Shown: positions 1 to 59,764 of the stretch, piece after piece
How the letters are laid out: the number at the start of each line of letters is the position of its first letter
Numbering within the stretch: the first letter of the stretch is position 1
IMG/VR virus record: IMGVR_UViG_3300028008_001583
Span: 1 to 59,764 of that record
Reading direction: 5' to 3' (one strand)
Length of the DNA stretch: 59,764 nt
From: a virus
The notes under the pieces: generated by a model
Told to the model about the DNA's origin: nothing
Database searches by the model: none
What the model saw: only the letters and a program-made list of their open reading frames with translations
Program-made: the position numbers and the translations under genes

Positions 1-12
1 ATTTATATGTGT

Positions 13-18
13 TATACT
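13..18 (+). promoter_or_regulatory. -10 element of a promoter for the peroxiredoxin gene
   Basis: TATACT lies 26 bases before the ATG at 44, matching the -10 of the other sigma70-like promoters in this window (TATACT also occurs at 23010 and 42853). The -35 would fall before base 1, so the promoter is only partly visible. Confidence 0.5.
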
Positions 19-34
19 AGTAAATAATTACTAG
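17..34. repeat. Inverted repeat between -10 and ribosome-binding site
   Basis: CTAGTAA at 17-23 and TTACTAG at 28-34 are perfect inverted arms around ATAA. The right arm overlaps the AGGAG ribosome-binding site at 33-37. It could be a repressor operator, or an RNA hairpin that hides the ribosome-binding site. The function is inferred. Confidence 0.5.
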
Positions 35-43
35 GAGACATTT

Positions 44-580
44 ATGATCGAAGGGTTTAAAATACCGCAAGTAACATTTAAAACACGAGTTAGAGATGGA
101 AGTATAGGAGGCGATAATCCTTATCGATGGGAAGATAAAACTACGGATGATTACTTTAAAGGTAAGCGTGTAGTATTATTTTCACTTCCTGGTGCATTTA
201 CGCCAACTTGCTCTACCTACCAGCTTCCGGGCTTTGAAGAAAATTACGATAACATTCGTAACCAAGACATTGATGAAGTTTATTGTATGAGCGTTAACGA
301 TGCATTTGTTATGAATGCTTGGGCAAAGACGCAGGACATTCAAAACGTAAAAGTGATTCCGGATGGATCGGGCAATTTTACTCGCTTTATGGGTATGTTG
401 ATTGGCAAGAATCATTTAGGATTCGGGCTACGCAGTTGGCGTTACATGGCAATTATTAACGATGGTATAGTTGAGAAGTGGTGGCAGGAACCTGGTATTA
501 ATAACGATGGTTCGGACGATGATCCGTACATAGAATCAACACCAGAAAATTGCGTAAGCTATCTTGAACAAAATTTCTAA
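44..580 (+). CDS. Peroxiredoxin, Prx5/AhpC-TSA-like
   Basis: 178-aa thioredoxin-fold peroxidase expected to reduce hydrogen or alkyl peroxides in the infected cytoplasm. The active-site stretch PGAFTPTC places the peroxidatic cysteine at residue 56, and the typical Prx5 continuation SVNDAFVMNAW follows the next beta strand. A second cysteine near residue 170 could act as resolving residue, but that is not certain. The length is close to the usual 155-185 aa. AGGAG lies six bases before the ATG. The 3' end overlaps the next gene by 17 bases, so the two are probably co-translated. Peroxiredoxin is a host-like metabolic gene in a phage and would plausibly counter oxidative stress late in infection. 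Confidence 0.88.
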   Translation: MIEGFKIPQVTFKTRVRDGSIGGDNPYRWEDKTTDDYFKGKRVVLFSLPGAFTPTCSTYQLPGFEENYDNIRNQDIDEVYCMSVNDAFVMNAWAKTQDIQNVKVIPDGSGNFTRFMGMLIGKNHLGFGLRSWRYMAIINDGIVEKWWQEPGINNDGSDDDPYIESTPENCVSYLEQNF

Positions 581-1295
581 AGCACTTATTATTCGCAGGC
601 TCCAAGTTCCGTTATCAATGGAATATGCACAATTTTGTGCAGAGTCTTGCGAAAAACATAATCTAGATTACGAATTTATTGACGCTGTTGAATTTTTAGA
701 ATGTAGAGAAGCATTTAAGTCAGTGGGCGCAAAAAAAATTAATTCCTACAAAAATAGGGCAGGACTGCATAAAATGGGAAACTGTTGCTGTCACGCTTCT
801 CATATCAAATGTTGGAAACGCATTGTAGAATTAGATGAGACTTGTATAATTCTAGAACATGATGCAGTAGTAAAAGGAGATGTGCGTAACATAGAAATTC
901 CTGATATGGTTACTACTACTTTTGGACACCGTATTCAAAATATTGATGACTATACTCCTCCGCACGAAGCAACAAAATTAGTAAGAATTAAAAGAGCATT
1001 AGGATGTCATGCTTATGCACTTACTCCCAAAAGTGCTGAATGGTTATGGGAAGATGCTAGAGTTGGCGTAAAACTTGAGTTAGATTATTATCTTATGATT
1101 AATCCGCCAACTGTATTGCCTTTATATGTTTGCGAACCCCCGCAAGTTGTAGGATGGGAAAGAGCTTCAACAACAAGATTTACTAAAGACAACCAAACTC
1201 CAACGGCACAAATATTTACTGAGATTAATAATCAACATCCTGACTCTATTACTGAAGGTTGGAAAAAAGGATATAAACCTCAAAAAAGTGGTTGA
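564..1295 (+). CDS. Glycosyltransferase, family 25 (LPS biosynthesis) type
   Basis: 243-aa protein with the GT25-like core: an opening strand KALIIRR, the segment GNCCCHASHIKCW and then ILEHDAVV, which sits where family members have an acidic E-D/D-D metal-binding motif. Such enzymes add sugars to lipopolysaccharide or to collagen-like proteins. The TTG at 564 is chosen because it keeps the first beta strand and overlaps the peroxiredoxin gene for coupled translation. An ATG at 618 is the alternative and would remove that strand. The acceptor cannot be told. It could modify host surface glycans or virion proteins. The stop codon overlaps the -35 of the next promoter. Confidence 0.72.
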   Translation: MNKISKALIIRRLQVPLSMEYAQFCAESCEKHNLDYEFIDAVEFLECREAFKSVGAKKINSYKNRAGLHKMGNCCCHASHIKCWKRIVELDETCIILEHDAVVKGDVRNIEIPDMVTTTFGHRIQNIDDYTPPHEATKLVRIKRALGCHAYALTPKSAEWLWEDARVGVKLELDYYLMINPPTVLPLYVCEPPQVVGWERASTTRFTKDNQTPTAQIFTEINNQHPDSITEGWKKGYKPQKSG

Positions 1296-1319
1296 CATTG
1301 TTTGTAATGATGTTATATT
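1292..1319 (+). promoter_or_regulatory. Sigma70-type promoter
   Basis: TTGACA at 1292-1297, a 16-base spacer, then TATATT at 1314-1319. The predicted start is near 1326. No credible protein gene follows before the terminator at 1539, so this promoter appears to drive an RNA. Confidence 0.75.
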
Positions 1320-1325
1320 AGTTAC

Positions 1326-1570
1326 ATAAGTTAGGCGACGGTCTAAGTTAGATAGTGCAAGGAACGGTGTTGCGTAGTGACACAACTTGGCTAGTAGCTG
1401 TAGTGGCAACATATGATTGTAGAGATACAAAGATATGTTTTTGGAAGTAACTATCCGATGCTAGGCTCCTCCGAATTTGGCATGAGCTACTAGGAGGTTG
1501 TTGGTAATCATTAAGTCCAACCTATCACCTTATTATTAAAAGCTCGGCATTCTATGTCGGGCTTTTTCTC
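1326..1570 (+). ncRNA. Candidate structured small RNA (about 245 nt)
   Basis: The stretch is bounded by a sigma70 promoter and a strong intrinsic terminator, and contains no ORF worth calling. Strong secondary structure is visible. A hairpin at 1408-1439 has arms AACATAT/ATATGTT and TTGTA/TACAA, separated by a tandem GA/AG internal loop and closed by a GAGA (GNRA-type) tetraloop. A 9-bp long-range helix pairs 1391-1399 with 1485-1493. CTCCT at 1466-1470 could pair with the Shine-Dalgarno-like AGGAGG at 1492-1497. These are hallmarks of a folded RNA. It matches no tRNA, tmRNA or RNase P pattern I can recognise. The function is unknown. Confidence 0.6.
1539..1570 (+). terminator. Rho-independent terminator
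   Basis: A 12-bp stem (1539-1550 with 1554-1565, two or more G-U pairs) has a TCT loop and is followed by a T-rich run. It ends the candidate RNA and insulates it from the late promoter a few bases further on. Confidence 0.9.
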
Positions 1571-1575
1571 TTTGT

Positions 1576-1583
1576 GATAAATA
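1576..1583 (+). promoter_or_regulatory. T4-type late promoter
   Basis: GATAAATA followed by CTATTG. It matches the phage late consensus TATAAATA and stands ahead of the virion gene at 1677. Confidence 0.8.
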
Positions 1584-1676
1584 CTATTGTCAGATAGTGT
1601 GCCGCAAGGCGGACTTATGCTGCACCACAGCGTACTGGATAGAACCCAGATAGGACTACTAAACAGGAGAAAACAA
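1584..1676 (+). promoter_or_regulatory. Structured 5' leader of a late virion gene
   Basis: About 90 bases between the late promoter and the ATG hold three consecutive hairpins: GCC-GCAA-GGC at 1601-1610 (GNRA tetraloop), ATGCTG/CAGCGT at 1617-1633, and CTGG/CCAG at 1635-1649. An AGGAGA ribosome-binding site follows at 1665. The leader may control stability or timing of the message. That role is inferred. Confidence 0.5.
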
Positions 1677-2126
1677 ATGGGAAGACCAATTAATAAAAGG
1701 TTAATGGGAGCGCCAACAGCAGGCGGATCCGAAATCAAAGTAAACTTTCATAACGGCACAGCAGTTAAAGAAGGCTATATTGTAAAGCAAAAAGGCTCAA
1801 AGAAATTTGTATGCGAAGAAATTGAAACAGCAGGCGAATTTACTTGTGTATTAAAAACTGGGGTATTACCAGCAGCATTACAAGAAGGCGAAATGTCAAT
1901 TTCAGTACTAGGCGATGATGGCGAAACATATGGCGTAAGCAAAATTTCAGGCCGTAAAGTTACACTAGCAGCTCCGAGTGCAACAGGTTCAAACGCATTA
2001 GATGGCACATCAATTGCATGGAACTTTACAGTAGACGGCGCAGACGGTGCAGTACAAATTGAAGAAGCTGGCGATGATAACACATTAACTGGTACCGACG
2101 ACGACGACTTCACCGAAGACGCATAA
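1677..2126 (+). CDS. Hypothetical virion protein
   Basis: 149 aa from the ATG at 1677, which has AGGAGA eight bases upstream. An in-frame TTG at 1587 lies inside the structured leader and has no ribosome-binding site. The protein begins MGRPINKR, is rich in beta-forming and Gly/Thr residues, and ends in a very acidic tail of aspartates and glutamates. I do not recognise a characterised family. Its late promoter and its place before the fibre genes suggest a structural role. Confidence 0.7.
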   Translation: MGRPINKRLMGAPTAGGSEIKVNFHNGTAVKEGYIVKQKGSKKFVCEEIETAGEFTCVLKTGVLPAALQEGEMSISVLGDDGETYGVSKISGRKVTLAAPSATGSNALDGTSIAWNFTVDGADGAVQIEEAGDDNTLTGTDDDDFTEDA

Positions 2127-2146
2127 GTTATAATCTAGGATAGACT

Positions 2147-3130
2147 ATGTCAAAGTTCATTAAAACAAGTAGTGACGATTTAACATTAAAAACAGCTTCG
2201 GGAGGAACAATTAATCTTGAAACTGGTACAGGTGTTGGATTAGTTTCAGTCTCAGGAGACTTGCGTGTTTTGGGAACTACGACGACAGTAAATTCAACAG
2301 AAGTAACTGTAGCAGATAATATCATTGAATTAAACACCGGTGAAACTAGCGGCAGCGTAACACTAGGTTCAGCGGGTTTAAAGATTGATAGATCATACGA
2401 AGGGTCTACTCCTCCAGCAGGACAAGGCGATGTGTTTTGGGCGTATCATGACGATACGCCTGATCCTATCAATGGTAGAGGTCTGTGGAGAGCAAGGCAC
2501 GACGGCGGCGAGTTTGTAGGTATTGCAACTAATCACATTAGTACTAGCGGCACGGATCTTACATTAATTAATGCTGTATCGGGCGTAGTTACAGTAGGAA
2601 CAAGTTCTGCATATGAATCAAGAGTTACAGATCCTAATCATATGCCAAATAAAAAATATGTTGATGATTCTATTGTAAACGCTTTTGCAACAGTTCTTTT
2701 ACCACAAATTGGTGACGGAATAATAGATGTTTCGGGTGTTGTAGTTTCAGACAATGAAAACAGCGGCGTTGACAGTGTTATCAATTTTTCAATTGACGGG
2801 AATGTTATTTCTTCAGTATTTGCAGATAGATGGGAATTTGACGAAATTAGAATTGCTGGAACTGTAATTGAAACACTCAGCAGTAATGAAGATTTAATTT
2901 TGCGAGCACCAGGTACTGGAAATGTTAGAATTGATGATACCGTACATATAAACAGTGTTCCGGGAGACGATGATATTATTTTAGAACCGCCTGTACCAAC
3001 AGACGGCGCAAAGATTTATGTATCAGATCAATATACGGGCAAAAGCGGAATATATTTCGTTAATCAAAATAATAATAGAGACGAATTAGTAAGTAAAAAC
3101 AGAGCACTTCTTTTTGGAATGCTTTTTTAA
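2147..3130 (+). CDS. Tail-fibre-like structural protein
   Basis: 327 aa. The first 100 residues repeat short beta segments such as DLTLKTASGG and INLETGTGVG, typical of trimeric phage fibre shafts. A PNKKYVDD motif near residue 166 resembles the collar seen in fibre proteins that carry a terminal assembly domain. Further segments (NEDLILRAPGTGNV) match motifs in the larger fibres downstream at 4255 and 6905, showing family kinship. The ATG is 20 bases after the previous stop, with an AGGAT-like site. The fibre or baseplate location is inferred. Confidence 0.65.
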   Translation: MSKFIKTSSDDLTLKTASGGTINLETGTGVGLVSVSGDLRVLGTTTTVNSTEVTVADNIIELNTGETSGSVTLGSAGLKIDRSYEGSTPPAGQGDVFWAYHDDTPDPINGRGLWRARHDGGEFVGIATNHISTSGTDLTLINAVSGVVTVGTSSAYESRVTDPNHMPNKKYVDDSIVNAFATVLLPQIGDGIIDVSGVVVSDNENSGVDSVINFSIDGNVISSVFADRWEFDEIRIAGTVIETLSSNEDLILRAPGTGNVRIDDTVHINSVPGDDDIILEPPVPTDGAKIYVSDQYTGKSGIYFVNQNNNRDELVSKNRALLFGMLF

Positions 3131-3139
3131 GGAATAGAA

Positions 3140-3670
3140 ATGGCAATAGTAAATGCACAAATAAAAATTACTGACACTAACGTATTAGATCCATTTGGAG
3201 CAAATCCTGCGCCTTATGAAGGTGCAGTACCACAAAATAAGACTTATGCTATAACAAACATACTTATATGTAATCCTTCAACATCTGATACGATTGCGTT
3301 TGATATGCATTTAGTTCCGTTTAATGATCCTATCGATACAAACACAACAGCAGTAGTAAAAAGTTTAAGTTTACCACCAGGCGAAACTTTTACATTTGAT
3401 TCAGAAAGGGTAATTTTAGAACAAGGCGATAGAATAGTATTAATTGCAGATACTGAAGGAAGTTTTGGTAACATTTCTGTAAGCAACATTGTTCCAGGAA
3501 AAACTTATCAAATTGTTACACCTGGAGATACCGACTTTGTTTCAATTAATTCTCCTAATAATACAGTAGGAACATCATTTATTGCATCTGCTGCCGGAAC
3601 AGGAACTGGAACTGTTACTTTAGAAGGATATAGCGCATTAGCAGCAACAGTAAGTTATATGGAAGTGTAA
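3140..3670 (+). CDS. Small virion protein with inserted beta repeat
   Basis: 176 aa. The flanking parts match the plan of the 109-aa and 105-aa proteins at 10254 and 19577: an I.N motif, a proline-glycine turn, and a closing strand AATVSY. Unlike them it carries an insert of about 50 residues containing GKTYQIV, GDTDFVSI, VGTSF and GTGTGTV. This looks like the phage beta repeat found in many fibre-associated proteins. No enzymatic motif is visible. It is probably a fibre accessory or decoration subunit. Confidence 0.6.
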   Translation: MAIVNAQIKITDTNVLDPFGANPAPYEGAVPQNKTYAITNILICNPSTSDTIAFDMHLVPFNDPIDTNTTAVVKSLSLPPGETFTFDSERVILEQGDRIVLIADTEGSFGNISVSNIVPGKTYQIVTPGDTDFVSINSPNNTVGTSFIASAAGTGTGTVTLEGYSALAATVSYMEV

Positions 3671-3671
3671 G

Positions 3672-4232
3672 ATGAGATTACTCAAAGCGCAAAATACTAA
3701 TCTGCGAAACATATATGGTAAAGGCGTGAAGTATGACTATGACAATCAAGTTATTGTAGATAGCCAAAGAGCTATGCTTGTTCCTAAAGGACCACTTAGT
3801 GAGCAGCCAGGACAGCCTGGAGTTATAACAGGAGCAGTTAACGGTCAGATTCGTTACAACACAACCGATGAGCAGTTAGAAGCATACCAAGACGGCGCCT
3901 GGAGAGAAATACGTTTTAAAGAACCTAATAGAGATCCAGGAATAGTTTGGCAAAATTTAGGAACTGGCGACGGTACAGAAACAGTATTTGGCGAACTTCA
4001 AAGCAATGATACTGATTACCCTTATCCAATAGCAAAAGAGCATATACTTGTTCTTGTAGAAAATGTTATACAAATACCGCTTGACAATTATAGTATTAGA
4101 CAAACAGCTGAAGTTGATACTACAGGTCCTAATGCACCTTACACATCAACAGGCACTGGCTGGTGGGTAGAATTTACATCTGCTGTCCCTATAGACAAAG
4201 AAGTAACTATAATTCATAACCTAGACAAATAA
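3672..4232 (+). CDS. Hypothetical fibre-associated structural protein
   Basis: 186 aa, starting one base after the previous stop, with GGAAG upstream. It contains GQIRYNTTDEQLEAYQDGAW, the RYNT-x-LE-x-Y-x-G-x-W motif that recurs near the C-terminal part of the large fibres at 4255 and 6905. The second half (EHILVLVENVIQIP, a Y-S-I turn, and VTIIHNL) looks like a compact beta domain. Position and motif sharing point to a fibre-linked virion protein. The exact role is unknown. Confidence 0.6.
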   Translation: MRLLKAQNTNLRNIYGKGVKYDYDNQVIVDSQRAMLVPKGPLSEQPGQPGVITGAVNGQIRYNTTDEQLEAYQDGAWREIRFKEPNRDPGIVWQNLGTGDGTETVFGELQSNDTDYPYPIAKEHILVLVENVIQIPLDNYSIRQTAEVDTTGPNAPYTSTGTGWWVEFTSAVPIDKEVTIIHNLDK

Positions 4233-4235
4233 ATA
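4228..4235 (+). promoter_or_regulatory. T4-type late promoter
   Basis: AATAAATA overlapping the stop of the upstream gene, 19 bases before the ATG of the 828-aa fibre gene. Confidence 0.75.
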
Positions 4236-4236
4236 C

Positions 4237-4252
4237 AGTATCAGGAGATACT
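4237..4252 (+). promoter_or_regulatory. Hairpin presenting the ribosome-binding site
   Basis: AGTATC at 4237-4242 and GATACT at 4247-4252 form a perfect 6-bp stem whose tetraloop is AGGA, the Shine-Dalgarno core. Read-through transcripts would carry the full hairpin. A transcript from the late promoter at 4228 would start near 4241 and lack the left arm. The two messages could therefore differ in translation. Confidence 0.45.
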
Positions 4253-4254
4253 AG

Positions 4255-6741
4255 ATGCCAGAACCAAAGAATGGCCGTATAGGCGGCGGTGTACTTAAAG
4301 ATAATCTAGAAATTTACCAAGGGGGCACCCCCGGAGGTAGAGATTATTTAAATTTCGCAAATTTACAAACAGACATTGATTCTGGAAATCCTTTACTGCA
4401 CCTTAACGCTAAAGATGAACAAATTGGTGTTAATACCGATAGTATTTCTTTTGATTTACAAACTCCTAATAATATTGGTTCTAGTAATATAATTGCATCT
4501 ACTACAAGTATTGCAAACTTATTTGATATTACGTCAAATCGTATAGACTATCTTGTTGGTTCAGATCTGTTACTTTCTTCAGCAGTTGATATCGAAGCAA
4601 CTGCAATAAGCACGAATAATCTTTTGTTAGATTATAATACAATAAGCACATACACTTCTGATTCAAACATAGAGTTGCGACCAAATGCTGCATTTGTAAA
4701 TATTAGATCACACTGGAATAATACAGGATCCATACATGCAACAGGAAATATTGAATTCGGTGGAAACTTTACTCTAGGTGATTCAGATCAGGATAATGTA
4801 GTATTTGAAGCAGACGTTGCTAGTGACATATTACCCGATACGACAGACAACGTTTCATTAGGATCTCCGAGTAAACGGTTTGATAAAATATATAGTAGGG
4901 CATTAGACACACGCAGTTTAACGTCAGAAAAAGTTGTATTATCAGGTACACGCCTTGAATTACGTCAAGGTAATATTTTTTATGTAAGCACACTAGGAGA
5001 TGATACAAACGTTGGCGATCATCAACACGGTGCTTTTAGAACAATTAAACATGCTTTAGACGTAGTTGACGCTAGCTCTGCAGGCCCTGTAACTATTCAT
5101 GTATATCCTGGAGAATACGAAGAAGAATTTCCGTTAATTGTGCCTGAACGAGTTACAATATCAGGTGAAGATATAAGAAACTGTATTATTAAACCTACTA
5201 CTGGTACAAATACAAATAATGCATTTGAAGTTAATCAAAATGTTACAATCGAAAATATTACAATAAAAGATTTTTTTAGCCCAGGATATGCATTTACATT
5301 TGCAAATAATGCAATTATAACAGAACGCTCGCCGTACATTAGAAACATAACTGTTATAACAAAAGGAAGTGTTGTGAGTGCTACAGATCCAAGAGGATTT
5401 GATCAAGGCGATGCAGGCAAAGGTGCACTTATTGACGGGTCAATTACGGCATCTAGTTTAACTGAAGCTAGTATGCTATTTCATGCTGCAACATTTATAA
5501 CACCAGGCGTTGATGCAATTACAATGACAAATGGCGTTAGAGTAGAATGGCTCAACAGTTTTACTTATTACGCAAATAGAGGATTGTATGCAATAAACGG
5601 AACTGCTGGTAAAGCTAATAATGGGTCAACATTTGGTGCAGAAGTTAGGTCAATTGGATCAGCATGTGTATATGGTAACTTTGGTGCAGTAGCAGACGGC
5701 GCAGATACGTTAATGTATTTAATAACGCACAACTTTGCATATATCGGTACAGGTAAAGACAAGTCAAACGACAAATCATTATCAATAGAAAATAATGAAA
5801 TTGTTAAAATAAACAACGGTGTTATACATTTTACTAGTACAGACGAAACAGGAAAATTCCGTGTAGGAAATAATTTTTTTGCTGATTTCGAAACTGGTAC
5901 AACAAGTATAGATGCAAGTGCAATTGATTTTAGTGGAATAAGTCAAATCATTACACGTAGTGGCGATAGCGAAACTTTTATAAATGGATCAAGAATTGAT
6001 ACAGGAAATATAAGAATTAGTGGTAACACTATTACTACAATTGATAATGAATTAGTACTTACACCTGTAACAGGAATATTTAATACTGACAATAATCCGG
6101 GATTAATATTAAGTAATAGCGACGACACTACAAGAACTAATATTCAAGGAAGTATTAGGTATAATACTAGTACAAATTTATTTGAAGGCTATTCTACAGG
6201 CAATCTCAGTTTTGGCGGAACTTATTCTGATGATAGAGCAACAAGTTTGCGAGCACATCAAACTAATAACACAATTATATTAACAGCAAATAATGTTGTA
6301 GCAGGAACATTAGATGCAACAAAATTAAGCTTAGTAGGGTTATCAGACGGAGACGTGTTATTTGATAATAATCTTATTACAACAACAGAATCTAATTCTA
6401 ATTTAGAACTTAGAAGAAACGGAACAGGAATAATTGAAGCTTTTGATATAGATCTTAGAGATAAAAATATTATCAATACCTCTAATAATACATTAGTTTT
6501 AGGTGCTGTAGGCGAAGGCTATGTAAAATTTGATAGTACTACAGGTCTTGTTATACCGTGGGGTAATACAATATCTCGACCTCCTAGTCCCGAATTAGGA
6601 GACACACGCTGGAATACAAGCGACGATCAATTAGAAACTTGGAACGGTACTGAATGGCAACGTAGTGCAGGTACAGGTGAAGACGTTGATGCTAATACAA
6701 TTAACGAATTACTAGATCTTTACACTATAGTTTTAGGTTAA
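4255..6741 (+). CDS. Tail fibre protein with right-handed beta-helix (828 aa)
   Basis: Residues 1-235 are repeated short beta motifs including GNIEFGGNFTLGDSDQDN. From about residue 238 (FYVSTLGDDTN) to 495 a pectate-lyase-like beta-helix is expected, with IHVYPGEYEE, VTISGEDIRNC and ITVITKG rungs and the conserved block DPRGFDQGDAGKGA. The C-terminal third repeats the shaft motifs and carries RWNTSDDQLETWNGTEW. It is paralogous over its length to the 1114-aa protein at 6905 but lacks that protein's jelly-roll insertion. Such fibres bind or degrade host surface polysaccharide. No catalytic residues can be asserted. Confidence 0.78.
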   Translation: MPEPKNGRIGGGVLKDNLEIYQGGTPGGRDYLNFANLQTDIDSGNPLLHLNAKDEQIGVNTDSISFDLQTPNNIGSSNIIASTTSIANLFDITSNRIDYLVGSDLLLSSAVDIEATAISTNNLLLDYNTISTYTSDSNIELRPNAAFVNIRSHWNNTGSIHATGNIEFGGNFTLGDSDQDNVVFEADVASDILPDTTDNVSLGSPSKRFDKIYSRALDTRSLTSEKVVLSGTRLELRQGNIFYVSTLGDDTNVGDHQHGAFRTIKHALDVVDASSAGPVTIHVYPGEYEEEFPLIVPERVTISGEDIRNCIIKPTTGTNTNNAFEVNQNVTIENITIKDFFSPGYAFTFANNAIITERSPYIRNITVITKGSVVSATDPRGFDQGDAGKGALIDGSITASSLTEASMLFHAATFITPGVDAITMTNGVRVEWLNSFTYYANRGLYAINGTAGKANNGSTFGAEVRSIGSACVYGNFGAVADGADTLMYLITHNFAYIGTGKDKSNDKSLSIENNEIVKINNGVIHFTSTDETGKFRVGNNFFADFETGTTSIDASAIDFSGISQIITRSGDSETFINGSRIDTGNIRISGNTITTIDNELVLTPVTGIFNTDNNPGLILSNSDDTTRTNIQGSIRYNTSTNLFEGYSTGNLSFGGTYSDDRATSLRAHQTNNTIILTANNVVAGTLDATKLSLVGLSDGDVLFDNNLITTTESNSNLELRRNGTGIIEAFDIDLRDKNIINTSNNTLVLGAVGEGYVKFDSTTGLVIPWGNTISRPPSPELGDTRWNTSDDQLETWNGTEWQRSAGTGEDVDANTINELLDLYTIVLG

Positions 6742-6779
6742 CAAAACAATAACCTATCAGACTATAATTCACACTTTTA

Positions 6780-6787
6780 GCTAAATA
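6780..6787 (+). promoter_or_regulatory. T4-type late promoter (variant)
   Basis: GCTAAATA followed by CTATTA. One base departs from the usual -ATAAATA, but the downstream CTATT matches the other sites in this phage. Confidence 0.6.
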
Positions 6788-6789
6788 CT

Positions 6790-6904
6790 ATTAATGCAGT
6801 ACAGCGACCATTGTATTGCAGGGTCAAACTGTGGTTAACCAGCAAAGAGCCGTGAGGCTGAGAATTTGGCTAGAGGGACAGGATCCCCGTATTGAGGAGA
6901 AGAG
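6790..6904 (+). promoter_or_regulatory. Structured 5' leader of the 1114-aa fibre gene
   Basis: The intergenic stretch folds into a 9-bp stem at 6795-6803/6812-6820 (one G-U pair), the palindrome TGGTTAACCA around 6831-6840, AGCC-GTGA-GGCT at 6848-6859 (GNRA-type loop), and GGGA/TCCC at 6875-6887. GAGGAG lies just before the ATG at 6905. The design echoes the leader at 1584-1676. Confidence 0.5.
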
Positions 6905-9900
6905 ATGGCTATCGGTCGCATATCAGGTCCGCTCTTAAAGCAAAACTTACTTCGTGAGGGAGTAAATTTAGCTTTTGAGAACGACCTTCTATATCTAGAT
7001 GTACAACAGTCTAAGGTAGGCATCAAGAATGCTTCACCCCAATACGAATTAGATGTTACCGGCACAACTAGAACTACTACTTTAAATGTTTCTTCAACAG
7101 CTAATTTAGGCGATATTGTTATAAATGCTGCCGGTATTGGCACTACTCAAGATACGATGGTTCTTGGAACTACAACAGGCAATTCTGTAGTATATCAAAA
7201 TAAACTAAGAGTTGACAGTTTAGAACTACAAAATAATGCTATTAGAACAATTAACTCAAATGAAAATTTAGAATTAAATCCAAACGGTACAGGAACCGTA
7301 GAAATATTTGCTGATACAAATGTTTACGGAAACATTACAGCAACAGGATCAATCACAGCAGACGGTAACATTACCATTGGTGATGCTGATACTGACAATA
7401 TTACATTTAATGCAGAACTAGCTTCTAATATTATCCCAGATATAGACAACACTTATTCGTTAGGAAGCAATCCAAACGTAGCCGGCGGTAAAGAATGGTC
7501 AAATGTTTATACTGACGAATTTTACGGCACTACAGTAACAACAACCAATCTTAACGTAGACGGAATAGACTTGTCAACTAGACAAGGTAATTTATATTAC
7601 GTTTCAGAAAATGGTGACGATACAAATAGTGGCGACCATCCTAACGATCCGTATGGTTCATTAAGATATGCACTAAGTCAAGCAACTAGCGGCGACACAA
7701 TTCACATTTATCCAGGAGTTTATCAAGAAATAACTCCATTAACAGTACCTGTAGGAGTTACTGTAAAAGGACACAGTATGCGTAGTGTAATACTTGAACC
7801 TACGGGAGCTACTCATACAAATGATATATTTCTCTTAAATGGAGAAAGCACAGTTGAAGATGTAACTATTAGAAACTTTTATAGTCCGGGTTATGCATTT
7901 AAATTTGCAAATAATTTTACAGTAACTTCTAGATCACCATATATTAGAAATGTTAGTGTAATTACGCAAGGGACTCAAACGCCAGCAAATGATCCAAGAG
8001 GTTTTGATCAAGGTGATGCCGGCAGAGGCGCATACTTAGACGGTAGTTTAGCAAATGCAGCATCGAGAGAAGCAGGATGCTTATTTCATAGTGTAACTTT
8101 TATTACACCGGGAGTAGATGCATTAACCATTACAAACGGAACAAGAGTTGAATGGTTAAACTGTTTTACTTATTTTGCAAACAAGGGACTATATGCAGTA
8201 GACGGCGCCACAGGATTAAAAGGAACTGGTAAAACTGCTGTTAGAGTTGACGGTCTCACAGGCGGAAGTATCACTGCTGGTAATACGTTTAGTTATTACG
8301 ACACAGACGGAACTACAGTTCTTGCAACAGGAACAATTGCTAGTGTGGATGCAGATGATAAATTTTATGTCAACGGAAACTTATCTGCACTACAAGTTGC
8401 ATCTATACGAAATGGTAAAACTATAACTAGGTATCAAAATCCTGTAACTGACACAGGTATAAAGAAATTTGGCACAAGCAGTTTGCAGCTAGACGGCACC
8501 CAAGATTACATAGGTGTAACTTCTAATAACGACTTTGGATTCGGAACAGATGACTACACTGTAGAAGGTTGGTTTTATTTTGATAGTGTAGCTGCTACAA
8601 CAAATTTATTTGATTTTAGAGCAGGTGCAGGATCAGACATTGCACCACTAGTTTATATTAACGCTGGCGGCGAATTACGATTTTATTCATATAGTGCAGA
8701 TAGAATCACAGGTTCAACATTAACAACAGGTCAATGGTATCATATAGCAGTAAGTCGTAACGGCAACGATACTAGACTATTTTTAGACGGTACTTTAGAA
8801 GGTACTTGGACTATTTCGCCAGTTGACTATGGTGTTGCTAAGCCTCTCATAATCGGAGCACGATGGGACGGCGCAAACAAAGTCGACGGCAACATAGACG
8901 AGTTTAGAGTTACAAAAGGACTTGCTAGATATACAAGCGCATTTGGTGCAATAGCATCTCCGTTTACAAGCGATAACAACACAGTATTACTTCTACATTT
9001 TGATAATGCTGATGATAGTTCAGAAACAATAGTAGATGATACAATAAATTCTCAAGATTTAAGATTCAGTAACGGCGCATCTGCTAGCTACGTAACTCTT
9101 GCAGACCAAACAGATTTTGGCGGAGAAATAAGATCTATTTCTAGTGCATGCGTTTACGGAAATTATGGCGCATACGGCGACGGAGCCGGTGTGTTAATGT
9201 ATTTGATATCTCAAAACTTTGCTTATATAAGCAACGGCAAATTAACAACTAACGATGCTAATACAGTTGTACAACTAAATGAAGTGACTGAATTAAATAA
9301 TGCCAGGGTAAGATATAGTTCAGTTGACCACAAAGGTGATTTTAGAGTTGGCGATTTATTTTATGTAAATCAAGAACAAGGTACTGTAGACTTTACAAGT
9401 ACAGAATTTAATATTGATACAACTAGTGGTCTTACTATCACAACAGGCGGCAGCAATACTGTTATTACTGGCGAAAAAATTGATACTGGTAATTTAAGAA
9501 TAAGCGGTAATACTATACAAAGTTTATCTGGCGATATTAATTTATCTAGTGCAAGCGGCAACGTAAAAATTACTAGTACAGGTAGTTTACAACTTCCTAC
9601 AGGAGATACTGCAAGTCGTCCAACGGCTGCAACTGGTATGATTCGTTATAACACTGATACTAATTTGTTTGAAGGTTATGACGGAAATTGGATTGCGTTA
9701 AATGGTGTTTATGATCTAGATTTAGATACAAAAGTTACAGCAGAAGCAACACCTGGCGCAAATGATAATACTATAAGATTTTATATTTCTAATGCAGAAA
9801 GAATGTCAGTAACTGATAGTGCACTAGAAACACCACGCATTGAAGTAGACGATATTAGTATTGACGGCAATGTAATTACTACAGAAACAACAGATACCGA

Positions 9901-10249
9901 TCTAGTATTAAGTGCGAATGGCACAGGATCGGTAAATATAGATAACATAGCAATAAAAGACAGCACAATTACTAATACACTTGCTGATACTCCGTTATTG
10001 TTTCAACAAGCAGGTAGCGGATATTTCAAAATAGATAGTAATGCAGGTTTTGTTGTTCCAGTAGGTACAAATCTACAAAGACCGGCTCCCGCATATAGGG
10101 AAACAGGAATGACTAGATTTAATACTGAACAACAGTATTTAGAAATCTTTGATGGCAGTTCTTGGGTGTCTGTTGCAGGTACTACAGGATCAATTAGTTA
10201 TGCAGCAGCAGAAGATTTAGTATTAGAATATGTTTTAGTTTTAGGATAA
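6905..10249 (+). CDS. Tail fibre with beta-helix and inserted LamG-like jelly roll (1114 aa)
   Basis: The order follows the 828-aa paralogue: shaft repeats at residues 1-225, beta-helix start YYVSENGDDTN near 228, the DPRGFDQGDAGRGA block, then C-terminal shaft and RFNTEQQYLE motifs. Between residues about 437 and 737 it carries an insertion absent from the paralogue. The insertion centres on a concanavalin/LamG-like domain (about 512-705) with SSLQLDGTQDYI, DDYTVEGWFYFD, WYHIAVSRNG and IDEFRVTKG, a fold that usually binds carbohydrate. A GAGGAG site precedes the ATG. It is likely a receptor-binding or sugar-binding fibre. The ligand is unknown. Confidence 0.8.
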   Translation: MAIGRISGPLLKQNLLREGVNLAFENDLLYLDVQQSKVGIKNASPQYELDVTGTTRTTTLNVSSTANLGDIVINAAGIGTTQDTMVLGTTTGNSVVYQNKLRVDSLELQNNAIRTINSNENLELNPNGTGTVEIFADTNVYGNITATGSITADGNITIGDADTDNITFNAELASNIIPDIDNTYSLGSNPNVAGGKEWSNVYTDEFYGTTVTTTNLNVDGIDLSTRQGNLYYVSENGDDTNSGDHPNDPYGSLRYALSQATSGDTIHIYPGVYQEITPLTVPVGVTVKGHSMRSVILEPTGATHTNDIFLLNGESTVEDVTIRNFYSPGYAFKFANNFTVTSRSPYIRNVSVITQGTQTPANDPRGFDQGDAGRGAYLDGSLANAASREAGCLFHSVTFITPGVDALTITNGTRVEWLNCFTYFANKGLYAVDGATGLKGTGKTAVRVDGLTGGSITAGNTFSYYDTDGTTVLATGTIASVDADDKFYVNGNLSALQVASIRNGKTITRYQNPVTDTGIKKFGTSSLQLDGTQDYIGVTSNNDFGFGTDDYTVEGWFYFDSVAATTNLFDFRAGAGSDIAPLVYINAGGELRFYSYSADRITGSTLTTGQWYHIAVSRNGNDTRLFLDGTLEGTWTISPVDYGVAKPLIIGARWDGANKVDGNIDEFRVTKGLARYTSAFGAIASPFTSDNNTVLLLHFDNADDSSETIVDDTINSQDLRFSNGASASYVTLADQTDFGGEIRSISSACVYGNYGAYGDGAGVLMYLISQNFAYISNGKLTTNDANTVVQLNEVTELNNARVRYSSVDHKGDFRVGDLFYVNQEQGTVDFTSTEFNIDTTSGLTITTGGSNTVITGEKIDTGNLRISGNTIQSLSGDINLSSASGNVKITSTGSLQLPTGDTASRPTAATGMIRYNTDTNLFEGYDGNWIALNGVYDLDLDTKVTAEATPGANDNTIRFYISNAERMSVTDSALETPRIEVDDISIDGNVITTETTDTDLVLSANGTGSVNIDNIAIKDSTITNTLADTPLLFQQAGSGYFKIDSNAGFVVPVGTNLQRPAPAYRETGMTRFNTEQQYLEIFDGSSWVSVAGTTGSISYAAAEDLVLEYVLVLG

Positions 10250-10253
10250 CGAT

Positions 10254-10583
10254 ATGGCAACAGAGTTTAGAAATAAAGTAGTAAAAGAAGTAGGACAACA
10301 AAAAATAGTTGCACTTGAAACTGATGCAGGTACAAAGTCAACTATTATTGGCCTTCAGTTAGCTAACTTAACAGAATTTATAGTATATGCAAGTATACTA
10401 ATTCATGACGATACTAGTGTTGAAGGGTACTTTATGAAAGATATTGTTGTACCTCCAAATACTAGTTTAAAAGCATTAGCTGCAGGCGAAAAATTAATAC
10501 TTGCGCCCTCAAATCAACTATATCTTTTAGCTGATAGAGACGAAGCATTAGACGCAGTAATTAGTTACGTAGATATTGTATAA
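10254..10583 (+). CDS. Small virion protein, beta-rich
   Basis: 109 aa, four bases after the fibre stop. It shares the pattern of the proteins at 3140 and 19577: a central LQLANLTEF strand, a VPPNTSL turn, and a final AVISYVDIV strand. It has no known catalytic motif. Each member of this small family follows a large fibre gene or precedes a fibre block, so a role as fibre or baseplate attachment subunit is reasonable but unproven. Confidence 0.6.
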   Translation: MATEFRNKVVKEVGQQKIVALETDAGTKSTIIGLQLANLTEFIVYASILIHDDTSVEGYFMKDIVVPPNTSLKALAAGEKLILAPSNQLYLLADRDEALDAVISYVDIV

Positions 10584-10594
10584 GGAATAAGATT

Positions 10595-10972
10595 ATGTCA
10601 ACATACACAGGAATGACAGCAGAAAATATGAATGGATCTATACCTAATAGATACTTTTACGGATTGCGTAGGACTGACCAAGGCGAGCTGTTTATTGGAA
10701 AAGCAGATCAAATGAAAATTGACGATTCGCATTCGATCACAATAAACAATCCAGGCGATCCTGTAAATAATTTTCCTAATTTTGAATCAGGACAAGATTT
10801 TTACGAAGGTAGAGATGTTCATCACGAGTTAGTATATACTAATCTAAATTACGAACAATTACGCTGGGATGAAAGAAATATATCATACTATGTAAATGAC
10901 GAAGGCGAACTAGTAGCAAGAATTAATCACACATTTCCATATGATGATGGTTCTTCATCAAACGGATTATAA
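10595..10972 (+). CDS. Hypothetical structural protein
   Basis: 125 aa, rich in Tyr, Asn and Asp, beginning MSTYTGMTAENMNG with the RRTDQGELFIGK stretch near residue 25. I recognise no domain. It lies between fibre genes with gaps of 11 bases on both sides and an AAGGAATAAG site upstream, so it is co-transcribed with them. A virion role is inferred from position only. Confidence 0.6.
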   Translation: MSTYTGMTAENMNGSIPNRYFYGLRRTDQGELFIGKADQMKIDDSHSITINNPGDPVNNFPNFESGQDFYEGRDVHHELVYTNLNYEQLRWDERNISYYVNDEGELVARINHTFPYDDGSSSNGL

Positions 10973-10983
10973 GAGAGTAGAAA

Positions 10984-13900
10984 ATGGCAGACTTTTTATT
11001 AGATAGAATAAGATTTAAATGGAAAGCTAGTTGGGTAACTGGCACCGCTTACACTAAAGACGATATTATATATTATAAAGGTCGTATTTATGTTTGTATG
11101 ACTGGTCATACAAGCTCTGCAGACATTGCTTCAGACTTGTCAAACTGGGAACTAATGCTTGATGGTCAAGAATGGCGCGGCGAATGGCAAACAAACACAG
11201 TGTATGGCATAGGTAATATTGTAAAATATAATGGATACATTTATAGAGCAGTATCTAATCATACTAGTGTTATACTTGCTAATTTAGGACTACCAAACGA
11301 TATTGGACATTGGACGTTGCTTGCAACTACGTATGACTGGAAAAATACATGGGCAACTACAACTATTTATGAATTAGGTGATGTTGTTAGATATAACGGC
11401 ATTGTTTATATCTGTGATACAAGACACACAAGTGCTGCAACAGCAGCAAATGGATTAGAAGCAGATCAGTCTAGCTGGACAGTTGTTGTTACTTCTGATT
11501 ACTGGTCAACAGATTGGACAGTGGAGACAAAATACAATGTAAATGATACAGTAAGATATGGTGGTCGTGTCTACAGATGTATAACAGGTCATACAAGTGC
11601 TGCTGTTGAAGCAGATGGATTAGAAGACGATCAAGCAAAATGGGAAATAATAATAAGTGGCTTAGAGTATAAGTCAAGCTGGGCATCTGGAGTAAGACAC
11701 AAGTTAAATGACATTGTAAAAGTTGATTCAGTATTATACATTTGTATCACTCCTCATATTGCTGGTGTAAGTTTTGCTGCTGGCATAGACAATTGGCAAG
11801 TATGGATGCCTGGTATCGGATACGAGGAATCTTGGTCAGCGTTAACACAATACGACAAGGGCGATATTGTACAGTACGGTGGATATACGTATGTTGCTTT
11901 AGAAACTAATATAAATTCAACTCCGCCAACAACTGGTTTTCAACCAGGCGTGGGTAACTGGGATTTATTAAATACTGAATATTCTTTGAACGGCGATTGG
12001 GAAATATCAACAAGTTATCATACCGGAGATGTAGTTAGATATGGTGGATATTTATATCTTGCAACAGATGATAATGCCGGACAATCTCCAGATGAAAGCA
12101 TATCTTGGGTAACAGTAATACCTGGCCAAGCATTTAAAGCTGAATGGAACGATGGTAGTTCTTATGGCCCGGGCGATATAGTAACCTATAAAGGTACGGC
12201 ATACGTATGTTTAAAAACTCATTCAGCATCTGCTTCCGATAGTAGACCAGATCTTGATCAAGATTATACACAAGAAAACTTTTGGGAATATGTAGCTAAA
12301 GGCTCAACAAGCAATGTTCTTGCAGAAGTTGGCGATATGAGAACATATAATACTGCTATAGTAAGATTGCCTGTTGGTTCTCCAGGACAGGTTACAAAAG
12401 TAATTAATAATCTTCCTACATTTAGCAACTTTGGTGTTACAGAAAAGGTTTATTTTGTAGGGGCACACGGAACAGATGCCGAAGGCTTTGGGTTTTCAGG
12501 AAATGCACCATTTAGATCTGTAAAATATGCATGCGATTATATAACAGAAGATGTCGCTGGTAGAGCACCTGCAACAATATATATTACTACAGGAACATAT
12601 ATTGAAAACCTTCCAATTTCGGTTCCTCAAGGCGTTGCCCTAGTAGGCGATGAACTTAGAAGCACTGTAATTCAGCCAGCACCGGGCAACGAACTTAATG
12701 ACATGTTTTATGTTAGAAATGGCAGCGGAATAAGAAACATGACTCTAAAAGGACTAACAGGGCAGCTGGGGGGACAAAATCAATATTTAACAAGACGTCC
12801 ATCGGGAGGATCATTTGTAAGTTTAGATCCGGGCACAGGTCCAGCTGATACGTCTGCTTGGATTGTAAATAAGTCTCCATATATACAAAATGTAACTACG
12901 TTTGGAACCGCTTGCACAGGATTAAAGATTGACGGCTCATTGCACAACGGAGGTAATAGGTCTATTGTTGCAAACGACTTTACTCAAGTCATAGATGACG
13001 GCATTGGAGCATGGGTATTAAACGGCGGCTTATCAGAGCTAGTTAGTGTGTTTACATATTATAATTATATTGGTTACCTTGCAGAAAACGGCGGCAAAAT
13101 GAGAGCTACTAACGGTAACAACTCTTATGGTACTTTTGGATCTGTTGCAGAAGGTGTTGCTGCAGGCGAAGATGCTATTACTGCGCAAATAGATAACGAA
13201 ACAAAAGAAGCAGAAATAGGCATAGTTCATAATAACGGCAATGAGATAATGGCAATAGCATATTCTAATGCTGGTAAAAACTATTCAAGTGCTACAATTG
13301 CTGTCGGAGGCTCAGGCGCCAATGCAAGTCTTACTATGAGCGATATAAGAAATGGCGCAGTAAGTAGAGTTAGAGTAAGTACACTGGGAGACAGCAGTGT
13401 GCCCGGCGGTATAAATTATACACAAATACAAGGAGGCGCACAACTAGGCGACACTACTTCGATTACACTTGATAACGCAGATGTACAAACTGATAACACA
13501 AAGTACGAAGGACAGTTTATTTTTATTACATCAGGCGCAGGTATTGGACAGTATGGAGTAATAGATACATATAATGTTGGCACCAAAGTTGCTACTATCG
13601 TAAAACACAGTGACGGCACAGCAGGATGGGATAGAATAGATTCAAATTATGCTATAGCATCTGCACTAGACTTAACTACAAGATATCAAATTGAACCGAG
13701 AGTTGTATTTTCTGCTCCAGATTCTGGAACAACAGCTTGGGGTCGGGTTGTTGTACAAAACAGTAGAATTAATGCAGTCAATATTTACAATCCAGGTTCT
13801 GGATATACAAGTGCACCAACAGCTACAATTACAGACAACGAGGCAACAATTGATGCTGAATTGGAAGTTTTTATTGAAGATGGAGTTTTAGGAATACCAA

Positions 13901-14793
13901 CTTTTGCTAATAGAGGTATAGGATATGTTAGGTCATCTGCAACTATTACAGGTGATGGTGTAGCAGAAAATAATCAAAACGATGTAGATATAATGATTAA
14001 AAATCTATCTAGATTGCCTGGACCAGGAGATAACCTTTCTATAAATGGAATTACAGAAGTTGTATACAAACTTACAAGAATTACGGAAGTAACAGGCACA
14101 GAACCAAACCTATCTGCTAAAGTAAGAGTATATCCTAGTATTGGAGAAGAAGAATCTCCAGATCACGAAGCAGCTATTACTATAAGGCAGAACTATAGTC
14201 AAGTACGATTAACAGGACACGATTTCTTAGATATAGGATCCGGAAATGTTAGCAGTACTAGATATCCTCAGCTTTATATAGAAGGTGTTGATAGTGATAA
14301 TCAACCACAACAACAAAATGAAGTTTTAGAAGCAGGCGGCGGACGAGTATTTTATACGTCAACAGACCAAGATGGTAACTTTAGAGTTGGTGAGCTATTT
14401 GAAGTAGAACAGTCAACTGGTGTTGTTACTATTGATGCTTCACAATTTGACCTAACTGGATTAACGCAGCTTAGTTTAGGAGGTATCAAAGTAGGAGGTA
14501 GTGCAGTTGTAATTACAGAATTTAGTAAAGACTCAACGTTTATTGCAAATAGTAATAACATTGTGCCAACACAATCTGCTATTATTTCTTATCTTACTAG
14601 TAAAATTGCAGGCGGTAGTTCAAATGCTATAACTAATAAATTAACTGCTGGACAGGTTGTTGTTGACTTGTCTAGAATACAAACTAATGGAACAGAAATA
14701 CAGATACCTGTTCCGGCCAATTTGGCAAGTGGTGGCATAGCAGGTGGCGACATGTTAGCAATGCAATTGTTTGCACATAGGTCAAAAAGATAA
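10984..14793 (+). CDS. Giant tail fibre: eight CBM-like repeats plus beta-helix (1269 aa)
   Basis: Residues about 10-440 are eight tandem repeats of about 54 aa with the pattern W...Y...D-I/V-V-x-Y-x-G-x-x-Y and then HTS and a closing W. They resemble the CBM5/12-type carbohydrate-binding fold of chitinases. A beta-helix begins near residue 489 (YFVGAHGTD) with IYITTGTYIEN, ALVGDELRST and SPYIQNVTTFG. The C-terminal region has GYTSAPTATI, the RLTGHDFLDIG and DQDGNFRVGELF blocks and a NIVPTQSAI segment. It is paralogous to the next gene throughout. The likely function is multivalent binding to cell-surface polysaccharide. The assignment to CBM5/12 is by pattern only. Confidence 0.8.
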   Translation: MADFLLDRIRFKWKASWVTGTAYTKDDIIYYKGRIYVCMTGHTSSADIASDLSNWELMLDGQEWRGEWQTNTVYGIGNIVKYNGYIYRAVSNHTSVILANLGLPNDIGHWTLLATTYDWKNTWATTTIYELGDVVRYNGIVYICDTRHTSAATAANGLEADQSSWTVVVTSDYWSTDWTVETKYNVNDTVRYGGRVYRCITGHTSAAVEADGLEDDQAKWEIIISGLEYKSSWASGVRHKLNDIVKVDSVLYICITPHIAGVSFAAGIDNWQVWMPGIGYEESWSALTQYDKGDIVQYGGYTYVALETNINSTPPTTGFQPGVGNWDLLNTEYSLNGDWEISTSYHTGDVVRYGGYLYLATDDNAGQSPDESISWVTVIPGQAFKAEWNDGSSYGPGDIVTYKGTAYVCLKTHSASASDSRPDLDQDYTQENFWEYVAKGSTSNVLAEVGDMRTYNTAIVRLPVGSPGQVTKVINNLPTFSNFGVTEKVYFVGAHGTDAEGFGFSGNAPFRSVKYACDYITEDVAGRAPATIYITTGTYIENLPISVPQGVALVGDELRSTVIQPAPGNELNDMFYVRNGSGIRNMTLKGLTGQLGGQNQYLTRRPSGGSFVSLDPGTGPADTSAWIVNKSPYIQNVTTFGTACTGLKIDGSLHNGGNRSIVANDFTQVIDDGIGAWVLNGGLSELVSVFTYYNYIGYLAENGGKMRATNGNNSYGTFGSVAEGVAAGEDAITAQIDNETKEAEIGIVHNNGNEIMAIAYSNAGKNYSSATIAVGGSGANASLTMSDIRNGAVSRVRVSTLGDSSVPGGINYTQIQGGAQLGDTTSITLDNADVQTDNTKYEGQFIFITSGAGIGQYGVIDTYNVGTKVATIVKHSDGTAGWDRIDSNYAIASALDLTTRYQIEPRVVFSAPDSGTTAWGRVVVQNSRINAVNIYNPGSGYTSAPTATITDNEATIDAELEVFIEDGVLGIPTFANRGIGYVRSSATITGDGVAENNQNDVDIMIKNLSRLPGPGDNLSINGITEVVYKLTRITEVTGTEPNLSAKVRVYPSIGEEESPDHEAAITIRQNYSQVRLTGHDFLDIGSGNVSSTRYPQLYIEGVDSDNQPQQQNEVLEAGGGRVFYTSTDQDGNFRVGELFEVEQSTGVVTIDASQFDLTGLTQLSLGGIKVGGSAVVITEFSKDSTFIANSNNIVPTQSAIISYLTSKIAGGSSNAITNKLTAGQVVVDLSRIQTNGTEIQIPVPANLASGGIAGGDMLAMQLFAHRSKR
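11005..12310 (+). repeat. Eight tandem coding repeats (CBM-like modules)
   Basis: Eight copies of a unit of about 160 bases encode the W...GD-I-V-x-Y-x-G-x-x-Y-x-C module. Copies have diverged at DNA level, so this is an old protein repeat rather than a recent DNA duplication. Confidence 0.75.
14200..14231 (+). repeat. 32-bp block identical to 18998-19029
   Basis: Encodes part of the conserved RLTGHDFLD segment of both giant fibres. Flanking sequence is clearly diverged, so the identity suggests recent exchange or strong constraint. Confidence 0.7.
14338..14384 (+). repeat. 47-bp block identical to 19118-19164
   Basis: Encodes the GGRVFYTSTDQDGNF segment in both giant fibre genes. All 47 bases, including wobble positions, are the same, while neighbouring codons differ. 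Confidence 0.8.
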
Positions 14794-14796
14794 ATA
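14789..14796 (+). promoter_or_regulatory. T4-type late promoter
   Basis: GATAAATA overlapping the stop codon of the 1269-aa fibre gene, 25 bases before the ATG of the next fibre gene. A CGGAG ribosome-binding site lies between. Confidence 0.75.
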
Positions 14797-14821
14797 TATT
14801 AAATAACAATCGGAGTTCTCA

Positions 14822-17800
14822 ATGGCTGAATTTAAATTAGGTAGAATTAGGTTTATATGGAAAAGTACCTGGACAGGGTCAACCATATACTACAAAGACG
14901 ACATAGTAAAGCACGGAGGTAACACTTTCGTATGTACAGCAGGACACACAAGTACTAGCGACTTTGATACTGACTTTGCTACATATTGGGACAAACTTAC
15001 CGATGGTCAAGAATGGAAAGGCGATTGGACAGATGCAACTGCTTACAAAATAAATGATATCGTAAAATACGGTGGTTATTTGTATGTTGCAAACCAAGCC
15101 CACACTTCTAATACTTTACTTGAAAATGATCAGTCTAAATGGGATCTTTACGTTGAAGGTTTTGATTGGAAAAACACATGGGCAACTGCTACACATTATA
15201 AAGTTAATGATATTGCAAAATATAATGGTATTAATTATATCTGTATTACAGCTCATACAAGTGCTGCAACAGAATCTGATGGATTAGAAATTGATCAAGC
15301 CAAATGGCAAAAATTTACAGATGGTATGCAATGGCAAAGCGATTGGTCCATCAATACTAGATACCGTGTAAATGATGTCGTTAAGTATGGCGGACAACTT
15401 TATGTTGTTAATACTGGACACACTAGTGCTGCAACAACTACATTAGGACTAGAAGCAGATCAAGCTAAGTTTGATTATTTGCACAAAGGTGTTGAATATA
15501 AAGGACCGTTTACTGCTGGAACAAGATATAAAATTAATGATGTAGTGAAGGCGGGCGGCGGACTTTGGATTTGTACTACACATCATACTGCCCAAGATAG
15601 ACTACAACAGGATGTAGCAAAATGGGCTCAATTTGTAGAAGGTTTAGAATTTGAAGATAGTTGGGGTCCATATAAGAATTACGAAGTAGGTGATATTGTA
15701 ACATACGGCGGCTACTCTTATGTTGCTAAAACTAACAATGTTGGACAACGTCCAACAGACAACGCATCGGATTGGGACTTGTTTAACACAGGATTCCGTT
15801 TTGCAGGTGAATGGGGTGACGATAGTTCTGCAGAAGATTATCTAGTAGGCGATGTAATTAGGCATGGCGGATTTACTTATGTATGTATAGAAGATAATAA
15901 TAATCAAGAACCACCTAATGCAACATATTGGGAAAAGCTTAATGAAGGTGTTAAATGGAAAAACGCCTGGGCAGATGCAACTGAATATGATCTAGGTGAT
16001 GTTGTTATATATAACAATAGTTCGTACATTGCTGTTGCAAAACATACATCCGATGAAACTGTTGCACAAAACAGACCAGATCAAGATACAAACGGTTCTG
16101 AATGGAACTTAATGGTAGGCGGTCCTGAAAATAATGTGATGACCACAGACGGTGATTTAGTTTACTATAGTGGCGCAGGCCCGGCTAGATTGCCAATCGG
16201 AGCTGTAGGAACAATTCTACGTGTTAATGATTTAGGAACAGCACCAGAATGGGGATTCTACGGAGCCATCGATAATGTTGTTTATGTTGATGTTAACGGA
16301 ACAGACGGCGCAGCACCTGGCTTCGGAACAACAATTGATAGACCATTTAAAACAATTAGACATGCTGCATATAATATTGAAGAAGGATATTTGCGTGTAA
16401 ATGCACGTAAATTAATAGAACTAAACAGAGCCTTTATTGCAGATGAAACTGTTGAATGGGTAGATGCACAAGTTACAGCAAATGCAGGCTCACCATTTAC
16501 TAACTCTTTCACATATGATAAAGCTGCGTGGAGAGTATATCTTGGTCGCTTAATTACTTCATTACTTTATGACTTAAGCCACGGCGGCAACGAAATCACA
16601 AGAAAATTAACATTAGATATTTACAACGCAGGCGAAATTACAGGTAAAACAGCAGAGTTTGTTGCTGCAACAGAATATCTTGAAGCAGTAATAGATGCCA
16701 TTATAAGCAATGTTGCGCCAGCAGCTACATATGGTTCGATGACTAGACACGCTGATGCAACACTTATTGAAGAATCTGATGCACAAGGTATTATTGGTAA
16801 TCTTATAGATATACTTACTGATGCTGTTACAGCAGCCGCTACTACAAATGTACCAGCTGAAGTACAACCACAAAATACTATATTTGTAAAAACTGGACAG
16901 CTAACTGAAGTACTTCCGATTGTGATTCCTAAAAATACAGCACTAGTAGGAGACGAACTTCGTTCAACTAGAATTAGTCCAGCAGCTAGTGTTACGCCAG
17001 CAGGAGATACTGTATACAGTCTTGCAGGCATCGGACGACTACAAGCAATTATAAGCGATGCTGTAACCAATCCTGGGAACATTACAAAAACTACAGGTAA
17101 TGCACTAGATCCAGTAACTACACATTCAGTAGGTGCAGGTGCCGCAGGCACAGCAGCTACAGGAATTGTTGAAGATATAAAAGAATATATTGATTTTCAT
17201 ATTAATGCAAACGGTTCAGATCCTACATTAACAGGAACAATGACACAGCTTACTTCAACTGATTATACATATGCAGTTGAATCACTTGAAGCAAATAGAG
17301 AATTCTTAAAAGCTGAAGTAAATGCATTTATTGCTGACGCATATCCGTCGTATACATACGACACTGAAAAGTGTGCTAGAGACGTAAGTAGATATATTGA
17401 TGCTGTGCAATATGATTTAATAAACACAGGAAACTACAAAGCCATCAGAGCAGCTGAAGCTTATGTAAGTTCTGTAGAAGGATCATTAACTAATAATATG
17501 TTCTATATGAGAAATGGCTCAGGCTTTAGAAATGCAACAGTTACGGGCTTAACAGGAACATTAGGTAGTGCAAACTCATATGGTACTAAACGTCCAGGCG
17601 CAGGAGCATATGTATCACTTGATCCAGGATTTGGACCATTAGACGAACATGCTTGGATTACTAATAAATCACCGTATGTACAAAACGTAACAACATTTGG
17701 TACAGGGTGTATTGGTCTAAAAATTGATGGCGCATTGCACGACGGCGGCAATGATTCAATTGTTGCTAACGATTTTACACAGATTTTAAGTGACGGTATT

Positions 17801-19561
17801 GGTGTATGGTGTACTAACTTAGCAAGAGCAGAACTTGTATCTGTATTCTCTTACTATGGACATATTGGCTATCTATCAGAAAACGGCGGCAAGATTCGTG
17901 CTACAAACGGTAACTCATCTTATGGTGATTTTGGTACAGTAGCTGAAGGTGGCGACTCGACAGAAACACCGATTACTGCTACAGTTACTAACCGTTCAAC
18001 AGATGCTCAAATTGGCTCAGTACTTACAGACGGTGATGACATTCTTACATTTGAGTATACAAATGCTGGTGTAAATTATACAAGTGGTAACACAGCATTT
18101 ACAATTTCAGGAGAAGGTTATGGCGCTGCAACTTCTGCAGTGAATACTGTAGACGGAGCAGTGTACGAAGTTAGATTAACTGACCCTTCAAGCAATTTTG
18201 GCGGAGACGGTTATGGTATTGCACAAAATACAGCACAAACTGGAAACACAACTCAAATCACATTAAGTAATACTGATGTAGCTACTAATGCTGCATATAT
18301 TGGAATGGCAATTTGGATTATTAGTGGAACTGGTGCAGGACAATATGCTAACATTGCATCGTTTAATAGCGGAACTAAAATAGCAACAGTTACTAAAGCA
18401 TCAGATGGTTCAGCAGGTTGGGATCATGTCACAGGCGCAAGTATAGCAGCATCTTTAGATGATACAACAGAATATCGCATCGAACCTTCAGTTTCGTTTA
18501 CTGTACCAGAAGGCGGCGGCGGCTATGCAAATACTACTAAAGCTCGTGCTAGAGTAGACGATGAAAAAATTATAGAAATACGTATTTGGGATCCAGGTAC
18601 AGGATATACAAGTGCTCCAACAATGACTATAACAGATCCAAGCAACACAGTAGATGTGCCGCACTTAGTAAGAATAGGTGACGGCGTATTAACTCAGCCT
18701 ACATGGTCTGACAGAGGCACAGGTTTTGCTACTGCAAGTGTGACTGTTGCAGGTGACGGATATGCAGACTTATATCAGCCAGGATTTAATTTAGCTGTAG
18801 AAGCAATGAGTGAGATTCCACAAGCTGGAGCAAATATTGAGATAGCAGGCATAGCAAACACATACTTTAAACTAGTTACAATAAGAGATTTAACTGGCTC
18901 TGGTCCTTACACAGCAACATTGCAATTGTCACCAGAAATAAGTATTACAGATGCACCAGAACACGGTGAAGTTATAGAAATGCGTATAAGATATTCCCAA
19001 GTACGATTAACAGGACACGATTTCTTAGACATCGGCACTGGTAATTTTGGAAACACAAACTATCCTGGAGTGCCTTTAATAGATCCAGACCCTACCAAAG
19101 AAACTAACGATTTGGGTGGCGGACGAGTATTTTATACGTCAACAGACCAAGATGGTAACTTTAGGGTCGGCGAACTGTTTAGTATTGAGCAGGCAACTGG
19201 TATTGCAACTCTTGACGCTGATGCATTTAACATCAGTGGACTACAAGAACTACAACTAGGTGCAATTAGCTTAGGCGGTACAAACGCTACTATTACAGAA
19301 TTTAGTACAGATGGTACGTTTACTGCTGACAGTGATAATATTGTTCCAACACAAAAGGCAATTAAAACTTATATACAAGCACAAATAGGTGGCGGAGCAG
19401 GTGAACTTAATGTTAACCAACTTACAGCAGGTAATATTAGAATTAATAGCGATACTATTACCAACACTCTTGGAGAAACGATAAATATAAGTGCAAAGAC
19501 TAATTTCACAGGCGGCATAAAAGGTGATCCTGTTGCAATGAATTTGTTCTTATCAAACTAA
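14822..19561 (+). CDS. Giant tail fibre: eight CBM-like repeats, interrupted beta-helix (1579 aa)
   Basis: Same plan as the 1269-aa gene. Eight W...D-I/V-V-x-Y-x-G-x-x-Y repeats fill residues about 10-440, a beta-helix starts near 485 (VYVDVNGTDG), and the same C-terminal blocks follow. Relative to its paralogue it has two insertions, about 520-683 and 723-887. Each contains an alpha-helical module with N-x-x-FI-x-x-E, Y-x-x-x-x-C/A and a D-A/S-x-x-YDL motif. The same helical module opens the 2062-aa protein at 29180. The beta-helix resumes with ALVGDELRST and MRNGSGFRN. It is a probable host-binding fibre. The inserted helices are an unusual decoration. Confidence 0.8.
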   Translation: MAEFKLGRIRFIWKSTWTGSTIYYKDDIVKHGGNTFVCTAGHTSTSDFDTDFATYWDKLTDGQEWKGDWTDATAYKINDIVKYGGYLYVANQAHTSNTLLENDQSKWDLYVEGFDWKNTWATATHYKVNDIAKYNGINYICITAHTSAATESDGLEIDQAKWQKFTDGMQWQSDWSINTRYRVNDVVKYGGQLYVVNTGHTSAATTTLGLEADQAKFDYLHKGVEYKGPFTAGTRYKINDVVKAGGGLWICTTHHTAQDRLQQDVAKWAQFVEGLEFEDSWGPYKNYEVGDIVTYGGYSYVAKTNNVGQRPTDNASDWDLFNTGFRFAGEWGDDSSAEDYLVGDVIRHGGFTYVCIEDNNNQEPPNATYWEKLNEGVKWKNAWADATEYDLGDVVIYNNSSYIAVAKHTSDETVAQNRPDQDTNGSEWNLMVGGPENNVMTTDGDLVYYSGAGPARLPIGAVGTILRVNDLGTAPEWGFYGAIDNVVYVDVNGTDGAAPGFGTTIDRPFKTIRHAAYNIEEGYLRVNARKLIELNRAFIADETVEWVDAQVTANAGSPFTNSFTYDKAAWRVYLGRLITSLLYDLSHGGNEITRKLTLDIYNAGEITGKTAEFVAATEYLEAVIDAIISNVAPAATYGSMTRHADATLIEESDAQGIIGNLIDILTDAVTAAATTNVPAEVQPQNTIFVKTGQLTEVLPIVIPKNTALVGDELRSTRISPAASVTPAGDTVYSLAGIGRLQAIISDAVTNPGNITKTTGNALDPVTTHSVGAGAAGTAATGIVEDIKEYIDFHINANGSDPTLTGTMTQLTSTDYTYAVESLEANREFLKAEVNAFIADAYPSYTYDTEKCARDVSRYIDAVQYDLINTGNYKAIRAAEAYVSSVEGSLTNNMFYMRNGSGFRNATVTGLTGTLGSANSYGTKRPGAGAYVSLDPGFGPLDEHAWITNKSPYVQNVTTFGTGCIGLKIDGALHDGGNDSIVANDFTQILSDGIGVWCTNLARAELVSVFSYYGHIGYLSENGGKIRATNGNSSYGDFGTVAEGGDSTETPITATVTNRSTDAQIGSVLTDGDDILTFEYTNAGVNYTSGNTAFTISGEGYGAATSAVNTVDGAVYEVRLTDPSSNFGGDGYGIAQNTAQTGNTTQITLSNTDVATNAAYIGMAIWIISGTGAGQYANIASFNSGTKIATVTKASDGSAGWDHVTGASIAASLDDTTEYRIEPSVSFTVPEGGGGYANTTKARARVDDEKIIEIRIWDPGTGYTSAPTMTITDPSNTVDVPHLVRIGDGVLTQPTWSDRGTGFATASVTVAGDGYADLYQPGFNLAVEAMSEIPQAGANIEIAGIANTYFKLVTIRDLTGSGPYTATLQLSPEISITDAPEHGEVIEMRIRYSQVRLTGHDFLDIGTGNFGNTNYPGVPLIDPDPTKETNDLGGGRVFYTSTDQDGNFRVGELFSIEQATGIATLDADAFNISGLQELQLGAISLGGTNATITEFSTDGTFTADSDNIVPTQKAIKTYIQAQIGGGAGELNVNQLTAGNIRINSDTITNTLGETINISAKTNFTGGIKGDPVAMNLFLSN
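14850..16130 (+). repeat. Eight tandem coding repeats (CBM-like modules)
   Basis: Second array of eight W...D-I/V-V-x-Y-x-G modules, in the same number and order as in the upstream paralogue. The array was therefore present before the gene duplicated. Confidence 0.75.
18998..19029 (+). repeat. 32-bp block identical to 14200-14231
   Basis: Second copy of the shared block described at 14200, in the 1579-aa fibre gene. Confidence 0.7.
19118..19164 (+). repeat. 47-bp block identical to 14338-14384
   Basis: Second copy of the shared block described at 14338, in the 1579-aa fibre gene. Confidence 0.8.
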
Positions 19562-19576
19562 CGGAGAAAGTAGAAA

Positions 19577-19894
19577 ATGGCTACAGGAAAACTAGGCGCA
19601 AATGATTTAAGCGCAACAACAAATACAACAGTGTATACTTGTCCCGCAGACACGTATGCTGTTGTAGCTATAAACATATGCAACCGCGGTTCAAATGCAA
19701 CCGCTGTTAGAATAGCAGTTGCTGACGGAGACTCTCCGGGCGCAGCAGAATACATTGAATACGATTCAGAAATATTCTCTAAAAATGTATTAGAACGTAC
19801 CGGCTTAGTACTAGCAGCTACACAACGCCTTGTAGTTTATTCTACACAGGCTAGTGTTAGTGCTGTAGTAGTAGGTATTGAGACAGCAGCATAA
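19577..19894 (+). CDS. Small virion protein, beta-rich
   Basis: 105 aa beginning MATGKLGANDLSATTNTT, with an AINICNRGSNATAVRIAV core and a closing VSAVVVGIET strand. Its layout matches the small proteins at 3140 and 10254 (alternating strands, aliphatic-N motif in the middle). The ATG follows CGGAGAAAG. It sits directly after the 1579-aa fibre and before the cysteine-rich proteins, consistent with a fibre or baseplate accessory subunit. No enzymatic motif is seen. Confidence 0.6.
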   Translation: MATGKLGANDLSATTNTTVYTCPADTYAVVAINICNRGSNATAVRIAVADGDSPGAAEYIEYDSEIFSKNVLERTGLVLAATQRLVVYSTQASVSAVVVGIETAA

Positions 19895-19897
19895 ATA
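19890..19897 (+). promoter_or_regulatory. T4-type late promoter
   Basis: CATAAATA over the stop codon of the 105-aa gene, 23 bases before the ATG at 19920. Confidence 0.7.
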
Positions 19898-19919
19898 CAA
19901 TAAGCGGAGGATATTAATA

Positions 19920-20216
19920 ATGGGTAGATATGTAAGTAGAAGCGGATCAGGGACAGCGTCAGATATGACATCTGACTTTGCAGCTTCGAACAGTACAAAA
20001 AATGCAGAAGGATTTTTAACTGCATATACAGCGAATGATATTACTTATTCTAGTATCACTTATACTGATCAAAACGGCGGTGCTGCTCAATATGGCGGCG
20101 TGTATAAAGTTGTTGCTGGTTGGACTGAAACTAATAACCTCACTAATCAACAACAAACAATCACAGTAGCTTATGATGCTACAACTGGTGAAGTATCAGG
20201 TTTAAGCATAGCATAA
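19920..20216 (+). CDS. Hypothetical structural protein
   Basis: 98 aa from the ATG at 19920, which has GCGGAGG nine bases upstream. A longer reading from 19878 would run through the late promoter and is rejected. The protein starts MGRYVSRSGSGTASDMTSD and is Ser/Thr/Tyr-rich with no recognised domain. It lies immediately before the cysteine-rich gene, so it probably belongs to the same tail-tip module. Confidence 0.6.
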   Translation: MGRYVSRSGSGTASDMTSDFAASNSTKNAEGFLTAYTANDITYSSITYTDQNGGAAQYGGVYKVVAGWTETNNLTNQQQTITVAYDATTGEVSGLSIA

Positions 20217-20228
20217 TAGGAGAATAAC

Positions 20229-21218
20229 GTGGCAGATCCAGCAGTATATAATGCAGTACTAAATGAAAGCAAATGCATTCAAGAAAAAATACAAGATGAA
20301 CAATTAGCAGCGGCTCTAGCAGCACTTGCTAGCGATCCTGCAGATTCGTCAAACTGGGGGCTTTTGCCTCTACTAGAAAGTCCTACTGGATGCTTATGTG
20401 TACTAGACAGTGACGCAAATCGTTTAAGATGCGGCGCAGGCTGCACATGGACAGTCCCGGCAGGAACGTCAAAAGTACAATTCCAATTATGGGGCCCAGG
20501 CGCACATACAAACAATGGAATGTGTTGCGCAGGTTCACCATCGGGTGCTAACGGCGCATATGCAACTGTTATTATTGATGCTACTCCTGGAGATAGTTAT
20601 ACATTATGTGCAGGATGCGCTGCATGTTGTTATGGGTATTGTTCACAAGGTCACATCGCTTGTGGTAGCAGCACATATGTAAACGGTAACGGTATTAGTG
20701 GTCTTTGCGCGGAAAGCGGCTACTCAAGAATTTCATGTGGTATGAAAGATTTGCATGGTTCAATTAGTCAATGTAGATGGCGCGGACAAGGTTCAAGCGA
20801 TCAATCAGGACCGTGTATTTGCGGAAGCGGAGGATGGTATTGTTTTGATAATTCATGTGCATCATGTGGAGAGGTTCCGTTTACTCCGTCAAATGATAAT
20901 ACATATGCTGGCACTTCGACTTCAGGAACAGTTTACGGCTTACCGGCTATTTGGGCAGGAGGCTGCTTTGATACTAACCATTACGGATATATGAAATCAC
21001 CTCCTGTGATTGGACCGTGTCATACAGTTCAATCAAACTCAGAATGTTGCTACAGCTTTAGCAGTGGCAGCTGCTGTGGTGGTTGTCGTTGTAGAGCAAG
21101 CGACGGTCACAGACGTTATCCGGGCGCAGGCGGAACATATACACATATGATGGGCGGATCAATGTACTGGTCAGGCGACTATGGGCGCGGTGGCATGGTA
21201 AGAGTAACTTGGTGTTAA
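20229..21218 (+). CDS. Cysteine-rich, glycine-rich tail protein (329 aa)
   Basis: Starts at GTG, with TAGGAGAA upstream. I count 30 cysteines in 329 residues, including CC pairs (AACCYGYC, SECCYSF, SCCGGCRC). The N-terminus is a short helix (NESKCIQEKIQDEQLAAAL). A glycine-rich module follows with WTVPAGTSKVQFQLWGPG, SGANGAYA and GDSYTLCAGC, which resembles the Gly-rich domains of phage adhesins. The C-terminus RYPGAGG...GRGGMVRVTW closes the same module. A paralogue lies at 21882. Cysteine may form disulfides after release or bind metal. Both are inference. Confidence 0.75.
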   Translation: MADPAVYNAVLNESKCIQEKIQDEQLAAALAALASDPADSSNWGLLPLLESPTGCLCVLDSDANRLRCGAGCTWTVPAGTSKVQFQLWGPGAHTNNGMCCAGSPSGANGAYATVIIDATPGDSYTLCAGCAACCYGYCSQGHIACGSSTYVNGNGISGLCAESGYSRISCGMKDLHGSISQCRWRGQGSSDQSGPCICGSGGWYCFDNSCASCGEVPFTPSNDNTYAGTSTSGTVYGLPAIWAGGCFDTNHYGYMKSPPVIGPCHTVQSNSECCYSFSSGSCCGGCRCRASDGHRRYPGAGGTYTHMMGGSMYWSGDYGRGGMVRVTWC

Positions 21219-21232
21219 AAGGAAAATAAATT

Positions 21233-21871
21233 ATGGAAAAAACATTTACAGTAAACGTTCCGGACGATCTTTGGGTAGATGCCTGGACAGAAAACAAAAC
21301 AACTGATTATACATATAACGGTCCGGCGACTTTACATGTAGTTGTTAGAACAATCGATGGTTTTGATATAGTTAGTTGGGGAGAAACTGCTCCAACTGCT
21401 ATTAATGAAGACATTGAACAAGTAGTAGAGCTTGATGCTAACACTGATACTGGTGTTGCATGGACAATGATACATGAAGGAGATGATTGGGATTATACAT
21501 ATACTACTGTAACCAATCATGATGATTCGACTCATGAAGAAACGAATAATCCTAAACTGACTGATATTTATGAAGCAGTATGGTCTCCGGGTGACGGATT
21601 TGCATTAGCTCCTATCTATAAAGAGACAGAGACGATGGCCGAAAGAACAGCCAAAGAACGTAAATCATATGTTGTAAAGTACGATGACGCTTATGACTTT
21701 GACGCAGATACGCAAGCAGTAATTGATCAATTTAAAACTGATATGGATGCTTATCTAGCAACAATGGCTACAGCTTATCCTTGGAGATACGTAACTATTG
21801 ATCATAGTGCTATTCCAAAAGTTCCTGCATCATTAGTAGCTACGTTCAATACTCTGCCTGACATAGCTTAA
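21233..21871 (+). CDS. Hypothetical protein between cysteine-rich paralogues
   Basis: 212 aa, acidic and rich in Thr, Asp and Trp, with no cysteine visible. It begins MEKTFTVNVPDDLWVDAW. The C-terminal half has a helical run (YDFDADTQAVIDQFKTDMDA). I recognise no family. Its 14-base and 10-base gaps to the two cysteine-rich genes and an AAAGGAAAATAAA site show that it belongs to the same transcript. It could be a chaperone or partner of those proteins. Confidence 0.6.
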   Translation: MEKTFTVNVPDDLWVDAWTENKTTDYTYNGPATLHVVVRTIDGFDIVSWGETAPTAINEDIEQVVELDANTDTGVAWTMIHEGDDWDYTYTTVTNHDDSTHEETNNPKLTDIYEAVWSPGDGFALAPIYKETETMAERTAKERKSYVVKYDDAYDFDADTQAVIDQFKTDMDAYLATMATAYPWRYVTIDHSAIPKVPASLVATFNTLPDIA

Positions 21872-21881
21872 GGAGAAATTA

Positions 21882-22979
21882 ATGAGTGACGTAATTTTAT
21901 ACGCAGCAATTAAAGAAAACGAACGCTTGCAAAGAGAACTTATAGAGCTTTGCGCAGGAGGCGGCGGATCGTTTGATTATACTCAACCTGCTCCTGCAGG
22001 TTATCCGTATAATTCAGGATCAACAGGTGGCGGCGGAGGCGGAAACGAATTCTCATCTACCCCTAGTATTGTAACAAGCTGGATCAATAACTTGTGTCCT
22101 AAAGTTTGTCCGGCACAAACATATGGATTTAAAGTATGTGATAACAGCGGATATTATAGATGTAATAGAAACTGTAACTGGTCAGTGCCATCGGGTGTTT
22201 CAAATGTACAAGTTCAAATGTGGGGACCAGGCGCTGGCACCAGCGGTAACTGTTGCTGCGGCGGATCTCCATTTGGTCCAAGTGGTGCATACATGGTAAT
22301 GCAGTTTTGTGTTAATCAAAGTGAAACATATTGCTTTTGTTCAGGATGTGCATACTGCTGCTGGGGAGAGCAAACAACTCCAGGCATTTGTGGCACACCT
22401 ACTTGGTTTAACTCAACATCAGGTATTCAAGCTTGTGTTGATAGTGGTATTAGTTGCTTTTGTTACTGGAACGAAGATTTAAAATCAAATACTGCAACTT
22501 GCGGACACAGAATTCCAGATCCAGATCTAGCAGGATCAGGATCTTGCTCAGCGAATAGATGCTCCGGTTGGAATTTTTGTTATGATGACTGGGAAGATGA
22601 ATCAAGAGCATGTCACGCATTTGCAAGTAGAACAACTTTTCACGTACAGAGTCAAGCAAGTGATGGCAGAGAGATTACAAAATACGGGCTTAATGGTTTA
22701 TGGCCTGCACATTGTACAGGCGGTTCAGGCAGTTGCTTACATAGTAGCACAGGCTATTCAACTCCGGTATTTGGATTTGAAAATTGTGTATGTACCGCAA
22801 CATACACAGGCAGTGACATGAACGAAGGTCAAAGAGGATGCTATTGGAACGCACCAAACGGCTATATGAGAATTCCAGGCGCAGGCGGATATCACACTTA
22901 TAGCTGTGGCGGAGGCAATGCATGTCAGGGCGACTCAGGACGCATGGGCATGATTTGTGTAAGCTGGGAGTGCAACTAA
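21882..22979 (+). CDS. Cysteine-rich, glycine-rich tail protein (365 aa)
   Basis: Paralogue of the 20229 gene. It has the same opening helix (LYAAIKENERLQREL), then a polyglycine linker, then WSVPSGVSNVQVQMWGPG, PSGAYMVM and the closing RIPGAGG and MGMICVSWEC. I count 33 cysteines in 365 residues, with clusters CCCGG, CFCSGCAYCC and SCFCYW. The Gly-rich adhesin-like core is conserved between the two, while the middle third differs, as expected for receptor-specificity regions. An AGGAG site lies nine bases before the ATG. No function is established for this family by anything I can see. Confidence 0.75.
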   Translation: MSDVILYAAIKENERLQRELIELCAGGGGSFDYTQPAPAGYPYNSGSTGGGGGGNEFSSTPSIVTSWINNLCPKVCPAQTYGFKVCDNSGYYRCNRNCNWSVPSGVSNVQVQMWGPGAGTSGNCCCGGSPFGPSGAYMVMQFCVNQSETYCFCSGCAYCCWGEQTTPGICGTPTWFNSTSGIQACVDSGISCFCYWNEDLKSNTATCGHRIPDPDLAGSGSCSANRCSGWNFCYDDWEDESRACHAFASRTTFHVQSQASDGREITKYGLNGLWPAHCTGGSGSCLHSSTGYSTPVFGFENCVCTATYTGSDMNEGQRGCYWNAPNGYMRIPGAGGYHTYSCGGGNACQGDSGRMGMICVSWECN

Positions 22980-22986
22980 TTAAAGC

Positions 22987-23015
22987 TTGACAACTTAATC
23001 ATCTAGTGTTATACT
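22987..23015 (+). promoter_or_regulatory. Sigma70-type promoter
   Basis: TTGACA at 22987-22992, a 17-base spacer, then TATACT at 23010-23015. It opens the accessory cassette that begins at 23036. Confidence 0.85.
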
Positions 23016-23040
23016 TTAGTAATAAAGGACACTAGATGAT
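22998..23040. promoter_or_regulatory. Inverted repeat flanking the -10, probable operator
   Basis: ATCATCTAGTGT at 22998-23009 and its exact complement ACACTAGATGAT at 23029-23040 are 12-bp arms 19 bases apart. The left arm fills most of the spacer and the right arm covers the region just before and including the ATG. The centre-to-centre distance is 31 bases, about three helical turns, which suits a dimeric repressor. Confidence 0.55.
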
Positions 23041-23617
23041 TAAAAATTTATTTCCAACTCCAGTAAAATTTTCTAATTTAACACTATCGACAGCTCTTTT
23101 ACAACAAGAAGTAAAAGAGCTGTTTTCTCTTGGCTACGGTAGTGATTTAAAAAGCGGAGTAAACGGAACGCGACTAGATATAACAAATGAGTTGTTAGAA
23201 GAAAAAAAGCCGCAAACTATTATTAAACTACTAACACACATACAAGAAGAAGTTTATAACTATTGCAAAGAAGTCAATATCAAACCACAGTATATAACAC
23301 AATCGTGGATAAATGTAAACCCAAAAAATTCTATTAATGTAAGACATAGTCATCCAGGAAGTGTGCTAAGTGGAGCATACTATATGAAATATCCTACAGA
23401 TGCAAACAGTCCTTTAAGCTTTTATCGCAGCAGAGAATTTTCAGATTATGGGTGGAGCTCAATGTCTTTAGATCAAAATATTGAGCTGCAATCAATTTTT
23501 AAGTATTTTCCTGTTGACAATGATCTAGTTATTTTTCCTAGTTTTGTAGAACATGATGTATTGCCTAATCAGAGTAACGAAGACAGGATTAGTTTATCCT
23601 TTAACACTTCACCGTAG
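23036..23617 (+). CDS. 2-oxoglutarate/Fe(II) oxygenase-like protein
   Basis: 193 aa. NVRHSHPGSVLSGAYYMK supplies the first iron-ligand region and LVIFPSFVEHDVLP the distal histidine, followed by DRISLSFN where the 2-oxoglutarate-binding arginine is expected. This matches the putative 2OG-Fe(II) oxygenases often found in marine phages. It would use 2-oxoglutarate and oxygen to hydroxylate an unknown substrate. It is the first gene after a sigma70 promoter and may be expressed before the structural genes. The second oxygenase at 37187 is of a different type. Confidence 0.75.
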   Translation: MIKNLFPTPVKFSNLTLSTALLQQEVKELFSLGYGSDLKSGVNGTRLDITNELLEEKKPQTIIKLLTHIQEEVYNYCKEVNIKPQYITQSWINVNPKNSINVRHSHPGSVLSGAYYMKYPTDANSPLSFYRSREFSDYGWSSMSLDQNIELQSIFKYFPVDNDLVIFPSFVEHDVLPNQSNEDRISLSFNTSP

Positions 23618-23675
23618 CCAGAATTAAAATTTTTTACATAAAATAAAAATATATACTATGCATAGAGGAGTATTT

Positions 23676-24650
23676 ATGAAGAAAGCGTTTTTTATTAACG
23701 GCGGAGCAGGCCGTGTATTATGCAGTATACCTGCATTAGAATATTACAAAGAAAATATTGATTCTGATGTAGTAATAGTATCCGAAGCATGGCACGAACT
23801 GTTTTTATCTTCGTCGCTTAGAAGTAATGTTTGGCCAGCTGGCAGTAAAGATTTATTTCAAACAGTTTTGAAAGATAGAGAAATTATAAGTCCAGAACCT
23901 TACAGACTAAATGCTTATTTTAATCAACGTGTTAATCTAATACAAGCGTTTGACATGTTAATTAATGATGTAGATGAAAATGTTGCTATAAAAGAAATAA
24001 ATTTAGATTTAGGAAAAGCAGATCAAATCTACGGTTATAATTTAATTAATCAAGTTAAAATGCAGATGAAAAAAGATAAAGCAATTGTATTTCAACCTTT
24101 TGGCAGCGGAGTAAAAATAGATGGTAATTTTGTATTTGATGAAAGCGGCAGAAGTTTTGAATTATCAGATGTATTTAGAATTGTTGATGAATTAGCAAAA
24201 GACTACGCAGTTATTTTAATGACTAATTTAAAAATACCAACTGATAGACAGATGGGTGCAGCAATTCCAGAAGACGCAGGATTATTACAATGGATGGGTA
24301 TTGTAAATGCAGCAGACTATTTCCTTGGCTGTGATAGTATGGGTCAACATTATGCACATGCATTAGGTAAGCCGGCTACTGTAGTAATAGGCTCTACATT
24401 TCCAGAGAATATAAGTTATCCTGGAAATAAAGACTTTACAATCATTGATAGTGGCAAAGAAAACAGAGTTTATGTACCATATAGAGTTACTTCTGATCCG
24501 GCATCAGAAAGACATAATGAAGATAATATGATATTAAGCGATGAAAATTATAAGAAAATAATGAAAAGTATAAAAGATAAATTAGGAAAACCTATTTCTA
24601 AAAATAGTTTTCCATTAGCTAATAAACCAAAAGTAATCGGAGAAAAATAA
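23676..24650 (+). CDS. Glycosyltransferase family 9-like (heptosyltransferase-type) protein
   Basis: 324 aa from the ATG at 23676, with AGAGGAG upstream. The ATG at 23658 lies before that site and is rejected. The fold of ADP-heptose:LPS heptosyltransferases is suggested by GGAGRVLCSIPALEYY at the N-terminus and by NAADYFLGCDSMGQHYAHALGKP near residue 215-240, followed by VVIGSTFPENISYPG. That region binds the nucleotide-sugar donor in GT9 enzymes. The ADP-heptose operon at 35-39 kb makes ADP-heptose an attractive donor. The acceptor is unknown. Confidence 0.7.
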   Translation: MKKAFFINGGAGRVLCSIPALEYYKENIDSDVVIVSEAWHELFLSSSLRSNVWPAGSKDLFQTVLKDREIISPEPYRLNAYFNQRVNLIQAFDMLINDVDENVAIKEINLDLGKADQIYGYNLINQVKMQMKKDKAIVFQPFGSGVKIDGNFVFDESGRSFELSDVFRIVDELAKDYAVILMTNLKIPTDRQMGAAIPEDAGLLQWMGIVNAADYFLGCDSMGQHYAHALGKPATVVIGSTFPENISYPGNKDFTIIDSGKENRVYVPYRVTSDPASERHNEDNMILSDENYKKIMKSIKDKLGKPISKNSFPLANKPKVIGEK

Positions 24651-24652
24651 CT

Positions 24653-26455
24653 ATGTCATCAGGATACATTTTAGGAATTTCAAGAGGCCATAATGCAGGC
24701 GTATGTCTACTTAAAGATGGCCAAATTGTTTTTGCTAGTGAAGAAGAAAGATTTACTCGTCACAAATACGACGGCGGCCCGTTGGCAACGATGATGAAAG
24801 TAAAAGAATACACTGATAAAATTGACGCTATTGTTGTGTGTCATACTACAGATTTAAAAGATGGACCTAAGATAGAATATACTGGTGATAATCTTTATTC
24901 TGGATTAGCTAGAAAAATGGGGTTGATTGATCGAAAAGCTGATATACATAGACACCCGCAGTGTATAGACGTCTCTAATCTTCACCATAAAGTACATGCT
25001 GCTTGTGCGTTTTATCGTTCTGGGTTTGACGAAGCTGTTGCTGTCGTTATCGACGGCGCAGGGTCAGCAATGACTGGAGAGACGCAAGACGGTCCTGTAA
25101 CATTATGGGAAGTAGAAAGTATATACGATTGCTCTTATCCAGACAATATTAAAACATTATATAAACATTATGGTTGTAGAGATCCTATTGTTACTGCTAT
25201 TAATCCTAAAACTAATGGAGAACAATTTGGCGATGCACCGGGCCATACATTTACATCGGTTGTTTCAGGACATGCAGGTATTACAAAAGTCTATGAAGCA
25301 GTAACTCAGTATTGCGGATTTCAAGCAATTGAAGCAGGAAAAACAATGGGATTGTTTCCGTACGGAGCCGAAAATGAAAATATTCCTAAATTGTTTACAA
25401 CAGATACAAAAATTCCATTATCTAATCGTACTATGATAGTTCCAACATATCCAAATGGTGCTATTGTAAATCATTATAATTATGATGAATTATCGCCTAG
25501 TCCAACGGGTGACGAGACTGATTGGACCGAATACCAAAATAGAAGAGATTTAGCGTATGCTTGTCAAACACAAACACAAGAACAATCACTTGATATAATA
25601 CTTTCCGCAGTTAAAATGTCTGGTAAGAAGAAAGTAGTGTTAAGTGGAGGATACGGATTAAATTGCGTAGCAAACTACTGGTATTTGAATAGATTAAATG
25701 AAGAAGGTATCGAATTGTTTGTTGAGCCTATTTCAAACGACGGTGGAACGGCTATTGGAGCAGCTCTATTATACTATCATTCTGTAGAGCAGTCAGAGTT
25801 AAGACGACCTAGAGAGATATATTTAGGACCTCAATACAATTATACTGACGATGAAATTAATAAACTTGCCGAAGAATACAATGCAATTGTTGAAGATGCA
25901 ACAGACGAAAAAGTTATTGAGTTAATGACAAATAAAAATATTGTAGCAATGTTTCAAGGCAGAGCAGAAAATGGTCCTAGAGCATTAGGCAATAGAAGCT
26001 TAATGTTTGATCCAACATTTGAAGACGGCAAAGACTTTGTTAACGAAATTAAACGTAGAGAATATTTCCGCCCGTTTGCTGGGTCTATTCTTGCTGAAGA
26101 TGCACACGAATGGTTTGACCTACGCGGTATGGAAGATAGTCCGCATATGATGTATGCTGTTAACTGTCAGCCAGGGATTGCTGAAAAAATTCCTAGCATT
26201 ATTCATGTTGACGGAACTTGTAGGATACAAACAGTTAATGAAGAAGAAAATCCTCTTTATTATCGTGTGATCAAAGCATTTAAAGAAAAGACAGGAGTAC
26301 CAATCATCTTTAATACTAGTTTTAACCTTGGCGGCGAGCCACTAGTTGAAACACTCGAAGATGCACTTTGGACCTTAAGCGAAAGTAAGATTGAATATCT
26401 ATATTTGCCTGAATACGGAAAACTTCTTACAGTCGGAAATTGGACAATTGCTTGA
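24653..26455 (+). CDS. Carbamoyltransferase, NodU/CmcH family
   Basis: 600 aa, the full length of the family, two bases after the previous stop. The N-terminal half has GISRGHNAGVCLL, EEERFTRHKYDG, HHKVHAACAF and VVIDGAGSAM, the Kae1-like ATP/carbamoyl-adenylate domain. The C-terminal half has GGYGLNCVANYW, NDGGTAIGAAL, GRAENGPRALGNRS and GVPIIFNTSFN, the carbamoyl-transfer domain. It converts carbamoyl phosphate and ATP to carbamoyl-AMP and transfers the group to a hydroxyl, usually on a sugar. Beside GT and methyltransferase genes it probably carbamoylates a sugar. Confidence 0.92.
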   Translation: MSSGYILGISRGHNAGVCLLKDGQIVFASEEERFTRHKYDGGPLATMMKVKEYTDKIDAIVVCHTTDLKDGPKIEYTGDNLYSGLARKMGLIDRKADIHRHPQCIDVSNLHHKVHAACAFYRSGFDEAVAVVIDGAGSAMTGETQDGPVTLWEVESIYDCSYPDNIKTLYKHYGCRDPIVTAINPKTNGEQFGDAPGHTFTSVVSGHAGITKVYEAVTQYCGFQAIEAGKTMGLFPYGAENENIPKLFTTDTKIPLSNRTMIVPTYPNGAIVNHYNYDELSPSPTGDETDWTEYQNRRDLAYACQTQTQEQSLDIILSAVKMSGKKKVVLSGGYGLNCVANYWYLNRLNEEGIELFVEPISNDGGTAIGAALLYYHSVEQSELRRPREIYLGPQYNYTDDEINKLAEEYNAIVEDATDEKVIELMTNKNIVAMFQGRAENGPRALGNRSLMFDPTFEDGKDFVNEIKRREYFRPFAGSILAEDAHEWFDLRGMEDSPHMMYAVNCQPGIAEKIPSIIHVDGTCRIQTVNEEENPLYYRVIKAFKEKTGVPIIFNTSFNLGGEPLVETLEDALWTLSESKIEYLYLPEYGKLLTVGNWTIA

Positions 26456-27089
26456 TAAAGATATTGTCGAAGTAAGATTAGATAAATTTTTAATCTACTC
26501 AGCAAATAAACTAGACGGATACGGTTATCAGACAGCAGCTGATGCCGTATCTTGCTTTAAACACTTTTCAAAAGGCAAAAAATATAACCATTGTTTAGAG
26601 TGGTGTTCTGGCCCAGGATATTTAGGTTTTGGAACACTTAGTCAAGGCCTTACAAAAAAACTTACTTTGTTAGATATACACGAACCGAATAAATTTATAG
26701 TAGAAAAAAGTATTGAAAAAAATGATCTTAATAATTGTGCAGACTTTATTTTATCAAACAATTTTCAACAACATTTACCTAGCAGAAAATATGATTTAAT
26801 TATAGGTAATCCTCCTCATTTTTCTTTTGCTCCTACATATGGTAATATCGATCCAAACGAACATAGAAAATATCAAGACAAGGACTGGAAGATTCATAAA
26901 GATTTTTTTGACACAGTTAATGATTTTATTACCGACGATGTTGATATCATCTTAATGGAAAACACAAAGGGCAGTAATCCAGATACATTTAAAGAAATGA
27001 TCAATAGTAATAATTTAAAGATTGAAAATTATTGTCTAAGTGTAACTTATCCTAACGACATTTGGTATTTGCATGTTAAAAAAGATTAG
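26448..27089 (+). CDS. SAM-dependent methyltransferase
   Basis: 213 aa from a TTG at 26448, which overlaps the carbamoyltransferase by 8 bases. An upstream TTG at 26391 would overlap by 65 bases and is less likely. LEWCSGPGYLGFG is the SAM-binding motif I, LLDIHEP follows it, and DLIIGNPPHF is the catalytic NPP motif of N-methyltransferases such as HemK, RlmG and DNA adenine enzymes. The substrate may be protein glutamine, RNA, DNA or a small molecule. Context suggests sugar modification, but the NPPHF motif favours an amide or base nitrogen. Confidence 0.72.
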   Translation: MLDKDIVEVRLDKFLIYSANKLDGYGYQTAADAVSCFKHFSKGKKYNHCLEWCSGPGYLGFGTLSQGLTKKLTLLDIHEPNKFIVEKSIEKNDLNNCADFILSNNFQQHLPSRKYDLIIGNPPHFSFAPTYGNIDPNEHRKYQDKDWKIHKDFFDTVNDFITDDVDIILMENTKGSNPDTFKEMINSNNLKIENYCLSVTYPNDIWYLHVKKD

Positions 27090-27790
27090 ATAAATTCTTC
27101 TTCAAACCCGGCAGTTAAATCTAAAACTGCTTTATTCCTTATTGTATTAAAAAGTTTTTCTGCTAAAATTGGGTGATTGCGTTCTGATAAATGTCCTTCT
27201 CTTGGATCTCTTCCTTTTATCTTTTTCATCCAATCTAACCATGTATCCATACTTTTACCCTTTACTTCATTAATACAAGGATATAATAAACTACCTTTAA
27301 TTTGTATATTATTATTGACAAAATACGGTTCATTTTCAAAACCTGGTAAAATTAATAAATTTAAATTTTCTTTTTCTTTTAAAAAGTTTATAGCATAAAG
27401 AAGCCATTGAAATCTTATTGCATTTTGTGGATTATCTGTTAAGTGTTTGTTGTATAGATCTATAGCTTTAGATTGATCTTTAGTAACGTATTCGTCAACA
27501 CCCATTAGAATGTTTCCAACACCTTCATTTTCAGGAAAAAACCACTGTCGATTAATCTGGGTTGTTATAAAAATAATTGTATCATTTTCTTTATCAATTA
27601 ACGGTGAGTTATCTATAAATTGAAAGTATATCCATTCGTTAGCAACACCGTCTTCGCAAATATTATAAAAATTCTCATGACCAAGTTTTTTAGTAAGACT
27701 CCACATCCAATGCCAGTCTTTTAACTTGTCACCATCTCGATGAAATGTACCATAGCTATCACCGAATATCCAAAGTTTTCCTGCATTCAT
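27086..27790 (-). CDS. SGNH/GDSL hydrolase-like protein
   Basis: 234 aa from the internal ATG at 27790, which places LWIFGDSYG at the N-terminus as in SGNH hydrolases. The block-I serine lies in GDSY, and the C-terminal HLSERNHPILAEKL gives the Asp/His-type block V (here an N-H pair). An Asn-rich middle follows. The family includes acetylesterases acting on polysaccharides. It converges on the methyltransferase, and the two stop codons share bases (27086-27089). It may trim O-acetyl groups from a glycan. This is inferred. Confidence 0.62.
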   Translation of the reverse strand: MNAGKLWIFGDSYGTFHRDGDKLKDWHWMWSLTKKLGHENFYNICEDGVANEWIYFQFIDNSPLIDKENDTIIFITTQINRQWFFPENEGVGNILMGVDEYVTKDQSKAIDLYNKHLTDNPQNAIRFQWLLYAINFLKEKENLNLLILPGFENEPYFVNNNIQIKGSLLYPCINEVKGKSMDTWLDWMKKIKGRDPREGHLSERNHPILAEKLFNTIRNKAVLDLTAGFEEEFI

Positions 27791-27814
27791 AATAATACTT
27801 ATATACAGTATGAG

Positions 27815-27822
27815 CATAAATA
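27815..27822 (+). promoter_or_regulatory. T4-type late promoter
   Basis: CATAAATA followed by CTATAA, 21 bases before the ATG at 27844. It lies in the divergent gap between the hydrolase and the structural gene. Confidence 0.75.
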
Positions 27823-27843
27823 CTATAAATTGGAACCATATAA

Positions 27844-28248
27844 ATGTTTGATATTACAAGATACTTTACTAAAGGGCTAAAGACTAGCATTCAAATGAAA
27901 GACAACGGATCTTTCTCGCATAACGGACCTTGGAAACAAGTGTACACAGATACACAAATTGCAAGATGGCACAGCGGAGAATTTTCCAGCGCAGAGTTTA
28001 CGATAAGTGTCGACTTTAGTACTACACAAAAAGAAATTATAAAATGTATAGTATGTAATAGTACAGACTATGCTAGCTTAGTTGTTATTGGAAGAAGTAA
28101 CTTAGGTACCAATCTTGTTGAATTAAGTGCAAGTGTAAATTCGTCTTATGTGGATTTAAGTATAAGTCCTGCAGATGCATTATACGAAGGTGCCAAGTTT
28201 ATATACACTGCACAGTATTTTAGAAATCAAAATCCGGTAACTCCGTAA
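27844..28248 (+). CDS. Hypothetical structural protein
   Basis: 134 aa beginning MFDITRYFTKGLKTSIQM, with a central FSSAEFTISVDFS strand pair and a closing GAKFIYTAQYFRNQNP. It looks like an all-beta virion protein. No family is recognised. The late promoter directly upstream supports a structural role. Confidence 0.6.
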   Translation: MFDITRYFTKGLKTSIQMKDNGSFSHNGPWKQVYTDTQIARWHSGEFSSAEFTISVDFSTTQKEIIKCIVCNSTDYASLVVIGRSNLGTNLVELSASVNSSYVDLSISPADALYEGAKFIYTAQYFRNQNPVTP

Positions 28249-28259
28249 TTTATTTGATT

Positions 28260-28267
28260 GATAAATA
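28260..28267 (+). promoter_or_regulatory. T4-type late promoter
   Basis: GATAAATA followed by CTATAG, 18 bases before the ATG at 28286. Confidence 0.75.
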
Positions 28268-28285
28268 CTATAGATGGAGTAATAG

Positions 28286-29176
28286 ATGTCAACAATAGTT
28301 AATACACCGTTTAGATCTAAATATGGATTTGAAAGCACAGGCTTCTTAGTAGACACTGAAGGCAATATTTCTGCCAAGTCTATAAGTTTAGTTGATGAAG
28401 CGCCTGCGCCTGACGATACTGATCTACCTGCTGATAGATCTTTTACTGAACAAGGCGGCAGTTTTAGAATTAGCGGCATAGGCAGTAATAATCCAGGCTT
28501 TACTGTTTTTCGAACAAAGACAACAACTATTGATTTAGATCTAAGTACTTTAACATTTAATATATATTCTGATTCTAGCTTTACAACCTTGTATAATAAT
28601 GGAATTATACATAGTGATGGTGATAGTGGAGTAGATGCCCAAGGCAAACAAGATGGAAGAATTTCTTGGACCATACCGCTTACTGCTCCTAATACATTAT
28701 ATTATGCAAATACTAGCGGCACTGTATCAGGAATTATTACAGTACAAAATGCTCCAAGTGCGTTTAGTGAAGTTTCTATCACCGGAACTACTCCTAGCAC
28801 AAGTACAACAACAGGAGCACTTACAGTATTAGGCGGAATTGGTGCTTCAGGAGATTTAAATCTTGGTGGTAATCTAAATATTCAAGGAGTAGGAATTCCT
28901 GCACTTAAATCGGGCACAAATTTAGATTTAGAAGCAGGAAATTCAATTGTTATTAGAGTTGATGACGTCCTCATAGGAAAAATTGAATCTTCAGGTTCTA
29001 CAGTGCCAGTGACCAGCACAACAATAAATAACACTACGATAGGTGCTACAGTACCGTCAACAGCAGCGTTTACTTCAGCAACAGTTAGCACTGAACCAGC
29101 AGTAGCAAATGCTGTAGCAAACAAACAATATGTAGATCGTACAGCAACAGCATTATCAATAGCATTTGGATTATAA
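28286..29176 (+). CDS. Tail-fibre-like structural protein
   Basis: 296 aa. The N-terminal PFRSKYGFESTGFLVDTEGNIS, the middle TGALTVLGGIGASGDLNLGGNL and the C-terminal VANKQYVDRTA motif are all typical of trimeric phage fibres. The last resembles the PNKKYVDD motif in the protein at 2147. Repeated short beta segments predominate. It is followed after three bases by the 2062-aa gene, so the two are probably made together and may interact. Confidence 0.68.
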   Translation: MSTIVNTPFRSKYGFESTGFLVDTEGNISAKSISLVDEAPAPDDTDLPADRSFTEQGGSFRISGIGSNNPGFTVFRTKTTTIDLDLSTLTFNIYSDSSFTTLYNNGIIHSDGDSGVDAQGKQDGRISWTIPLTAPNTLYYANTSGTVSGIITVQNAPSAFSEVSITGTTPSTSTTTGALTVLGGIGASGDLNLGGNLNIQGVGIPALKSGTNLDLEAGNSIVIRVDDVLIGKIESSGSTVPVTSTTINNTTIGATVPSTAAFTSATVSTEPAVANAVANKQYVDRTATALSIAFGL

Positions 29177-29179
29177 AAC

Positions 29180-32100
29180 ATGGCAAAAACACAACTAAAA
29201 AATTATGTATTTAAACCGGGTATCGGAGCAATAGATTATGTATATCCTAACGCTTATAGTTTGCTAAGTGCAAACAAAAGTTTTATACAAAAAGAAGCAA
29301 CAGCTTGGATACAAGATCAAGTAGATGCAAGTGCAACTGGATTTGTAGGATATACATATAATCAAGCAAAATGTGAAAGAGATGTAGGATACGTTGTTGA
29401 TGCATACTTAAAAGACCTGCGATACGGCGGTAATGAAAATGTAATTAAAACTATTCGGTACTATTGGGATCAAGATGTTGCACAAGTTGACGGCGACAGA
29501 CAACCTGAGATACAAACACACACTTTTATTAGTACACTAATAAGAGATTATATTTTTGCAAACAGTTTATATTCTGCTTCAAATAGCGAAGTAACACAAA
29601 CAGTAGATACAAATACTACTGTAGAAACTACAGTACAGTTTACACCTACAGATGCTAGTTACACACCAACTACGGGAGTAATGACATTAACAATCGGCAC
29701 TCATTCTCTAGCAGTAGGAGATGAAATACACATTGCTCCGGGTGCTATAACTTTTACTTGCTTGCTTGACGGCGGAGCAACAACGCACCCTTATCCTAGA
29801 GCAACAGGTGTTCCTAATGCAAAAGGAAGAGATCCGTATTATTATGCACCTTTAACAATCACATCTGTAACTGGTACTACTATTACTATGAATGTAGGAA
29901 TATCTTCAGATACTTCTGTACACTCGTTTGATAGTGCAACAACAAATGGCGTTACTTCTGGACCTAGTGCAAAGATTAATACACTAGCATTTAATACAGT
30001 TGATACAATTACAAATGGTCTTAATGGACTACCAACACTAGTTCCTACAGGAGTAGGTACTGTTAAAGTGCAAGGTAGATGGGATTTAGAGCAGATTTTA
30101 TTAGTTACAAATACAACTTCTAATGAAATTATATATAATTTTAGTTCACCTACAGCAGGCGGCTCAATAACACAAAAAACTGACGGCGTAAATAAAGATC
30201 CGGATTTTCTAAAATATCTAGAAACTACTGATGCCATTACAACACTAACGTTAAATTATAATACCCGTACACATAGCTCCACAGATGCTTTGCAAATTTT
30301 TGCAGAAGAAATAGAAAATGGTAAAAGCGTTGTAACAACAAGACCGTATGATTTTGGATCAGATGCTATTGAACGTATGCGTGTTGCACAGCCATTATCA
30401 ATGCTTGACGCTGACTTTGAGTACGGACTACAGCCTACCAAGTGGGCAGCAATTGGAACATTGCGAGGATATCCTTCAGTATACGAAGTTCCAGGTACTG
30501 ATACTCCAGTACTATCTGTTGTAACAGATGCTTCGGCAGGAACAGAAGGCATAGGCCAATCACAAATAACTGTAACAACAGTCGGGCCACACGGTTTTGA
30601 ACCAGGTACACCGATAACTATTAAAGCACTAGAAGACAGTGTTAGCGGAGCAGCTAGAGCAGAAGGTAGTTTTGTAATAGTTGAAGTCCCTACAAATAAC
30701 TCGTTTACATTTTTTGCAAAGTCAAAAGTTGGCACTGTTAATCCTACTACACTATCTACAACATATACTCAATTAAGAAAAGCAGGATTTTACACAGGTG
30801 CAAGTATTGGACAACCTGAGGTAACTGTTGTAAGTAATGGTAGTGCAGGAACACTAGTAGCAGAATTAGACATTGCTAGCGGAAGTACAGTCATACCATT
30901 TGACGGTCCGTCGCCAGAAGTTGGTGCGCCACTAGTAAATGCAAATATTCCGGAAGGTTCTCAGGTAACATCGATAATCGATACAAGTGCTGGCGGAGGC
31001 GACTATATTACTCCAGTAACAATTGCAAATATTAATCCAGGAGATCTTAGTTTTACTGTACAGGACTCAACTGGCATTGTAGATAATCTTGCTTTAGATA
31101 GAGGCGACGGTACAGCTATCTATGTAACCAGTGTTGCTGGTTCTACAGTAAATATGTCTGGGGCATTTACTGGTGCATACGTAGCTAATACTGCAAACTA
31201 TGCAATTGCACCGACCGCAATTGTATCTAGTGGTACAGGCGCCCTAGTTAATATTTCATCAGCAGGAGGAACATATACACTTGATGGATTGGCAAACCAA
31301 GGCGACAACTATCAAGTAGGAGATATATTACTCATACAAGGCAATTTATTAGGCGGTACATCTCCTACTAACGACCTTACATTAAGAGTGTTAACATTAG
31401 ATAGTGATACAGGAATAGGAACTTTAGAACTTACTGGAAATGCATTTGACGGTACTACTACTATAACTAATCTAACAGGCGTAGTCGTTGGCAACAACGG
31501 CACAGACGGCAAATTTGATATTGTTATGTTAAACAATGCATATACAGCTGATGTAGCATCACCTGATACTTCACTAGGCTATATTGTTAATGATGTTATA
31601 AAAATACCAGGAAACTTGATTGACCCTACAGCAGGAACAACTCCTGCTAATGATGCATATGTAACAGTCACTGGCATAGGCGCCGGCGGATCGATTACAA
31701 GTGTATCTGTTGACGGTACTGCACCTGATGCACAACTACAATTTTTTAACCCAACTAATTCAACTAACGGCTCAGGCAGCGGCATTATATTTACAGTATA
31801 TACTAATGGTACGACATATAGTGTCACAGTTGATCCGCTTAATCAAGGTATAAATTACTTACCTGGCAATACTATTACAGTTACTGGAGATTTATTAGGC
31901 GGCGCAACCCCTGCTAATGACTTAACAATTACTGTCGATAACGTAGGCGGTGGCGGAGAAGTTACTGCTCAATCAATTGCAGGAACTGCATATAATGGCA
32001 GATCTTCTGTAAATCTTCCAGGCAGTAATGTAGTTGGCACAGGCGCAACTTTTGACGTAGGATTAGCAGGCGGCACATATACTGTTACACTAACTGACGG

Positions 32101-35100
32101 CGGTGATAGTTATGGCGCAGGACAAGAAATACTAATTCCAGCAGGCACAACTATTCCGGGTACTAGTCCTGCAAACGATTTAACAATTGCAATTGATACA
32201 GTTGATGCAGTTGCCACTGGCACGATAGGTACAATTACCGAATCTGGCACAGCTTATGGCGGAACCGGAACATTTAATGGAGTGCCAACTACACTACAGC
32301 CGGTCTCTGGCAATAGCTTTAGTGTGAATATTAGTAGGGCCAACGGGACTTATGGAATAGCATTAGACAACGGTGGCACAGGCTATGCTATAGGAAATAC
32401 ATTTAGAATAAATGGTCCACAGCTTGACGGACTACAGCCATTAAATGACATTACACTAGTTGTTTCGAGTATCGATGTAAGTACAGGTGAAATTACAGCA
32501 TTTACAAATACATACGAAAGTGCTGCTCCTGGAGATGTATTAACACTTATTAGTACTGTTATTGTAACTGATGCTACTACAGCACCTATAACTAGATCAT
32601 CTCAAATTACTTATGGTGCATTGGCAACACTAGAAATAACACTATCTAATGCACATGGACTGGTTCCTGGTAACACATTTATTGTTACTGCTAGTTCAGA
32701 TGACGGCGTAAATAATCATGATTTAGCAGCAGGTTCGTTCTTTGTTACAGATATACCAGCTGTAAATAAACTTCGATATCAAGCAAGAACAACTGGTACT
32801 ATTGACGTAACTAGTGGAGAAATTTTAGGAATATTATATCCAAGACCTGACAGCTTCTTTGTTCACAGACCATATGACGGCGGTGTACAGTTAGGTACAG
32901 GCGGTCCACAGCATGGCGCACAAGCAATACGTCAAAGTAAAAAATATATTCGTTACCAGTCAGGTAAAGGTATTATGTATACAACTGGTGCGCTATTTGC
33001 ACCAAGTTATGATTTACGTAGCCTTACAGCCGATGATGTAGAAGTGGGAAGTTTAATCACAGTTACAACAGATGACAACGATCATGGTGTACAAGCAGGC
33101 GGCATAGTTAGAATACTAGGCGTAGAAACTCCAGGATATAACAGTGGACCACAAACTGCTGTTCCTCCTACATTTGATTATACTGTTGAAAGTGTAATAG
33201 ATGAACGCACATTTACAATACGAGCACAGCGTAGATTAGGAGCAACCACTGCTATACTAGGCTTTGGCTCACAGATGAGTGTTGTTGCTTGGCACGGTGC
33301 TACAGTACGTTCAGGTATCTTTGACGATCAAAACGGCATTTTCTGGGAGTTTGACGGCACACAAATCAGTGTAGTACAACGTACAGGCACTAGACAGTTA
33401 GCAGGTACAATTGCATTAGATATAGATGAAAATTTGGTAACTGGAACAAACACAAGATTCACAGACCAATTGAAGGCTGGAGATAGAATTATTATCAAAG
33501 GTATGACGCATGTTGTGTCACACGTAAACAGTCAAACCGAATGTACAATAACACCAGATTTCCGCGGCGTTGTAAATATCACAGGCGCAAAAGCAAACTT
33601 AATTGTAGACAAGAAAACAAAACAAAGCGATTTTAATCTAGACAGATTAGACGGCACTGGTCCAAGTGGTTACGATATCGACATTGCTAAGATGCAGATG
33701 ATTGGTATTCAATACAGTTGGTATGGTGCTGGTTTTATTGACTTTATGCTACGTGGTTCAGATGGTAATTTTGTTTTTGCACATAGAATGCGTAACTCAA
33801 ACGTAAACACAGAAGCGTTTATGCGTTCAGGTAACTTGCCTGTACGTTATGAAGTTACTAACGAAGGTCCTCCGGGCAAACTAGCAGCAGCAATGGATGC
33901 AAGTCAAGATACTGCGGTATTAACTGATACTAGTTTCTTCCCAGACTACGGCACAATATATGTCGATAACGAAATTATGAACTTTACTGGCAATAATAAA
34001 GTAGATAACATCCTAACTGGCTTAACAAGAGGAGCAACATTTTCAAACTTCCAAGCAGGTGCGACAAGATCATATACTGCAAGTGCAGCAACAACGCACA
34101 ATGACAGGACTGGTGTTGTATTGATATCGCAAACAATTACACCATTGATTAGTCACTGGGGTAGTGCGTTTATTACAGACGGCATGTTTGACGATGATCG
34201 AGGATATATTTTCTCATACGCTGAGACAGGCGTTGAAGTTAGTACTACAAAACAAAGTGCTTTCTTAATTAGACTATCTCCTAGCGTTTCAAATGCACTA
34301 GTAGGAGACCTAGGCGAAAGAGAATTGCTAAACAGAGCACAGTTACTACTACAAGGCATTGAAGTTACGTCAGACGGTGTAGATACTGGAAATAGTAATG
34401 CTCCGGTCGTGGGTGGTATTGTTATTGAAGGTGTTCTTAATCCGCAAAACTATCCACTTAATCCAGCAGATATTGGTTGGACAACATTGAGTGGTGTTGC
34501 TCAAGGTGGTCAGCCTAGTTTTGCACAAATTGCTTCAGGCGGTAGTGTTAACTGGTCAACAGGTGAAGCTGCAACAACTGCTACAGTTAGTTCTCAAGCA
34601 GCAATATCCATAAATATGGATAGTGGGCGATATAGATCTGATAGAAACCGTAATCTTATTTGGATAAATGCTAATGATTATAGAAATACATTTGGTACAA
34701 CAAGTCTGGCGCCTGTGCAAGGTAAGACAATTATAAATGCTGGCTCTTATTCAAACATACAATCAGGAACTACAATCACTGGCGGATATATGAATAACAG
34801 CGGCGATTATGGTTATTTTATATTAAGCAGAAATACTACTAATAATAACAACGATAGAATCAACGCAGCCACTGCTAATGCATATACAATACAGTCAGCA
34901 GATATACCGTTGGTTGATAGAAACTTTGCATATTTTGACAAGACAAGTTTTGATTCATCAGGCGCAAAAATAGGTACAGAATTATCCAACGGCGGCTCAG
35001 TAAGCTTTCCATCTAACACATTGATCAACAGTATAGATCTAGTAGATTTCGGCGGAACTGAATATTACGAAGTACAGTTTAACCAGTCATTTAGTGGTAC

Positions 35101-35368
35101 ACTAGCAGTGGGCACAGGCACAGTAGAATTTACGTTTGTGCAACCACCATATGCACAGCCAGGTGAAACTGTATTCTCTTTTATTGCTACACCGGGAGAA
35201 CGCTCAACGCTTGATTTATCAGAATTGAAAGAACTTACAAACACACCACTAGGTGGACGAGGAACATATCCAAATGGTCCTGATGTGCTTGCACTTAATG
35301 TTTATAAAGTTGGTGGTGTTACAGCTAATGCAAATATTATTCTAAGATGGGGCGAAGCACAAGCCTAA
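29180..35368 (+). CDS. Very large virion protein with five beta repeats (2062 aa)
   Basis: The start at 29180 is close to the previous stop and probably coupled to it. Residues about 25-105 form the same helical module (N-x-SFI-x-x-E, C-ERDVGYVVDAY, D-L-x-x-GGN) that is inserted in the 1579-aa fibre. Residues about 700-1090 contain five repeats of about 90 aa with Y-x-x-G/N-D/N-x-I-x-I-x-G and P-A-N-D-L-T. The final 700 residues include EVTNEGPPGKLAA and YVDNEIMNFTG and look like a conserved tail or baseplate protein of marine myoviruses. No enzyme motif is seen. It could be a long fibre or tail-length element. Confidence 0.7.
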   Translation: MAKTQLKNYVFKPGIGAIDYVYPNAYSLLSANKSFIQKEATAWIQDQVDASATGFVGYTYNQAKCERDVGYVVDAYLKDLRYGGNENVIKTIRYYWDQDVAQVDGDRQPEIQTHTFISTLIRDYIFANSLYSASNSEVTQTVDTNTTVETTVQFTPTDASYTPTTGVMTLTIGTHSLAVGDEIHIAPGAITFTCLLDGGATTHPYPRATGVPNAKGRDPYYYAPLTITSVTGTTITMNVGISSDTSVHSFDSATTNGVTSGPSAKINTLAFNTVDTITNGLNGLPTLVPTGVGTVKVQGRWDLEQILLVTNTTSNEIIYNFSSPTAGGSITQKTDGVNKDPDFLKYLETTDAITTLTLNYNTRTHSSTDALQIFAEEIENGKSVVTTRPYDFGSDAIERMRVAQPLSMLDADFEYGLQPTKWAAIGTLRGYPSVYEVPGTDTPVLSVVTDASAGTEGIGQSQITVTTVGPHGFEPGTPITIKALEDSVSGAARAEGSFVIVEVPTNNSFTFFAKSKVGTVNPTTLSTTYTQLRKAGFYTGASIGQPEVTVVSNGSAGTLVAELDIASGSTVIPFDGPSPEVGAPLVNANIPEGSQVTSIIDTSAGGGDYITPVTIANINPGDLSFTVQDSTGIVDNLALDRGDGTAIYVTSVAGSTVNMSGAFTGAYVANTANYAIAPTAIVSSGTGALVNISSAGGTYTLDGLANQGDNYQVGDILLIQGNLLGGTSPTNDLTLRVLTLDSDTGIGTLELTGNAFDGTTTITNLTGVVVGNNGTDGKFDIVMLNNAYTADVASPDTSLGYIVNDVIKIPGNLIDPTAGTTPANDAYVTVTGIGAGGSITSVSVDGTAPDAQLQFFNPTNSTNGSGSGIIFTVYTNGTTYSVTVDPLNQGINYLPGNTITVTGDLLGGATPANDLTITVDNVGGGGEVTAQSIAGTAYNGRSSVNLPGSNVVGTGATFDVGLAGGTYTVTLTDGGDSYGAGQEILIPAGTTIPGTSPANDLTIAIDTVDAVATGTIGTITESGTAYGGTGTFNGVPTTLQPVSGNSFSVNISRANGTYGIALDNGGTGYAIGNTFRINGPQLDGLQPLNDITLVVSSIDVSTGEITAFTNTYESAAPGDVLTLISTVIVTDATTAPITRSSQITYGALATLEITLSNAHGLVPGNTFIVTASSDDGVNNHDLAAGSFFVTDIPAVNKLRYQARTTGTIDVTSGEILGILYPRPDSFFVHRPYDGGVQLGTGGPQHGAQAIRQSKKYIRYQSGKGIMYTTGALFAPSYDLRSLTADDVEVGSLITVTTDDNDHGVQAGGIVRILGVETPGYNSGPQTAVPPTFDYTVESVIDERTFTIRAQRRLGATTAILGFGSQMSVVAWHGATVRSGIFDDQNGIFWEFDGTQISVVQRTGTRQLAGTIALDIDENLVTGTNTRFTDQLKAGDRIIIKGMTHVVSHVNSQTECTITPDFRGVVNITGAKANLIVDKKTKQSDFNLDRLDGTGPSGYDIDIAKMQMIGIQYSWYGAGFIDFMLRGSDGNFVFAHRMRNSNVNTEAFMRSGNLPVRYEVTNEGPPGKLAAAMDASQDTAVLTDTSFFPDYGTIYVDNEIMNFTGNNKVDNILTGLTRGATFSNFQAGATRSYTASAATTHNDRTGVVLISQTITPLISHWGSAFITDGMFDDDRGYIFSYAETGVEVSTTKQSAFLIRLSPSVSNALVGDLGERELLNRAQLLLQGIEVTSDGVDTGNSNAPVVGGIVIEGVLNPQNYPLNPADIGWTTLSGVAQGGQPSFAQIASGGSVNWSTGEAATTATVSSQAAISINMDSGRYRSDRNRNLIWINANDYRNTFGTTSLAPVQGKTIINAGSYSNIQSGTTITGGYMNNSGDYGYFILSRNTTNNNNDRINAATANAYTIQSADIPLVDRNFAYFDKTSFDSSGAKIGTELSNGGSVSFPSNTLINSIDLVDFGGTEYYEVQFNQSFSGTLAVGTGTVEFTFVQPPYAQPGETVFSFIATPGERSTLDLSELKELTNTPLGGRGTYPNGPDVLALNVYKVGGVTANANIILRWGEAQA
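31290..32520 (+). repeat. Five tandem coding repeats of about 90 aa
   Basis: Units start near 31313, 31581, 31856, 32110 and 32386, spaced 268, 275, 254 and 276 bases. Each encodes a Y-x-x-G-D-x-I-x-I-x-G then P-x-N-D motif. The DNA has diverged between units. Confidence 0.7.
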
Positions 35369-35379
35369 AGGGCTTGTGC
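35357..35379. terminator. Bidirectional hairpin between convergent genes
   Basis: GCACAAGCC at 35357-35365 and GGCTTGTGC at 35371-35379 make a perfect 9-bp stem with loop TAAAG. The stop codons of both convergent genes overlap at 35365-35368 (CTAA), at the top of the stem. Neither side has a long T run, so termination may be partial. Confidence 0.65.
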
Positions 35380-35994
35380 AAACTCCCACAAGTTATCAAA
35401 GATTAATGTTTGTTTTTTGATTTGTTTGTAGACATGTTTGTTTAATTGTTTTTCAGTTTCCAAACCATATCCAGTTCGCACTAGTATTGGCTTTGCTCCT
35501 ATTTTATGAGCTGCTTTTAGATCACTCATTTTGTCACCTACAAAAAATCCCTTAGAAAATTTTATGTACGGATGTTCTTTTTCGCATCGCTTGAACATGC
35601 CAATATTTGGTTTAGCATATACATCATTTTTTCTACTACTTGCACTGTAGTATATTGCATCAATACTAGGACATCCTGCTTGGCCTAATAAATCTAACAT
35701 CTTATTGTGTACTTGATCTACATCTCCGGGAGTCATTAACCCCTTTTCAATACCGCCTTGGTTAGTAATAACTGCTATTCTATGACCTTTTGATCTTAGC
35801 AATGCTACTGCTTCTAAACTTCCAGGAATAGGTTGAAACATCATAGGATTAGTGACGTATGTTCCTAGGTCAACATTTAATACCCCGTCTCGATCTATAC
35901 CAATCACTGGCTGATTATAATCTTCATTGACTATGTTAGACTGTGTAGTATTATTTGATTCAACAAACGAACTGTCTAGTACACTTCTAGCCAT
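35365..35994 (-). CDS. gmhB: HAD phosphatase, GmhB-like (heptose bisphosphate phosphatase)
   Basis: 209 aa from the ATG at 35994. The HAD motifs are GIDRDGVLN (nucleophile and acid aspartates at 34 and 36), VITNQGG (motif II) and FVGDKMSDLKAAHKIG (motif IV). This order matches D-glycero-D-manno-heptose 1,7-bisphosphate 7-phosphatase. The cysteine-rich zinc loop usual in GmhB before the RKP motif is replaced by YSASSRKNDVYAKP and has no cysteines. An N-terminal Ser/Asn-rich extension of about 28 residues is also unusual. It is the last gene of the minus-strand operon and overlaps the cupin by 8 bases. Confidence 0.82.
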   Translation of the reverse strand: MARSVLDSSFVESNNTTQSNIVNEDYNQPVIGIDRDGVLNVDLGTYVTNPMMFQPIPGSLEAVALLRSKGHRIAVITNQGGIEKGLMTPGDVDQVHNKMLDLLGQAGCPSIDAIYYSASSRKNDVYAKPNIGMFKRCEKEHPYIKFSKGFFVGDKMSDLKAAHKIGAKPILVRTGYGLETEKQLNKHVYKQIKKQTLIFDNLWEFAQAL

Positions 35995-36382
35995 TTTCTG
36001 CCTTTTGTTTTTGACTATCACCGGGAGCAACTCTATAGTTGTCCTCTACGCTGTCTGCTGTACTAACTTCAGTAATGCTAGAACTACCTTGTAAGCAAAT
36101 AAGTCTATGAGGTTGTAATGGAGGATTGTGCCATACATCTCCTTCATTTAATTCTTTTTCATACATTCCAGCAGTAGTAGTATCAATCCATTGTACTTTA
36201 AATTTGCCAGTATTTACAAACCAAGTTTCGTCTTTTTCTTTGTGAAAGTGCATTGAAAACATTGCCCCTTCTTTTTCAAAGAACATAATTTTACCGCAGT
36301 ACTTGTCAGTAGATGCCCAAATTAATTCGTAACCCCATCCTTTTGGAACTACGCCCTGTAATCTAGTTGGTTCATTTTCCAT
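35987..36382 (-). CDS. Cupin-domain protein
   Basis: 131 aa. HFHKEKDETWFVNTG gives the cupin motif 1 (HxH and E), and GDVWHNPPLQPHRLICLQG gives motif 2 with its histidine. Such small cupins occur as sugar-nucleotide isomerases or epimerases of the WxcM/mannose-6-phosphate-isomerase type. Between HldD and GmhB it may act on a sugar in the same pathway, perhaps replacing a missing isomerase, but this is only inferred. It overlaps hldD by 11 bases and gmhB by 8 bases. Confidence 0.75.
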   Translation of the reverse strand: MENEPTRLQGVVPKGWGYELIWASTDKYCGKIMFFEKEGAMFSMHFHKEKDETWFVNTGKFKVQWIDTTTAGMYEKELNEGDVWHNPPLQPHRLICLQGSSSITEVSTADSVEDNYRVAPGDSQKQKAENG

Positions 36383-37190
36383 TAATATAATCCTCTATGC
36401 TTGTCCATTGCATATCTACTACACTATTTAAATTAGTTAAATTTGCACATGTGTATTCTTGATATTGACCTTTTAAATTTGCTGGCATCGGTATATAATT
36501 TATGCCAGCATTGTATTTGTTAGCAATAGTTTGTGCTACGGTTTCAAAACTTACAGGGTTGCCAGTACCAACATTGAATATACCTGATTGCCTTACATCA
36601 AACATTTTTTCGTGTAATTTGCAGATATCATCTACGCAAATAAAGTCTCGTTTATATTTGTCACTGTCTTCGAACAGTGTAATTACACTATCTTCTTTAG
36701 CTTGCTTTGTAAATTTAGTATAAGGACTCGCTTGATCGCCTTTGTGATTCTCGCCTTCGCCATACACATTGAAATATCTAAATCCTTGAATAATTATTTC
36801 AAACTCGTCTTGAAACTGTCCTAAGAATCTATCAAACAAATACTTTGACCATGCGTAAGGTGACTGCGGCAACAATGGCCCGTCTTCAGTAAAATGCTCT
36901 GTGGGTCCGTACACACTTGCACTAGATGCATATTGTAAATTAGTACCAAAGTTTTCACATACTTGTGCAAGCCTTACAGTAAACTCAAAGTTTTGTTCTA
37001 GTATTTGATTAACGTCAGTGTATGTAGTTGAACTAATTGCACCAGTATGTATGCACCAGTCGTAATCTTCTGTACTAGGGATGATACCAGGAGCCCACTC
37101 CCAGCCTTCTACTTCGTGTCCCTGTGCTTGCAAATATAATGCAATATTTGAACCAATGAATCCTTTGTGTCCTGTAACTAATATTTTCAT
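36372..37190 (-). CDS. hldD: ADP-L-glycero-D-manno-heptose 6-epimerase
   Basis: 272 aa short-chain dehydrogenase-type epimerase. GHKGFIGSN at 7-15 is the NAD(P) glycine motif G-x-x-G-x-x-G, SSASVYG follows, and Y112-x-x-x-K116 is the catalytic pair. The segment FRYFNVYGEGENHKGD and the later KRDFICVDDI are characteristic of HldD rather than of generic epimerases. It interconverts the D-glycero and L-glycero forms of ADP-manno-heptose. It is slightly shorter than the bacterial enzyme (about 310 aa). The start overlaps the oxygenase gene by 4 bases. Confidence 0.88.
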   Translation of the reverse strand: MKILVTGHKGFIGSNIALYLQAQGHEVEGWEWAPGIIPSTEDYDWCIHTGAISSTTYTDVNQILEQNFEFTVRLAQVCENFGTNLQYASSASVYGPTEHFTEDGPLLPQSPYAWSKYLFDRFLGQFQDEFEIIIQGFRYFNVYGEGENHKGDQASPYTKFTKQAKEDSVITLFEDSDKYKRDFICVDDICKLHEKMFDVRQSGIFNVGTGNPVSFETVAQTIANKYNAGINYIPMPANLKGQYQEYTCANLTNLNSVVDMQWTSIEDYINGK

Positions 37191-37816
37191 TTATTTTCCT
37201 CGAGTAGTTTTTTATATTTTTCACCCCATTGTTTTTTAAATATGGGACTTATTATATTATTATTACGTTCGTGTTCACTTTGTGGAGGCCCGCCAAATAT
37301 GTATCCTAATGTTACACGAGGCTCAACGTCATTTGTTGGCACACCTCTGTGCCACAAGTTACTAGGAAATATAACACAGCGATTATCTTTATAATCTATA
37401 TCACATATTTTTTCGCCGCCATGATCAGGAAAATCAGTCCAAAAATCCATTCCTGTGTCTCCAGAAATAAAATGTACCATAGTCCATGCTGGAGGCCCCA
37501 TATCTGCATGTACACCACCTACTAAAGTTTTTGTAGTTAGATTAAGTTGACATTGAACAAAGTGTAATGGTAGTACTTCGTCATCGTTGCTTAGTTTATC
37601 TCTAGAATCATTGAGTGCAGCAAAAGTTGCTTTGTACTCCCATGGTATTTCATGTAGACCAAATAGCGGCCATATTTTACTAAAAAAAGCGTTACCTACG
37701 TCAGGACCAACACCGTGGTGTTGACACGTTACTGGTATTGATAAAATATTTGTTTTAATAGATCTATATAACCATTCTGGTACAATATCATCGAAAACAA
37801 AAATATCACTAGACAT
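37187..37816 (-). CDS. 2-oxoglutarate/Fe(II) oxygenase
   Basis: 209 aa. GGVHADMGPPAWTMV carries the H-x-D iron ligands and CVIFPSNLWHRGVP the distal histidine. PRVTLGYIF supplies the arginine that binds 2-oxoglutarate. It therefore appears catalytically complete. Its place between hldE and hldD, with a 14-base gap and a 4-base overlap, suggests hydroxylation of a sugar intermediate or a host target made at the same time. No substrate can be read from the sequence. Confidence 0.78.
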   Translation of the reverse strand: MSSDIFVFDDIVPEWLYRSIKTNILSIPVTCQHHGVGPDVGNAFFSKIWPLFGLHEIPWEYKATFAALNDSRDKLSNDDEVLPLHFVQCQLNLTTKTLVGGVHADMGPPAWTMVHFISGDTGMDFWTDFPDHGGEKICDIDYKDNRCVIFPSNLWHRGVPTNDVEPRVTLGYIFGGPPQSEHERNNNIISPIFKKQWGEKYKKLLEENK

Positions 37817-37830
37817 TTAAGAAATTCCTT

Positions 37831-38970
37831 TCATTTACTATTCTTTATAATCTGCGTTGTTGAATATCCGCCTACTGTAGGTATAATATGCACATCAGTT
37901 AAATCATGTCCTACAACAGTTTCAACAGTATAATCTCCGCCTTTTACAATCAAGTTAGGCTGTATATGTTTAATTAACTCATAAGGAGTATCTTGTTCAA
38001 AAACGTGAACTTCATCTACCCAAGGTAGTATAGATATCTGTTCAACACGTTTTTCTATATTGTTTATTGGACGGGCGTTGCCTTTTAGGCGCTTTACGCT
38101 TGCATCTGAATTAAGCCCAACTACAAGTTTGTCGCCTAAACTACGTGCTTCTTTTAATAAATTAAAATGTCCTGTGTGCATAATATCAAACACACCGTTT
38201 GTAAAGATTACACGTTCTTCAATATCACTGCGTGTAAGTATATGTGTACCTACGTGCTGTACTGCACGTCTAGATCCTTTAATAGCAAGTTCTAAACATT
38301 GCGTATAACCATAATTCTTAGTTAAACCGTATACAAATGCAGCTAAGAAACAATCACCTGCACCAGTAACATCTGATACTTCTACTTGTGCAACAGGCAG
38401 ATTATACTCAACACCATCTATACTAGCAAGTACATTATCACCGGCATTAGTAGTAATAATATTACCTTGCCACTGACAAAACCCAAACTTAGTAAATTCA
38501 CTGTTATTAGGTTTTACTAACCATGCGTCTTTATATTGAGTTGCATGTTCTTTAGGATCTACAATAATCTTACAATCAAACTTATTAATATGTTCAATAA
38601 TTCTTAGAGATTCGTCTAGTACACCTTTGTTATAATCACTTAATATTACATAATCGTATTGTGAAAAGTCACTACGTAATACATTTCTTAGCACAGCAGA
38701 ACCGTCTGCATCTTTGTCATCGTCTATACGTGTAATATAATGTCCGTCACATATTATTCGTGTCTTAATACTACGTGGTTGATTTGTTTCAAATAATGTA
38801 ACATCAACTCCTAGACTTTTAAGATTTTCATATACAAGTCCAGCACCACCTAATGTTTTAACTTCGTGTTGATATTTGACCACAGGTACTGGAGCCTCAG
38901 GGCTTATACGTTCTGAAGTGCCATAAATATATTTGTCAACGATTACATCGCCAAAAACTAATACTTTCAT
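37831..38970 (-). CDS. hldE: Bifunctional heptose kinase / heptose-1-phosphate adenylyltransferase
   Basis: 379 aa fusion. The N-terminal part is a ribokinase-like D-glycero-D-manno-heptose 7-phosphate kinase, with GDVIVDKYIYG, RISPEAPVPVV, LGGAG and the catalytic VTGAGD near residue 205. The C-terminal part is a nucleotidyltransferase with FTNGVFDIMHTGH (HxGH motif) near 256-268 and GLNSDASVKRLKG. It is about 100 residues shorter than E. coli HldE. It is the first gene of the minus-strand operon and its ATG lies at the predicted +1 of a consensus promoter. It makes ADP-D-glycero-D-manno-heptose in two separate steps. Confidence 0.93.
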   Translation of the reverse strand: MKVLVFGDVIVDKYIYGTSERISPEAPVPVVKYQHEVKTLGGAGLVYENLKSLGVDVTLFETNQPRSIKTRIICDGHYITRIDDDKDADGSAVLRNVLRSDFSQYDYVILSDYNKGVLDESLRIIEHINKFDCKIIVDPKEHATQYKDAWLVKPNNSEFTKFGFCQWQGNIITTNAGDNVLASIDGVEYNLPVAQVEVSDVTGAGDCFLAAFVYGLTKNYGYTQCLELAIKGSRRAVQHVGTHILTRSDIEERVIFTNGVFDIMHTGHFNLLKEARSLGDKLVVGLNSDASVKRLKGNARPINNIEKRVEQISILPWVDEVHVFEQDTPYELIKHIQPNLIVKGGDYTVETVVGHDLTDVHIIPTVGGYSTTQIIKNSK

Positions 38971-38976
38971 AATTAT

Positions 38977-39005
38977 ATTATACGTTCTTTTGTATTATCT
39001 GTCAA
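38977..39005 (-). promoter_or_regulatory. Consensus sigma70 promoter for the ADP-heptose operon
   Basis: On the minus strand TTGACA (39005-39000), a 17-base spacer and TATAAT (38982-38977) match the consensus exactly. Six bases separate the -10 from the hldE ATG, so +1 falls on or beside the start codon. The -35 overlaps the end of the Nudix gene. Confidence 0.9.
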
Positions 39006-39468
39006 GAAGGTTTATAGTTTGAAACACAGTTTCTAACTTTTTTAAGTTTATTTTACTTTGTAAAGTATTACGCAATCCGTGGTGTAACGGCTTTGGCCAC
39101 TTAGTAAAACTGCACCAAGCATAACCATTATGTTCGTCATTAAGAATAGGCATAAATTCAGACTGTACTACGCAAAGATATGTATGAAAATGAAAATGTG
39201 AATCAATAGAAATAAAACTTTCTAATGGGAGAGTTTTTTTAATTTCTGGTAAAAATCCTATTTCTTCTTTTACTTCTCTTTGCAAGCCTTCCCAGGGTGT
39301 TTCGGCAGCTTCGTTAGTGCCTCCTACAAGTCCCCACATATTATTACGTTTGCCGTTTGCTCTATGTAAAAAAAGAAATCTATTAGTATCTAGTGTGTAG
39401 AATAGTGCTCCACTACATGTTATTGTATTGACCATAACAGTAGTTAGCCATTCAAATCTATTCTCCAT
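38995..39468 (-). CDS. Nudix hydrolase
   Basis: 157 aa. The Nudix box G-x5-E-x7-REVKEEIG is complete (GGTNEAAE then REVKEEIG), with the magnesium-binding REVKEE helix. The preceding WGLVGG and the GALFYTL strand fit a GDP-mannose or NDP-sugar type Nudix fold. It would hydrolyse a nucleoside diphosphate linked to another group. Whether it acts on ADP-heptose, on nucleotides or on RNA caps is unknown. It overlaps gp15 by 25 bases, and an ATG at 39435 is an alternative start. Confidence 0.85.
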   Translation of the reverse strand: MENRFEWLTTVMVNTITCSGALFYTLDTNRFLFLHRANGKRNNMWGLVGGTNEAAETPWEGLQREVKEEIGFLPEIKKTLPLESFISIDSHFHFHTYLCVVQSEFMPILNDEHNGYAWCSFTKWPKPLHHGLRNTLQSKINLKKLETVFQTINLLDR

Positions 39469-40856
39469 GTTCCGACTGGATATTCACCGTCTATACTTAA
39501 TAACCATTCATTGTCTTTGTACCTGTACTGAATTCCGGTATTAAGATTTGTAACAAATGTTGTATTATTAGCTTCGCTAGCATCAAAAACAATAACCCAT
39601 TTAGTACCATTCCATGCAACTATGTCGTTTGCATTAGCTACTAAATTGCTGTTGTCTGCATTTTTCCATGCAGCACTGCCTTCTCCAGTAGGTGCATCGC
39701 CTATATTGTCTAGAAGTAATAGTCTAAGCCCTGTAACTTTAATATCAGTAGGATCAAAATTCAAAGGATTTATTATATAATCAACAGTAGTTTTGCCGTC
39801 AATTACAGTATCTGTTGGAAAAGTATCTACATCAAAGTTTATTTCAATCTTGCCCTCGTCAAAAGGATTCAAAACAAATGTTCCAGTAACTGTAACATTA
39901 CTATCTAAATTATTAAAATAGATTCTACTTACATCGGCGTTGTACACTCCTGGATGTGCTTCAAATATTTCACGCCACGATTTGGCACCTACCATACCAT
40001 TGTGTATTAATTGTGCGCAACTGCTTTCTAGATACACGCCATATTGTTTATAATTTACATTAGCCATCTGATCAGCAGACAGTGTTTTAGCAACACGGTC
40101 TGCATCATTTTCTGATGTTATGCCACTGACAAAATCTGTGTATTGATTATTTTGCGGTCTACTAACTCCATCTTCAATAGTGCCTCTAGTTTCGTCAAAC
40201 ATACTTGTAATAATATTTGTAATAACGCCCATCTTCTTAACTTTAGTTGGAGGACTAATGTATATTGGAATGCTAAAAGTAAGCGTAGCAATATCAATTT
40301 CACTGTCTACACCTACCGGAATACTTCTGTTAGACCATTGTACATTTTCTAAATTTACAACTGTAATACTTGTCCAGTCAATAAAATTATCTGTAGTCTG
40401 CATTTCTAAACTTGGATTGAATAATACTAATATTTGTTCTAGTATCTGTAATTTTTGATCTGTGTTTGAAGCCCATATATCTGCGTTTACTCGCATCATA
40501 TACGGTGTAGGTATCAGTCTTTCAACTGTGTAATTTTTTCCTTGATAGTTAAGATACTCGTTATTTTCTTCATCGTATGCTCGTTCTCTAATGTTAACAG
40601 AACGTGTATATGTTGCATCAGTGAGCCTATCTCTGTCTAATTCAAGACCAGTGAGATATACAGCAATGCGAGGAGCACTAGGTAATTTATTTTCACTATT
40701 TTCTCTAATAATATTTGCTACTTGGCGTGTTAGATCTCCGTAGGTAACCGGTACATCTTTGGTAGCACCTTTTCCGTCTTTTACAGGAAAGTTACTCAGT
40801 ATACGCATCATTTGCGTAGTGTATCTTCTTATTTGGCCATCGTAAAAATGCAGCAT
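39444..40856 (-). CDS. 15: Tail sheath stabiliser / completion protein gp15
   Basis: 470 aa. The first 240 residues align with the pattern of T4 gp15: FYDGQIRRYTTQMMRILSNF, VPVTYGDLTRQ, LIPTPYMMRVNADIW and QILEQILVLFNP. In T4 it caps the sheath end of the tail and joins the neck. The protein is about 200 residues longer than T4 gp15 (272 aa). The C-terminal extension has a W-N-G-T-K-W turn and an RYKDNEWLLSIDG strand. Its start overlaps the gp14 stop by one base (TAATG), a sign of coupled translation. Confidence 0.85.
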   Translation of the reverse strand: MLHFYDGQIRRYTTQMMRILSNFPVKDGKGATKDVPVTYGDLTRQVANIIRENSENKLPSAPRIAVYLTGLELDRDRLTDATYTRSVNIRERAYDEENNEYLNYQGKNYTVERLIPTPYMMRVNADIWASNTDQKLQILEQILVLFNPSLEMQTTDNFIDWTSITVVNLENVQWSNRSIPVGVDSEIDIATLTFSIPIYISPPTKVKKMGVITNIITSMFDETRGTIEDGVSRPQNNQYTDFVSGITSENDADRVAKTLSADQMANVNYKQYGVYLESSCAQLIHNGMVGAKSWREIFEAHPGVYNADVSRIYFNNLDSNVTVTGTFVLNPFDEGKIEINFDVDTFPTDTVIDGKTTVDYIINPLNFDPTDIKVTGLRLLLLDNIGDAPTGEGSAAWKNADNSNLVANANDIVAWNGTKWVIVFDASEANNTTFVTNLNTGIQYRYKDNEWLLSIDGEYPVGTWRIDLNG

Positions 40857-42019
40857 TAGTCGTTATCCGCCCTTGGTTTTAGAGCCTTACTTAAACTCTG
40901 TCTTTCTTGTACTTCTTCACCGTCAATTGTATTAGTTGCAGTATTATTAATAAAATCTGTTTTATATGTTCTGCGTTCTAGGGTATTACTCAATTCCATT
41001 CTAATATCATCACTTACTTTAACCCAACGAATTCCGTCATACTTAAACATTCTATTCGGTAAAAAGTCAGTACGTAAAAAGTAATCACCATTTTGATTAT
41101 CTAACGGAAATCCTATACCAAATCCAAATGGCGCTCCGTTTGGTGTATCCCCGCCTGAACCAACAAGATAACCTGTATAACCAGATCTGTCAGGTCTGTC
41201 GGCTATCTCATCAGTAGTAGTATTGATCCCACTAGCATCTAATTCAGTTTGATCTGCTGTCTGTAAAGCTATGCTACCATCGTCATTAGTAGCAACAGTA
41301 TAATAATGGCTTATGTCAAACCCACTCTTAGGTGAATCTGCTTCTGCCTGTGCAACTACAGCATTATTAATCTGCATTTCTTTTTCATACGTAGACAGTA
41401 CATCTCTTAATGTGTTATCGCTACCTTCTTCAGCAGGCAGATCAAGAATTTCTGCATATTCTTGACCATCGTAAATCTGTTTTAGCTTTAATCTATATAA
41501 GTGCGGATACCAAGTTTGTGAAAATCCTTCACTTGAACGATTAACATCTTCAACTACGTAAAAGCGTTTGAGTGCAACACTGTAATCATTAAGAGCATAT
41601 TCGTCTTTCAAATGTGGCAATTCAATCACATCACCTGACATAATTTTTCTACCAAGCGTCTTTACACTGCTGTTAATATGTATAGTCATAAACAGTGTAT
41701 CATTGCTTAAAAATAAACCAAACTGACTAAGATCAAAATCTATATCTTGTACGTTATATATTGCTCGCATATTATAAACATCAGGATCGTACTTTCTGTC
41801 TCTGTTTTCTAAAAATAAAAGATCTTGAATGTTTGTTTCTTTTACAGCATCGTATTCGGGCTGTGTAGCACTTCGATCTTCATCTAAAGGATTCTGAGGA
41901 CCAATATATTTGTGTATATTGATATCTGTTCCGCCAACAGTAAACATTTCTTGGATTTGTTTGTCCAAAAAATGATAGTCATTGCCGCGTTCTGGTTTAT
42001 ATAATGATAGTCTTGGCAT
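40856..42019 (-). CDS. 14: Neck protein gp14
   Basis: 387 aa from the ATG at 42019, giving MPRLSLYKPERGNDYHF. Longer readings would start inside the late promoter. NMRAIYNVQDIDFDLSQFG and SGDVIELPHL, followed by FYVVEDVNRSSEGFSQ, match the head-completion neck protein of T4-like phages, where gp14 pairs with gp13. The C-terminal part has a loop-rich insertion with YLVGSGGDTPNG. The ATG is exactly five bases after GATAAATA, with no Shine-Dalgarno, so it should be made from a leaderless mRNA. Confidence 0.82.
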   Translation of the reverse strand: MPRLSLYKPERGNDYHFLDKQIQEMFTVGGTDINIHKYIGPQNPLDEDRSATQPEYDAVKETNIQDLLFLENRDRKYDPDVYNMRAIYNVQDIDFDLSQFGLFLSNDTLFMTIHINSSVKTLGRKIMSGDVIELPHLKDEYALNDYSVALKRFYVVEDVNRSSEGFSQTWYPHLYRLKLKQIYDGQEYAEILDLPAEEGSDNTLRDVLSTYEKEMQINNAVVAQAEADSPKSGFDISHYYTVATNDDGSIALQTADQTELDASGINTTTDEIADRPDRSGYTGYLVGSGGDTPNGAPFGFGIGFPLDNQNGDYFLRTDFLPNRMFKYDGIRWVKVSDDIRMELSNTLERRTYKTDFINNTATNTIDGEEVQERQSLSKALKPRADND

Positions 42020-42024
42020 ATACA

Positions 42025-42032
42025 TATTTATC
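42025..42032 (-). promoter_or_regulatory. T4-type late promoter (minus strand)
   Basis: GATAAATA read on the minus strand, then TGTAT and the gp14 ATG. It is a near mirror image of the plus-strand promoter at 42039, with which it forms a 9-bp inverted repeat separated by four bases. Confidence 0.75.
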
Positions 42033-42038
42033 GCCAAC

Positions 42039-42046
42039 GATAAATA
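42039..42046 (+). promoter_or_regulatory. T4-type late promoter (plus strand, divergent)
   Basis: GATAAATA followed by CTATAC. A CGGAG ribosome-binding site follows, then the gp13 ATG at 42064. Confidence 0.8.
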
Positions 42047-42063
42047 CTATACGGAGAAACCAT

Positions 42064-42822
42064 ATGGCAGATTTAGCAACACAAAAACAAGAAATATTTG
42101 ATTACGTTAATACGTTCCTTGGTGGAGGAATGGTCGACGTTGAACTTGATCCGATACATTATCAAACTGCACTAACCAAAGCACTAACCCGTTTTAGACA
42201 ACGTAGTGATGCAAGTGTTGAAGAATCATATATGTTTCTTACTACAGTTGTTGACCAAAACGATTATATTTTGCCAAATGAAGTTATGGAAGTGCGTAAA
42301 TTATTTCGTAGAAGCATAGGTTCTAGAACCGGCGGCGGCGATGGCGGCAGTTTATTTGAACCATTTAATTTAGCATACACAAATACCTATTTGCTATCTA
42401 GTAGTAAAATGGGAGGATTGGCTACATATGATTTGTTCTCCCAACACCAAGAACTTGTAGGTAGAATGTTTGGTTCGTTTATAGAATTTAAATGGAGCAA
42501 TACGAGCAAAAAACTTACTCTTTTACAGCGTCCTAGAGCAGAAGAAGAACTATTACTTTATTGCTATAATTATCGTCCTGACTCAGAACTGTTAAATGAT
42601 TATCTAGCTGTGCAATGGATCAAAGACTATACCCTCGCTAGCTGTAAATATATGCTAGGCGAAGCAAGAAGTAAGTTTGCTACTATCGCAGGACCACAAG
42701 GCGGCTCCACACTAAACGGTGATACATTAAAAGCAGAAGCTCAACAAGAAATGGACAAGTTAGAATTAGAAGTAGCTATGGCAGTACCAGGCGGCACAGG
42801 CTACGGCTTCTTAATTGGTTAA
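42064..42822 (+). CDS. 13: Neck protein gp13
   Basis: 252 aa from the ATG at 42064, which has CGGAG upstream. A longer reading from 42004 would run through the divergent late promoters. The N-terminal DVELDPIHYQTALTKALTRFRQR and the C-terminal VQWIKDYTLASCKYMLG, GDTLKAEAQQEMDKLE and GYGFLIG fit the T4 gp13 pattern. The protein is a neck component needed to join head and tail. It pairs with the divergent gp14 gene. No catalytic motif is present. Confidence 0.84.
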   Translation: MADLATQKQEIFDYVNTFLGGGMVDVELDPIHYQTALTKALTRFRQRSDASVEESYMFLTTVVDQNDYILPNEVMEVRKLFRRSIGSRTGGGDGGSLFEPFNLAYTNTYLLSSSKMGGLATYDLFSQHQELVGRMFGSFIEFKWSNTSKKLTLLQRPRAEEELLLYCYNYRPDSELLNDYLAVQWIKDYTLASCKYMLGEARSKFATIAGPQGGSTLNGDTLKAEAQQEMDKLELEVAMAVPGGTGYGFLIG

Positions 42823-42829
42823 AAACTTC

Positions 42830-42858
42830 TTGACATTTAGTATTAATTAAGTTATACT
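42830..42858 (+). promoter_or_regulatory. Sigma70-type promoter
   Basis: TTGACA at 42830-42835, a 17-base spacer and TATACT at 42853-42858. The inverted repeat TATAC/GTATA (spacer TGTAC) follows the -10. AAGGAG at 42872 precedes the kinase start. Confidence 0.85.
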
Positions 42859-42883
42859 GTACGTATACTTTAAGGAGATGCTT

Positions 42884-43444
42884 GTGTTACCTAAATTATT
42901 AGTTGTTGGTCACGGCCGTCATGGCAAAGATACTGTGTGTGAAGTACTAGAAGATTACGGATATACCTTTCAGTCTAGTTCTAAATTTTGTTCAGAACTT
43001 TTTATCTTTAATGATTTAAAAGACAAGTACAAATATAAAGACGAAGAAGACTGTTTTGAAGATCGGCACAATCATCGTACTGAATGGTACGATATGATTC
43101 ATAACTATTGCAAAGATGATCTAGCACGCCTTGGTCGCAATTTGTTTGCAGAACATGATATCTACTGTGGTCTACGTAACAAGCGTGAATTCTTTGCAAT
43201 GCAAAATGAACAAATCTTTGACTACGCTATTTGGGTAGACCGCACAGATCATTTGCCTTTAGAAAGCAAAACTAGTATGAGCATAGAACAATGGATGTGC
43301 GATTATACTATTGATAATAATGGCGACTTAGCAAGACTAAAACTAAATGTTGATATTCTTATGCGTACTATCTTTAGAAGTCTGGGCGTAAGTCTCCCTG
43401 TTTCCACCGCACTCCGGTTTTCTGAAGGATACGCTGGCAGTTAG
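42884..43444 (+). CDS. Deoxynucleoside monophosphate kinase-like P-loop protein
   Basis: 186 aa from a GTG at 42884. An in-frame ATG at 42878 touches the AAGGAG site (42872-42877) and is too close for efficient initiation. GHGRHGKDT near residue 9 is the Walker A P-loop of the T4 gp1-type dNMP kinase family. LARLGRN and DYAIWVDRTD are typical of the LID and core regions. It would phosphorylate dNMPs for phage DNA synthesis. Its 3' end overlaps the convergent HNH-like gene by 71 bases. Confidence 0.75.
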   Translation: MLPKLLVVGHGRHGKDTVCEVLEDYGYTFQSSSKFCSELFIFNDLKDKYKYKDEEDCFEDRHNHRTEWYDMIHNYCKDDLARLGRNLFAEHDIYCGLRNKREFFAMQNEQIFDYAIWVDRTDHLPLESKTSMSIEQWMCDYTIDNNGDLARLKLNVDILMRTIFRSLGVSLPVSTALRFSEGYAGS

Positions 43445-43709
43445 CACATACTGTTTTTAAGTTGCTAGGTCGACAATTACTCAAGTCTCCGTCAATATGA
43501 AATACATTAAATTGCTCTTCGTGATTTGATTTAAACCCGCACTTCTCGCACTCATCTTTTTTTACGTAACCTCGTTGCCTCCACAAAGGATTATCATAAT
43601 TTAATCCGTGCTTCAAACATCTTTCACAAAGCTTTCTATAATAAGTTTTGCCATCTTTTTTATAATTTATAGCCGCTGGACGTTGCTTACATTGACATAA
43701 AGGTCTCAT
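43374..43709 (-). CDS. HNH-endonuclease-like zinc protein
   Basis: 111 aa. CQCKQRPA near the N-terminus, a C-ERC pair, ECEKCGF and then FNVFHIDGDLSNC...NLKTVCANCQR. The last part matches an HNH motif (H-I-D-G, N-L and C-x-x-C) with two zinc-binding cysteine pairs. It may be a small nuclease or a DNA-binding relative. The gene runs opposite to its neighbours and overlaps the kinase gene in coding sequence for 71 bases. Upstream AAGGTGAGG serves as ribosome-binding site. It is probably an independent selfish or regulatory gene. Confidence 0.68.
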   Translation of the reverse strand: MRPLCQCKQRPAAINYKKDGKTYYRKLCERCLKHGLNYDNPLWRQRGYVKKDECEKCGFKSNHEEQFNVFHIDGDLSNCRPSNLKTVCANCQRILQKTGVRWKQGDLRPDF

Positions 43710-43776
43710 ATTGTATTTACCTCACCTTTTCTATCCCTTTTTTTAGCTTATTATCGGGTAGATTTCTGCTCATCTT

Positions 43777-43784
43777 AATAAATA
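43777..43784 (+). promoter_or_regulatory. T4-type late promoter
   Basis: AATAAATA followed by CTATAG, 35 bases before the gp18 ATG. An AGGAG site lies close to the start. Confidence 0.8.
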
Positions 43785-43819
43785 CTATAGCGAAAACACT
43801 ATCCAACAGGAGATTAAAA

Positions 43820-46800
43820 ATGGCATTAGTATCACCAGGCGTAGAAGTCAATGTAATTGATGAATCATTCTACACACCAGGAGCGGCAGCAACTGTTCCA
43901 ATGATCTTTGTTGCTACAGCATCTAATAAAACAAGAGCATCAGGAAACGGCCTTGCACAGGGCACAACAGCAGCAAACGCAGGCAAAGCTTATTTAATAA
44001 CAAGTCAAAGAGAACTTGGAGATTTATTTGGCGATGCACTATTTGAATCAGACAATAATGGTAACATGATTCACGGCGGAGAGTTAAACGAATATGGACT
44101 CAACACAGCTTACTCATTACTTGGAGTGACAAACCGTGCTTATGTTGTAAGAGCAGATGTTGATCTTGCAGAACTTTCACCAACATCAGTAGCACCAGGC
44201 GGCGAGCCTTTAGACGGCGCACATTGGTTTGATACTACTAATACATCACTAGGCATTTTAGAATGGAATGCAGCACCAATTACTACAACAGGCGGACAAT
44301 CATTTAGTACTGCTGTTGTAAGAGTTCTTACAGAAGGCACAGAAGTAACTGGCAGCGGACCGAGAGGCTCGATAGGTTCAATTGGTGAATATGCTTTAGA
44401 TGCTACTGTTAATACTAATGATTTATACTACAAAAGTAATGGTAGATCACTTAATACTACTTCAGGTGAATGGGTTAAAGTTGGTAGTGCAAAATGGAAA
44501 GCAAGTTGGCCTACAGTGTCAGCTGCAACTAAAAATCCTTCAATGACAAACAGTGACACACTTACACTTAATGGTGAAACTATAACAGTGGGCGGCACAG
44601 GACTTGTAGCCGACTTAGTAGCTGCTATTAATGGTACTAGTGCATTAACAAACGCAGGCGTTAGTGCTTACAATAACAACGGCATACTAGAAATTTATTC
44701 AACAGGTGCAAATATAGTACTAGCAGACGGCACCGGTACTCCGTTAGCTGCGGCAGGAATTGCAGACGGTACTAGTGTTGCACCACAAGTGGCTATTGCA
44801 CCACATACAAGCGTACCTGAATATAAGTCAAGTGATACAACTCCTGCACCAACAGGTAGTTTGTGGATTAAGACTACAGTACCAAACGGTGGCGCAAACT
44901 GGAGAGTAAAGCAGTACAGCACAGATACACAGCTTTGGAGCAACGTTTCTGCTCCGATTTATACAAGCAACGAATCTGCACTATTTGCACTAGACAAAAC
45001 AGGCGGCGGCACAAATTTATTAGTTGGCGACATTTATATAAATGCAAACAAAGAAGAAATTTCACCAGCTGTTATTGATTTTCAAATTCAGCAAAAGTTT
45101 AGAGCAGGCGCAACGCAAGTAGTATCTGATACAATTAGTACAATTTCTGCAGGTGATTATAGCTTTGATTTAGGCGAAACTATTGTTAATAGTGCTACAC
45201 TTACAAATAAAACTGTAGGTCCGATTACTTTACTTGGCGACGAAGATGACGCAGAATTAATAGCTACTGCGATTAATAGTACAGCATTTACAAATGTAAT
45301 TGCATATGTTAACGCAACAAATAAAGTAGTTATAGAACACAAACTAGGTGGCGACATACGCATAGATGATACAGATGGGTTGTTTGCAGCTATGGGAATG
45401 GCAGGTTTGAACGCAGCTGGATCAAATTCAGCTACAGCAACACCTGGACTTTTTGTTGCACCAACTGGCGATTCAAAGTATGGATTAGTAGCTTCAAACT
45501 GGAAGCCATTAACTTATACAGCATCTGAAAATGAGCCATTAGCACTTACACAAGACGGCCAACGCTGGTACAATTCAACAATCGATGAAGTTGATATCAT
45601 GATACACAATGGCACTACATGGGTTGGTTATCAAAATTACAATGGAGATTATGCTAATACAAACCCAGCAGGTCCAATTGTAAGCGCATCAGCACCAAAA
45701 GCCGCAGACGGACAGTCAGACGCATCTCCATTAGTTGATGGAGATCTTTGGATTAGTACAGCAGATTTAGAAAACTTTCCACTAGTATATCGTTGGAATG
45801 GCACTTCTGAAGAATGGGTATTGATTGATAAAACAGATCAAACTACAGAAAACGGTATAGTATTTGGCGATGCACGTTGGTCACTCACTGGCGGCGCAAC
45901 TGATGGACCGTTTGTTGGCGCAGATATTGACGAGTTACTAACTAATGATTTCTTAGATCCAGATGCTCCAGATCCTGCACTATATCCAAAAGGTATGTTG
46001 CTTTGGAACACACGTAGAAGTGGATTTAATGTTAAGCGTTTTGTACGTAACTACGTCGATGTAGCAGGTGCCAACGGACGTTTCTTAGTAGACGATCCGC
46101 AAAGTGTAGATCCAGCAGACGTAATTGACGAGCCAATGGCTAGTTACTATCCACACAGATGGGTAACAGATTCAGGTAATAACGAAGATGGATCAGGTAC
46201 ATTTGGACGTTTTGCACAGCGCAAGAGTGTTGTACAAGCATTACAATCTTTAGTTAATAGCAATCAAGATATACGTGACGAAGAGTCACGTCAGTATAAC
46301 TTAATTGCAGCTCCGGGTTATCCAGAATTAATTGGTGAAATGATTACATTGAACGTAGATCGTAGATTGACTGCGTTTGTTGTAGGCGACACACCAATGC
46401 GCTTAACACCAGATGCTACTTCATTGAATGAATGGGCAAATAATGTTAGAGGTGCACTTGAAGATAATGATAATGGTGCAGTGTCTAAAGACGAGTATCT
46501 AGGCATGTATTACCCAAGTGGCTTTACAAGTGATAACTTTGGAAATAACATTGTAGTTCCAGCTTCACACATGGCACTACGTACACTTGTACTAAACGAC
46601 CAAGTTGCGTTCCCCTGGTTTGCTCCAGCAGGTACAAGACGCGGTGGCGTAAGCAACGCAACAAGTTCAGGTTATATTAGTAGCGAAGGCGAATTTGTTG
46701 GCGTTTCACTTAACACTGGTCAACGTGATACACTATACAGCAATCAAATAAATCCAATTACGTTTATTAATGGTGCTGGCTTAGTTGTATTTGGTCAGAA

Positions 46801-47149
46801 GACTCGTGCAAGAAATGCAAGTGCATTAGACAGAGTAAACGTAGCACGTTTAACTGTGTACTTACGTGGACAGCTTGAGTTACTTGCAAGACCTTACTTG
46901 TTTGAACCTAATGACAAAGTAACAAGAGATCAAATTAAATCAGCTGCTGATCAACTACTATTAGAACTTGTAGGATTAAGAGCTGTATATGACTTCTTGG
47001 TAGTGTGTGATGAAACAAACAATACACCAGCAAGAGTTGATAGAAACGAACTTTACTTAGACGTAGCTATTGAACCGGTTAAGGCGATTGAATTTATTTA
47101 CATTCCGCTAAGACTTAAGAACACTGGAGAAATTTCGGCACTAGGTTAA
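43820..47149 (+). CDS. 18: Tail sheath protein gp18
   Basis: 1109 aa, far longer than T4 gp18 (659 aa). The N-terminus MALVSPGVEVNVIDESFYTP and the C-terminal FIYIPLRLKNTGEISALG are the conserved sheath ends that form the contractile lattice. Residues about 135-700 are an expanded outer region. It holds two modules (about 240-320 and 433-543) with the pattern T-L-T-L-N-G, aliphatic-A-x-A-I-N, ng-x-L-E-I-Y or V-V-I-E-H. They resemble flagellin or hook-type inserts. The expansion should decorate the sheath surface. Confidence 0.93.
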   Translation: MALVSPGVEVNVIDESFYTPGAAATVPMIFVATASNKTRASGNGLAQGTTAANAGKAYLITSQRELGDLFGDALFESDNNGNMIHGGELNEYGLNTAYSLLGVTNRAYVVRADVDLAELSPTSVAPGGEPLDGAHWFDTTNTSLGILEWNAAPITTTGGQSFSTAVVRVLTEGTEVTGSGPRGSIGSIGEYALDATVNTNDLYYKSNGRSLNTTSGEWVKVGSAKWKASWPTVSAATKNPSMTNSDTLTLNGETITVGGTGLVADLVAAINGTSALTNAGVSAYNNNGILEIYSTGANIVLADGTGTPLAAAGIADGTSVAPQVAIAPHTSVPEYKSSDTTPAPTGSLWIKTTVPNGGANWRVKQYSTDTQLWSNVSAPIYTSNESALFALDKTGGGTNLLVGDIYINANKEEISPAVIDFQIQQKFRAGATQVVSDTISTISAGDYSFDLGETIVNSATLTNKTVGPITLLGDEDDAELIATAINSTAFTNVIAYVNATNKVVIEHKLGGDIRIDDTDGLFAAMGMAGLNAAGSNSATATPGLFVAPTGDSKYGLVASNWKPLTYTASENEPLALTQDGQRWYNSTIDEVDIMIHNGTTWVGYQNYNGDYANTNPAGPIVSASAPKAADGQSDASPLVDGDLWISTADLENFPLVYRWNGTSEEWVLIDKTDQTTENGIVFGDARWSLTGGATDGPFVGADIDELLTNDFLDPDAPDPALYPKGMLLWNTRRSGFNVKRFVRNYVDVAGANGRFLVDDPQSVDPADVIDEPMASYYPHRWVTDSGNNEDGSGTFGRFAQRKSVVQALQSLVNSNQDIRDEESRQYNLIAAPGYPELIGEMITLNVDRRLTAFVVGDTPMRLTPDATSLNEWANNVRGALEDNDNGAVSKDEYLGMYYPSGFTSDNFGNNIVVPASHMALRTLVLNDQVAFPWFAPAGTRRGGVSNATSSGYISSEGEFVGVSLNTGQRDTLYSNQINPITFINGAGLVVFGQKTRARNASALDRVNVARLTVYLRGQLELLARPYLFEPNDKVTRDQIKSAADQLLLELVGLRAVYDFLVVCDETNNTPARVDRNELYLDVAIEPVKAIEFIYIPLRLKNTGEISALG

Positions 47150-47163
47150 TATGCGTACTTAAT

Positions 47164-47185
47164 GGATGGGGAAAATTCCCCATCC
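47164..47185 (+). terminator. Hairpin terminator after gp18
   Basis: GGATGGGG (47164-47171) and CCCCATCC (47178-47185) form an 8-bp stem closed by AAAATT. A weak TATTA tail follows, and the late promoter of gp19 starts eight bases later. Confidence 0.65.
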
Positions 47186-47192
47186 TATTATG

Positions 47193-47200
47193 CATAAATA
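47193..47200 (+). promoter_or_regulatory. T4-type late promoter
   Basis: CATAAATA followed by CTATTG, 21 bases before the gp19 ATG with an AGGAG site between. Confidence 0.8.
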
Positions 47201-47221
47201 CTATTGTAACAGGAGACAAGA

Positions 47222-47869
47222 ATGCCAATTACAACATTAACAAATATTTCAATCCCAACAGAAGATGGGGGCGGCAGCAATAGTTCATTGCTAATGCCAA
47301 AACTTCAATATCGTTTTAGAGTGATGTTTGAAAACTTTGGAACAACAGGCGGACCAGATGGTATCCGTGAAATCACAAGACAAGTAGTAGACGTAACTCG
47401 TCCTAATTTGACTTTTGAACAAATGACCCTAGATGCTTATAACTCAAGAACATATCTTGCAGGTAAGCATAATTGGGAGCCAATTACATTGACACTACGT
47501 GAAGATGCAAACAACAACGTACAAAAAATTGTTGGTCAGCAACTTCAAAGACAGTTTGACTTTTTTGAACAGTCTAGTGCAGTATCAGGTGGTTCTTATA
47601 AGTTTATTACTAAAATAGAAATACTAGACGGCGGCAACGGCGCAAATGGTTCTAACATTATTGATAGATTCCAACTAGTAGGTTGTTACTTAGAATCAGC
47701 AAACTACAACACACTAGCATATGCAACAAGTGACGCAGTTACAGTTTCTTTAAGTATACGCTATGATAATGCTATCCAATTTGGTAGTGAAGAACAGTTT
47801 AGCGGAGTTGGCGAAGCTATTACACGAGCTGCTCAAGACTCTGTCAGCGGCACACAAGCTACTGGCTAA
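47222..47869 (+). CDS. 19: Tail tube protein gp19
   Basis: 215 aa. MPKLQYRFRVMFENFG, ITRQVVDVTRPNLTFEQMTLDAYNS and the NWEPITLTLREDANN segment match T4-like tail tube subunits. These stack as hexamers inside the sheath and pass the DNA. It is slightly longer than T4 gp19 (163 aa). It follows gp18 on its own late transcript, insulated by the hairpin at 47164. Confidence 0.9.
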   Translation: MPITTLTNISIPTEDGGGSNSSLLMPKLQYRFRVMFENFGTTGGPDGIREITRQVVDVTRPNLTFEQMTLDAYNSRTYLAGKHNWEPITLTLREDANNNVQKIVGQQLQRQFDFFEQSSAVSGGSYKFITKIEILDGGNGANGSNIIDRFQLVGCYLESANYNTLAYATSDAVTVSLSIRYDNAIQFGSEEQFSGVGEAITRAAQDSVSGTQATG

Positions 47870-47901
47870 TAGTACTAAACAGGTATTCTTGTTTAATTAA
47901 G

Positions 47902-47934
47902 AAAGTAGGGATCTTTACAGGTTCCTACTTTTTT
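47902..47934 (+). terminator. Rho-independent terminator after gp19
   Basis: A 10-bp stem (47902-47911 with 47922-47931, one G-U) has a 10-nt loop and a T-rich tail. It separates gp19 from the next late unit. Confidence 0.85.
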
Positions 47935-47958
47935 ATTATGTACGCACAAATTTTTTAA

Positions 47959-47966
47959 GATAAATA
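47959..47966 (+). promoter_or_regulatory. T4-type late promoter placed at the start codon
   Basis: GATAAATA then TACTT and ATG at 47972. T4 late promoters start transcription six bases after the final A, which here is the A of ATG. No Shine-Dalgarno is visible. Confidence 0.75.
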
Positions 47967-47971
47967 TACTT

Positions 47972-49207
47972 ATGAGTTGGTGGAATAGTTTTATAATACC
48001 TAGAGATGTTAACACGCATTTGCGTGACGCTCGGCATGCACATAATCTTTTTACACAATATGGTCATATATTTTCACCAAAGGTAAAATTTTTATATCAT
48101 GTTGTTTTTGAACCTGCGTTAGATAATCAAAAACCCAATACTAGACAATTTAATAAGCAAATAGGTGTGCTTGTAAAAAGTGCCGACTTGCCTGGATTTA
48201 GAGCAAGTATTGAGAATAAACAACAATATAATCGAAAAAAGAATCTGCAAACAAGAATAGATTATGAAGATTTAAGAATTGTTCTGCATGATGATAATCT
48301 AGGTGCTACAAGATCGATGCTTGAAGAATACTACAGATTTTATTTTCAAGACGGTAATCATAAATTAAACAATTCACGAGGAACTCCAGACGGGAGTTTC
48401 GGAGCACGAGACAAGTACAATAGCTCAACGCCGAACTACGGTATGAATAGCTATCGTAACGGACCATTTTTTGCTAATATTAGAATATATCAATTGAGTT
48501 TACAAAATTGGTTTAGTTATACACTTATTAACCCTTTATTAAGCGGATGGGACCATGGCGGCGTTGACAGTAGCGATGGCGCTACGCCTAATGAAAATTC
48601 AATTACAGTAGCACATGAAGGTGTGTTATACGATAATGGAATTATTGGAGAAGACGGAGAACCTAAACACTTCACCGATCCTGAAACTGGATATGATAAT
48701 ACACTAAGTCCATTATCTAGTGAAGTAAATGACAAATCAAAAGATTATGTGTTACCATCGTTATTTGATCTTGTAGAAGATATTTTTGATATTAGTTTGC
48801 CATTTGGATCTAATAATCCAGGATCTACTCTCGCTGGAAATATAGCAACATCAGTATTTAGATCAGCAGCAAGAGTTCCAGCAACTTCTAATTCAATTCT
48901 GGGATACTCTATTCCTGTTAATGATATTAATATAAATAGAAAAGCCGACATTGTACTCAAAAGTCCTAAGTATAGCGGTGATCCTGAAACTATATATAAT
49001 CAATTGTTAGATGATCCGATAGCATATAATACTTTTTTAGCAAGAGCAATCAATAACAAATATATAGAAGGCGTAACGTGGAATGATTATTTGCTATTAA
49101 GTCCTGAAGCAAAATCTAGGATCCTTACTGATATAAGGAATCGTGTATTAGCAGGAGATTATAAGCTATTTACTTTCATGGTACAGTCATTGGAAGGAAG
49201 ATTATGA
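47972..49207 (+). CDS. Tail-tube-like structural protein, uncertain role
   Basis: 411 aa. FLYHVVFE, VLVKSADLPGFRASIENKQQ and RIDYEDLRIVLHDDN resemble the tube fold seen in gp19 and the gp54 baseplate-tube initiator. The order strand, VKSADLPGF turn, strand is shared. SLQNWFSYTLINPLLSGWDHGG follows. The C-terminal half is rich in loops and helices without a clear match. It is a likely tail or baseplate component, for example the tube initiator, but I cannot assign a T4 number. The ATG sits at the promoter's +1. Confidence 0.55.
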   Translation: MSWWNSFIIPRDVNTHLRDARHAHNLFTQYGHIFSPKVKFLYHVVFEPALDNQKPNTRQFNKQIGVLVKSADLPGFRASIENKQQYNRKKNLQTRIDYEDLRIVLHDDNLGATRSMLEEYYRFYFQDGNHKLNNSRGTPDGSFGARDKYNSSTPNYGMNSYRNGPFFANIRIYQLSLQNWFSYTLINPLLSGWDHGGVDSSDGATPNENSITVAHEGVLYDNGIIGEDGEPKHFTDPETGYDNTLSPLSSEVNDKSKDYVLPSLFDLVEDIFDISLPFGSNNPGSTLAGNIATSVFRSAARVPATSNSILGYSIPVNDININRKADIVLKSPKYSGDPETIYNQLLDDPIAYNTFLARAINNKYIEGVTWNDYLLLSPEAKSRILTDIRNRVLAGDYKLFTFMVQSLEGRL

Positions 49208-49563
49208 AATCAGATTATCAAGAAAAATTAACAATTGACGATACACAAAAAATATTCAATAACTATTTTAAAAATGATATTGGCTATAATGCAAGTGAAG
49301 TAAATGCTGTAATAGGTTATTTTCTAAAAAGAGGGTTTGATACAATAGCAGCAACAAACACAGCAGCAATTTTTTTACAACAAGCGCGAATAGATAAAAT
49401 ACCTGTATTTAAATTAATAGATACATTAAAAGGTTTAAACGATATAGAAATAGATAATGTTATATCACAAATATTAAATCTATACAGATCAAAAACTTCT
49501 TCTATAGGATTTAAAAAAAATACAATTTTGTCACTAGTTGAACAAAGAAATATTATTATATAA
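49204..49563 (+). CDS. Hypothetical protein
   Basis: 119 aa, overlapping the preceding gene by 4 bases (ATGA). It is Lys/Asn/Ile-rich, mostly helical by composition, with the run AATNTAAIFLQQARIDK in the middle. No family is recognised. Strict coupling to the tail protein suggests an assembly partner or chaperone. Confidence 0.6.
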   Translation: MKSDYQEKLTIDDTQKIFNNYFKNDIGYNASEVNAVIGYFLKRGFDTIAATNTAAIFLQQARIDKIPVFKLIDTLKGLNDIEIDNVISQILNLYRSKTSSIGFKKNTILSLVEQRNIII

Positions 49564-49573
49564 AGGCAATATC

Positions 49574-50011
49574 ATGTCTAGATTTGCTCAAGGTAAATTC
49601 AATCTAAAAAATGTAGAGAAATATATAGGTAACAAAACACCTACTTACCGCTCTGGTTGGGAATTTACTTTTATGAAATTCTGTGACGAACATCCTAGTG
49701 TTGCAAAATGGGCAAGTGAAGCAATAAAAATACCATACCGCAATCCGTTAAGTGGTAAACAAACAATCTATGTGCCTGATTTCTTTATAGTTTATAGCGA
49801 CCGTAAAGGCAAGCAAAGAGTTGAACTTATAGAAGTAAAGCCAAAAAATCAAACGGTAAAAGAAAAAGTAGGACGTAGTAAACACAATCAAGCCCATTGG
49901 ATAGTTAATCAAGCCAAATGGGAAGCAGCTAGAGCCTACTGTAAACAAAATGGAATATATTTCCGTATTGTTACTGAAGATGATATTTTTCATACTGGAA
50001 AAAGAAGATAA
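49574..50011 (+). CDS. 4: Head completion protein gp4 (PD-(D/E)XK-like nuclease)
   Basis: 145 aa from the ATG at 49574. Upstream TTG at 49538 overlaps the previous gene and is less likely. NVEKYIGNKTPTYRSGWEFTFM, IPYRNPLSGK, YVPDFFIVY and ELIEVKPK match T4 gp4, including the PD and E-V-K positions of the nuclease core. NQAKWEAARAYCKQNGI follows. It is a head completion factor that trims or processes DNA at the packaged head. It precedes gp16 and is part of the packaging group. Confidence 0.85.
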   Translation: MSRFAQGKFNLKNVEKYIGNKTPTYRSGWEFTFMKFCDEHPSVAKWASEAIKIPYRNPLSGKQTIYVPDFFIVYSDRKGKQRVELIEVKPKNQTVKEKVGRSKHNQAHWIVNQAKWEAARAYCKQNGIYFRIVTEDDIFHTGKRR

Positions 50012-50014
50012 ATA
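50007..50014 (+). promoter_or_regulatory. T4-type late promoter
   Basis: GATAAATA over the stop of gp4, 27 bases before the gp16 ATG. Confidence 0.65.
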
Positions 50015-50040
50015 ATAGTAGCATATAATGGAATGGACCC

Positions 50041-50541
50041 ATGACTAAAAAATTAGAAGACCTATTAAACTTACCTGATTCTAAAGAAATTATAGAACAA
50101 GCAGAAGCACAGGAAGTTGAACAGTCTAAACACGATATAGAACGTGAAGAAACATTTCGTGATATTGCTGAATTTGACAAGATTACTGCTGCGTTACCTA
50201 GTGTTAAAGGGCTAGGCGATGCAGCTGATAAAGAGCTTAACGAAGTAGCTAACAAAGCAATGCAGGCATACGAAGATCTAATGGATCTAGGTATGAATGT
50301 TGAAAGTCGTTATAGTGGAAGAGTGTTTGAAGTTGCTGGCGGAATGTTAAAAACGTCTTTAGATGCAAAAACAGCAAAGTTAGACAAAAAATTAAAAATG
50401 ATTGAGCTACAGCTAAAGAAAGAAAAAATGGACAAAGATGGAAATGCCTCTGTTGGTGATATAGTAAACGGCGAAGGATACGTTGTAACAGATAGAAACA
50501 GTCTATTAGAAAAGCTCAAAGGCATGGATAAAGATAAATAA
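50041..50541 (+). CDS. 16: Terminase small subunit gp16
   Basis: 166 aa, the size of T4 gp16 (164 aa). It starts MTKKLEDLLNLPD and has the helical middle NEVANKAMQAYEDLMDLGMNVE, SRYSGRVFEVAGG and LKTSLDAKTAKLDKKLKMIE. The helical centre is the oligomerising region of gp16-type subunits. It regulates gp17 cleavage and ATPase. In this phage gp17 is not next to it: four genes, including a radical SAM enzyme, lie between them. The assignment is by size and pattern. Confidence 0.75.
   Translation: MTKKLEDLLNLPDSKEIIEQAEAQEVEQSKHDIEREETFRDIAEFDKITAALPSVKGLGDAADKELNEVANKAMQAYEDLMDLGMNVESRYSGRVFEVAGGMLKTSLDAKTAKLDKKLKMIELQLKKEKMDKDGNASVGDIVNGEGYVVTDRNSLLEKLKGMDKDK
50533..50540 (+). promoter_or_regulatory. 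T4-type late promoter
   Basis: GATAAATA overlapping the last codons of gp16, 27 bases before the ATG at 50567. Confidence 0.6.
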
Positions 50542-50566
50542 TATATAAACTAAGGATCATTGCGCA

Positions 50567-51124
50567 ATGAGATCATTTACAGAAATACTTACAGAGTCTA
50601 AAAAGACTTATGAATTTAAAATAGGCATAGCTGGAGAATGTCCAGAAGACTGCGTAGAAAAAATGGAAACTGCTCTAAAAAAATATGCAGTAGCTAATAT
50701 TACAACCGGTAAGAAGACGCCTATACAAGAACGTCCATTAGACTTTCCACAATTACAAAATATGGAAGTTACTTACTTTGAAGCAGAAGTAACCTATCCA
50801 ACTACTCCGCAAGTGCTGCAAGAATATTTAGGACAATGCTGCGGCATTGATCAAGCATATATTATTGTGCGTAATATGGGTGATCCGAGAGAAGAGTATC
50901 AAGAAACTAAAGATGATGCTCCATACGAATCAATGCTAGACAAAGAAGACATGGGCGGCGAAAGTGCTCAAGATTCAGTAGCAGGTAGTCGTGTAATGGA
51001 CTTATTAAAAGAATTAGAAACTGCTCGTAAAGAACGCGACCACGATGCAGCAGAAGGAGCACCAGTAGGCGAATCAGCTGACATTGGCGATACTGAAAAT
51101 ACTAAAGCGGTCGTGGGAGGTTAA
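50567..51124 (+). CDS. Hypothetical virion-associated protein
   Basis: 185 aa beginning MRSFTEILTESKKTYEF, an opening common to head- or core-associated proteins of marine T4-like phages. The middle has a ferredoxin-like alternation (YEFKIGIAGE, VEKMETALKKY, VTYFEAEVTYPTTPQ, AYIIVRNMGD). The C-terminus is strongly charged and disordered by composition. No catalytic motif is visible. A late promoter lies 27 bases upstream. It may be a prohead component. Confidence 0.6.
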   Translation: MRSFTEILTESKKTYEFKIGIAGECPEDCVEKMETALKKYAVANITTGKKTPIQERPLDFPQLQNMEVTYFEAEVTYPTTPQVLQEYLGQCCGIDQAYIIVRNMGDPREEYQETKDDAPYESMLDKEDMGGESAQDSVAGSRVMDLLKELETARKERDHDAAEGAPVGESADIGDTENTKAVVGG

Positions 51125-51128
51125 CACT

Positions 51129-51995
51129 ATGAATATGAAAAATTTAATTCAGCAAATGACTGATATTGAGAATTCAAAAAAAGAACAAATTAACGAAGCA
51201 GCATCAATTACTATTAGTGCAGAAACAGGCGCAGAAATATCAGATATGATTGCTTCTATGCAGGGTAATGCTGGCATGCAGTCTAAGCCAGCTTTGTTGC
51301 CACCAAGTTTAGGCATGCGCAGCGATATGGAAAAGTTTCGTACTGCAATGGACGATGATCCAAAAATTCCTGGTAAAGATGACGTCGATGGCGACAAAGA
51401 TTTACAAGCAGGACTAATTGGTGCACTAGCAGGCGGAGCATTAGGCTCAGCAGCAGGCGCCGCAACAGGCGCAACAGGAGCTATAGCAGCAAAAGGTGCA
51501 GCCGCAGGGGCCAAAGTAGGGTCAGGTATTGCTGGAGCAATGGGCAAAGGTATGTTAGGAAAAGCAGCTGGTGGAGCAATGGGTTCTAAAGTAGGCTCAG
51601 CTGTAGGTAGTGCATTACCAGGAGCAGCAGGCGCAGCTATTGGTGACAAAATGACTGGCGACACAGACGAAAGTTATGCTAACGAGCCTGATGCACAGTA
51701 CGGTGACACGAGCGATGCTATTCCAGATGGCAATGATTTAAATCGCAAGAAGAAAGCATACGCTGCTACACAAGATGGCGATAACCCAATGGCTGTTGAA
51801 AACATCAAAGCAACACTAATGGCAGCACTTGCTGAAAAGAAGATGCCTATGGGCGCAGGACCAGATGGTAAAAAAGGCACTGATGACGATAAGCCTGCTT
51901 TCTTAAATCAAAAGACTGGTGACAAGAAAAGCAAAGGCGGAAGCAAGCCTAAAAAAGGTGTAGTACCTCCACAGTTTAAGAAAAAAGGCAGTTAA
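51129..51995 (+). CDS. Glycine-zipper protein, virion-associated candidate
   Basis: 288 aa from the ATG at 51129. A longer reading from 51084 overlaps the previous gene. Residues about 95-185 are an extended Gly/Ala zipper (ALAGGALGSAAGAATGA, SGIAGAMGKG, SAVGSALPGAAGAAIGD), which forms membrane-active or pore-like helices in many proteins. The C-terminus is lysine-rich with KKGVVPPQFKKKG. I recognise no family. It could be an ejected protein or a prohead core protein. Confidence 0.6.
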   Translation: MNMKNLIQQMTDIENSKKEQINEAASITISAETGAEISDMIASMQGNAGMQSKPALLPPSLGMRSDMEKFRTAMDDDPKIPGKDDVDGDKDLQAGLIGALAGGALGSAAGAATGATGAIAAKGAAAGAKVGSGIAGAMGKGMLGKAAGGAMGSKVGSAVGSALPGAAGAAIGDKMTGDTDESYANEPDAQYGDTSDAIPDGNDLNRKKKAYAATQDGDNPMAVENIKATLMAALAEKKMPMGAGPDGKKGTDDDKPAFLNQKTGDKKSKGGSKPKKGVVPPQFKKKGS

Positions 51996-52008
51996 TAAGG
52001 AAAGATAA

Positions 52009-52365
52009 ATGGTAGCAGTAACAAGAGTAAACGGATTATTATGTACAGCTGGCACTATACACTCTGAAAGTGTTAAAGCATATTTAATTACAGTACAAGT
52101 TGCTGGTAATACAGATGTTGATTTAAGAGCAGAAGATGATGCAGTTGATGAAGCAGTAGAGCTAATTGTAAAAGAAGTTAATCCTCTGATGTTTTCTGTT
52201 AAAGATGATGCCTCAGGTGAAATTCATATTATTATGGACGTGAACAGTTCAGCGGCAGACATACAACAACGTATTAGGAATCTAGGTACAACAGTAGGAC
52301 CTAATAATGTTGATGTAACAGGCACAGATGTTGTAGAAGCAACTGGCTTAACCATTACTGGTTAA
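52009..52365 (+). CDS. Hypothetical virion protein
   Basis: 118 aa beginning MVAVTRVNGLLCTAGTIHSE, with TVQVAGNTDVDLRAEDD and a C-terminal helix-strand run SSAADIQQRIRNLGTTVG. It is acidic and probably compact. The family is not recognised. AAGGA precedes the ATG. The strong terminator at 52388 ends the transcript after it. Confidence 0.55.
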   Translation: MVAVTRVNGLLCTAGTIHSESVKAYLITVQVAGNTDVDLRAEDDAVDEAVELIVKEVNPLMFSVKDDASGEIHIIMDVNSSAADIQQRIRNLGTTVGPNNVDVTGTDVVEATGLTITG

Positions 52366-52387
52366 TTAAGAATCCCCCAGCAAACTC

Positions 52388-52414
52388 AATAGGCTCTTAG
52401 GAGCCTATTTTTTT
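52388..52414 (+). terminator. Rho-independent terminator
   Basis: AATAGGCTC/GAGCCTATT, a 9-bp perfect stem with TTAG loop, followed by a T run. It isolates the next gene on its own transcript. Confidence 0.92.
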
Positions 52415-52415
52415 C

Positions 52416-52423
52416 AATAAATA
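52416..52423 (+). promoter_or_regulatory. T4-type late promoter placed at the start codon
   Basis: AATAAATA, then TCAAT, then ATG at 52429. The predicted +1 is the A of ATG. Confidence 0.82.
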
Positions 52424-52428
52424 TCAAT

Positions 52429-53604
52429 ATGTCAAACTACTTTTTTAGCGAAAGCGATCTTACTCCGTTATATAATGCAGTTCCATCATTTATAGAAGAG
52501 ACTGTCTCGTTGTGCCATGTATGCTACAATCATTTGCCTGCATTAAAATATGAAAAAGATGGAAAATTATATCTTGTAAAATACTGCAAAGATCACGGTA
52601 TACATCATTATGTTATTGAAAATGATATAGACTTCTATCAAAGTTTAAATTGTGAATACAACAAGCCTTGGGACTTTAACGGCGGTGTTATGATCGAAGG
52701 AAGTGATAGATGCAATTTAGATTGTCCGCATTGCTATCATATTCCAAATAATAAAATACAAGATCCTGCACAAGAACTTTTAATGTCTCAAGTTGCAGAT
52801 ATTGAATCTAAAATGAGATGGCCGGGAGATCCCTTTTGGGTTGTGCTTTTAGCAGGTGCAGAACCTACTCTAAGAAAAGACTTTCCGTACCTATTAGAGA
52901 GAATAAAAACAGACTATAATAATACTATACAATGCTATGTAATGTCAAACGGAATAAAATTTGAAGATGTAAATTTTGTAAAATCGTCAAAATCTGCAGG
53001 ATTAGATAGTGTGTGCTTTGGTTTAAATCATCCTACATATAATAACAATATGATAATTAGAAACAAACAAGAACGTGCAGTTTATAATATTTTAGAAGAA
53101 GACTTAGGACTAAATTATCTTAGTTATACTATGAATAATTTTAACGAATTAAATGATATTATGCAAGAAATTTTATATAAAGGATGGACACCAACACATT
53201 TTAGAATTCGTTACGGAAGTGATATTGGAAGAAATACTGGACAAGAACGATTGTTTTTAAGTGATGTCTTTAAAAGTGTACAAAGATGGTGTCAAGATAA
53301 TAATAAAAGTTTTGAAATTATTGAACCGGCTGATAACAACATATATCACATAATGGTTAAAGTAGAAGACAAATATATAAGATTAATACAGTGGTGTGAC
53401 GAATACGATATTGATATGGAAAGTTTGAAATCAGGACCTTGGAGTGATTTTACGCCAGGCTCTATAACTAATTTTTTAAATCAAATTATTAGAAGAAATG
53501 CGTGGAAAAACAAAGGATTAACTCTTTTAGATAGCCCCCCAGAAAGATATCACATGAGACAAATACCAATAACTGATAAACTAGATTTAAAAAAGCTAAT
53601 ATAA
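52429..53604 (+). CDS. Radical SAM enzyme with N-terminal cysteine ribbon
   Basis: 391 aa. C95-x3-C99-x2-C102 (CNLDCPHCYH) is the radical SAM [4Fe-4S] motif, and AGAEPTLRKDFP is the usual GGEP-like SAM-binding stretch. Residues 29-56 hold C-x2-C-x20-C-x2-H, a small ribbon before the core. This architecture recalls the MJ0619/Tes group of radical SAM enzymes, but the match is by pattern. Chemistry could be methylation, C-C coupling or a peptide modification. Its own leaderless late transcript, between the terminase genes, suggests it is needed late. Confidence 0.85.
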   Translation: MSNYFFSESDLTPLYNAVPSFIEETVSLCHVCYNHLPALKYEKDGKLYLVKYCKDHGIHHYVIENDIDFYQSLNCEYNKPWDFNGGVMIEGSDRCNLDCPHCYHIPNNKIQDPAQELLMSQVADIESKMRWPGDPFWVVLLAGAEPTLRKDFPYLLERIKTDYNNTIQCYVMSNGIKFEDVNFVKSSKSAGLDSVCFGLNHPTYNNNMIIRNKQERAVYNILEEDLGLNYLSYTMNNFNELNDIMQEILYKGWTPTHFRIRYGSDIGRNTGQERLFLSDVFKSVQRWCQDNNKSFEIIEPADNNIYHIMVKVEDKYIRLIQWCDEYDIDMESLKSGPWSDFTPGSITNFLNQIIRRNAWKNKGLTLLDSPPERYHMRQIPITDKLDLKKLI

Positions 53605-53616
53605 TTTAACTTATTC

Positions 53617-53640
53617 AAATAGAGTCTACAGACTCTATTT
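53617..53640 (+). terminator. Hairpin terminator
   Basis: AAATAGAGTC/GACTCTATTT, a 10-bp perfect stem with TACA loop and a short T/C tail. It separates the radical SAM gene from gp17. Confidence 0.8.
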
Positions 53641-53645
53641 CTTTG

Positions 53646-53653
53646 AATAAATA
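53646..53653 (+). promoter_or_regulatory. T4-type late promoter placed at the start codon
   Basis: AATAAATA, then TTACT, then the gp17 ATG at 53659, which is at the predicted +1. Confidence 0.82.
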
Positions 53654-53658
53654 TTACT

Positions 53659-55239
53659 ATGGCAGCATCACTAGACGGCGTCTTAATTAAGAAAGCCAAT
53701 AAACAAGAAACTTATACAAACGAGCAAGTTGAAGAACTGCTGAAGTGCATGGATCCTGACGAAGGGTACTTACACTTTGCAAGAGCATTTGCATTTATTC
53801 AGCATCCCGTAAAAGGTAAGTTGTTGTTTGATCCTTATGAGTACCAATTACGTTTGATGCACAGCTACCATAGCTATCGTTTTAATATTAATATGATGCC
53901 TAGACAAACAGGTAAAACTACGTGTGCTAGTATATACCTTGCTTGGTATGCTATGTTTAATCCAGACCAAACTATTCTTGTTGCTGCACACAAATACACA
54001 GGTGCGCAGGAGATTATGTCACGCATACGTTTTGTGTACGAAACTTGCCCTGATCATATTAGAGCAGGTGTTACAAGTTACAACAAACAATCAATTGAAT
54101 TTGAGAACGGCTCACGCATTGTAGCGCAAACTACAACAGGTAACACAGGACGTGGTATGAGTATCTCGTTACTATATTGTGACGAGTTTGCATTTGTGCA
54201 GCCTAACATTGCGGAAGAGTTTTGGACTTCAATATCACCTACACTAGCAACTGGTGGCCGTGCTATTATTACAAGCACACCAAACTCAGATGAAGATACA
54301 TTTGCTACTATTTGGAAACAAGCAGAACAAAAGTTTGATTCCCACGGCAATGAGCAAGAACTAGGTATAAATGGATTTCATAGTTTTGTTGCTGAATGGC
54401 ACGAACATCCTGATAGAGATGACAAATGGAAAGAAGAAGAAATTGGTCGTATTGGCGAAGAGAAGTTTAGACGTGAATACGGTTGTGAATTCTTAGTATT
54501 TGACGAAACACTGATTAATTCAATTAAACTTGCTGTAATGGAGGGTGCAAACCCTATTTTAAATATGGGTCAAACTCGTTGGTATAAAAAGCCAACTAGT
54601 CAATATACATATGCTATTGCACTAGATCCTAGTATGGGTACAGGCGGAGACTATGCCGCGATTCAAGTTTTTGAATTACCTAGCTACGAACAAGTTGCTG
54701 AATGGCAACATAACCAAACTGCTATTCCAGGACAAATAAGAGTACTTGCAGACATATGTAAATACGTTGAGCAAGAAACAGGAAACACAAATGGCATATA
54801 TTGGAGTGTTGAAAACAACGGCATTGGAGAAGCTGCACTAATTGTAATTAATGACTTTGGAGAAGAAAACATTCCGGGACTGTTTGTAAGCGAACCTATG
54901 CGTAAAGGACATGTAAGAAAGTTCCGCAAAGGATTTAATACTACACACGGTACTAAAATTACAGCATGTAGTAGATTAAAAACAATGGTTGAAAATGACA
55001 AAATGACAATACATAGTAAGCCATTGATATCAGAACTCAAAGGATTTGTTGCCACAGGATCAAGTTTTCAAGCAAAGTCTGGAATGACTGATGATTTAGT
55101 TAGTGCTTCATTACTTGCATTACGAATGATGTCAGTACTCAAAGACTGGGATCCAAGAGTGTATAATACATTTACACAGGCAGAAGACTTAGAAGATTAT
55201 GAAGCACCTATGCCAATTTTTATAAGTACAAACTATTAA
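53659..55239 (+). CDS. 17: Terminase large subunit gp17
   Basis: 526 aa (T4 gp17 is 610). PRQTGKTT near residue 81-88 is the Walker A motif and LLYCDEFAFV near 172 the Walker B with catalytic glutamate. TSTPNSDED is the coupling motif. The C-terminal nuclease has ALDPSMGTGGDYAA near 321, SVENNGIG and MTDDLVSA, giving the RNase H-like acidic residues. It cuts the concatemer and pumps DNA into the head using ATP. The shorter length fits the marine T4-like group. Confidence 0.95.
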   Translation: MAASLDGVLIKKANKQETYTNEQVEELLKCMDPDEGYLHFARAFAFIQHPVKGKLLFDPYEYQLRLMHSYHSYRFNINMMPRQTGKTTCASIYLAWYAMFNPDQTILVAAHKYTGAQEIMSRIRFVYETCPDHIRAGVTSYNKQSIEFENGSRIVAQTTTGNTGRGMSISLLYCDEFAFVQPNIAEEFWTSISPTLATGGRAIITSTPNSDEDTFATIWKQAEQKFDSHGNEQELGINGFHSFVAEWHEHPDRDDKWKEEEIGRIGEEKFRREYGCEFLVFDETLINSIKLAVMEGANPILNMGQTRWYKKPTSQYTYAIALDPSMGTGGDYAAIQVFELPSYEQVAEWQHNQTAIPGQIRVLADICKYVEQETGNTNGIYWSVENNGIGEAALIVINDFGEENIPGLFVSEPMRKGHVRKFRKGFNTTHGTKITACSRLKTMVENDKMTIHSKPLISELKGFVATGSSFQAKSGMTDDLVSASLLALRMMSVLKDWDPRVYNTFTQAEDLEDYEAPMPIFISTNY

Positions 55240-55245
55240 TACGTT

Positions 55246-55253
55246 GATAAATA
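55246..55253 (+). promoter_or_regulatory. T4-type late promoter placed at the start codon
   Basis: GATAAATA, then CAAT, then ATG at 55258. The gap is four bases rather than five, so +1 may shift by one base. Confidence 0.7.
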
Positions 55254-55257
55254 CAAT

Positions 55258-57891
55258 ATGCAGAAATTTGATAAAATAAGCGAAGATCTTTTCAACAAAT
55301 TACGTGGTAAATTCCAAACCATTACTATCGGCGACAAAGACGGAAATGTAACTAACGACCCAAGTGTTGCAAGATTTTTTGACTTTTCTTATAATACCGG
55401 CAGCAATGACATCGGCAAAGTTAGTGTGAGTATATCCGAAGAAGAAGGACTAACGGTAATTTATTCAAAAGATATAGTTCAATTTGAAGATGATATCTCT
55501 AAAAGAGATTGGTTTGATTTTTTAAAGGAACTTAGAGTTTTTAGTAAAAAAAGATTATTAGATTTTAGTATTAGAGATATTAATAAATCAAATTTAAACA
55601 AAAAAGATTATAAATTTTTAGCAAATCGATCTGGGGACGATACAATGACAGAATCAAAACTTTATGGCACAAGCCGTATTAGCTATCAAAAAGTAGGCGA
55701 AGCACGTATTGTGATTAAACATACAGAAAGTATTAATCAAGAAAGTGCAACAGGACGCACACAAAAGCTTGGCAAAATCTACATAGAAAGTGCAGACGGA
55801 GAAAGATTCCGTTATCCATTCAAACATCTTAGTGGTGCTAGAGCAATGGCTCGTCACGTTAGCGAAGGCGGCAACGCATATGATGATTTTGGTAAGCACA
55901 TTGTAGGCCTATCAGAAGAGATGTCAAAACTACGCAAGTTTAAAAACTACATGGGACGTAGTGCTGTAATGGCAGAAAGCCTAGCAGGATATACAGACAT
56001 TGTTAAAGAGCGTATTGCTACAGTTAAGAAAACAATCGAATCACTGCAAAAACCAGCATACTATGCAGAAACATTTGAAGCATTTGAAACCCCAGTAATG
56101 GAAGATGTTCCTAGTGATGTTGCTGAAAATTGGATTGACCAATTGACTATCAAACAGTTTAACGAAGAACTATCAGATGTATTTCCGTACATTTATAACT
56201 TAGTAAGTGAAGCTACTAAAGCAACAGATTTAGGTCCAGAAGAATTGGTTGACGAAGCAAGCAAAGGCATTGAAGCAATGAAAAAAGCAGGCAATGCAAA
56301 AGCAGATGCAGAGGCAAAGGAACGGGCAAAAAAAGACAAGTCGGTAGAAGAGTCAGGTTTACAATATCACACTGGTGTTAAGAAGCACGGTAAAGAGTAT
56401 ATGAAAAAGGCTGCACAAGCAGGTCGCAATGGCGCAAGTCAAGAAGAACTAGGCGCATTAAAAGACAAATATAGCAAAGCAGAAAAAAATAAAAAAACAA
56501 AAGAAGAAATTGAACTAGAGCAAGGCTTTGAAGAAATGATGGGCCAGTTTGGTGAAGAACGTACAGACGAATTTCTTCCAGCATTAGCTATTCCTGCATT
56601 AATAACTGCGGCAAGAATAGCAGCACCAAAACTTATACAGATAGGCGCAAAGATACTTACTAAAGGAGCGCGAGGCGCAGGTGCAGTTGCTAAAGGCGCA
56701 GGCAAAGTAGCAATTAAAAATCCAGGAACTACAGCAGCAGTAGGCGGTGGCGCATATGTTGGCAAAAAAGCAGGCGATGCTATTGACGCAGTAGGCGACA
56801 TGGCAGGCGACCTTGCAACTTCAGCAGAAGAAATCCTTGCAAAAGCTGAAGGCGGAATTGAAGCTATTCAAGGCGAGATTTCAGCATTTTTAGGCGGCGA
56901 TGCAGTTAAGCAAGTTGCAGCAATGGCAGCAAAATACGCATTACCTGCACTAGCAGTAGTTGCATTATTATATGGTGGCAAAAAAGTAATTGATATGCTC
57001 AGAAGTAAAGACGATGACGAAATGCAAACTGCCTCTATAGAAGAAGTAGCAGGACCAGATAAGTGCTGGCCTGGACATAGAAAAGTCGGTACACAAGCAG
57101 GCACTGGTAAAAACAAAGGCAAACGTGTAAACAAATGTAAGAAGATTGAGTCAGAAGAAGAAGTACAAGAAGCATATATTGACACAAGTAAAGATGCTAT
57201 AGAAGTATTAGGCGCACTACGTGGCAAAGGAAAAGCAATTGAACGTGGACAAGATGACGATCAAGGCAACTTAGCAAATCAGTACGTAAGTGATGTATGG
57301 GATGTGTATTCATTTATTGAAGCAAGAACAAATGGATTTAGCGGACTAGACAAAGGTGCCAAAGCTGCAATTGACGCAATGATGAAACTACGTGGTGAAG
57401 CAAAGAAACTAGAAACTCAGCCAGGATCAGGTAAAAATGCTCGCTTTGGTAATCAAATTGTAACTGCATTGTATCCTGTAATGGAATATCTATATACAAC
57501 AGACTTTGACAGAAACAAAAAAGAAGACGACACTGAAGAAGGCAACGAGTTTGCAAAAAAAGTAAGAGACCTAAAATCTAAAGGTGGCAAAAAAGGCGAT
57601 AAATTTAAAACATCAGATGGTGAAGAACACGTATTAGAAGACGAAAAGACACCACTAGGCGAGTTCATTCTATCATACTACGATAGAGAAACAGGCGCAT
57701 TTCCAAAAGGCGAAACCGCAGTACTTACTATGGTAGAAAAGGACTACGGTGAGCAGTTCATAGAACCTGCTAAGGCGTTTATTGGGCAAGTTCAAGCTTT
57801 ATTCGACGAATACCAAATGCAAACACAACCACAACAGATGGAAGTCGACACACAGTTTGATCGCATGAAAGAACTTGCCGGTCTCCGTTAA
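55258..57891 (+). CDS. Large virion-associated protein with membrane-like segments (877 aa)
   Basis: I recognise no characterised family. The N-terminal 300 residues look mixed alpha/beta. Residues about 330-430 are lysine/glutamate-rich, coiled-coil-like helices. Two hydrophobic runs (FLPALAIPALITAARIAAP near 438, and ALPALAVVALLYGG near 560) flank a Gly/Ala-rich stretch that resembles a glycine zipper. Near residue 600 is a conserved C-W-P-G-H and K-R-V-N-K-C motif. These features fit an internal head protein injected with DNA, or a lytic or pore protein. A large late product with such segments deserves study. Confidence 0.7.
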   Translation: MQKFDKISEDLFNKLRGKFQTITIGDKDGNVTNDPSVARFFDFSYNTGSNDIGKVSVSISEEEGLTVIYSKDIVQFEDDISKRDWFDFLKELRVFSKKRLLDFSIRDINKSNLNKKDYKFLANRSGDDTMTESKLYGTSRISYQKVGEARIVIKHTESINQESATGRTQKLGKIYIESADGERFRYPFKHLSGARAMARHVSEGGNAYDDFGKHIVGLSEEMSKLRKFKNYMGRSAVMAESLAGYTDIVKERIATVKKTIESLQKPAYYAETFEAFETPVMEDVPSDVAENWIDQLTIKQFNEELSDVFPYIYNLVSEATKATDLGPEELVDEASKGIEAMKKAGNAKADAEAKERAKKDKSVEESGLQYHTGVKKHGKEYMKKAAQAGRNGASQEELGALKDKYSKAEKNKKTKEEIELEQGFEEMMGQFGEERTDEFLPALAIPALITAARIAAPKLIQIGAKILTKGARGAGAVAKGAGKVAIKNPGTTAAVGGGAYVGKKAGDAIDAVGDMAGDLATSAEEILAKAEGGIEAIQGEISAFLGGDAVKQVAAMAAKYALPALAVVALLYGGKKVIDMLRSKDDDEMQTASIEEVAGPDKCWPGHRKVGTQAGTGKNKGKRVNKCKKIESEEEVQEAYIDTSKDAIEVLGALRGKGKAIERGQDDDQGNLANQYVSDVWDVYSFIEARTNGFSGLDKGAKAAIDAMMKLRGEAKKLETQPGSGKNARFGNQIVTALYPVMEYLYTTDFDRNKKEDDTEEGNEFAKKVRDLKSKGGKKGDKFKTSDGEEHVLEDEKTPLGEFILSYYDRETGAFPKGETAVLTMVEKDYGEQFIEPAKAFIGQVQALFDEYQMQTQPQQMEVDTQFDRMKELAGLR

Positions 57892-57909
57892 TTTTTAAGG
57901 ATACAAAAT

Positions 57910-58134
57910 ATGGCTATCACAAATAAAGAAGAATATAAAAATAGATTAAATGAATTTATAAATTTAGGACATTCTCCGTTTGATGAAACTGTAGTACGTC
58001 AACTGTATGCTGAGACTCAAGAAGGTAATTTAAGTGACGGAGAAATACTTGAAGTGTTGAAAGAAATGTTTGATAGTCCGTTCATTACAGAAAGGTTGTT
58101 AGACGAACTAAGACAAAAATATAATTTAAGTTAA
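57910..58134 (+). CDS. Hypothetical small protein
   Basis: 74 aa, all helical by composition (NRLNEFINLGHSPFDETVV, SDGEILEVLKEMFDSPF). It is acidic. The AAGGAT site lies 11 bases before the ATG. It sits between the 877-aa gene and gp32. No family is recognised. Confidence 0.55.
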   Translation: MAITNKEEYKNRLNEFINLGHSPFDETVVRQLYAETQEGNLSDGEILEVLKEMFDSPFITERLLDELRQKYNLS

Positions 58135-58156
58135 GAAGTTGTAAGGATCTTTATAT

Positions 58157-58405
58157 ATGAGCATCAAGACACCACTAGATTTTGCAATAAGAGTTACAGA
58201 AGTAATTCCGCATAATGGCATAAATCGAGAACCTACCAAACAAGAGTTAGAAATAATCTTTAATGAGCTTGCAGAAGGCGGCAACGTGTTTACTATAGCT
58301 GAACTAGCAAAAATGACTAGACAAACTTATGAAAATGTATTTTATACAGAAAGATGGTTAAAAGACACACTAGAAAGAAACAACATTACTTACGAAAAAA
58401 ATTAA
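58157..58405 (+). CDS. Hypothetical small protein
   Basis: 82 aa, predicted mostly helical, with PTKQELEIIFNELAEGG and FTIAELAKMTRQTYENVF. It could be a small DNA- or protein-binding helical domain. AAGGATC precedes the ATG. The gene has no known homologue I can name. Confidence 0.5.
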   Translation: MSIKTPLDFAIRVTEVIPHNGINREPTKQELEIIFNELAEGGNVFTIAELAKMTRQTYENVFYTERWLKDTLERNNITYEKN

Positions 58406-58413
58406 AAAAAAAC

Positions 58414-58442
58414 TTGACAAGATAAATATTAGAGTGTAGTAT
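58414..58442 (+). promoter_or_regulatory. Sigma70-type promoter ahead of gene 32
   Basis: TTGACA at 58414-58419, a 17-base spacer and TAGTAT at 58437-58442. GTGTAG (58434-58439) and CTACAC (58453-58458) form an inverted repeat around the -10, similar to those at 17 and 22998. Confidence 0.7.
58421..58428 (+). promoter_or_regulatory. T4-type late promoter overlapping the sigma70 promoter
   Basis: GATAAATA within the spacer of the sigma70 promoter. The overlap may let gene 32 switch from early to late transcription. Confidence 0.6.
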
Positions 58443-58471
58443 ATATTATGTGCTACACAATTTAGGCACTA

Positions 58472-58493
58472 AGAGCAGTAATAACACTGTTCT
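58472..58493 (+). promoter_or_regulatory. Leader hairpin of gene 32
   Basis: AGAGCAGT and ACTGTTCT pair as an 8-bp stem (one G-U) with loop AATAAC, about 35 bases before the ATG. The T4 gene 32 message also has a structured leader where gp32 represses its own translation. A similar role here is inferred. Confidence 0.5.
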
Positions 58494-58526
58494 AACATAG
58501 GCATACATTATAGGAGAAAAGGCACT

Positions 58527-59516
58527 ATGGCATCATTAGCAGAAATCCGAGCAAAGCTCAAAGAACAAGAGAACCGCACTTCAGGTGGTTCAAATGGCCC
58601 AAGCGGTCCAAACCCAATTTACCCATTTTGGAATATGAAAGAAGGCGAGAGTTCAACTCTACGTTTCCTTCCTGACGGTAACGCAGACAACACATTCTTC
58701 TGGGCAGAACGTTTGATGATCAAACTTCCGTTCGCAGGAGTCAAAGGCGAAACCGATTCACGTCCAGTACAGGTACAAATTCCATGTATGGAAATGTACG
58801 GCGAGACATGTAATATTCTTAACGAAGTCCGTGGCTGGTTTAAAGACGCAAGTTTAGAAGACATGGGTCGTAAGTATTGGAAGAAGCGTTCATACGTATT
58901 CCAAGGCTTTGTTACAGATAATCCACTTGCTGACGATCAAGCACCAGACAATCCAGTTAGACGTTTTATTATTGGTCCACAGATCTTCCAGATCATTAAG
59001 CAGGCACTTATGGATCCTGACATGGAAGAGTTGCCAACAGATTATACTGCTGGTGTAGACTTCCGTCTTAATAAAAGTTCAAAAGGAGGTTACGCAGACT
59101 ATTCAACATCAAACTGGGCACGTAGAGATCGTCCACTTAGTGATGAAGAAATGAATGCAGTAAACACACACGGATTGTTTAATCTAACAGACTTCCTTCC
59201 AAAGAAGCCAGACGAGACTGCACAGAAAGTAATGCATGAAATGTTTGAAGCGTCAGTAGACGGTGAAGCATATGATGCAGATCGTTGGAGTCAATATTTC
59301 CGTCCTGCAGGAATGCAAGCACGTACAGGAGATCCACAAGTAGCGGCATCTCCACAAGCAACTGCTGTAAGCCAGAGTGCTCCAGTAGCAGAAACACCTA
59401 CTCCAGTAGCAGAAACACCTACACCTACACCTGCTCCAGAAGCGGCTCCAGAGGCTGCAAGCGGCGGCGATGCAAACGACATTCTAGCAATGATCAGAGC
59501 ACGTCAAGGACAGTAA
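58527..59516 (+). CDS. 32: Single-stranded DNA-binding protein gp32
   Basis: 329 aa. The N-terminal SLAEIRAKLKEQ is the cooperativity domain. The OB-fold core includes STLRFLPDG, FFWAERLMIK and YPFWNMKEGE. The acidic and Pro/Ala-rich C-terminal tail ends in NDILAMIRARQ. T4 gp32 binds zinc through one His and three Cys, but here only C87 and C95 are visible, so the zinc site seems reduced. It coats single-stranded DNA in replication and recombination. The gene is followed by uvsX, the recombinase. Confidence 0.9.
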   Translation: MASLAEIRAKLKEQENRTSGGSNGPSGPNPIYPFWNMKEGESSTLRFLPDGNADNTFFWAERLMIKLPFAGVKGETDSRPVQVQIPCMEMYGETCNILNEVRGWFKDASLEDMGRKYWKKRSYVFQGFVTDNPLADDQAPDNPVRRFIIGPQIFQIIKQALMDPDMEELPTDYTAGVDFRLNKSSKGGYADYSTSNWARRDRPLSDEEMNAVNTHGLFNLTDFLPKKPDETAQKVMHEMFEASVDGEAYDADRWSQYFRPAGMQARTGDPQVAASPQATAVSQSAPVAETPTPVAETPTPTPAPEAAPEAASGGDANDILAMIRARQGQ

Positions 59517-59523
59517 TAACTAT

Positions 59524-59545
59524 GGGGGAGAAATCCCCCGTACAT
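59524..59545 (+). terminator. Hairpin after gene 32
   Basis: GGGGGA (59524-59529) and TCCCCC (59534-59539) form a 6-bp stem with a GAAA (GNRA) loop. The following stretch is AT-rich with short T runs. It may be a weak terminator or an RNA stabiliser. Confidence 0.6.
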
Positions 59546-59562
59546 TTAATTTAGGAGATATT

Positions 59563-59764
59563 ATGGCTAATAAAGCTTTTGATCCGACTAAGTTTCGGAC
59601 GGCACTAACAAAATCTATTTCAGGAATGAGTGCAGGATTTAATGATCCTACTGACTGGATTAGTACAGGCAACTTTGCACTCAACTATCTTATCAGCGGT
59701 GACTTCCATAGAGGTGTTCCAATGGGTAAGGTTACAGTTTTTGCAGGAGAGTCTGGTGCAGGTA
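59563..59764 (+). CDS. uvsX: Recombinase UvsX, N-terminal part (cut by window end)
   Basis: The first 67 codons of a RecA-family recombinase, starting after TAGGAGATATT. FALNYLISGDFHRGVPMGKVTV and FAGESGAG, the beginning of the Walker A motif GESGAGK, identify it. UvsX pairs homologous strands with gp32 in T4. The C-terminal part is beyond the window. Confidence 0.88.
   Translation, partial: MANKAFDPTKFRTALTKSISGMSAGFNDPTDWISTGNFALNYLISGDFHRGVPMGKVTVFAGESGAG

Follow-up and report, generated by a model that had tools for sequence, protein, structure and literature searches.

The manA RNA has been listed as a possible riboswitch since 2010 (PMC2864571), and later papers repeat the term "cis-regulatory" for it (PMC9964418, PMC12197685). 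The literature that we examined on manA gives no tested function or ligand, and a search that covered few subscription journals turned up no description of manA as a stand-alone transcript. In cyanophage S-CREM1, manA was reported together with the wcaG RNA (RF01761) and the glnA riboswitch (RF01739) (PMC9964418), and a published riboswitch search in pelagimyophages found none.

Here, we describe a manA-type RNA in a 59.8-kb IMG/VR virus record (the window, meaning the whole stretch of DNA analysed), in which the element occurs in one copy. It shares with manA RF01745 (PMC2864571) a full-length match, a multibranch fold, a conserved 3' hairpin and an occurrence in marine T4-like phages, and cyanophage manA members likewise have a promoter directly upstream. 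It differs from RF01745 in scoring below the gathering threshold, in being closed by a terminator of its own and not continuing into a gene, and in the terminase and SSB of its phage, which are not cyanophage-like. The features of the locus are as follows.

1292–1319, + strand: sigma70-type promoter, TTGACA-16-TATATT, 11/12 consensus matches, with TG before the second hexamer
1331–1531, + strand: manA-family RNA (RF01745, model positions 1–192, 46.5 bits); start inferred at about 1326
1331–1346, + strand: P1 hairpin (1331–1336/1341–1346), with compensatory changes in the close clade and the wider family
1351–1526, + strand: closing stem of the multibranch fold (1351–1355/1522–1526; helix 2), with family covariation
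1368–1382, + strand: hairpin (1368–1373/1377–1382; helix 4), with covariation in the close clade and the family
1391–1464, + strand: central stem (1391–1396/1459–1464; helices 5–8), with family covariation
1468–1497, + strand: stem (1468–1472/1493–1497) with apical hairpin (1478–1481/1486–1489; helices 9–10), with family covariation
1482–1485, + strand: apical loop AUGA, 5' half of the loop-loop contact, covarying with 1508–1511
1500–1521, + strand: 3' hairpin with loop 1508–1511 (UCAU), with covariation in the close clade and the family
1538–1566, + strand: intrinsic terminator, a 13-pair hairpin followed by T's; a consensus-type match kept in relatives
1576–1584, + strand: T4-type late promoter motif GATAAATAC, the putative start of a separate transcription unit
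1598–1679, + strand: freshwater-2 RNA (RF02980), a leader for the following gene; exceeds the gathering threshold with 67.4 bits
1677–2126, + strand: downstream gene in a T4-like structural region, with no family match of its own

Identification of a divergent manA-family RNA

A preliminary description of the locus had proposed a phage-encoded structured RNA that matches no recognised family. The RNA itself was upheld by covariation, by the conserved promoter and terminator and by two-way homology, whereas the lack of a family was not: RF01745 matched over its full length with 46.5 bits and an E-value of 7e-11 when 521 bases were searched against 4227 Rfam families, or 2e-12 when the one genome was searched. 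Since the curated gathering cut-off of RF01745 is 55.2 bits, such a match is easily missed; at the gathering threshold Rfam reported only freshwater-2, and an E-value threshold was needed to show manA. Intermediate relatives scored 55.7 and 60.4 bits against RF01745. When the RF01745 pairs were mapped on the window, only 1467/1498 and 1473/1492 were non-standard, and three consensus pairs fell in gaps.

Detection also ran in the opposite direction, from the window clade to established manA RNAs. A model built from the window clade alone (R1) found cyanophage manA over its full length (P-SSM2, 30.9 bits, E 1e-6; contig L071, 43.8 bits), with cyanophage copies reaching E 2e-10, and also retrieved graded intermediates in contigs that had been fetched for freshwater-2. 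A second model (R2), trained on part of the set, recovered, with scores of at least 80 bits, cyanophage copies that its training had not included. As its own score falls short of 55.2 bits, the window RNA is placed in a clade homologous to manA that lies outside the curated cut-off, and not as an ordinary member.

An exact 20-mer scan revealed that 40 other viral contigs carry the RNA, together with the promoter and usually also the terminator where the contig extends far enough. One copy was present in each of 17 phage records with a manA-type RNA. No manA RNA was found in 14 bacterial control genomes; five matches from a pattern scan of bacterial genomes were rejected as chance, the remainder of the RNA being absent. 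A nucleotide search of the phage collection with the window sequence gave no real match, and a hit in S-SSM7 was set aside as chance, as it lay within annotated genes and the true S-SSM7 manA copy is elsewhere.

The terminase (53659–55239) and SSB (58527–59516) of the window are nearest to those of Pseudomonas jumbo phages of the PA5oct group (54% and 47%, respectively), and thus neither points to a cyanophage. PA5oct and Phosso, the closest named phages by these two proteins, gave no match to the manA RNA model. We take the window as a T4-superfamily phage on the basis of its T4-like baseplate genes and late-promoter motif. Auxiliary genes include a Nol-like carbamoyltransferase (24653–26455) and a peroxiredoxin (44–580).

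Covariation supports the manA fold and a loop-loop contact

The preliminary description had named a lack of covariation among homologues as one outcome that would refute its proposal; covariation was present in both the close clade and the family. In the close-clade alignment (26 distinct RNAs, 95% mean identity), which was made without structure, compensatory changes were seen in 8 pairs and 99.4% of cells pair. Among 50 aligned relatives, both sides change in 48 of 52 pairs and 96.8% of cells pair, counts that lean towards the model because this alignment was fitted to it. In the same 50-sequence alignment, the covariation score was 0.739 versus 0.209 in shuffles, and sliding the partners by 1–3 columns lowered pairing to 37–43%. 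The structure-free and model-fitted alignments agree, and the consensus manA stems are kept by compensatory change across clades; the closing stem, for example, reads GAUAG/CUAUC in the window and GGGAG/CUCCC in cyanophages. The central stem carries hairpins at 1397–1407, 1409–1438 and 1441–1458.

The region is more stable than its shuffled versions (RNAfold z-score, −3.1; 1 of 200 shuffles equally good). RNAfold favours another fold by about 15 kcal/mol (−55.2 versus −40.3), in a calculation that omits the loop-loop contact from the energy. Because energy alone misses the conserved fold, the fold rests on covariation.

These data also bear on the individual structural elements suggested earlier. 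A tandem-GA hairpin with a GNRA-type loop was partly recovered: the purine-rich hairpin does have a GAGA loop (1422–1425) on an inner stem (1417–1421/1426–1430), but the adjoining bases are not clearly tandem G-A. For a proposed 9-bp long-range helix (1391–1399/1485–1493), the window sequence is complementary, but the close clade offers no compensatory changes and just 28% of cells pair among the other relatives. This helix is also incompatible with the manA stem 1391–1396/1459–1464, for which 98% of the same cells pair and compensatory changes are present. The suggested anti-Shine-Dalgarno pairing to AGGAGG (1492–1497) is not conserved either, since this motif belongs to a covarying stem, as part of its 3' arm, and none of 37 relatives outside the clade has it.

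Within the close clade, the loops at 1482–1485 and 1508–1511 switch together (AUGA/UCAU, n = 9; GAGA/UCUC, n = 17), and they do so across differing P1 backgrounds. Outside it, the loop pair is AGGA/UCCU, CAGAA/UUCUG, CUGAU/AUCAG or CUGUA/UACAG. The longest complementary run averaged 4.6, with certain best runs falling outside the loop itself; none of 2000 shuffles, a control that does not correct for relatedness, reached this value (mean, 4.0). Covariation thus supports a predicted contact between the two loops. A "pseudoknot?" with weaker support was drawn in manA by Weinberg et al. (PMC2864571), and may be the same contact.

A predicted promoter and terminator flank the RNA

The sigma70 promoter of the preliminary description was confirmed as the best-scoring site within the first 3.6 kb in a consensus scan, its first hexamer overlapping the 3' end of an upstream ORF (564–1295). 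Relatives keep the hexamers, and the spacer between them varies. The terminator is likewise present, with 13 pairs in place of the 12 described. The absence of a credible ORF in the approximately 245 bases between them also held: the longest ORFs are 26–31 aa, and the region does not look coding because relatives differ by single-base insertions and deletions, for which reason we dropped a coding explanation for 1326–1531. The RNA therefore has its own promoter and its own terminator, as a stand-alone phage small RNA gene would, both being consensus matches kept in relatives.

We then compared the flanks across relatives, calling promoters and terminators at all loci as consensus matches. In 161 of 165 loci, the RNA is preceded at a distance of a few bases by a promoter that matches 9 or more of the 12 consensus positions, versus 12.5% of random places; with 10 or more required, the figures are 158 of 165 loci and 2.1%. 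The promoter–RNA gap is about 6 nt in cyanophages and about 12 nt in the others; named isolates with a promoter before manA are P-HM1, MED4-213, P-SSM3, P-RSM6, P-SSM7 and P-SSM2. From these sequences, marine T4-like phages appear to make this folded RNA from its own promoter.

Of the 49 non-cyanophage loci, 45 have a terminator in the 110 nt behind the RNA (3.9% of random places), with a T4-type late promoter motif beyond it. The downstream context of this set is biased because it was partly chosen by freshwater-2, unlike the window set, which was picked by the RNA. In cyanophages this fraction was 22 of 100, the other 78 being without one, and in many copies an ORF begins 10–50 nt downstream. 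Non-cyanophage loci without a terminator within 110 nt were L020, L033, L179 and L211; in L033, a hairpin with a T run lies further downstream.

The terminator sequence varies among the 45 loci and is swapped freely between close relatives. Complementarity of the terminator arms was no greater with their own RNA than with other RNAs (4.80 versus 4.90), and 268 of 300 shuffles were equally high. Among the continuous Watson-Crick runs with the 5' arm that this comparison covers, there was no antiterminator signal, that is, no conserved pairing between aptamer and terminator of the kind expected in a riboswitch attenuator.

A separate transcription unit is predicted downstream

Freshwater-2 shares the intergenic region with the manA RNA, 66 nt further downstream, and is a distinct element: situated past the terminator and the late promoter, it would open a late transcript. 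Of 112 freshwater-2 loci, 110 have TAAATA at 14–60 nt 5' of the core (3% at random), so that the family seems to mark where phage late transcripts begin. ATAAATA also stands just 5' of many plus-strand genes of the window, for example at 14790, 28261, 43778, 47194, 47960, 52417, 53647 and 55247. Between manA and the next ORF, TAAATA is present in 33 of 101 cyanophage loci (3.8% at random). The 5' UTR position implied by the Rfam type Cis-reg is thus not what the window displays: the RNA has its own promoter and terminator, and the next gene has a late promoter motif.

The ORFs next to manA-type RNAs fall into 43 clusters, which include transaldolase-like proteins and, probably, gp32-like proteins as judged from their sequences, along with the window clade's structural protein family. 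In that clade, the same structural gene family comes next in 29 of about 40 loci.

Interpretation of the locus

We consider it probable that the window carries a divergent manA-family RNA arranged as its own gene, most likely acting in trans early in infection. Host RNA polymerase carrying a sigma70-type factor would initiate at around 1326, just ahead of the first hairpin; the transcript would fold into the manA multibranch structure with its loop-loop contact, and would end at the intrinsic terminator near 1570 with a length of about 245 nt. The structural gene that comes next would be served by its own T4-type late promoter and the freshwater-2 leader. The folded RNA could then bind a protein, an RNA or a small molecule of host or phage early in infection. 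Homology to manA, the fold, conservation of promoter and terminator, one copy in each record and the lack of an antiterminator signal are computational results; transcription, early timing and action in trans are what we infer for the window RNA: its own promoter and terminator, together with the late promoter and leader of the next gene, make action in trans the most likely mode.

That manA is instead a cis-acting leader, whose sensing domain and conserved terminator form an attenuator of the downstream structural gene, appears unlikely to us, even though Rfam files the family as Cis-reg and Weinberg et al. (2010; PMC2864571) counted it among the riboswitch candidates that lie in potential 5' UTRs. 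The closeness of many cyanophage copies to an ORF and the usual presence of the same gene family behind the window clade agree with a leader; the absence of excess complementarity between terminator arms and RNA, the free exchange of terminators between close relatives, the separate late promoter motif of the next gene (as in the 110 freshwater-2 loci), the many kinds of downstream gene and the single copy per record all speak against it. A riboswitch usually tracks a function. Because manA tracks its promoter and not a function, with 43 downstream clusters and one copy, an independently transcribed RNA is the better account of the window clade. A regulated terminator may nonetheless operate there, given the 29 of about 40 loci with the same structural gene family, and a leader role stays tenable for the cyanophage copies, most of which lie just upstream of a gene, 78 of 100 without a nearby terminator.

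That nearly every locus has the RNA precisely where transcripts are predicted to start, and that unrelated genes follow it in cyanophages, would also suit a partnerless cassette in which a strong early promoter is joined to a folded 5' end that protects against host or phage nucleases. We think this improbable, more so than a leader, because a simple stabiliser needs no 200-nt fold, invariant unpaired bases or loop-loop contact, and in the window clade there is nothing behind the terminator to protect. That promoter, hairpins and terminator came together by chance in an ordinary intergenic region has a negligible likelihood: short consensus matches are indeed common (14 promoter-like sites found by consensus scan versus 12.4 expected), but the 40 contigs conserve the element with compensatory changes, and this covariation already refutes chance, in line with the earlier view that the parts are too complex for it.

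What looks new in the stand-alone arrangement is the architecture, namely an own promoter, a terminator and a separate downstream unit, and this layout suggests that manA RNAs are in many cases small independent genes and not switches before a gene. If the RNA is an independent one-copy transcript, ligand searches based on downstream genes would be misdirected, and the question would become which early host process is the target of a single folded RNA in so many marine phages; this question is testable because the named isolates P-SSM2, P-HM1 and S-SSM7 carry it. More tentatively, and with somewhat less than even confidence, we propose that the whole manA family is no riboswitch class but a widespread, single-copy RNA that phages express early and that works in trans on a host target common to cyanobacteria and other bacteria; the leader-like cyanophage copies would likewise be this RNA, either processed out of the adjacent mRNA or terminated ahead of it.

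At the gathering threshold, Rfam gave no match to wcaG (RF01761) or glnA (RF01739) in the window. A glnA riboswitch aptamer above the cut-off lies about 150–240 nt upstream of manA in two relatives (L184, 4919–4966, − strand; L246, 512–558, − strand), in the order glnA–manA–freshwater-2. In the cyanophage contigs L099, L114, L132 and L172, a tRNA-like sequence, of the Asn type by eye, is found just 3' of manA.

Follow-up and report, generated by a model that had tools for sequence, protein, structure and literature searches.

The myocyanophage Pam3 carries a tail fiber protein, gp24 (PDB 7YPX), with two N-terminal helices, one long and one short, and a glycine-rich domain in which 39% of residues are glycine (PMC9608196). 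Here we compare with it two paralogous proteins, A and B, encoded by a viral stretch of 59,764 nucleotides (positions 1 to 59,764 of IMG/VR record IMGVR_UViG_3300028008_001583; the window). Phage structural proteins are assembled in the reducing cytoplasm and seldom contain many cysteines. Cysteine makes up 9.1% of A (four CC and four CxxC motifs) and 9.0% of B (two of each), the two highest values among the plausible genes of the window, where the background across 49 such genes is 0.72% (binomial P of ~2e-23 for A and ~2e-25 for B). A and B are 34% identical over 274 aa and have 16 aligned cysteines in common. The initial annotation had singled out paralogs of 329 and 365 aa with 30 and 33 cysteines in CC and CxxC clusters, conspicuous at about 9%, and both the counts and the alignment confirm this description. 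The span that it covered (20229-22979) also holds a third gene, the cysteine-free M, between A and B (Table 1). Next in cysteine content on the forward strand is a 243-aa open reading frame at 564-1295 (4.1%).

The hypothesis that A is a TNF-like and glycine-rich fiber tip was set down before structure prediction, from a WTVPxG...WGxGGG motif and the Pam3 fiber paper (PMC9608196). The AlphaFold2 model of A (pLDDT 89.5; pTM 0.88) begins with a long helix and then a short one, the order seen in gp24, and continues into a β-rich head. When the PDB was searched with this model, the best four matches were all phage fiber or tail-tip chains (Pam3 and Bxb1), followed by ALK and LTK domains (Z of 7 to 9). 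By sequence, A and B obtained no annotation from Pfam, NCBIfam, or the PDB, and A had no match to the Pfam family PF21722 (Gly_rich_2) at an E value of ≤1. B gives the best Gly_rich_2 match in the window, a weak one at 22170-22292 (13.5 bits against a cutoff of 24.3); 9 of 108 members of the A/B family match the domain, and relatives in phage S-SSM7 exceed its curated cutoff. An invented glycine-rich consensus searched against the PDB retrieved mainly scFv linkers and was rejected. On the basis of the model, we consider it very probable that the head of A has a TNF-like/glycine-rich fold. Ordinary Gly_rich_2 domains in phages carrying the A/B family, including P-SSM2, contain 29 to 42% glycine and 0 to 0.9% cysteine, whereas residues 89 to 321 of A contain 18.5% glycine and 10.3% cysteine. 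This exchange of glycine for cysteine is thus confined, within the set of domains examined, to the A/B lineage, and the cysteines probably occupy positions at which ordinary relatives with this fold carry glycine.

Gene synteny argues for a tail-tip cassette. The order long fiber, two small proteins, A, M, B, and glycan genes recurs in phages P-SSM2 and S-CAM1, and conservation of the individual neighbors was counted over 74 family loci (Table 1). In P-SSM2, a cultured Prochlorococcus phage with a complete genome, the homologs of A and B are PSSM2_304 and PSSM2_306, with PSSM2_305 between them, preceded as in the window by a tail fiber and two small genes. PSSM2_304 and PSSM2_306 each contain 10.1% cysteine, the top two values among 164 P-SSM2 open reading frames of at least 150 aa, with the next at 4.0%. 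The initial annotation had pictured a glycine-rich, adhesin-like scaffold, and this part holds up: the model of A matches solved tail fiber and tail-tip proteins, and both genes lie downstream of a long fiber gene. A role for A and B as tail-tip adhesins is likely. In most loci, the tip genes are trailed by glycan genes, namely, a carbamoyltransferase and a glycosyltransferase-like gene (23658-26455 in the window, with counterparts in P-SSM2, S-SSM7, and S-CAM1), which in cyanophages are joined by heptose genes. Elsewhere in the window are a 2062-aa virion structural protein (phrog_5838; 29180-35368), downstream of the cassette, and a tail sheath protein (43820-47149) that, at 1109 aa, is longer than the matched sheath profiles (496 to 962 positions).

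Table 1. Features of the tip cassette and its neighbors in the window
Feature	Position	Strand	Evidence
Long tail fiber protein, 1579 aa, probable tip carrier	14822..19561	+	phrog_9851 tail fiber, E 3e-219; homolog upstream in 64/74 loci
Small tail-fiber-related protein, 105 aa	19577..19894	+	phrog_11338 tail fiber, E 2e-11; 43/74 loci; P-SSM2 counterpart PSSM2_302
Small cassette protein, 98 aa	19920..20216	+	Homologs in 46/74 loci, ~300 bp before first tip gene
A, cysteine-rich TNF-like/glycine-rich tail fiber tip (predicted)	20229..21218	+	GTG start; 329 aa; 30 Cys
A residues 4-45, predicted stalk/docking segment	20238..20363	+	Model helices H4-35, H40-45
A residues 52-329, TNF-like and glycine-rich head (predicted)	20382..21215	+	VIA Z 12.9, rmsd 3.0, 185 aligned, 7ypx_A
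Top-conserved cysteine loop C127-x2-C130-x2-C133-C134	20607..20630	+	88-94% Cys per column, 108 sequences
M, cysteine-free, 212 aa, probable fiber chaperone/assembly partner	21233..21871	+	68/74 loci
B, second cysteine-rich tip (predicted)	21882..22979	+	365 aa; 33 Cys
B residues 1-38, N-terminal docking segment (predicted)	21882..21995	+	57.9% identical to L010:9668-10363 across 38 aa
2OG-Fe(II) oxygenase	23036..23617	+	PF13759, E 7e-22; homolog in 16/74 loci
330-aa protein, weakly glycosyltransferase-9-like	23658..24650	+	PF01075, E 0.13; 68/74 loci, downstream
Nol-like carbamoyltransferase	24653..26455	+	phrog_1601, E 1e-167; 65/74 loci, downstream

The position of M and its architecture, by analogy with the Pam3 system, suggest that it could be a fiber chaperone. 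Its model (pLDDT 95.6) has a β N-terminal part and two long helices. A search for relatives with the single M sequence gave no match, and three good structural matches were found for it, its own homologs in P-SSM2 and S-CAM1 among them. The match to the Pam3 chaperone (7ypx_a) is weak (Foldseek E value of 0.86; Z of 4.5), and M as a proven Pam3-type chaperone was rejected on these values. In S-CAM1, three cysteine-rich paralogs with a different N terminus are followed by a single M, and M and tips of this type co-occur in the same 11 S-CAM1 and S-CAM3 records. M is absent between the paralogs of S-SSM7 and between those of two other loci (L043 and L094), and it was looked for and not found in locus L229. 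M is thus a usual but not an obligatory member of the cassette.

When IMG/VR loci and phage records were scanned with profiles, at least 145 distinct full-length members of the A/B family emerged, with a median cysteine content of 9.3% (6.1 to 11.7%). Cultured carriers are P-SSM2, P-SSM5, S-SSM7, S-SSM6a, Sf-FS3, S-CAM1, and S-CAM3; one paper names virion proteomes for the cyanophages S-SM1, S-PM2, and Syn9, with no carrier among them. A search of 84,980 prokaryote species genomes returned zero A/B homologs and thus gave no sign there of a cellular origin or of prophage carriage. All 108 aligned members match phrog_35878, and 101 of the 108 match phrog_4205, so the sequence family had already been clustered; the two entries describe the same family without function, fold, or cysteine chemistry, and a search of the literature for the homologous locus tags found no paper. 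The A/B family is real, conserved, and previously clustered yet unexplained. The large terminase subunit of the window (53659-55239) has its nearest relatives, at 54% identity, in jumbo Pseudomonas phages such as PA5oct and not in cyanophages. Together with the cyanophage-like cassette, this suggests that the cassette appears to be common to Kyanoviridae and another myovirus lineage.

The cysteines of A are under selection. Compared with its three closest relatives, A retains 29 of its 30 cysteines and a fraction of 0.77 to 0.81 of its other residues, even though 11 to 14 cysteine codons have changed synonymously; among near relatives more broadly, 26 to 29 of the 30 are retained, with many silent TGT/TGC changes, and dN/dS in close-relative comparisons is 0.08 to 0.21, at about 0.1 for the three closest. 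Across the 108 aligned members, 13 columns are cysteine in at least 81% of sequences (68, 72, 99, 100, 127, 130, 133, 134, 160, 182, 198, 205, and 273 in A numbering). Unconserved cysteine positions, the outcome that the initial annotation had named beforehand as counting against its proposal, are excluded for this core by the conserved columns and the close-relative retention. The remaining cysteine columns are 30 to 60% occupied and variable, alternating with Y, R, N, S, and W. Such variability across the family is what would be expected if cysteine were an ordinary small residue that has drifted upward in a tolerant glycine-rich lattice and makes only a few structural contacts, an explanation with which the modest overall excess of cysteine co-changes over controls also agrees. 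Drift is nonetheless very unlikely, as cysteine outlasts other residues in close comparisons and none of the 145 members falls below 6% cysteine.

Joint gain and loss of cysteines was assessed on a tree of 145 sequences built with cysteine masked, covering 3240 pairs, with p values that are approximate because they rest on a simple branch-length model. Only two pairs survive correction for the 3240 pairs: C68-C133, which co-change on 6 branches against 0.27 expected (p of 4e-7), and C157-C229, which co-change on 7 branches (p of 4e-7). Pairs reach 1e-5 at a rate of 0.0006 for cysteine columns versus 0.0001 for matched non-cysteine columns. That two pairs are gained and lost jointly on the tree favors disulfides, and among the three possibilities raised in the initial annotation (disulfide locking after release, metal or Fe-S binding, and redox-triggered change), the first receives the most support, from these coupled pairs. 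C157 is frequently cysteine without C229, and C59 and C325 are both cysteine in 90 of the 145 members yet lie outside the top tree-tested pairs. Tree-free correlations were strong for several cysteine pairs, but with a tree of 108 sequences none survived multiple testing.

Iron has been proposed to play a role in the tails of marine phages, and the cysteines of A and B might instead bind metal, as a zinc thiolate or Fe-S center with C127-x2-C130-x2-C133 as first ligands, giving a metal-stiffened or iron-carrying tip. The C-x2-C-x2-C spacing is indeed conserved at 85 to 94%, and positions 68, 130, 133, and 134 are lost jointly in some clades (L052, L065, and L072/L074/L087). In L059 and L084, however, 68 and 133 are lost while 130 and 134 are kept, and L070 displays the reverse, in a loop whose alignment is ambiguous; such separate losses argue against a single four-cysteine metal site. 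Some 30 cysteines, many at variable places, are likewise unlike one site, histidine amounts to 1.4%, and we regard metal binding as improbable.

Disulfides would not account for every cysteine either. The cysteine number is odd in 67 of the 145 members, about as frequently as it is even, so that not all cysteines are paired and free or interchain cysteines must exist. This would suit surface thiols that form mixed disulfides with the host surface or sense its redox state, as would the many half-occupied columns and the survival of cysteine richness through exchange of the head domain (see below). However, conservation of the core cysteines goes far beyond what a shifting contact surface would show, and two of the cysteine pairs change together; a free-thiol function seems doubtful to us. 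Returning to disulfides, DsbA and VKOR homologs were not found in P-SSM2, S-SSM7, or Sf-FS3 by searches in which the controls worked, and a search for phage-encoded Evr1/Alr oxidants was negative, with controls likewise silent. Any disulfides would thus form spontaneously after lysis or through host enzymes. We judge the chances that the tips are stapled by disulfides after release to be evenly balanced.

In one locus (L010), the slot of B is occupied by a protein (9668-10363; P0001) in which an N terminus like the docking helix of B (E value of 7e-10 with an N-terminal profile) is fused to a domain that the family profile does not recognize (E value of 2). It has 24 cysteines in 232 aa, or about 10%. 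Relatives of this second domain occur at L229:4995-5708, beside an A-type tip, and at L231:3749-4594, in a Kyanoviridae single-cell virus, where the domain again lies between the fiber and 105-aa genes and a carbamoyltransferase-like gene. In all three sequences 21 cysteines are invariant, which also counts against drift. It is apparently unrelated to the A/B head by sequence, and because this apparently unrelated domain in the B slot is again 10% cysteine, cysteine seems to track the slot and not the fold. If the unrelatedness holds, cysteine richness would seem to belong to a position in the virion rather than to one fold. Each copy of the second domain is followed by a gene of 122 to 124 aa (L010:10390-10761, L229:5723-6094, and L231:4632-4997), which may be the domain's own assembly partner. 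A broader and more tentative proposal, plausible but short of an even chance, is that, in aquatic myoviruses, one site on the virion selects for cysteine irrespective of fold. Two or more nonhomologous adhesin domains of ~10% cysteine would then occupy it, be made reduced, and be finished outside the cell, through disulfides, metal, or receptor thiols, giving a tip that is redox-matured after lysis.

We propose that the paralogs A and B form the receptor-binding tips on tail fibers, placed in the virion with a helical N terminus that, as in Pam3 gp24, would dock and trimerize, and with the TNF-like and glycine-rich head as the distal, host-meeting surface. In the A/B lineage, cysteine would have taken the place of much of the head glycine. 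The tips would fold in the reducing cytoplasm, probably aided by the cysteine-free M. Once lysis has released the tips into oxygenated water, a subset of the cysteines could close into disulfides, with C68-C133 the best candidate and C157-C229 another in relatives having both. These bonds would staple loops that are held by the glycine lattice in ordinary members and so permit the display of loops with less glycine and more variation. A and B are probably adhesins oxidized after lysis, and we lean slightly toward the reading as a whole, that of paralogous fiber tips in which glycine has been replaced by cysteine and which are disulfide-stapled after lysis.

If the tips are oxidized or metallated only after release, phages already in culture would have a maturation step outside the cell, one that bears on host recognition by marine phages and on possible metal in their tails. 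The family places selected cysteine where a known fold has glycine, in widespread probable fiber tips that also occur in Prochlorococcus and Synechococcus phages available in culture. Beyond the initial annotation, the analysis adds the extent of the family, the cassette partner M, and a seemingly unrelated cysteine-rich domain that replaces the head of B.

Among known systems, A shares its predicted head fold with Pam3 gp24 (Z of 12.9; PDB 7YPX; PMC9608196), and the likeness extends to the phage tail and to a partner gene adjoining the tip genes in both. M is larger than the Pam3 chaperone gp25 and weakly similar to it. The likeness to the TNF-like/glycine-rich extracellular domains of ALK and LTK, which are eukaryotic receptor ectodomains, is one of fold only, and Gly_rich_2 (PF21722) is matched by some relatives while the window proteins stay below its curated cutoff. 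The very high glycine content and GGGGxGG feature of gp24 are absent from A (18.5% glycine in residues 89 to 321 compared to 39%), which is therefore classed as a variant and not as a member of the glycine-rich type. From the predicted structure, we take the A/B family to be a version of the Pam3-type fiber tip enriched in cysteine.

Follow-up and report, generated by a model that had tools for sequence, protein, structure and literature searches.

The bacterial ADP-heptose pathway runs through GmhA, HldE, GmhB and HldD. To our knowledge, no enzyme other than GmhA has been described that performs the first committed step in heptose synthesis. The reaction is a C1-C2 isomerisation of a ketose to a manno-aldose, like that of phosphomannose isomerase on a sugar one carbon shorter. 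There is work on GmhA as a target for drugs (PMC5387315, PMC11056994), and no paper linking cupins to its step was found in the literature searched. Among phages, an LPS/heptose cassette, T4-GC 302-308, is known from P-SSM2, S-SSM7 and S-CAM1 (PMC3037559). In these T4-like cyanophages, a GT9-like protein, a carbamoyltransferase, an adenylyltransferase, a kinase, a cupin and HldD are encoded in one neighbourhood. The cassette itself is thus not new; the cyanophage description did not resolve its enzymology. For the LPS genes of P-SSM2, a surface change had been suggested earlier (PMC2984593), and the LPS of marine Synechococcus was reported to be without heptose (PMC4515613).

The window analysed here is a complete IMG/VR virus record of 59,764 bases, a linear fragment. 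It contained a T4-like structural module with gp13-, gp14- and gp15-like genes, sheath, tube, large terminase and ssDNA-binding protein. The large terminase was closest to those of jumbo phages such as PA5oct (54%), followed by Phosso, and cyanophages were absent from its best matches. The gene psbA was not found in the window and seven related records (eight in total). An affiliation to the cyanophages is not supported by these results. The phage is marine, of the jumbo type and related to giant phages.

The cassette comprised six genes on the minus strand, in the following order from 39468 to 35365:

38995-39468, minus strand: NUDIX hydrolase (Pfam NUDIX, 9e-17), a conserved neighbour whose gene overlaps the end of gp15
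37831-38970, minus strand: HldE-like fusion of a shortened heptose-7-phosphate kinase (residues 1-250) and a heptose-1-phosphate adenylyltransferase (residues 251-379)
37187-37816, minus strand: 2OG-Fe(II) oxygenase-like protein (phrog_274, 2e-13; phrog_81, 5e-7; Pfam 2OG, 0.011)
36372-37190, minus strand: SDR protein, HldD-like ADP-heptose 6-epimerase (TIGR02197, 4e-67; PDB 1eq2, 7e-43)
35987-36382, minus strand: cupin with an invariant metal motif (2y0o, 6e-6), proposed as the isomerase in the place of GmhA on the grounds of archaeal operon and fusion swaps and of exclusion with GmhA
35365-36030, minus strand: HAD protein, GmhB-like phosphatase (PRK08942, 3e-37; PDB 4pnh, 4e-21)

Gaps of 24 bp and 14 bp separated the HldE-like gene from the NUDIX and 2OG genes, respectively. 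The 2OG and HldD-like genes overlapped by 4 bp, the HldD-like gene and the cupin by 11 bp. The cupin and HAD genes overlapped by about 8-44 bp, depending on the uncertain HAD start (TTG 36030 or ATG 35994). Compared with the cyanophage cassette, the gene families are common, whereas the arrangement differs. Kinase and adenylyltransferase are separate genes in the cyanophages and fused in the window; the cyanophage phosphatase is a mini-HAD of 107-114 amino acids and the HAD of the window has full length. HldD lies on the opposite strand in the cyanophages and on the same strand as the rest of the operon in the window. The carrier is a jumbo-type phage instead of a T4-like cyanophage. The novelty thus lies in the role assigned to the cupin, in the fusion of HldE, in a GmhB-like HAD of full length and in the jumbo-type carrier.

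Scanning IMG/VR yielded 62 loci, and the order gp14-gp15-NUDIX-HldE-HldD-cupin-HAD was repeated among the homologous viral loci. Scorable cassettes, with at least 3 kb past hldE, were present at 34 loci. Cupin and HldD were encoded in all 34, NUDIX in 33 and HAD in 29; five scorable cassettes were missing HAD, but none was missing the cupin. Because the gene order is kept in dozens of viral contigs, the arrangement is not due to chance. The 2OG gene, which resembles 2OG profiles weakly, was a variable insert outside the conserved core. A close copy was present only in one near-identical contig (L002), and elsewhere near the cassette 2OG genes were distant only (L052, L056 and L057). The initial annotation had described one overlapping operon of HldE-, GmhB- and HldD-like genes that also includes a 2OG oxygenase and a cupin, which is borne out by open reading frames, profiles and conservation.

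One predicted promoter preceded the HldE-like gene:

38977-39005, minus strand: predicted consensus sigma-70 promoter TTGACA-N17-TATAAT, 12/12 match, ending 7 nt before the hldE start

It was the only perfect consensus site in the window. Two other sites had one mismatch, and one of these precedes the GT9 block described below. Among 59 homologous loci, 41 matched the promoter at 12/12 positions, and the spacer varied. This conservation may be partly coding, as the -35 element and the end of the NUDIX gene overlap. T4-type late promoters TATAAATA were not enriched. The conserved consensus site suggests that the hldE cassette is transcribed by a host-type RNA polymerase, independently of the tail genes. 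A host-type promoter leans towards an action on the host during infection, and placement of the heptose on the host surface would be slightly ahead of placement on the virion. Cyanophage LPS clusters, which were found in the larger cyanophage genomes, were at one time discussed as possible filler DNA (PMC3037559). For this cassette, a role as non-functional filler in a variable part of a large genome is highly improbable, given its intact genes, the gene order kept in dozens of contigs and a promoter conserved with varying spacer.

Homologues of the kinase, adenylyltransferase, phosphatase and epimerase of the bacterial pathway were all identified in the operon. Kinase and adenylyltransferase domains were both present in the single HldE-like protein. 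It matched PRK11316 HldE with 4e-81 and 272.9 bits, under the curated cut-off of 521. The cut-offs of TIGR02198 (174 bits, cut-off 345) and TIGR02199 (4e-46, 156.5 bits, cut-off 181.5) were not reached either. Its nearest solved structures were the heptose-7-P kinase 4e84 and, for the adenylyltransferase part, the putative cytidylyltransferase 5x9q. The kinase domain was about 60 residues shorter than the bacterial enzyme. The HldD-like protein scored 226.8 bits with TIGR02197, below the curated cut-off of 274.6, and was nearest to the HldD structure 1eq2. The S, Y and K (YxxxK) and HKG motifs aligned, while part of the N-terminal region of the bacterial enzyme was missing. For the GmhB-like HAD, PRK08942 (127.9 bits, cut-off 178) and TIGR00213 (69.3 bits, cut-off 149.6) also stayed below their cut-offs. 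GmhB 4pnh was the nearest solved structure, and the HAD DxD motif (D-x-D-G) was retained without the Cys/His zinc loop of the bacterial enzyme. Since family scores were below the curated equivalog cut-offs, the names carry the suffix '-like'. The earlier assignment of HldE, GmhB and HldD to the pathway is upheld by sequence comparison, as heptose enzymes came out closest among the solved structures. A closer relationship to non-heptose HAD or SDR families, raised as an objection in the initial annotation, was not found, since 4e84, 5x9q, 1eq2 and 4pnh were nearest. The operon is real and, by homology, part of a heptose pathway.

A candidate transferase is encoded in a separate gene block on the plus strand:

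22987-23015, plus strand: promoter-like site TTGACA-N17-TATACT with one mismatch, before the gene block 23036-27089
23036-23617, plus strand: 2OG-Fe(II) oxygenase (Pfam PF13759, 7e-22), ahead of the GT9-like gene
23658-24650, plus strand: GT9-like (hepto)glycosyltransferase (fold search: WaaC, WaaF, TibC, 3tov), homologue of cyanophage T4-GC 302
24653-26455, plus strand: NodU-type carbamoyltransferase (Pfam PF16861, 3e-58), homologue of cyanophage T4-GC 303

The match of the GT9-like gene to Pfam PF01075 was marginal (E 0.13, 12 bits, gathering threshold 22), hence the name 'GT9-like', and searching its sequence against the PDB gave no usable match. Unlike WaaC, WaaF and TibC, the protein is barely recognisable as GT9 by sequence. 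It has the predicted fold and a D-S-x-G-Q-H region in common with these heptosyltransferases. With a model of pLDDT 78, the first 28 fold matches were GT9 heptosyltransferases, so that the fold search supports the GT9-like transferase previously placed at 23676. This partner also bears on the specificity of the cassette. Scores under the equivalog cut-offs, the shortened kinase and the lost zinc loop of the HAD would fit enzymes that drifted from heptose and make a related but different nucleotide sugar. Such a drift is very unlikely, as each of the three proteins has a heptose enzyme as its closest structure, the catalytic motifs of HldD are retained and the GT9 partner has a predicted heptosyltransferase fold.

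The bacterial pathway includes GmhA, whereas the phage operon encodes a cupin instead. No SIS_2/GmhA domain was detected in the window and 20 related phage records (0/21; records are fragments of up to 198 kb). GmhA had been noted as not visible in the window, and the wider search agrees; a phage-borne GmhA elsewhere was rejected, as none was found among the 21 records. The cyanophage 'phosphoheptose isomerase' (phrog_1238) was HAD-type, with 107-114 residues and DxD(G/N)T, T-x-R, K and DD motifs. In hhalign comparisons it somewhat resembled the GmhB-like profile (E 2.5e-4, with a modest probability of 43%) and did not resemble GmhA (E 0.21). It was rejected as an isomerase on account of its HAD motifs and these profile comparisons. 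With GmhA absent and the cyanophage 'phosphoheptose isomerase' being a HAD protein, the cupin remains as the candidate.

The predicted metal ligands of the cupin were H45, H47, E52 and H92, within the frame G-x5-H-x-H-x4-E-x6-G plus a second His. This canonical motif was invariant in 30 sequences. In the PDB, the cupin profile matched the D-lyxose ketol-isomerase 2y0o best, with E 6e-6. L-ribose isomerases and a further D-lyxose/D-mannose isomerase followed amid oxalate decarboxylases and quercetinases. The AlphaFold model was confident (pLDDT 90.7). Its fold matches spanned many cupin functions, including a fructose-bound lyxose isomerase and the Thermococcus phosphomannose isomerase; the modelled fold by itself leaves the reaction undecided. 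The metal motif is common to D-lyxose isomerase and phosphomannose isomerase cupins, with weak profile similarity. These enzymes are remote in sequence, and the proposed substrate of the phage cupin is a C7 sugar phosphate. By analogy, the shared chemistry of GmhA and phosphomannose isomerase may extend to the phage cupin.

Searching with the cupin profile identified 37 cellular loci. About 13-16 of them adjoined heptose kinase, adenylyltransferase or GmhB-like genes, and GmhA was present in none of these. Two Woesearchaeota encoded the fusions kinase.cupin (L102) and HAD.cupin.adenylyltransferase (L099). Cupin, GmhA and adenylyltransferase profiles were searched in 193 genomes of the Woesearchaeota phylum, with thresholds placed at score gaps after the scores had been viewed. 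Of the 36 genomes found to have the adenylyltransferase, 20 had GmhA and 13 had the cupin; the two never occurred together in these 36, and three genomes were without either (hypergeometric P 2.4e-7, shared ancestry ignored). These counts may be affected by MAG gaps and incomplete genomes. In GmhA-negative genomes, the cupin was associated with the adenylyltransferase (Fisher P 4e-13), and with relaxed thresholds 2 of 46 genomes had both cupin and GmhA (P 1e-5), both tests again ignoring shared ancestry. Two genomes (G066, G077) had an operon cupin-SDR-kinase-[HAD.adenylyltransferase], and in two others (G162, G228) GmhA occupied the same slot, GmhA-SDR-kinase-[HAD.adenylyltransferase]. A second operon type showed the same exchange (G232 and G224). 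The fusion [kinase.cupin] beside [adenylyltransferase.HAD] in G083 and G230 had its counterpart in G139, with [kinase.GmhA] beside [adenylyltransferase.HAD]. The GmhA part of the latter fusion was confirmed by NCBIfam (216.8 bits, cut-off 209.45). The cupin part of L102 matched TIGR01479, a GMP/PMI model, with E 7e-6 and a score far under the cut-off. This direct swap in operons and fusions is the strongest evidence for the cupin as isomerase.

Outside the archaea, 13 of 16 tested genomes with a cupin apart from heptose genes had a strong adenylyltransferase, and none of these 13 had a GmhA match of at least 147 bits. Kinase and adenylyltransferase were close together in eight of the 13, one of which (G028) is left in doubt by a 122-bit SIS match. 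Counter-cases were a Binataceae genome (G039) with the cupin and a 150-bit GmhA, and three genomes (G021, G025, G032) with GmhA present and the cupin on phage-like or small contigs. Incomplete MAGs are a caveat throughout. Marinoscillum (G023) was set aside as a clean cellular case, as its adenylyltransferase was a lone domain. It was without GmhA, in contrast to about 120 of 148 relatives. A further bacterial phylum scan yielded seven cupins.

The many functions of cupins and the location of some cellular cupins away from heptose genes would also fit a phage that uses host GmhA, with the cupin performing another step, e.g. epimerisation or sugar tailoring. This is unlikely, as the cupin takes the exact place of GmhA in operons and fusions and is exclusive with it, and as GmhA is scarce in relatives of cyanophage hosts, with a clear GmhA in only 9 of 101 Cyanobiaceae genomes. 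Given this scarcity and the heptose-free Synechococcus LPS, the cyanophage product need not serve the core of the native host.

A tree of 64 cupins comprised three deep groups, the cyanophage-type, the archaeal/bacterial and the window-type cupins, with heptose-context members in all three. The window cupin belonged to a different deep clade from that of the archaeal swap cupins, with about one third identity to them. The function would be carried over by family, not by close orthology, and we infer the role in the window phage from that in archaea. A point for this transfer is that every scorable phage cassette retains the cupin, while some are without the HAD. Most likely, the cupin performs the step of GmhA in this phage. 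The initial annotation had described the operon as lacking only the isomerase, which is probably wrong, and had mentioned in passing that the cupin may supply this step, an alternative for which the swaps in operons and fusions and the mutual exclusion of cupin and GmhA now give strong support.

In the proposed pathway, the cupin would act as a non-orthologous sedoheptulose-7-phosphate isomerase in place of GmhA, and the HldE kinase domain would form heptose 1,7-bisphosphate. The GmhB-like HAD would remove the 7-phosphate, the HldE adenylyltransferase domain would form ADP-D,D-heptose and the HldD-like enzyme would epimerise C6. The GT9-like transferase (23658) would attach the heptose, and the adjoining carbamoyltransferase may modify the glycan. 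This whole route, from isomerisation by the cupin to GT9-like transfer, is probable, with all activities predicted from homology and gene context. We likewise consider it likely that these cupins are a second, unrelated S7P isomerase family displacing GmhA in phages, DPANN-type archaea and several bacterial phyla, and that the route is complete. If so, an unrelated replacement of GmhA would close a gap in the pathways of archaea, bacteria and phages. Two misleading phage annotations would be corrected, phosphoheptose isomerase (the mini-HAD) and cysteine dioxygenase (the cupin). These phages would hold a complete ADP-heptose route, which would be striking for cyanophages given the heptose-free LPS of Synechococcus (PMC4515613).

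The GT9-like gene of the window was 60% identical to the copy in P-SSM2, which adjoins the carbamoyltransferase at a distance of two genes from the cassette. In the window, too, the GT9-like gene is followed by a NodU-type carbamoyltransferase. In MH319759, genes for a GT9-like protein, a carbamoyltransferase-like protein and a GmhB-like HAD of full length were adjacent.

The NUDIX gene adjoined the heptose genes in the phage cassettes and in two Woesearchaeota alike:

38995-39468, window, NUDIX gene
6624-7022, L102 (Woesearchaeota), NUDIX gene
5974-6378, L099 (Woesearchaeota), NUDIX gene

In the archaeal genome G139, a kinase-GmhA fusion was located beside an adenylyltransferase-HAD fusion (L152 989-3646). 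The cupin family phrog_7851 bears the label 'cysteine dioxygenase'. In cyanophages, phrog_1238 is labelled 'phosphoheptose isomerase', which looks like a misannotation, the protein being a mini-HAD and not GmhA:

10113-10457, L064, phrog_1238
11055-11390, L065, phrog_1238
9086-9409, L066, phrog_1238

The heptose genes of the related phage L051 were adjoined by a gene for 5-aminolevulinate synthase:

7838-9025 (-), L051, 5-aminolevulinate synthase (TIGR01821, 549 bits against a cut-off of 338.55)

Its presence hints that the host may belong to the Alphaproteobacteria. Genes of the Shemin pathway were known before from aquatic phages (PMC11480375). Two contigs of 335 and 153 kb (L068 and L069) in a Marinimicrobia MAG bin look like jumbo phage sequence, because they share both the phage cassette and the structural genes.

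The structural regions of related phages encoded large, very cysteine-rich proteins, and in the window a radical SAM protein directly preceded the large terminase:

10016-13161, L067, cysteine-rich protein
16415-17509 (-), L051, cysteine-rich protein
52429-53604, window, radical SAM protein with HMPTM-type zinc ribbon

The window also held a possible second glycan gene, the GT25-like glycosyltransferase, and a promoter-like site that precedes the gene at 42878; this gene had weak matches to nucleotide-metabolism PHROGs:

44-1295, window, peroxiredoxin-like gene, then GT25-like glycosyltransferase (Pfam 6e-13)
42830-42858 (+), window, TTGACA-N17-TATACT, one mismatch to consensus

Follow-up and report, generated by a model that had tools for sequence, protein, structure and literature searches.

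Gene organization upstream of the terminase large subunit

The window analysed here, a stretch of DNA of 59,764 nucleotides, comes from a marine T4-like virus of bacteria and carries a gene for a radical SAM protein directly upstream of the gene for the terminase large subunit (TerL). The features considered below are the following.

50041 to 50541, plus strand: terminase small subunit-like (gp16) gene (PHROG 445, E = 1.6e-4)
52009 to 52365, plus strand: resident slot gene of 118 amino acids, usually directly before TerL in relatives
52388 to 52409, plus strand: intrinsic terminator upstream of the cassette, hairpin and T-run (z = -4.7), resident and also found in the empty-site relative L184
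52404 to 52424, plus strand: left copy of an imperfect 21-bp repeat (terminator end and promoter) bounding a 1230-bp insert
52416 to 52423, plus strand: putative late promoter AATAAATA of the radical SAM gene, an octamer 5 nt before the ATG
52429 to 53604, plus strand: radical SAM gene, 391 amino acids, complete ORF with ATG start, predicted Tes/HMPTM-like fold (PF04055, PF23545, Tes match and predicted structure)
52513 to 52596, plus strand: rubredoxin-type metal site C29X2C32X20C53X2H56 (three Cys in 41/41 relatives, H56 in at least 90%; Tes spacing)
52711 to 52734, plus strand: radical SAM cluster motif C95X3C99X2C102 (invariant, 41/41)
52855 to 52863, plus strand: G143-A144-E145, a GGE-like SAM-binding motif (invariant, 41/41)
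53617 to 53640, plus strand: terminator-like hairpin behind the radical SAM gene (z = -4.8), with a weak T-tail (TTTCTTT)
53634 to 53654, plus strand: right copy of the imperfect 21-bp repeat
53646 to 53653, plus strand: putative late promoter AATAAATA of the TerL gene, same motif and same 5-nt spacing to the ATG
53659 to 55239, plus strand: terminase large subunit gene (gp17-like), downstream neighbour (PHROG terminase large subunit, 5.7e-121)

The initial annotation placed the radical SAM gene between gp16 and gp17, and this holds loosely: TerL follows directly, but three genes (50567-51124, 51129-51995 and 52009-52365) intervene on the gp16 side. The last of these, the 118-aa gene, was considered as a dedicated substrate and rejected, since it is a common resident of the slot in phages without the radical SAM gene; nor was it seen beside the radical SAM gene in three relatives (L002, L003 and L013). 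An SGNH-like partner was likewise discarded, because the gene just upstream of the radical SAM gene in L002, assigned as SGNH-like by motif (Pfam gives DUF6071, below cut-off), has no match to the candidate in the window (27086-27817).

Two other groups of genes were observed elsewhere in the window. Positions 35365-38970 on the minus strand encode a HAD hydrolase, a cupin, an NAD epimerase and a PfkB-cytidylyltransferase fusion, which resemble an ADP-heptose-type sugar pathway, while a 2OG-FeII_Oxy_5 protein and a carbamoyltransferase are encoded at 23036-26455, behind the baseplate and tail-fibre genes.

Both hairpins flanking the radical SAM gene are more stable than all of the 200 shuffled sequences against which they were measured. 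The idea that terminators bound the gene on both sides is supported in this respect, but the downstream hairpin has a weak T-tail and is confined to the window species and a 99% identical copy (L001). The late promoter proposed at the ATG is supported as well: 17 of the 27 occurrences of NATAAATA in the window lie at ORF starts, compared with 0/27 in the reversed sequence. Four late genes (starting at 47972, 52429, 53659 and 55258) have NATAAATA only 4-5 nt ahead of their ATG. With promoters ending 5 nt before the ATGs of both the radical SAM and the TerL genes, the late mRNAs would be nearly leaderless, and the motif suggests late expression of the radical SAM gene.

Metal sites and conservation of the enzyme

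The description of the gene product as a complete radical SAM protein with an N-terminal cysteine ribbon is confirmed by Pfam profile searches of the 391-aa protein, which matched PF04055 (Radical_SAM; E = 6.6e-12, 46 bits against a cut-off of 29.5) and, above cut-off, PF23545 ('HMPTM N-terminal zinc ribbon'; E = 1.3e-11). The CX3CX2C motif that marks the superfamily lies inside the radical SAM domain, and the G143-A144-E145 motif presumably contributes to SAM binding, as in the superfamily at large. Loss of the metal-site cysteines among homologues had been named beforehand as evidence against the annotation; instead, across 41 diverse relatives exactly six cysteines are invariant, and these are C95/C99/C102 and C29/C32/C53. 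A further C-terminal set (C288/C323/M330/C339), a possible counterpart of the C-terminal auxiliary [4Fe-4S] cluster with labile Met in Tes, is complete in 21/41 relatives; it reads Cys-Cys-Met-Ser in the window clade, with Ser at 339, and is degraded in deep branches. The family as a whole therefore does not share an auxiliary cluster, and for the window enzyme one is doubtful. The residues conserved past the core in the 41 relatives are mostly polar (N200, H201, Y204, Q214, T234, R259, R268, H307, D324, Q352 and R356).

Codon substitutions show purifying selection on the radical SAM gene (dN = 0.046 and dS = 0.99 against the gene for the 91% identical L002 protein, with dS near saturation); the corresponding values for TerL in the same pair, with dS again near saturation, are 0.101 and 1.23. 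The enzyme is conserved, and it is very probably functional.

Relationship to Tes and other radical SAM families

The initial annotation called for a structural comparison with Tes (MJ0619), and Tes, the archaeal tetraether lipid synthase, is the nearest relative of solved structure. Among PDB sequences it gives the top match (phmmer 3.6e-19; profile E = 3e-31), and the AlphaFold2 model (pLDDT 89.2, pTM 0.90) matches Tes (7TOM) with Z = 27.8 and 3.8 Å over 334 residues at 21% identity. The next family in the model comparison is MoaA (Z = 16), and the single-barrel fold lies near MoaA and BlsE; a BFVD search returned distant radical SAM proteins only. The rubredoxin-type iron site of Tes, C9X2C12X20C33X2H36 (PMC9433317), has the same CX2CX20CX2H spacing as the N-terminal site of the viral enzyme, and Tes (GDGT-MAS; PDB 7TOL and 7TOM) also shares with it the overall fold and the CX3CX2C motif.

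However, the two proteins differ in several respects. The solved Tes chain has 526 residues compared with 391 in the viral enzyme, and the N-terminal auxiliary [4Fe-4S] cluster of Tes (C73, C77, C80 and a His) is absent from the latter: the segment that holds it is an insertion of Tes relative to the profile. The C-terminal cysteine set is incomplete in the window clade in comparison with Tes. Tes is also marked by hydrophobic lipid tunnels, and on this point the viral sequences show mostly polar conserved residues. Membership in Tes was therefore rejected, on account of the missing N-terminal cluster and a score of 73 bits against a cut-off of 450 for the Tes equivalog NF045702. The best NCBIfam match is the TrsS radical SAM (seleno)protein (NF045646, E = 1.8e-21), but the viral enzyme scores 76 bits where 490 are required and is no member of that family either. 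Because the N-terminal cluster is missing and the conserved residues are mostly polar, we do not file the protein as a lipid synthase; judged from its sequence and predicted structure, it is a Tes-fold radical SAM enzyme distinct from Tes.

An optional cargo slot before TerL

In L184, a close relative, the flanks are the same but the 1230 bp between them are missing. On the left, L184 matches the window through the upstream terminator, and on the right its promoter and the start of TerL correspond to the TerL promoter of the window; this contig of 63 kb, which may be incomplete, has no radical SAM gene. In 49 of 71 scored cases among phages whose TerL is 85-100% identical, TerL is directly preceded by the usual structural-region gene, while in other phages of this group the slot holds a protein of 112-116 aa, one of 88 aa or an SGNH-like protein. 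It is filled in L120 by a 2-oxoglutarate (2OG) oxygenase, 2OG-FeII_Oxy_5 (PF13759), and in L154 and L177 by DUF6445 proteins, which are oxygenase-like by their HxD...H pattern alone (that of L154 below the Pfam cut-off). Of 80 loci tested, 45 have a hairpin and then a late promoter ahead of TerL, and 73 show the promoter pattern there. In L108, a Sulfotransfer_2 protein (PF03567; 518-1096) occupies another cargo slot, located between the genes for head closure and the gp16-like protein, and small genes in L111 and L171 resemble it.

The arrangement of terminator, late promoter, gene and terminator that was first read as an independent transcription unit is thus retained as to promoter and hairpins, and refined by the empty site: by its sequence organization it is an inserted, moron-like cassette of about 1.2 kb (late promoter, gene and terminator) in a slot for optional cargo. 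The terminator-boxed layout is accounted for by the insertion and has no link to packaging. The earlier statement that the enzyme is not a normal packaging factor is borne out by L184, and relatives with an empty slot argue against any core packaging role.

Distribution in viruses and radical SAM islands

A search with an alignment query retrieved 116 relatives from IMG/VR viral contigs. No relative was found by tblastn among 50,697 annotated phage records, plasmids gave weak partial matches only, and short-peptide-pattern scans of about 85,000 cellular genomes revealed no full-length relative, although such absence is not proof. The family, as far as these sequence searches reach, was found only in viruses and appears to be virus-restricted; our literature search found no paper on it. 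In the tree, the window gene forms one clade with L002, L003 and L013 (100/99), in all of which it lies just before TerL. The group that contains this clade has no other member next to TerL, and its fork order is left open by the tree.

More distant relatives (35-56% identity) occur mostly where radical SAM genes abound, with 9-15 such genes per contig in most large contigs tested (G012, with three, is an exception). A frequent neighbour in these islands, c3, is probably a 2OG oxygenase, given its conserved HxD...H...R set and a model that matches 2OG oxygenases (top Z = 9.9); it lies at most four genes from the family member in 14/37 island-type loci. Other neighbours include a B12-binding radical SAM protein, a Trp halogenase, a class III aminotransferase and a TauD oxygenase. 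One phage, G019, combines a 92% identical TerL and an empty slot with a distant member (34%) inside an island of 13 radical SAM genes. In G022, from the same TerL group, there are 18 radical SAM genes, and its match to the window family is only weak. In five contigs (G006, G007, G013, G019 and G022; L091-L099, L267 and L268) the islands comprise 9-18 radical SAM genes, alongside numerous 2OG-oxygenase-like genes and B12-binding radical SAM genes; Trp halogenase is present in some of them, with five copies in G006.

Proposed function and alternatives

We propose that the locus is a moron-like late cassette encoding a virus-restricted radical SAM enzyme for C-H tailoring of a polar substrate, perhaps a virion or glycan target, an explanation to which we give about an even chance. 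The cassette would probably have reached the gap before TerL through recombination in which the terminator/late-promoter modules repeated in this phage group served as partners. From the superfamily chemistry we infer that the [4Fe-4S] cluster bound by C95/C99/C102 would split SAM, and that the resulting 5'-deoxyadenosyl radical would abstract a hydrogen atom from a substrate that is polar and not a lipid. The second metal site, C29/C32/C53/H56, may be structural or an electron relay. The gene would be transcribed late, together with TerL and the structural genes, and the enzyme would accordingly act during assembly. By analogy with the 2OG oxygenases in the same slot and beside the family in islands, C-H tailoring is the most likely activity; this timing and these oxygenases favour virion or glycan tailoring. 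Both the substrate and the benefit to the phage are guesses, the favoured target being an adsorption component of the virion or a glycan that this component carries or binds. Several points speak against the explanation as a whole: most cargo in the slot is, as far as known, non-enzymatic, the DUF6445 proteins of the slot are oxygenase-like by motif alone, no peptide-binding domain was recognised in the enzyme, and the N-terminal ribbon is common to lipid synthases.

The strongest alternative, possible but on the unlikely side, is a small-molecule enzyme making a one-step change to a host metabolite, or performing one step of a natural product-like phage pathway that is complete in the islands and reduced to a single gene here. 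No recognised peptide-binding domain was found in the enzyme, and together with the island enzymes (Trp halogenase, aminotransferase, B12-binding radical SAM and TauD proteins) this keeps a small-molecule substrate in play, as does the fold near MoaA and BlsE. However, the lone-gene clade lacks these partners near the gene, and a 120-kb contig of this clade (G002) has one radical SAM gene in all.

A Tes-like enzyme that, late in infection, joins or alters the alkyl chains of membrane lipids of the host seems improbable: Tes is by far the closest relative in structure and sequence and has the rubredoxin-type site in common, but the missing auxiliary segment, the incomplete C-terminal set and the low equivalog score count against it, and the polar conserved residues argue against an alkyl chain as substrate. 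Still more improbable is a nucleotide or nucleic-acid enzyme, such as a viperin-like one whose modified nucleotide blocks competitors, or a tRNA or DNA modifier. It draws on a weak pVip match (E = 3.1e-7, 28 bits) and on viperin folds at Z of about 13.8, but the match (residues 93-184) covers the common radical SAM core only, MoaA, HydE and peptide enzymes score alike, and the viperin family NF038283 gives 25 bits against a cut-off of 180. To our knowledge, the N-terminal ribbon is no part of viperin. A packaging or terminase factor has virtually no chance, as only the position directly before TerL speaks for it, and it is refuted as a core function by the clean empty site; absence of the gene from most phages with 85-95% identical TerL and relatives located far from the terminase genes also speak against it.

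The original suggestion of a late product that modifies virion protein, lipid or DNA therefore survives in part: virion protein (or glycan) is possible, lipid is disfavoured and DNA lacks support. The tailoring explanation may also be extended: radical SAM and 2OG enzymes, exchangeable and confined to viruses, would form a toolkit, present as islands or as single late cassettes, with which aquatic T4-like phages chemically alter either their adsorption proteins or the glycans that those proteins encounter. We consider this extension rather unlikely, but if true it would represent a new kind of post-translational chemistry of virions. The analysis defines a conserved family of radical SAM enzymes, seen here in viruses only and without parts of the machinery of lipid synthases, along with a natural pair of insertion and empty site in related phages; together they make it a testable question what a phage gains from a late radical enzyme. 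So far no function is attached to the radical SAM genes noted in marine phages, and the simplest case in which to look for one is the lone gene.

Comparison with known systems

The cassette resembles phage morons in that an extra gene separates two genes that adjoin one another in a relative (L184), and in that the gene is flanked by its own promoter and terminator, here recognised by motif and fold only. Classical morons belong to temperate phages and are expressed in lysogens, and a moron is expressed independently of the regulatory cascade of its phage. The window cassette differs in having a late promoter in a T4-like phage, and since the late-type motif probably ties it to the regulatory cascade of the phage we use the term 'moron-like'.

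Pelagimyophages have radical SAM cassettes, published without a function, in their host recognition cluster (PMC7029224). By their published description these are likewise optional in marine T4-like phages; however, they adjoin tail fibres, whereas the window gene is a lone late gene before TerL. The 2OG-Fe(II) oxygenases of cyanophages (PMC3037559) differ from the radical SAM enzyme in fold and chemistry, but they too are optional oxidative enzymes of T4-like marine phages, and the slot of L120 holds an oxygenase of this kind.
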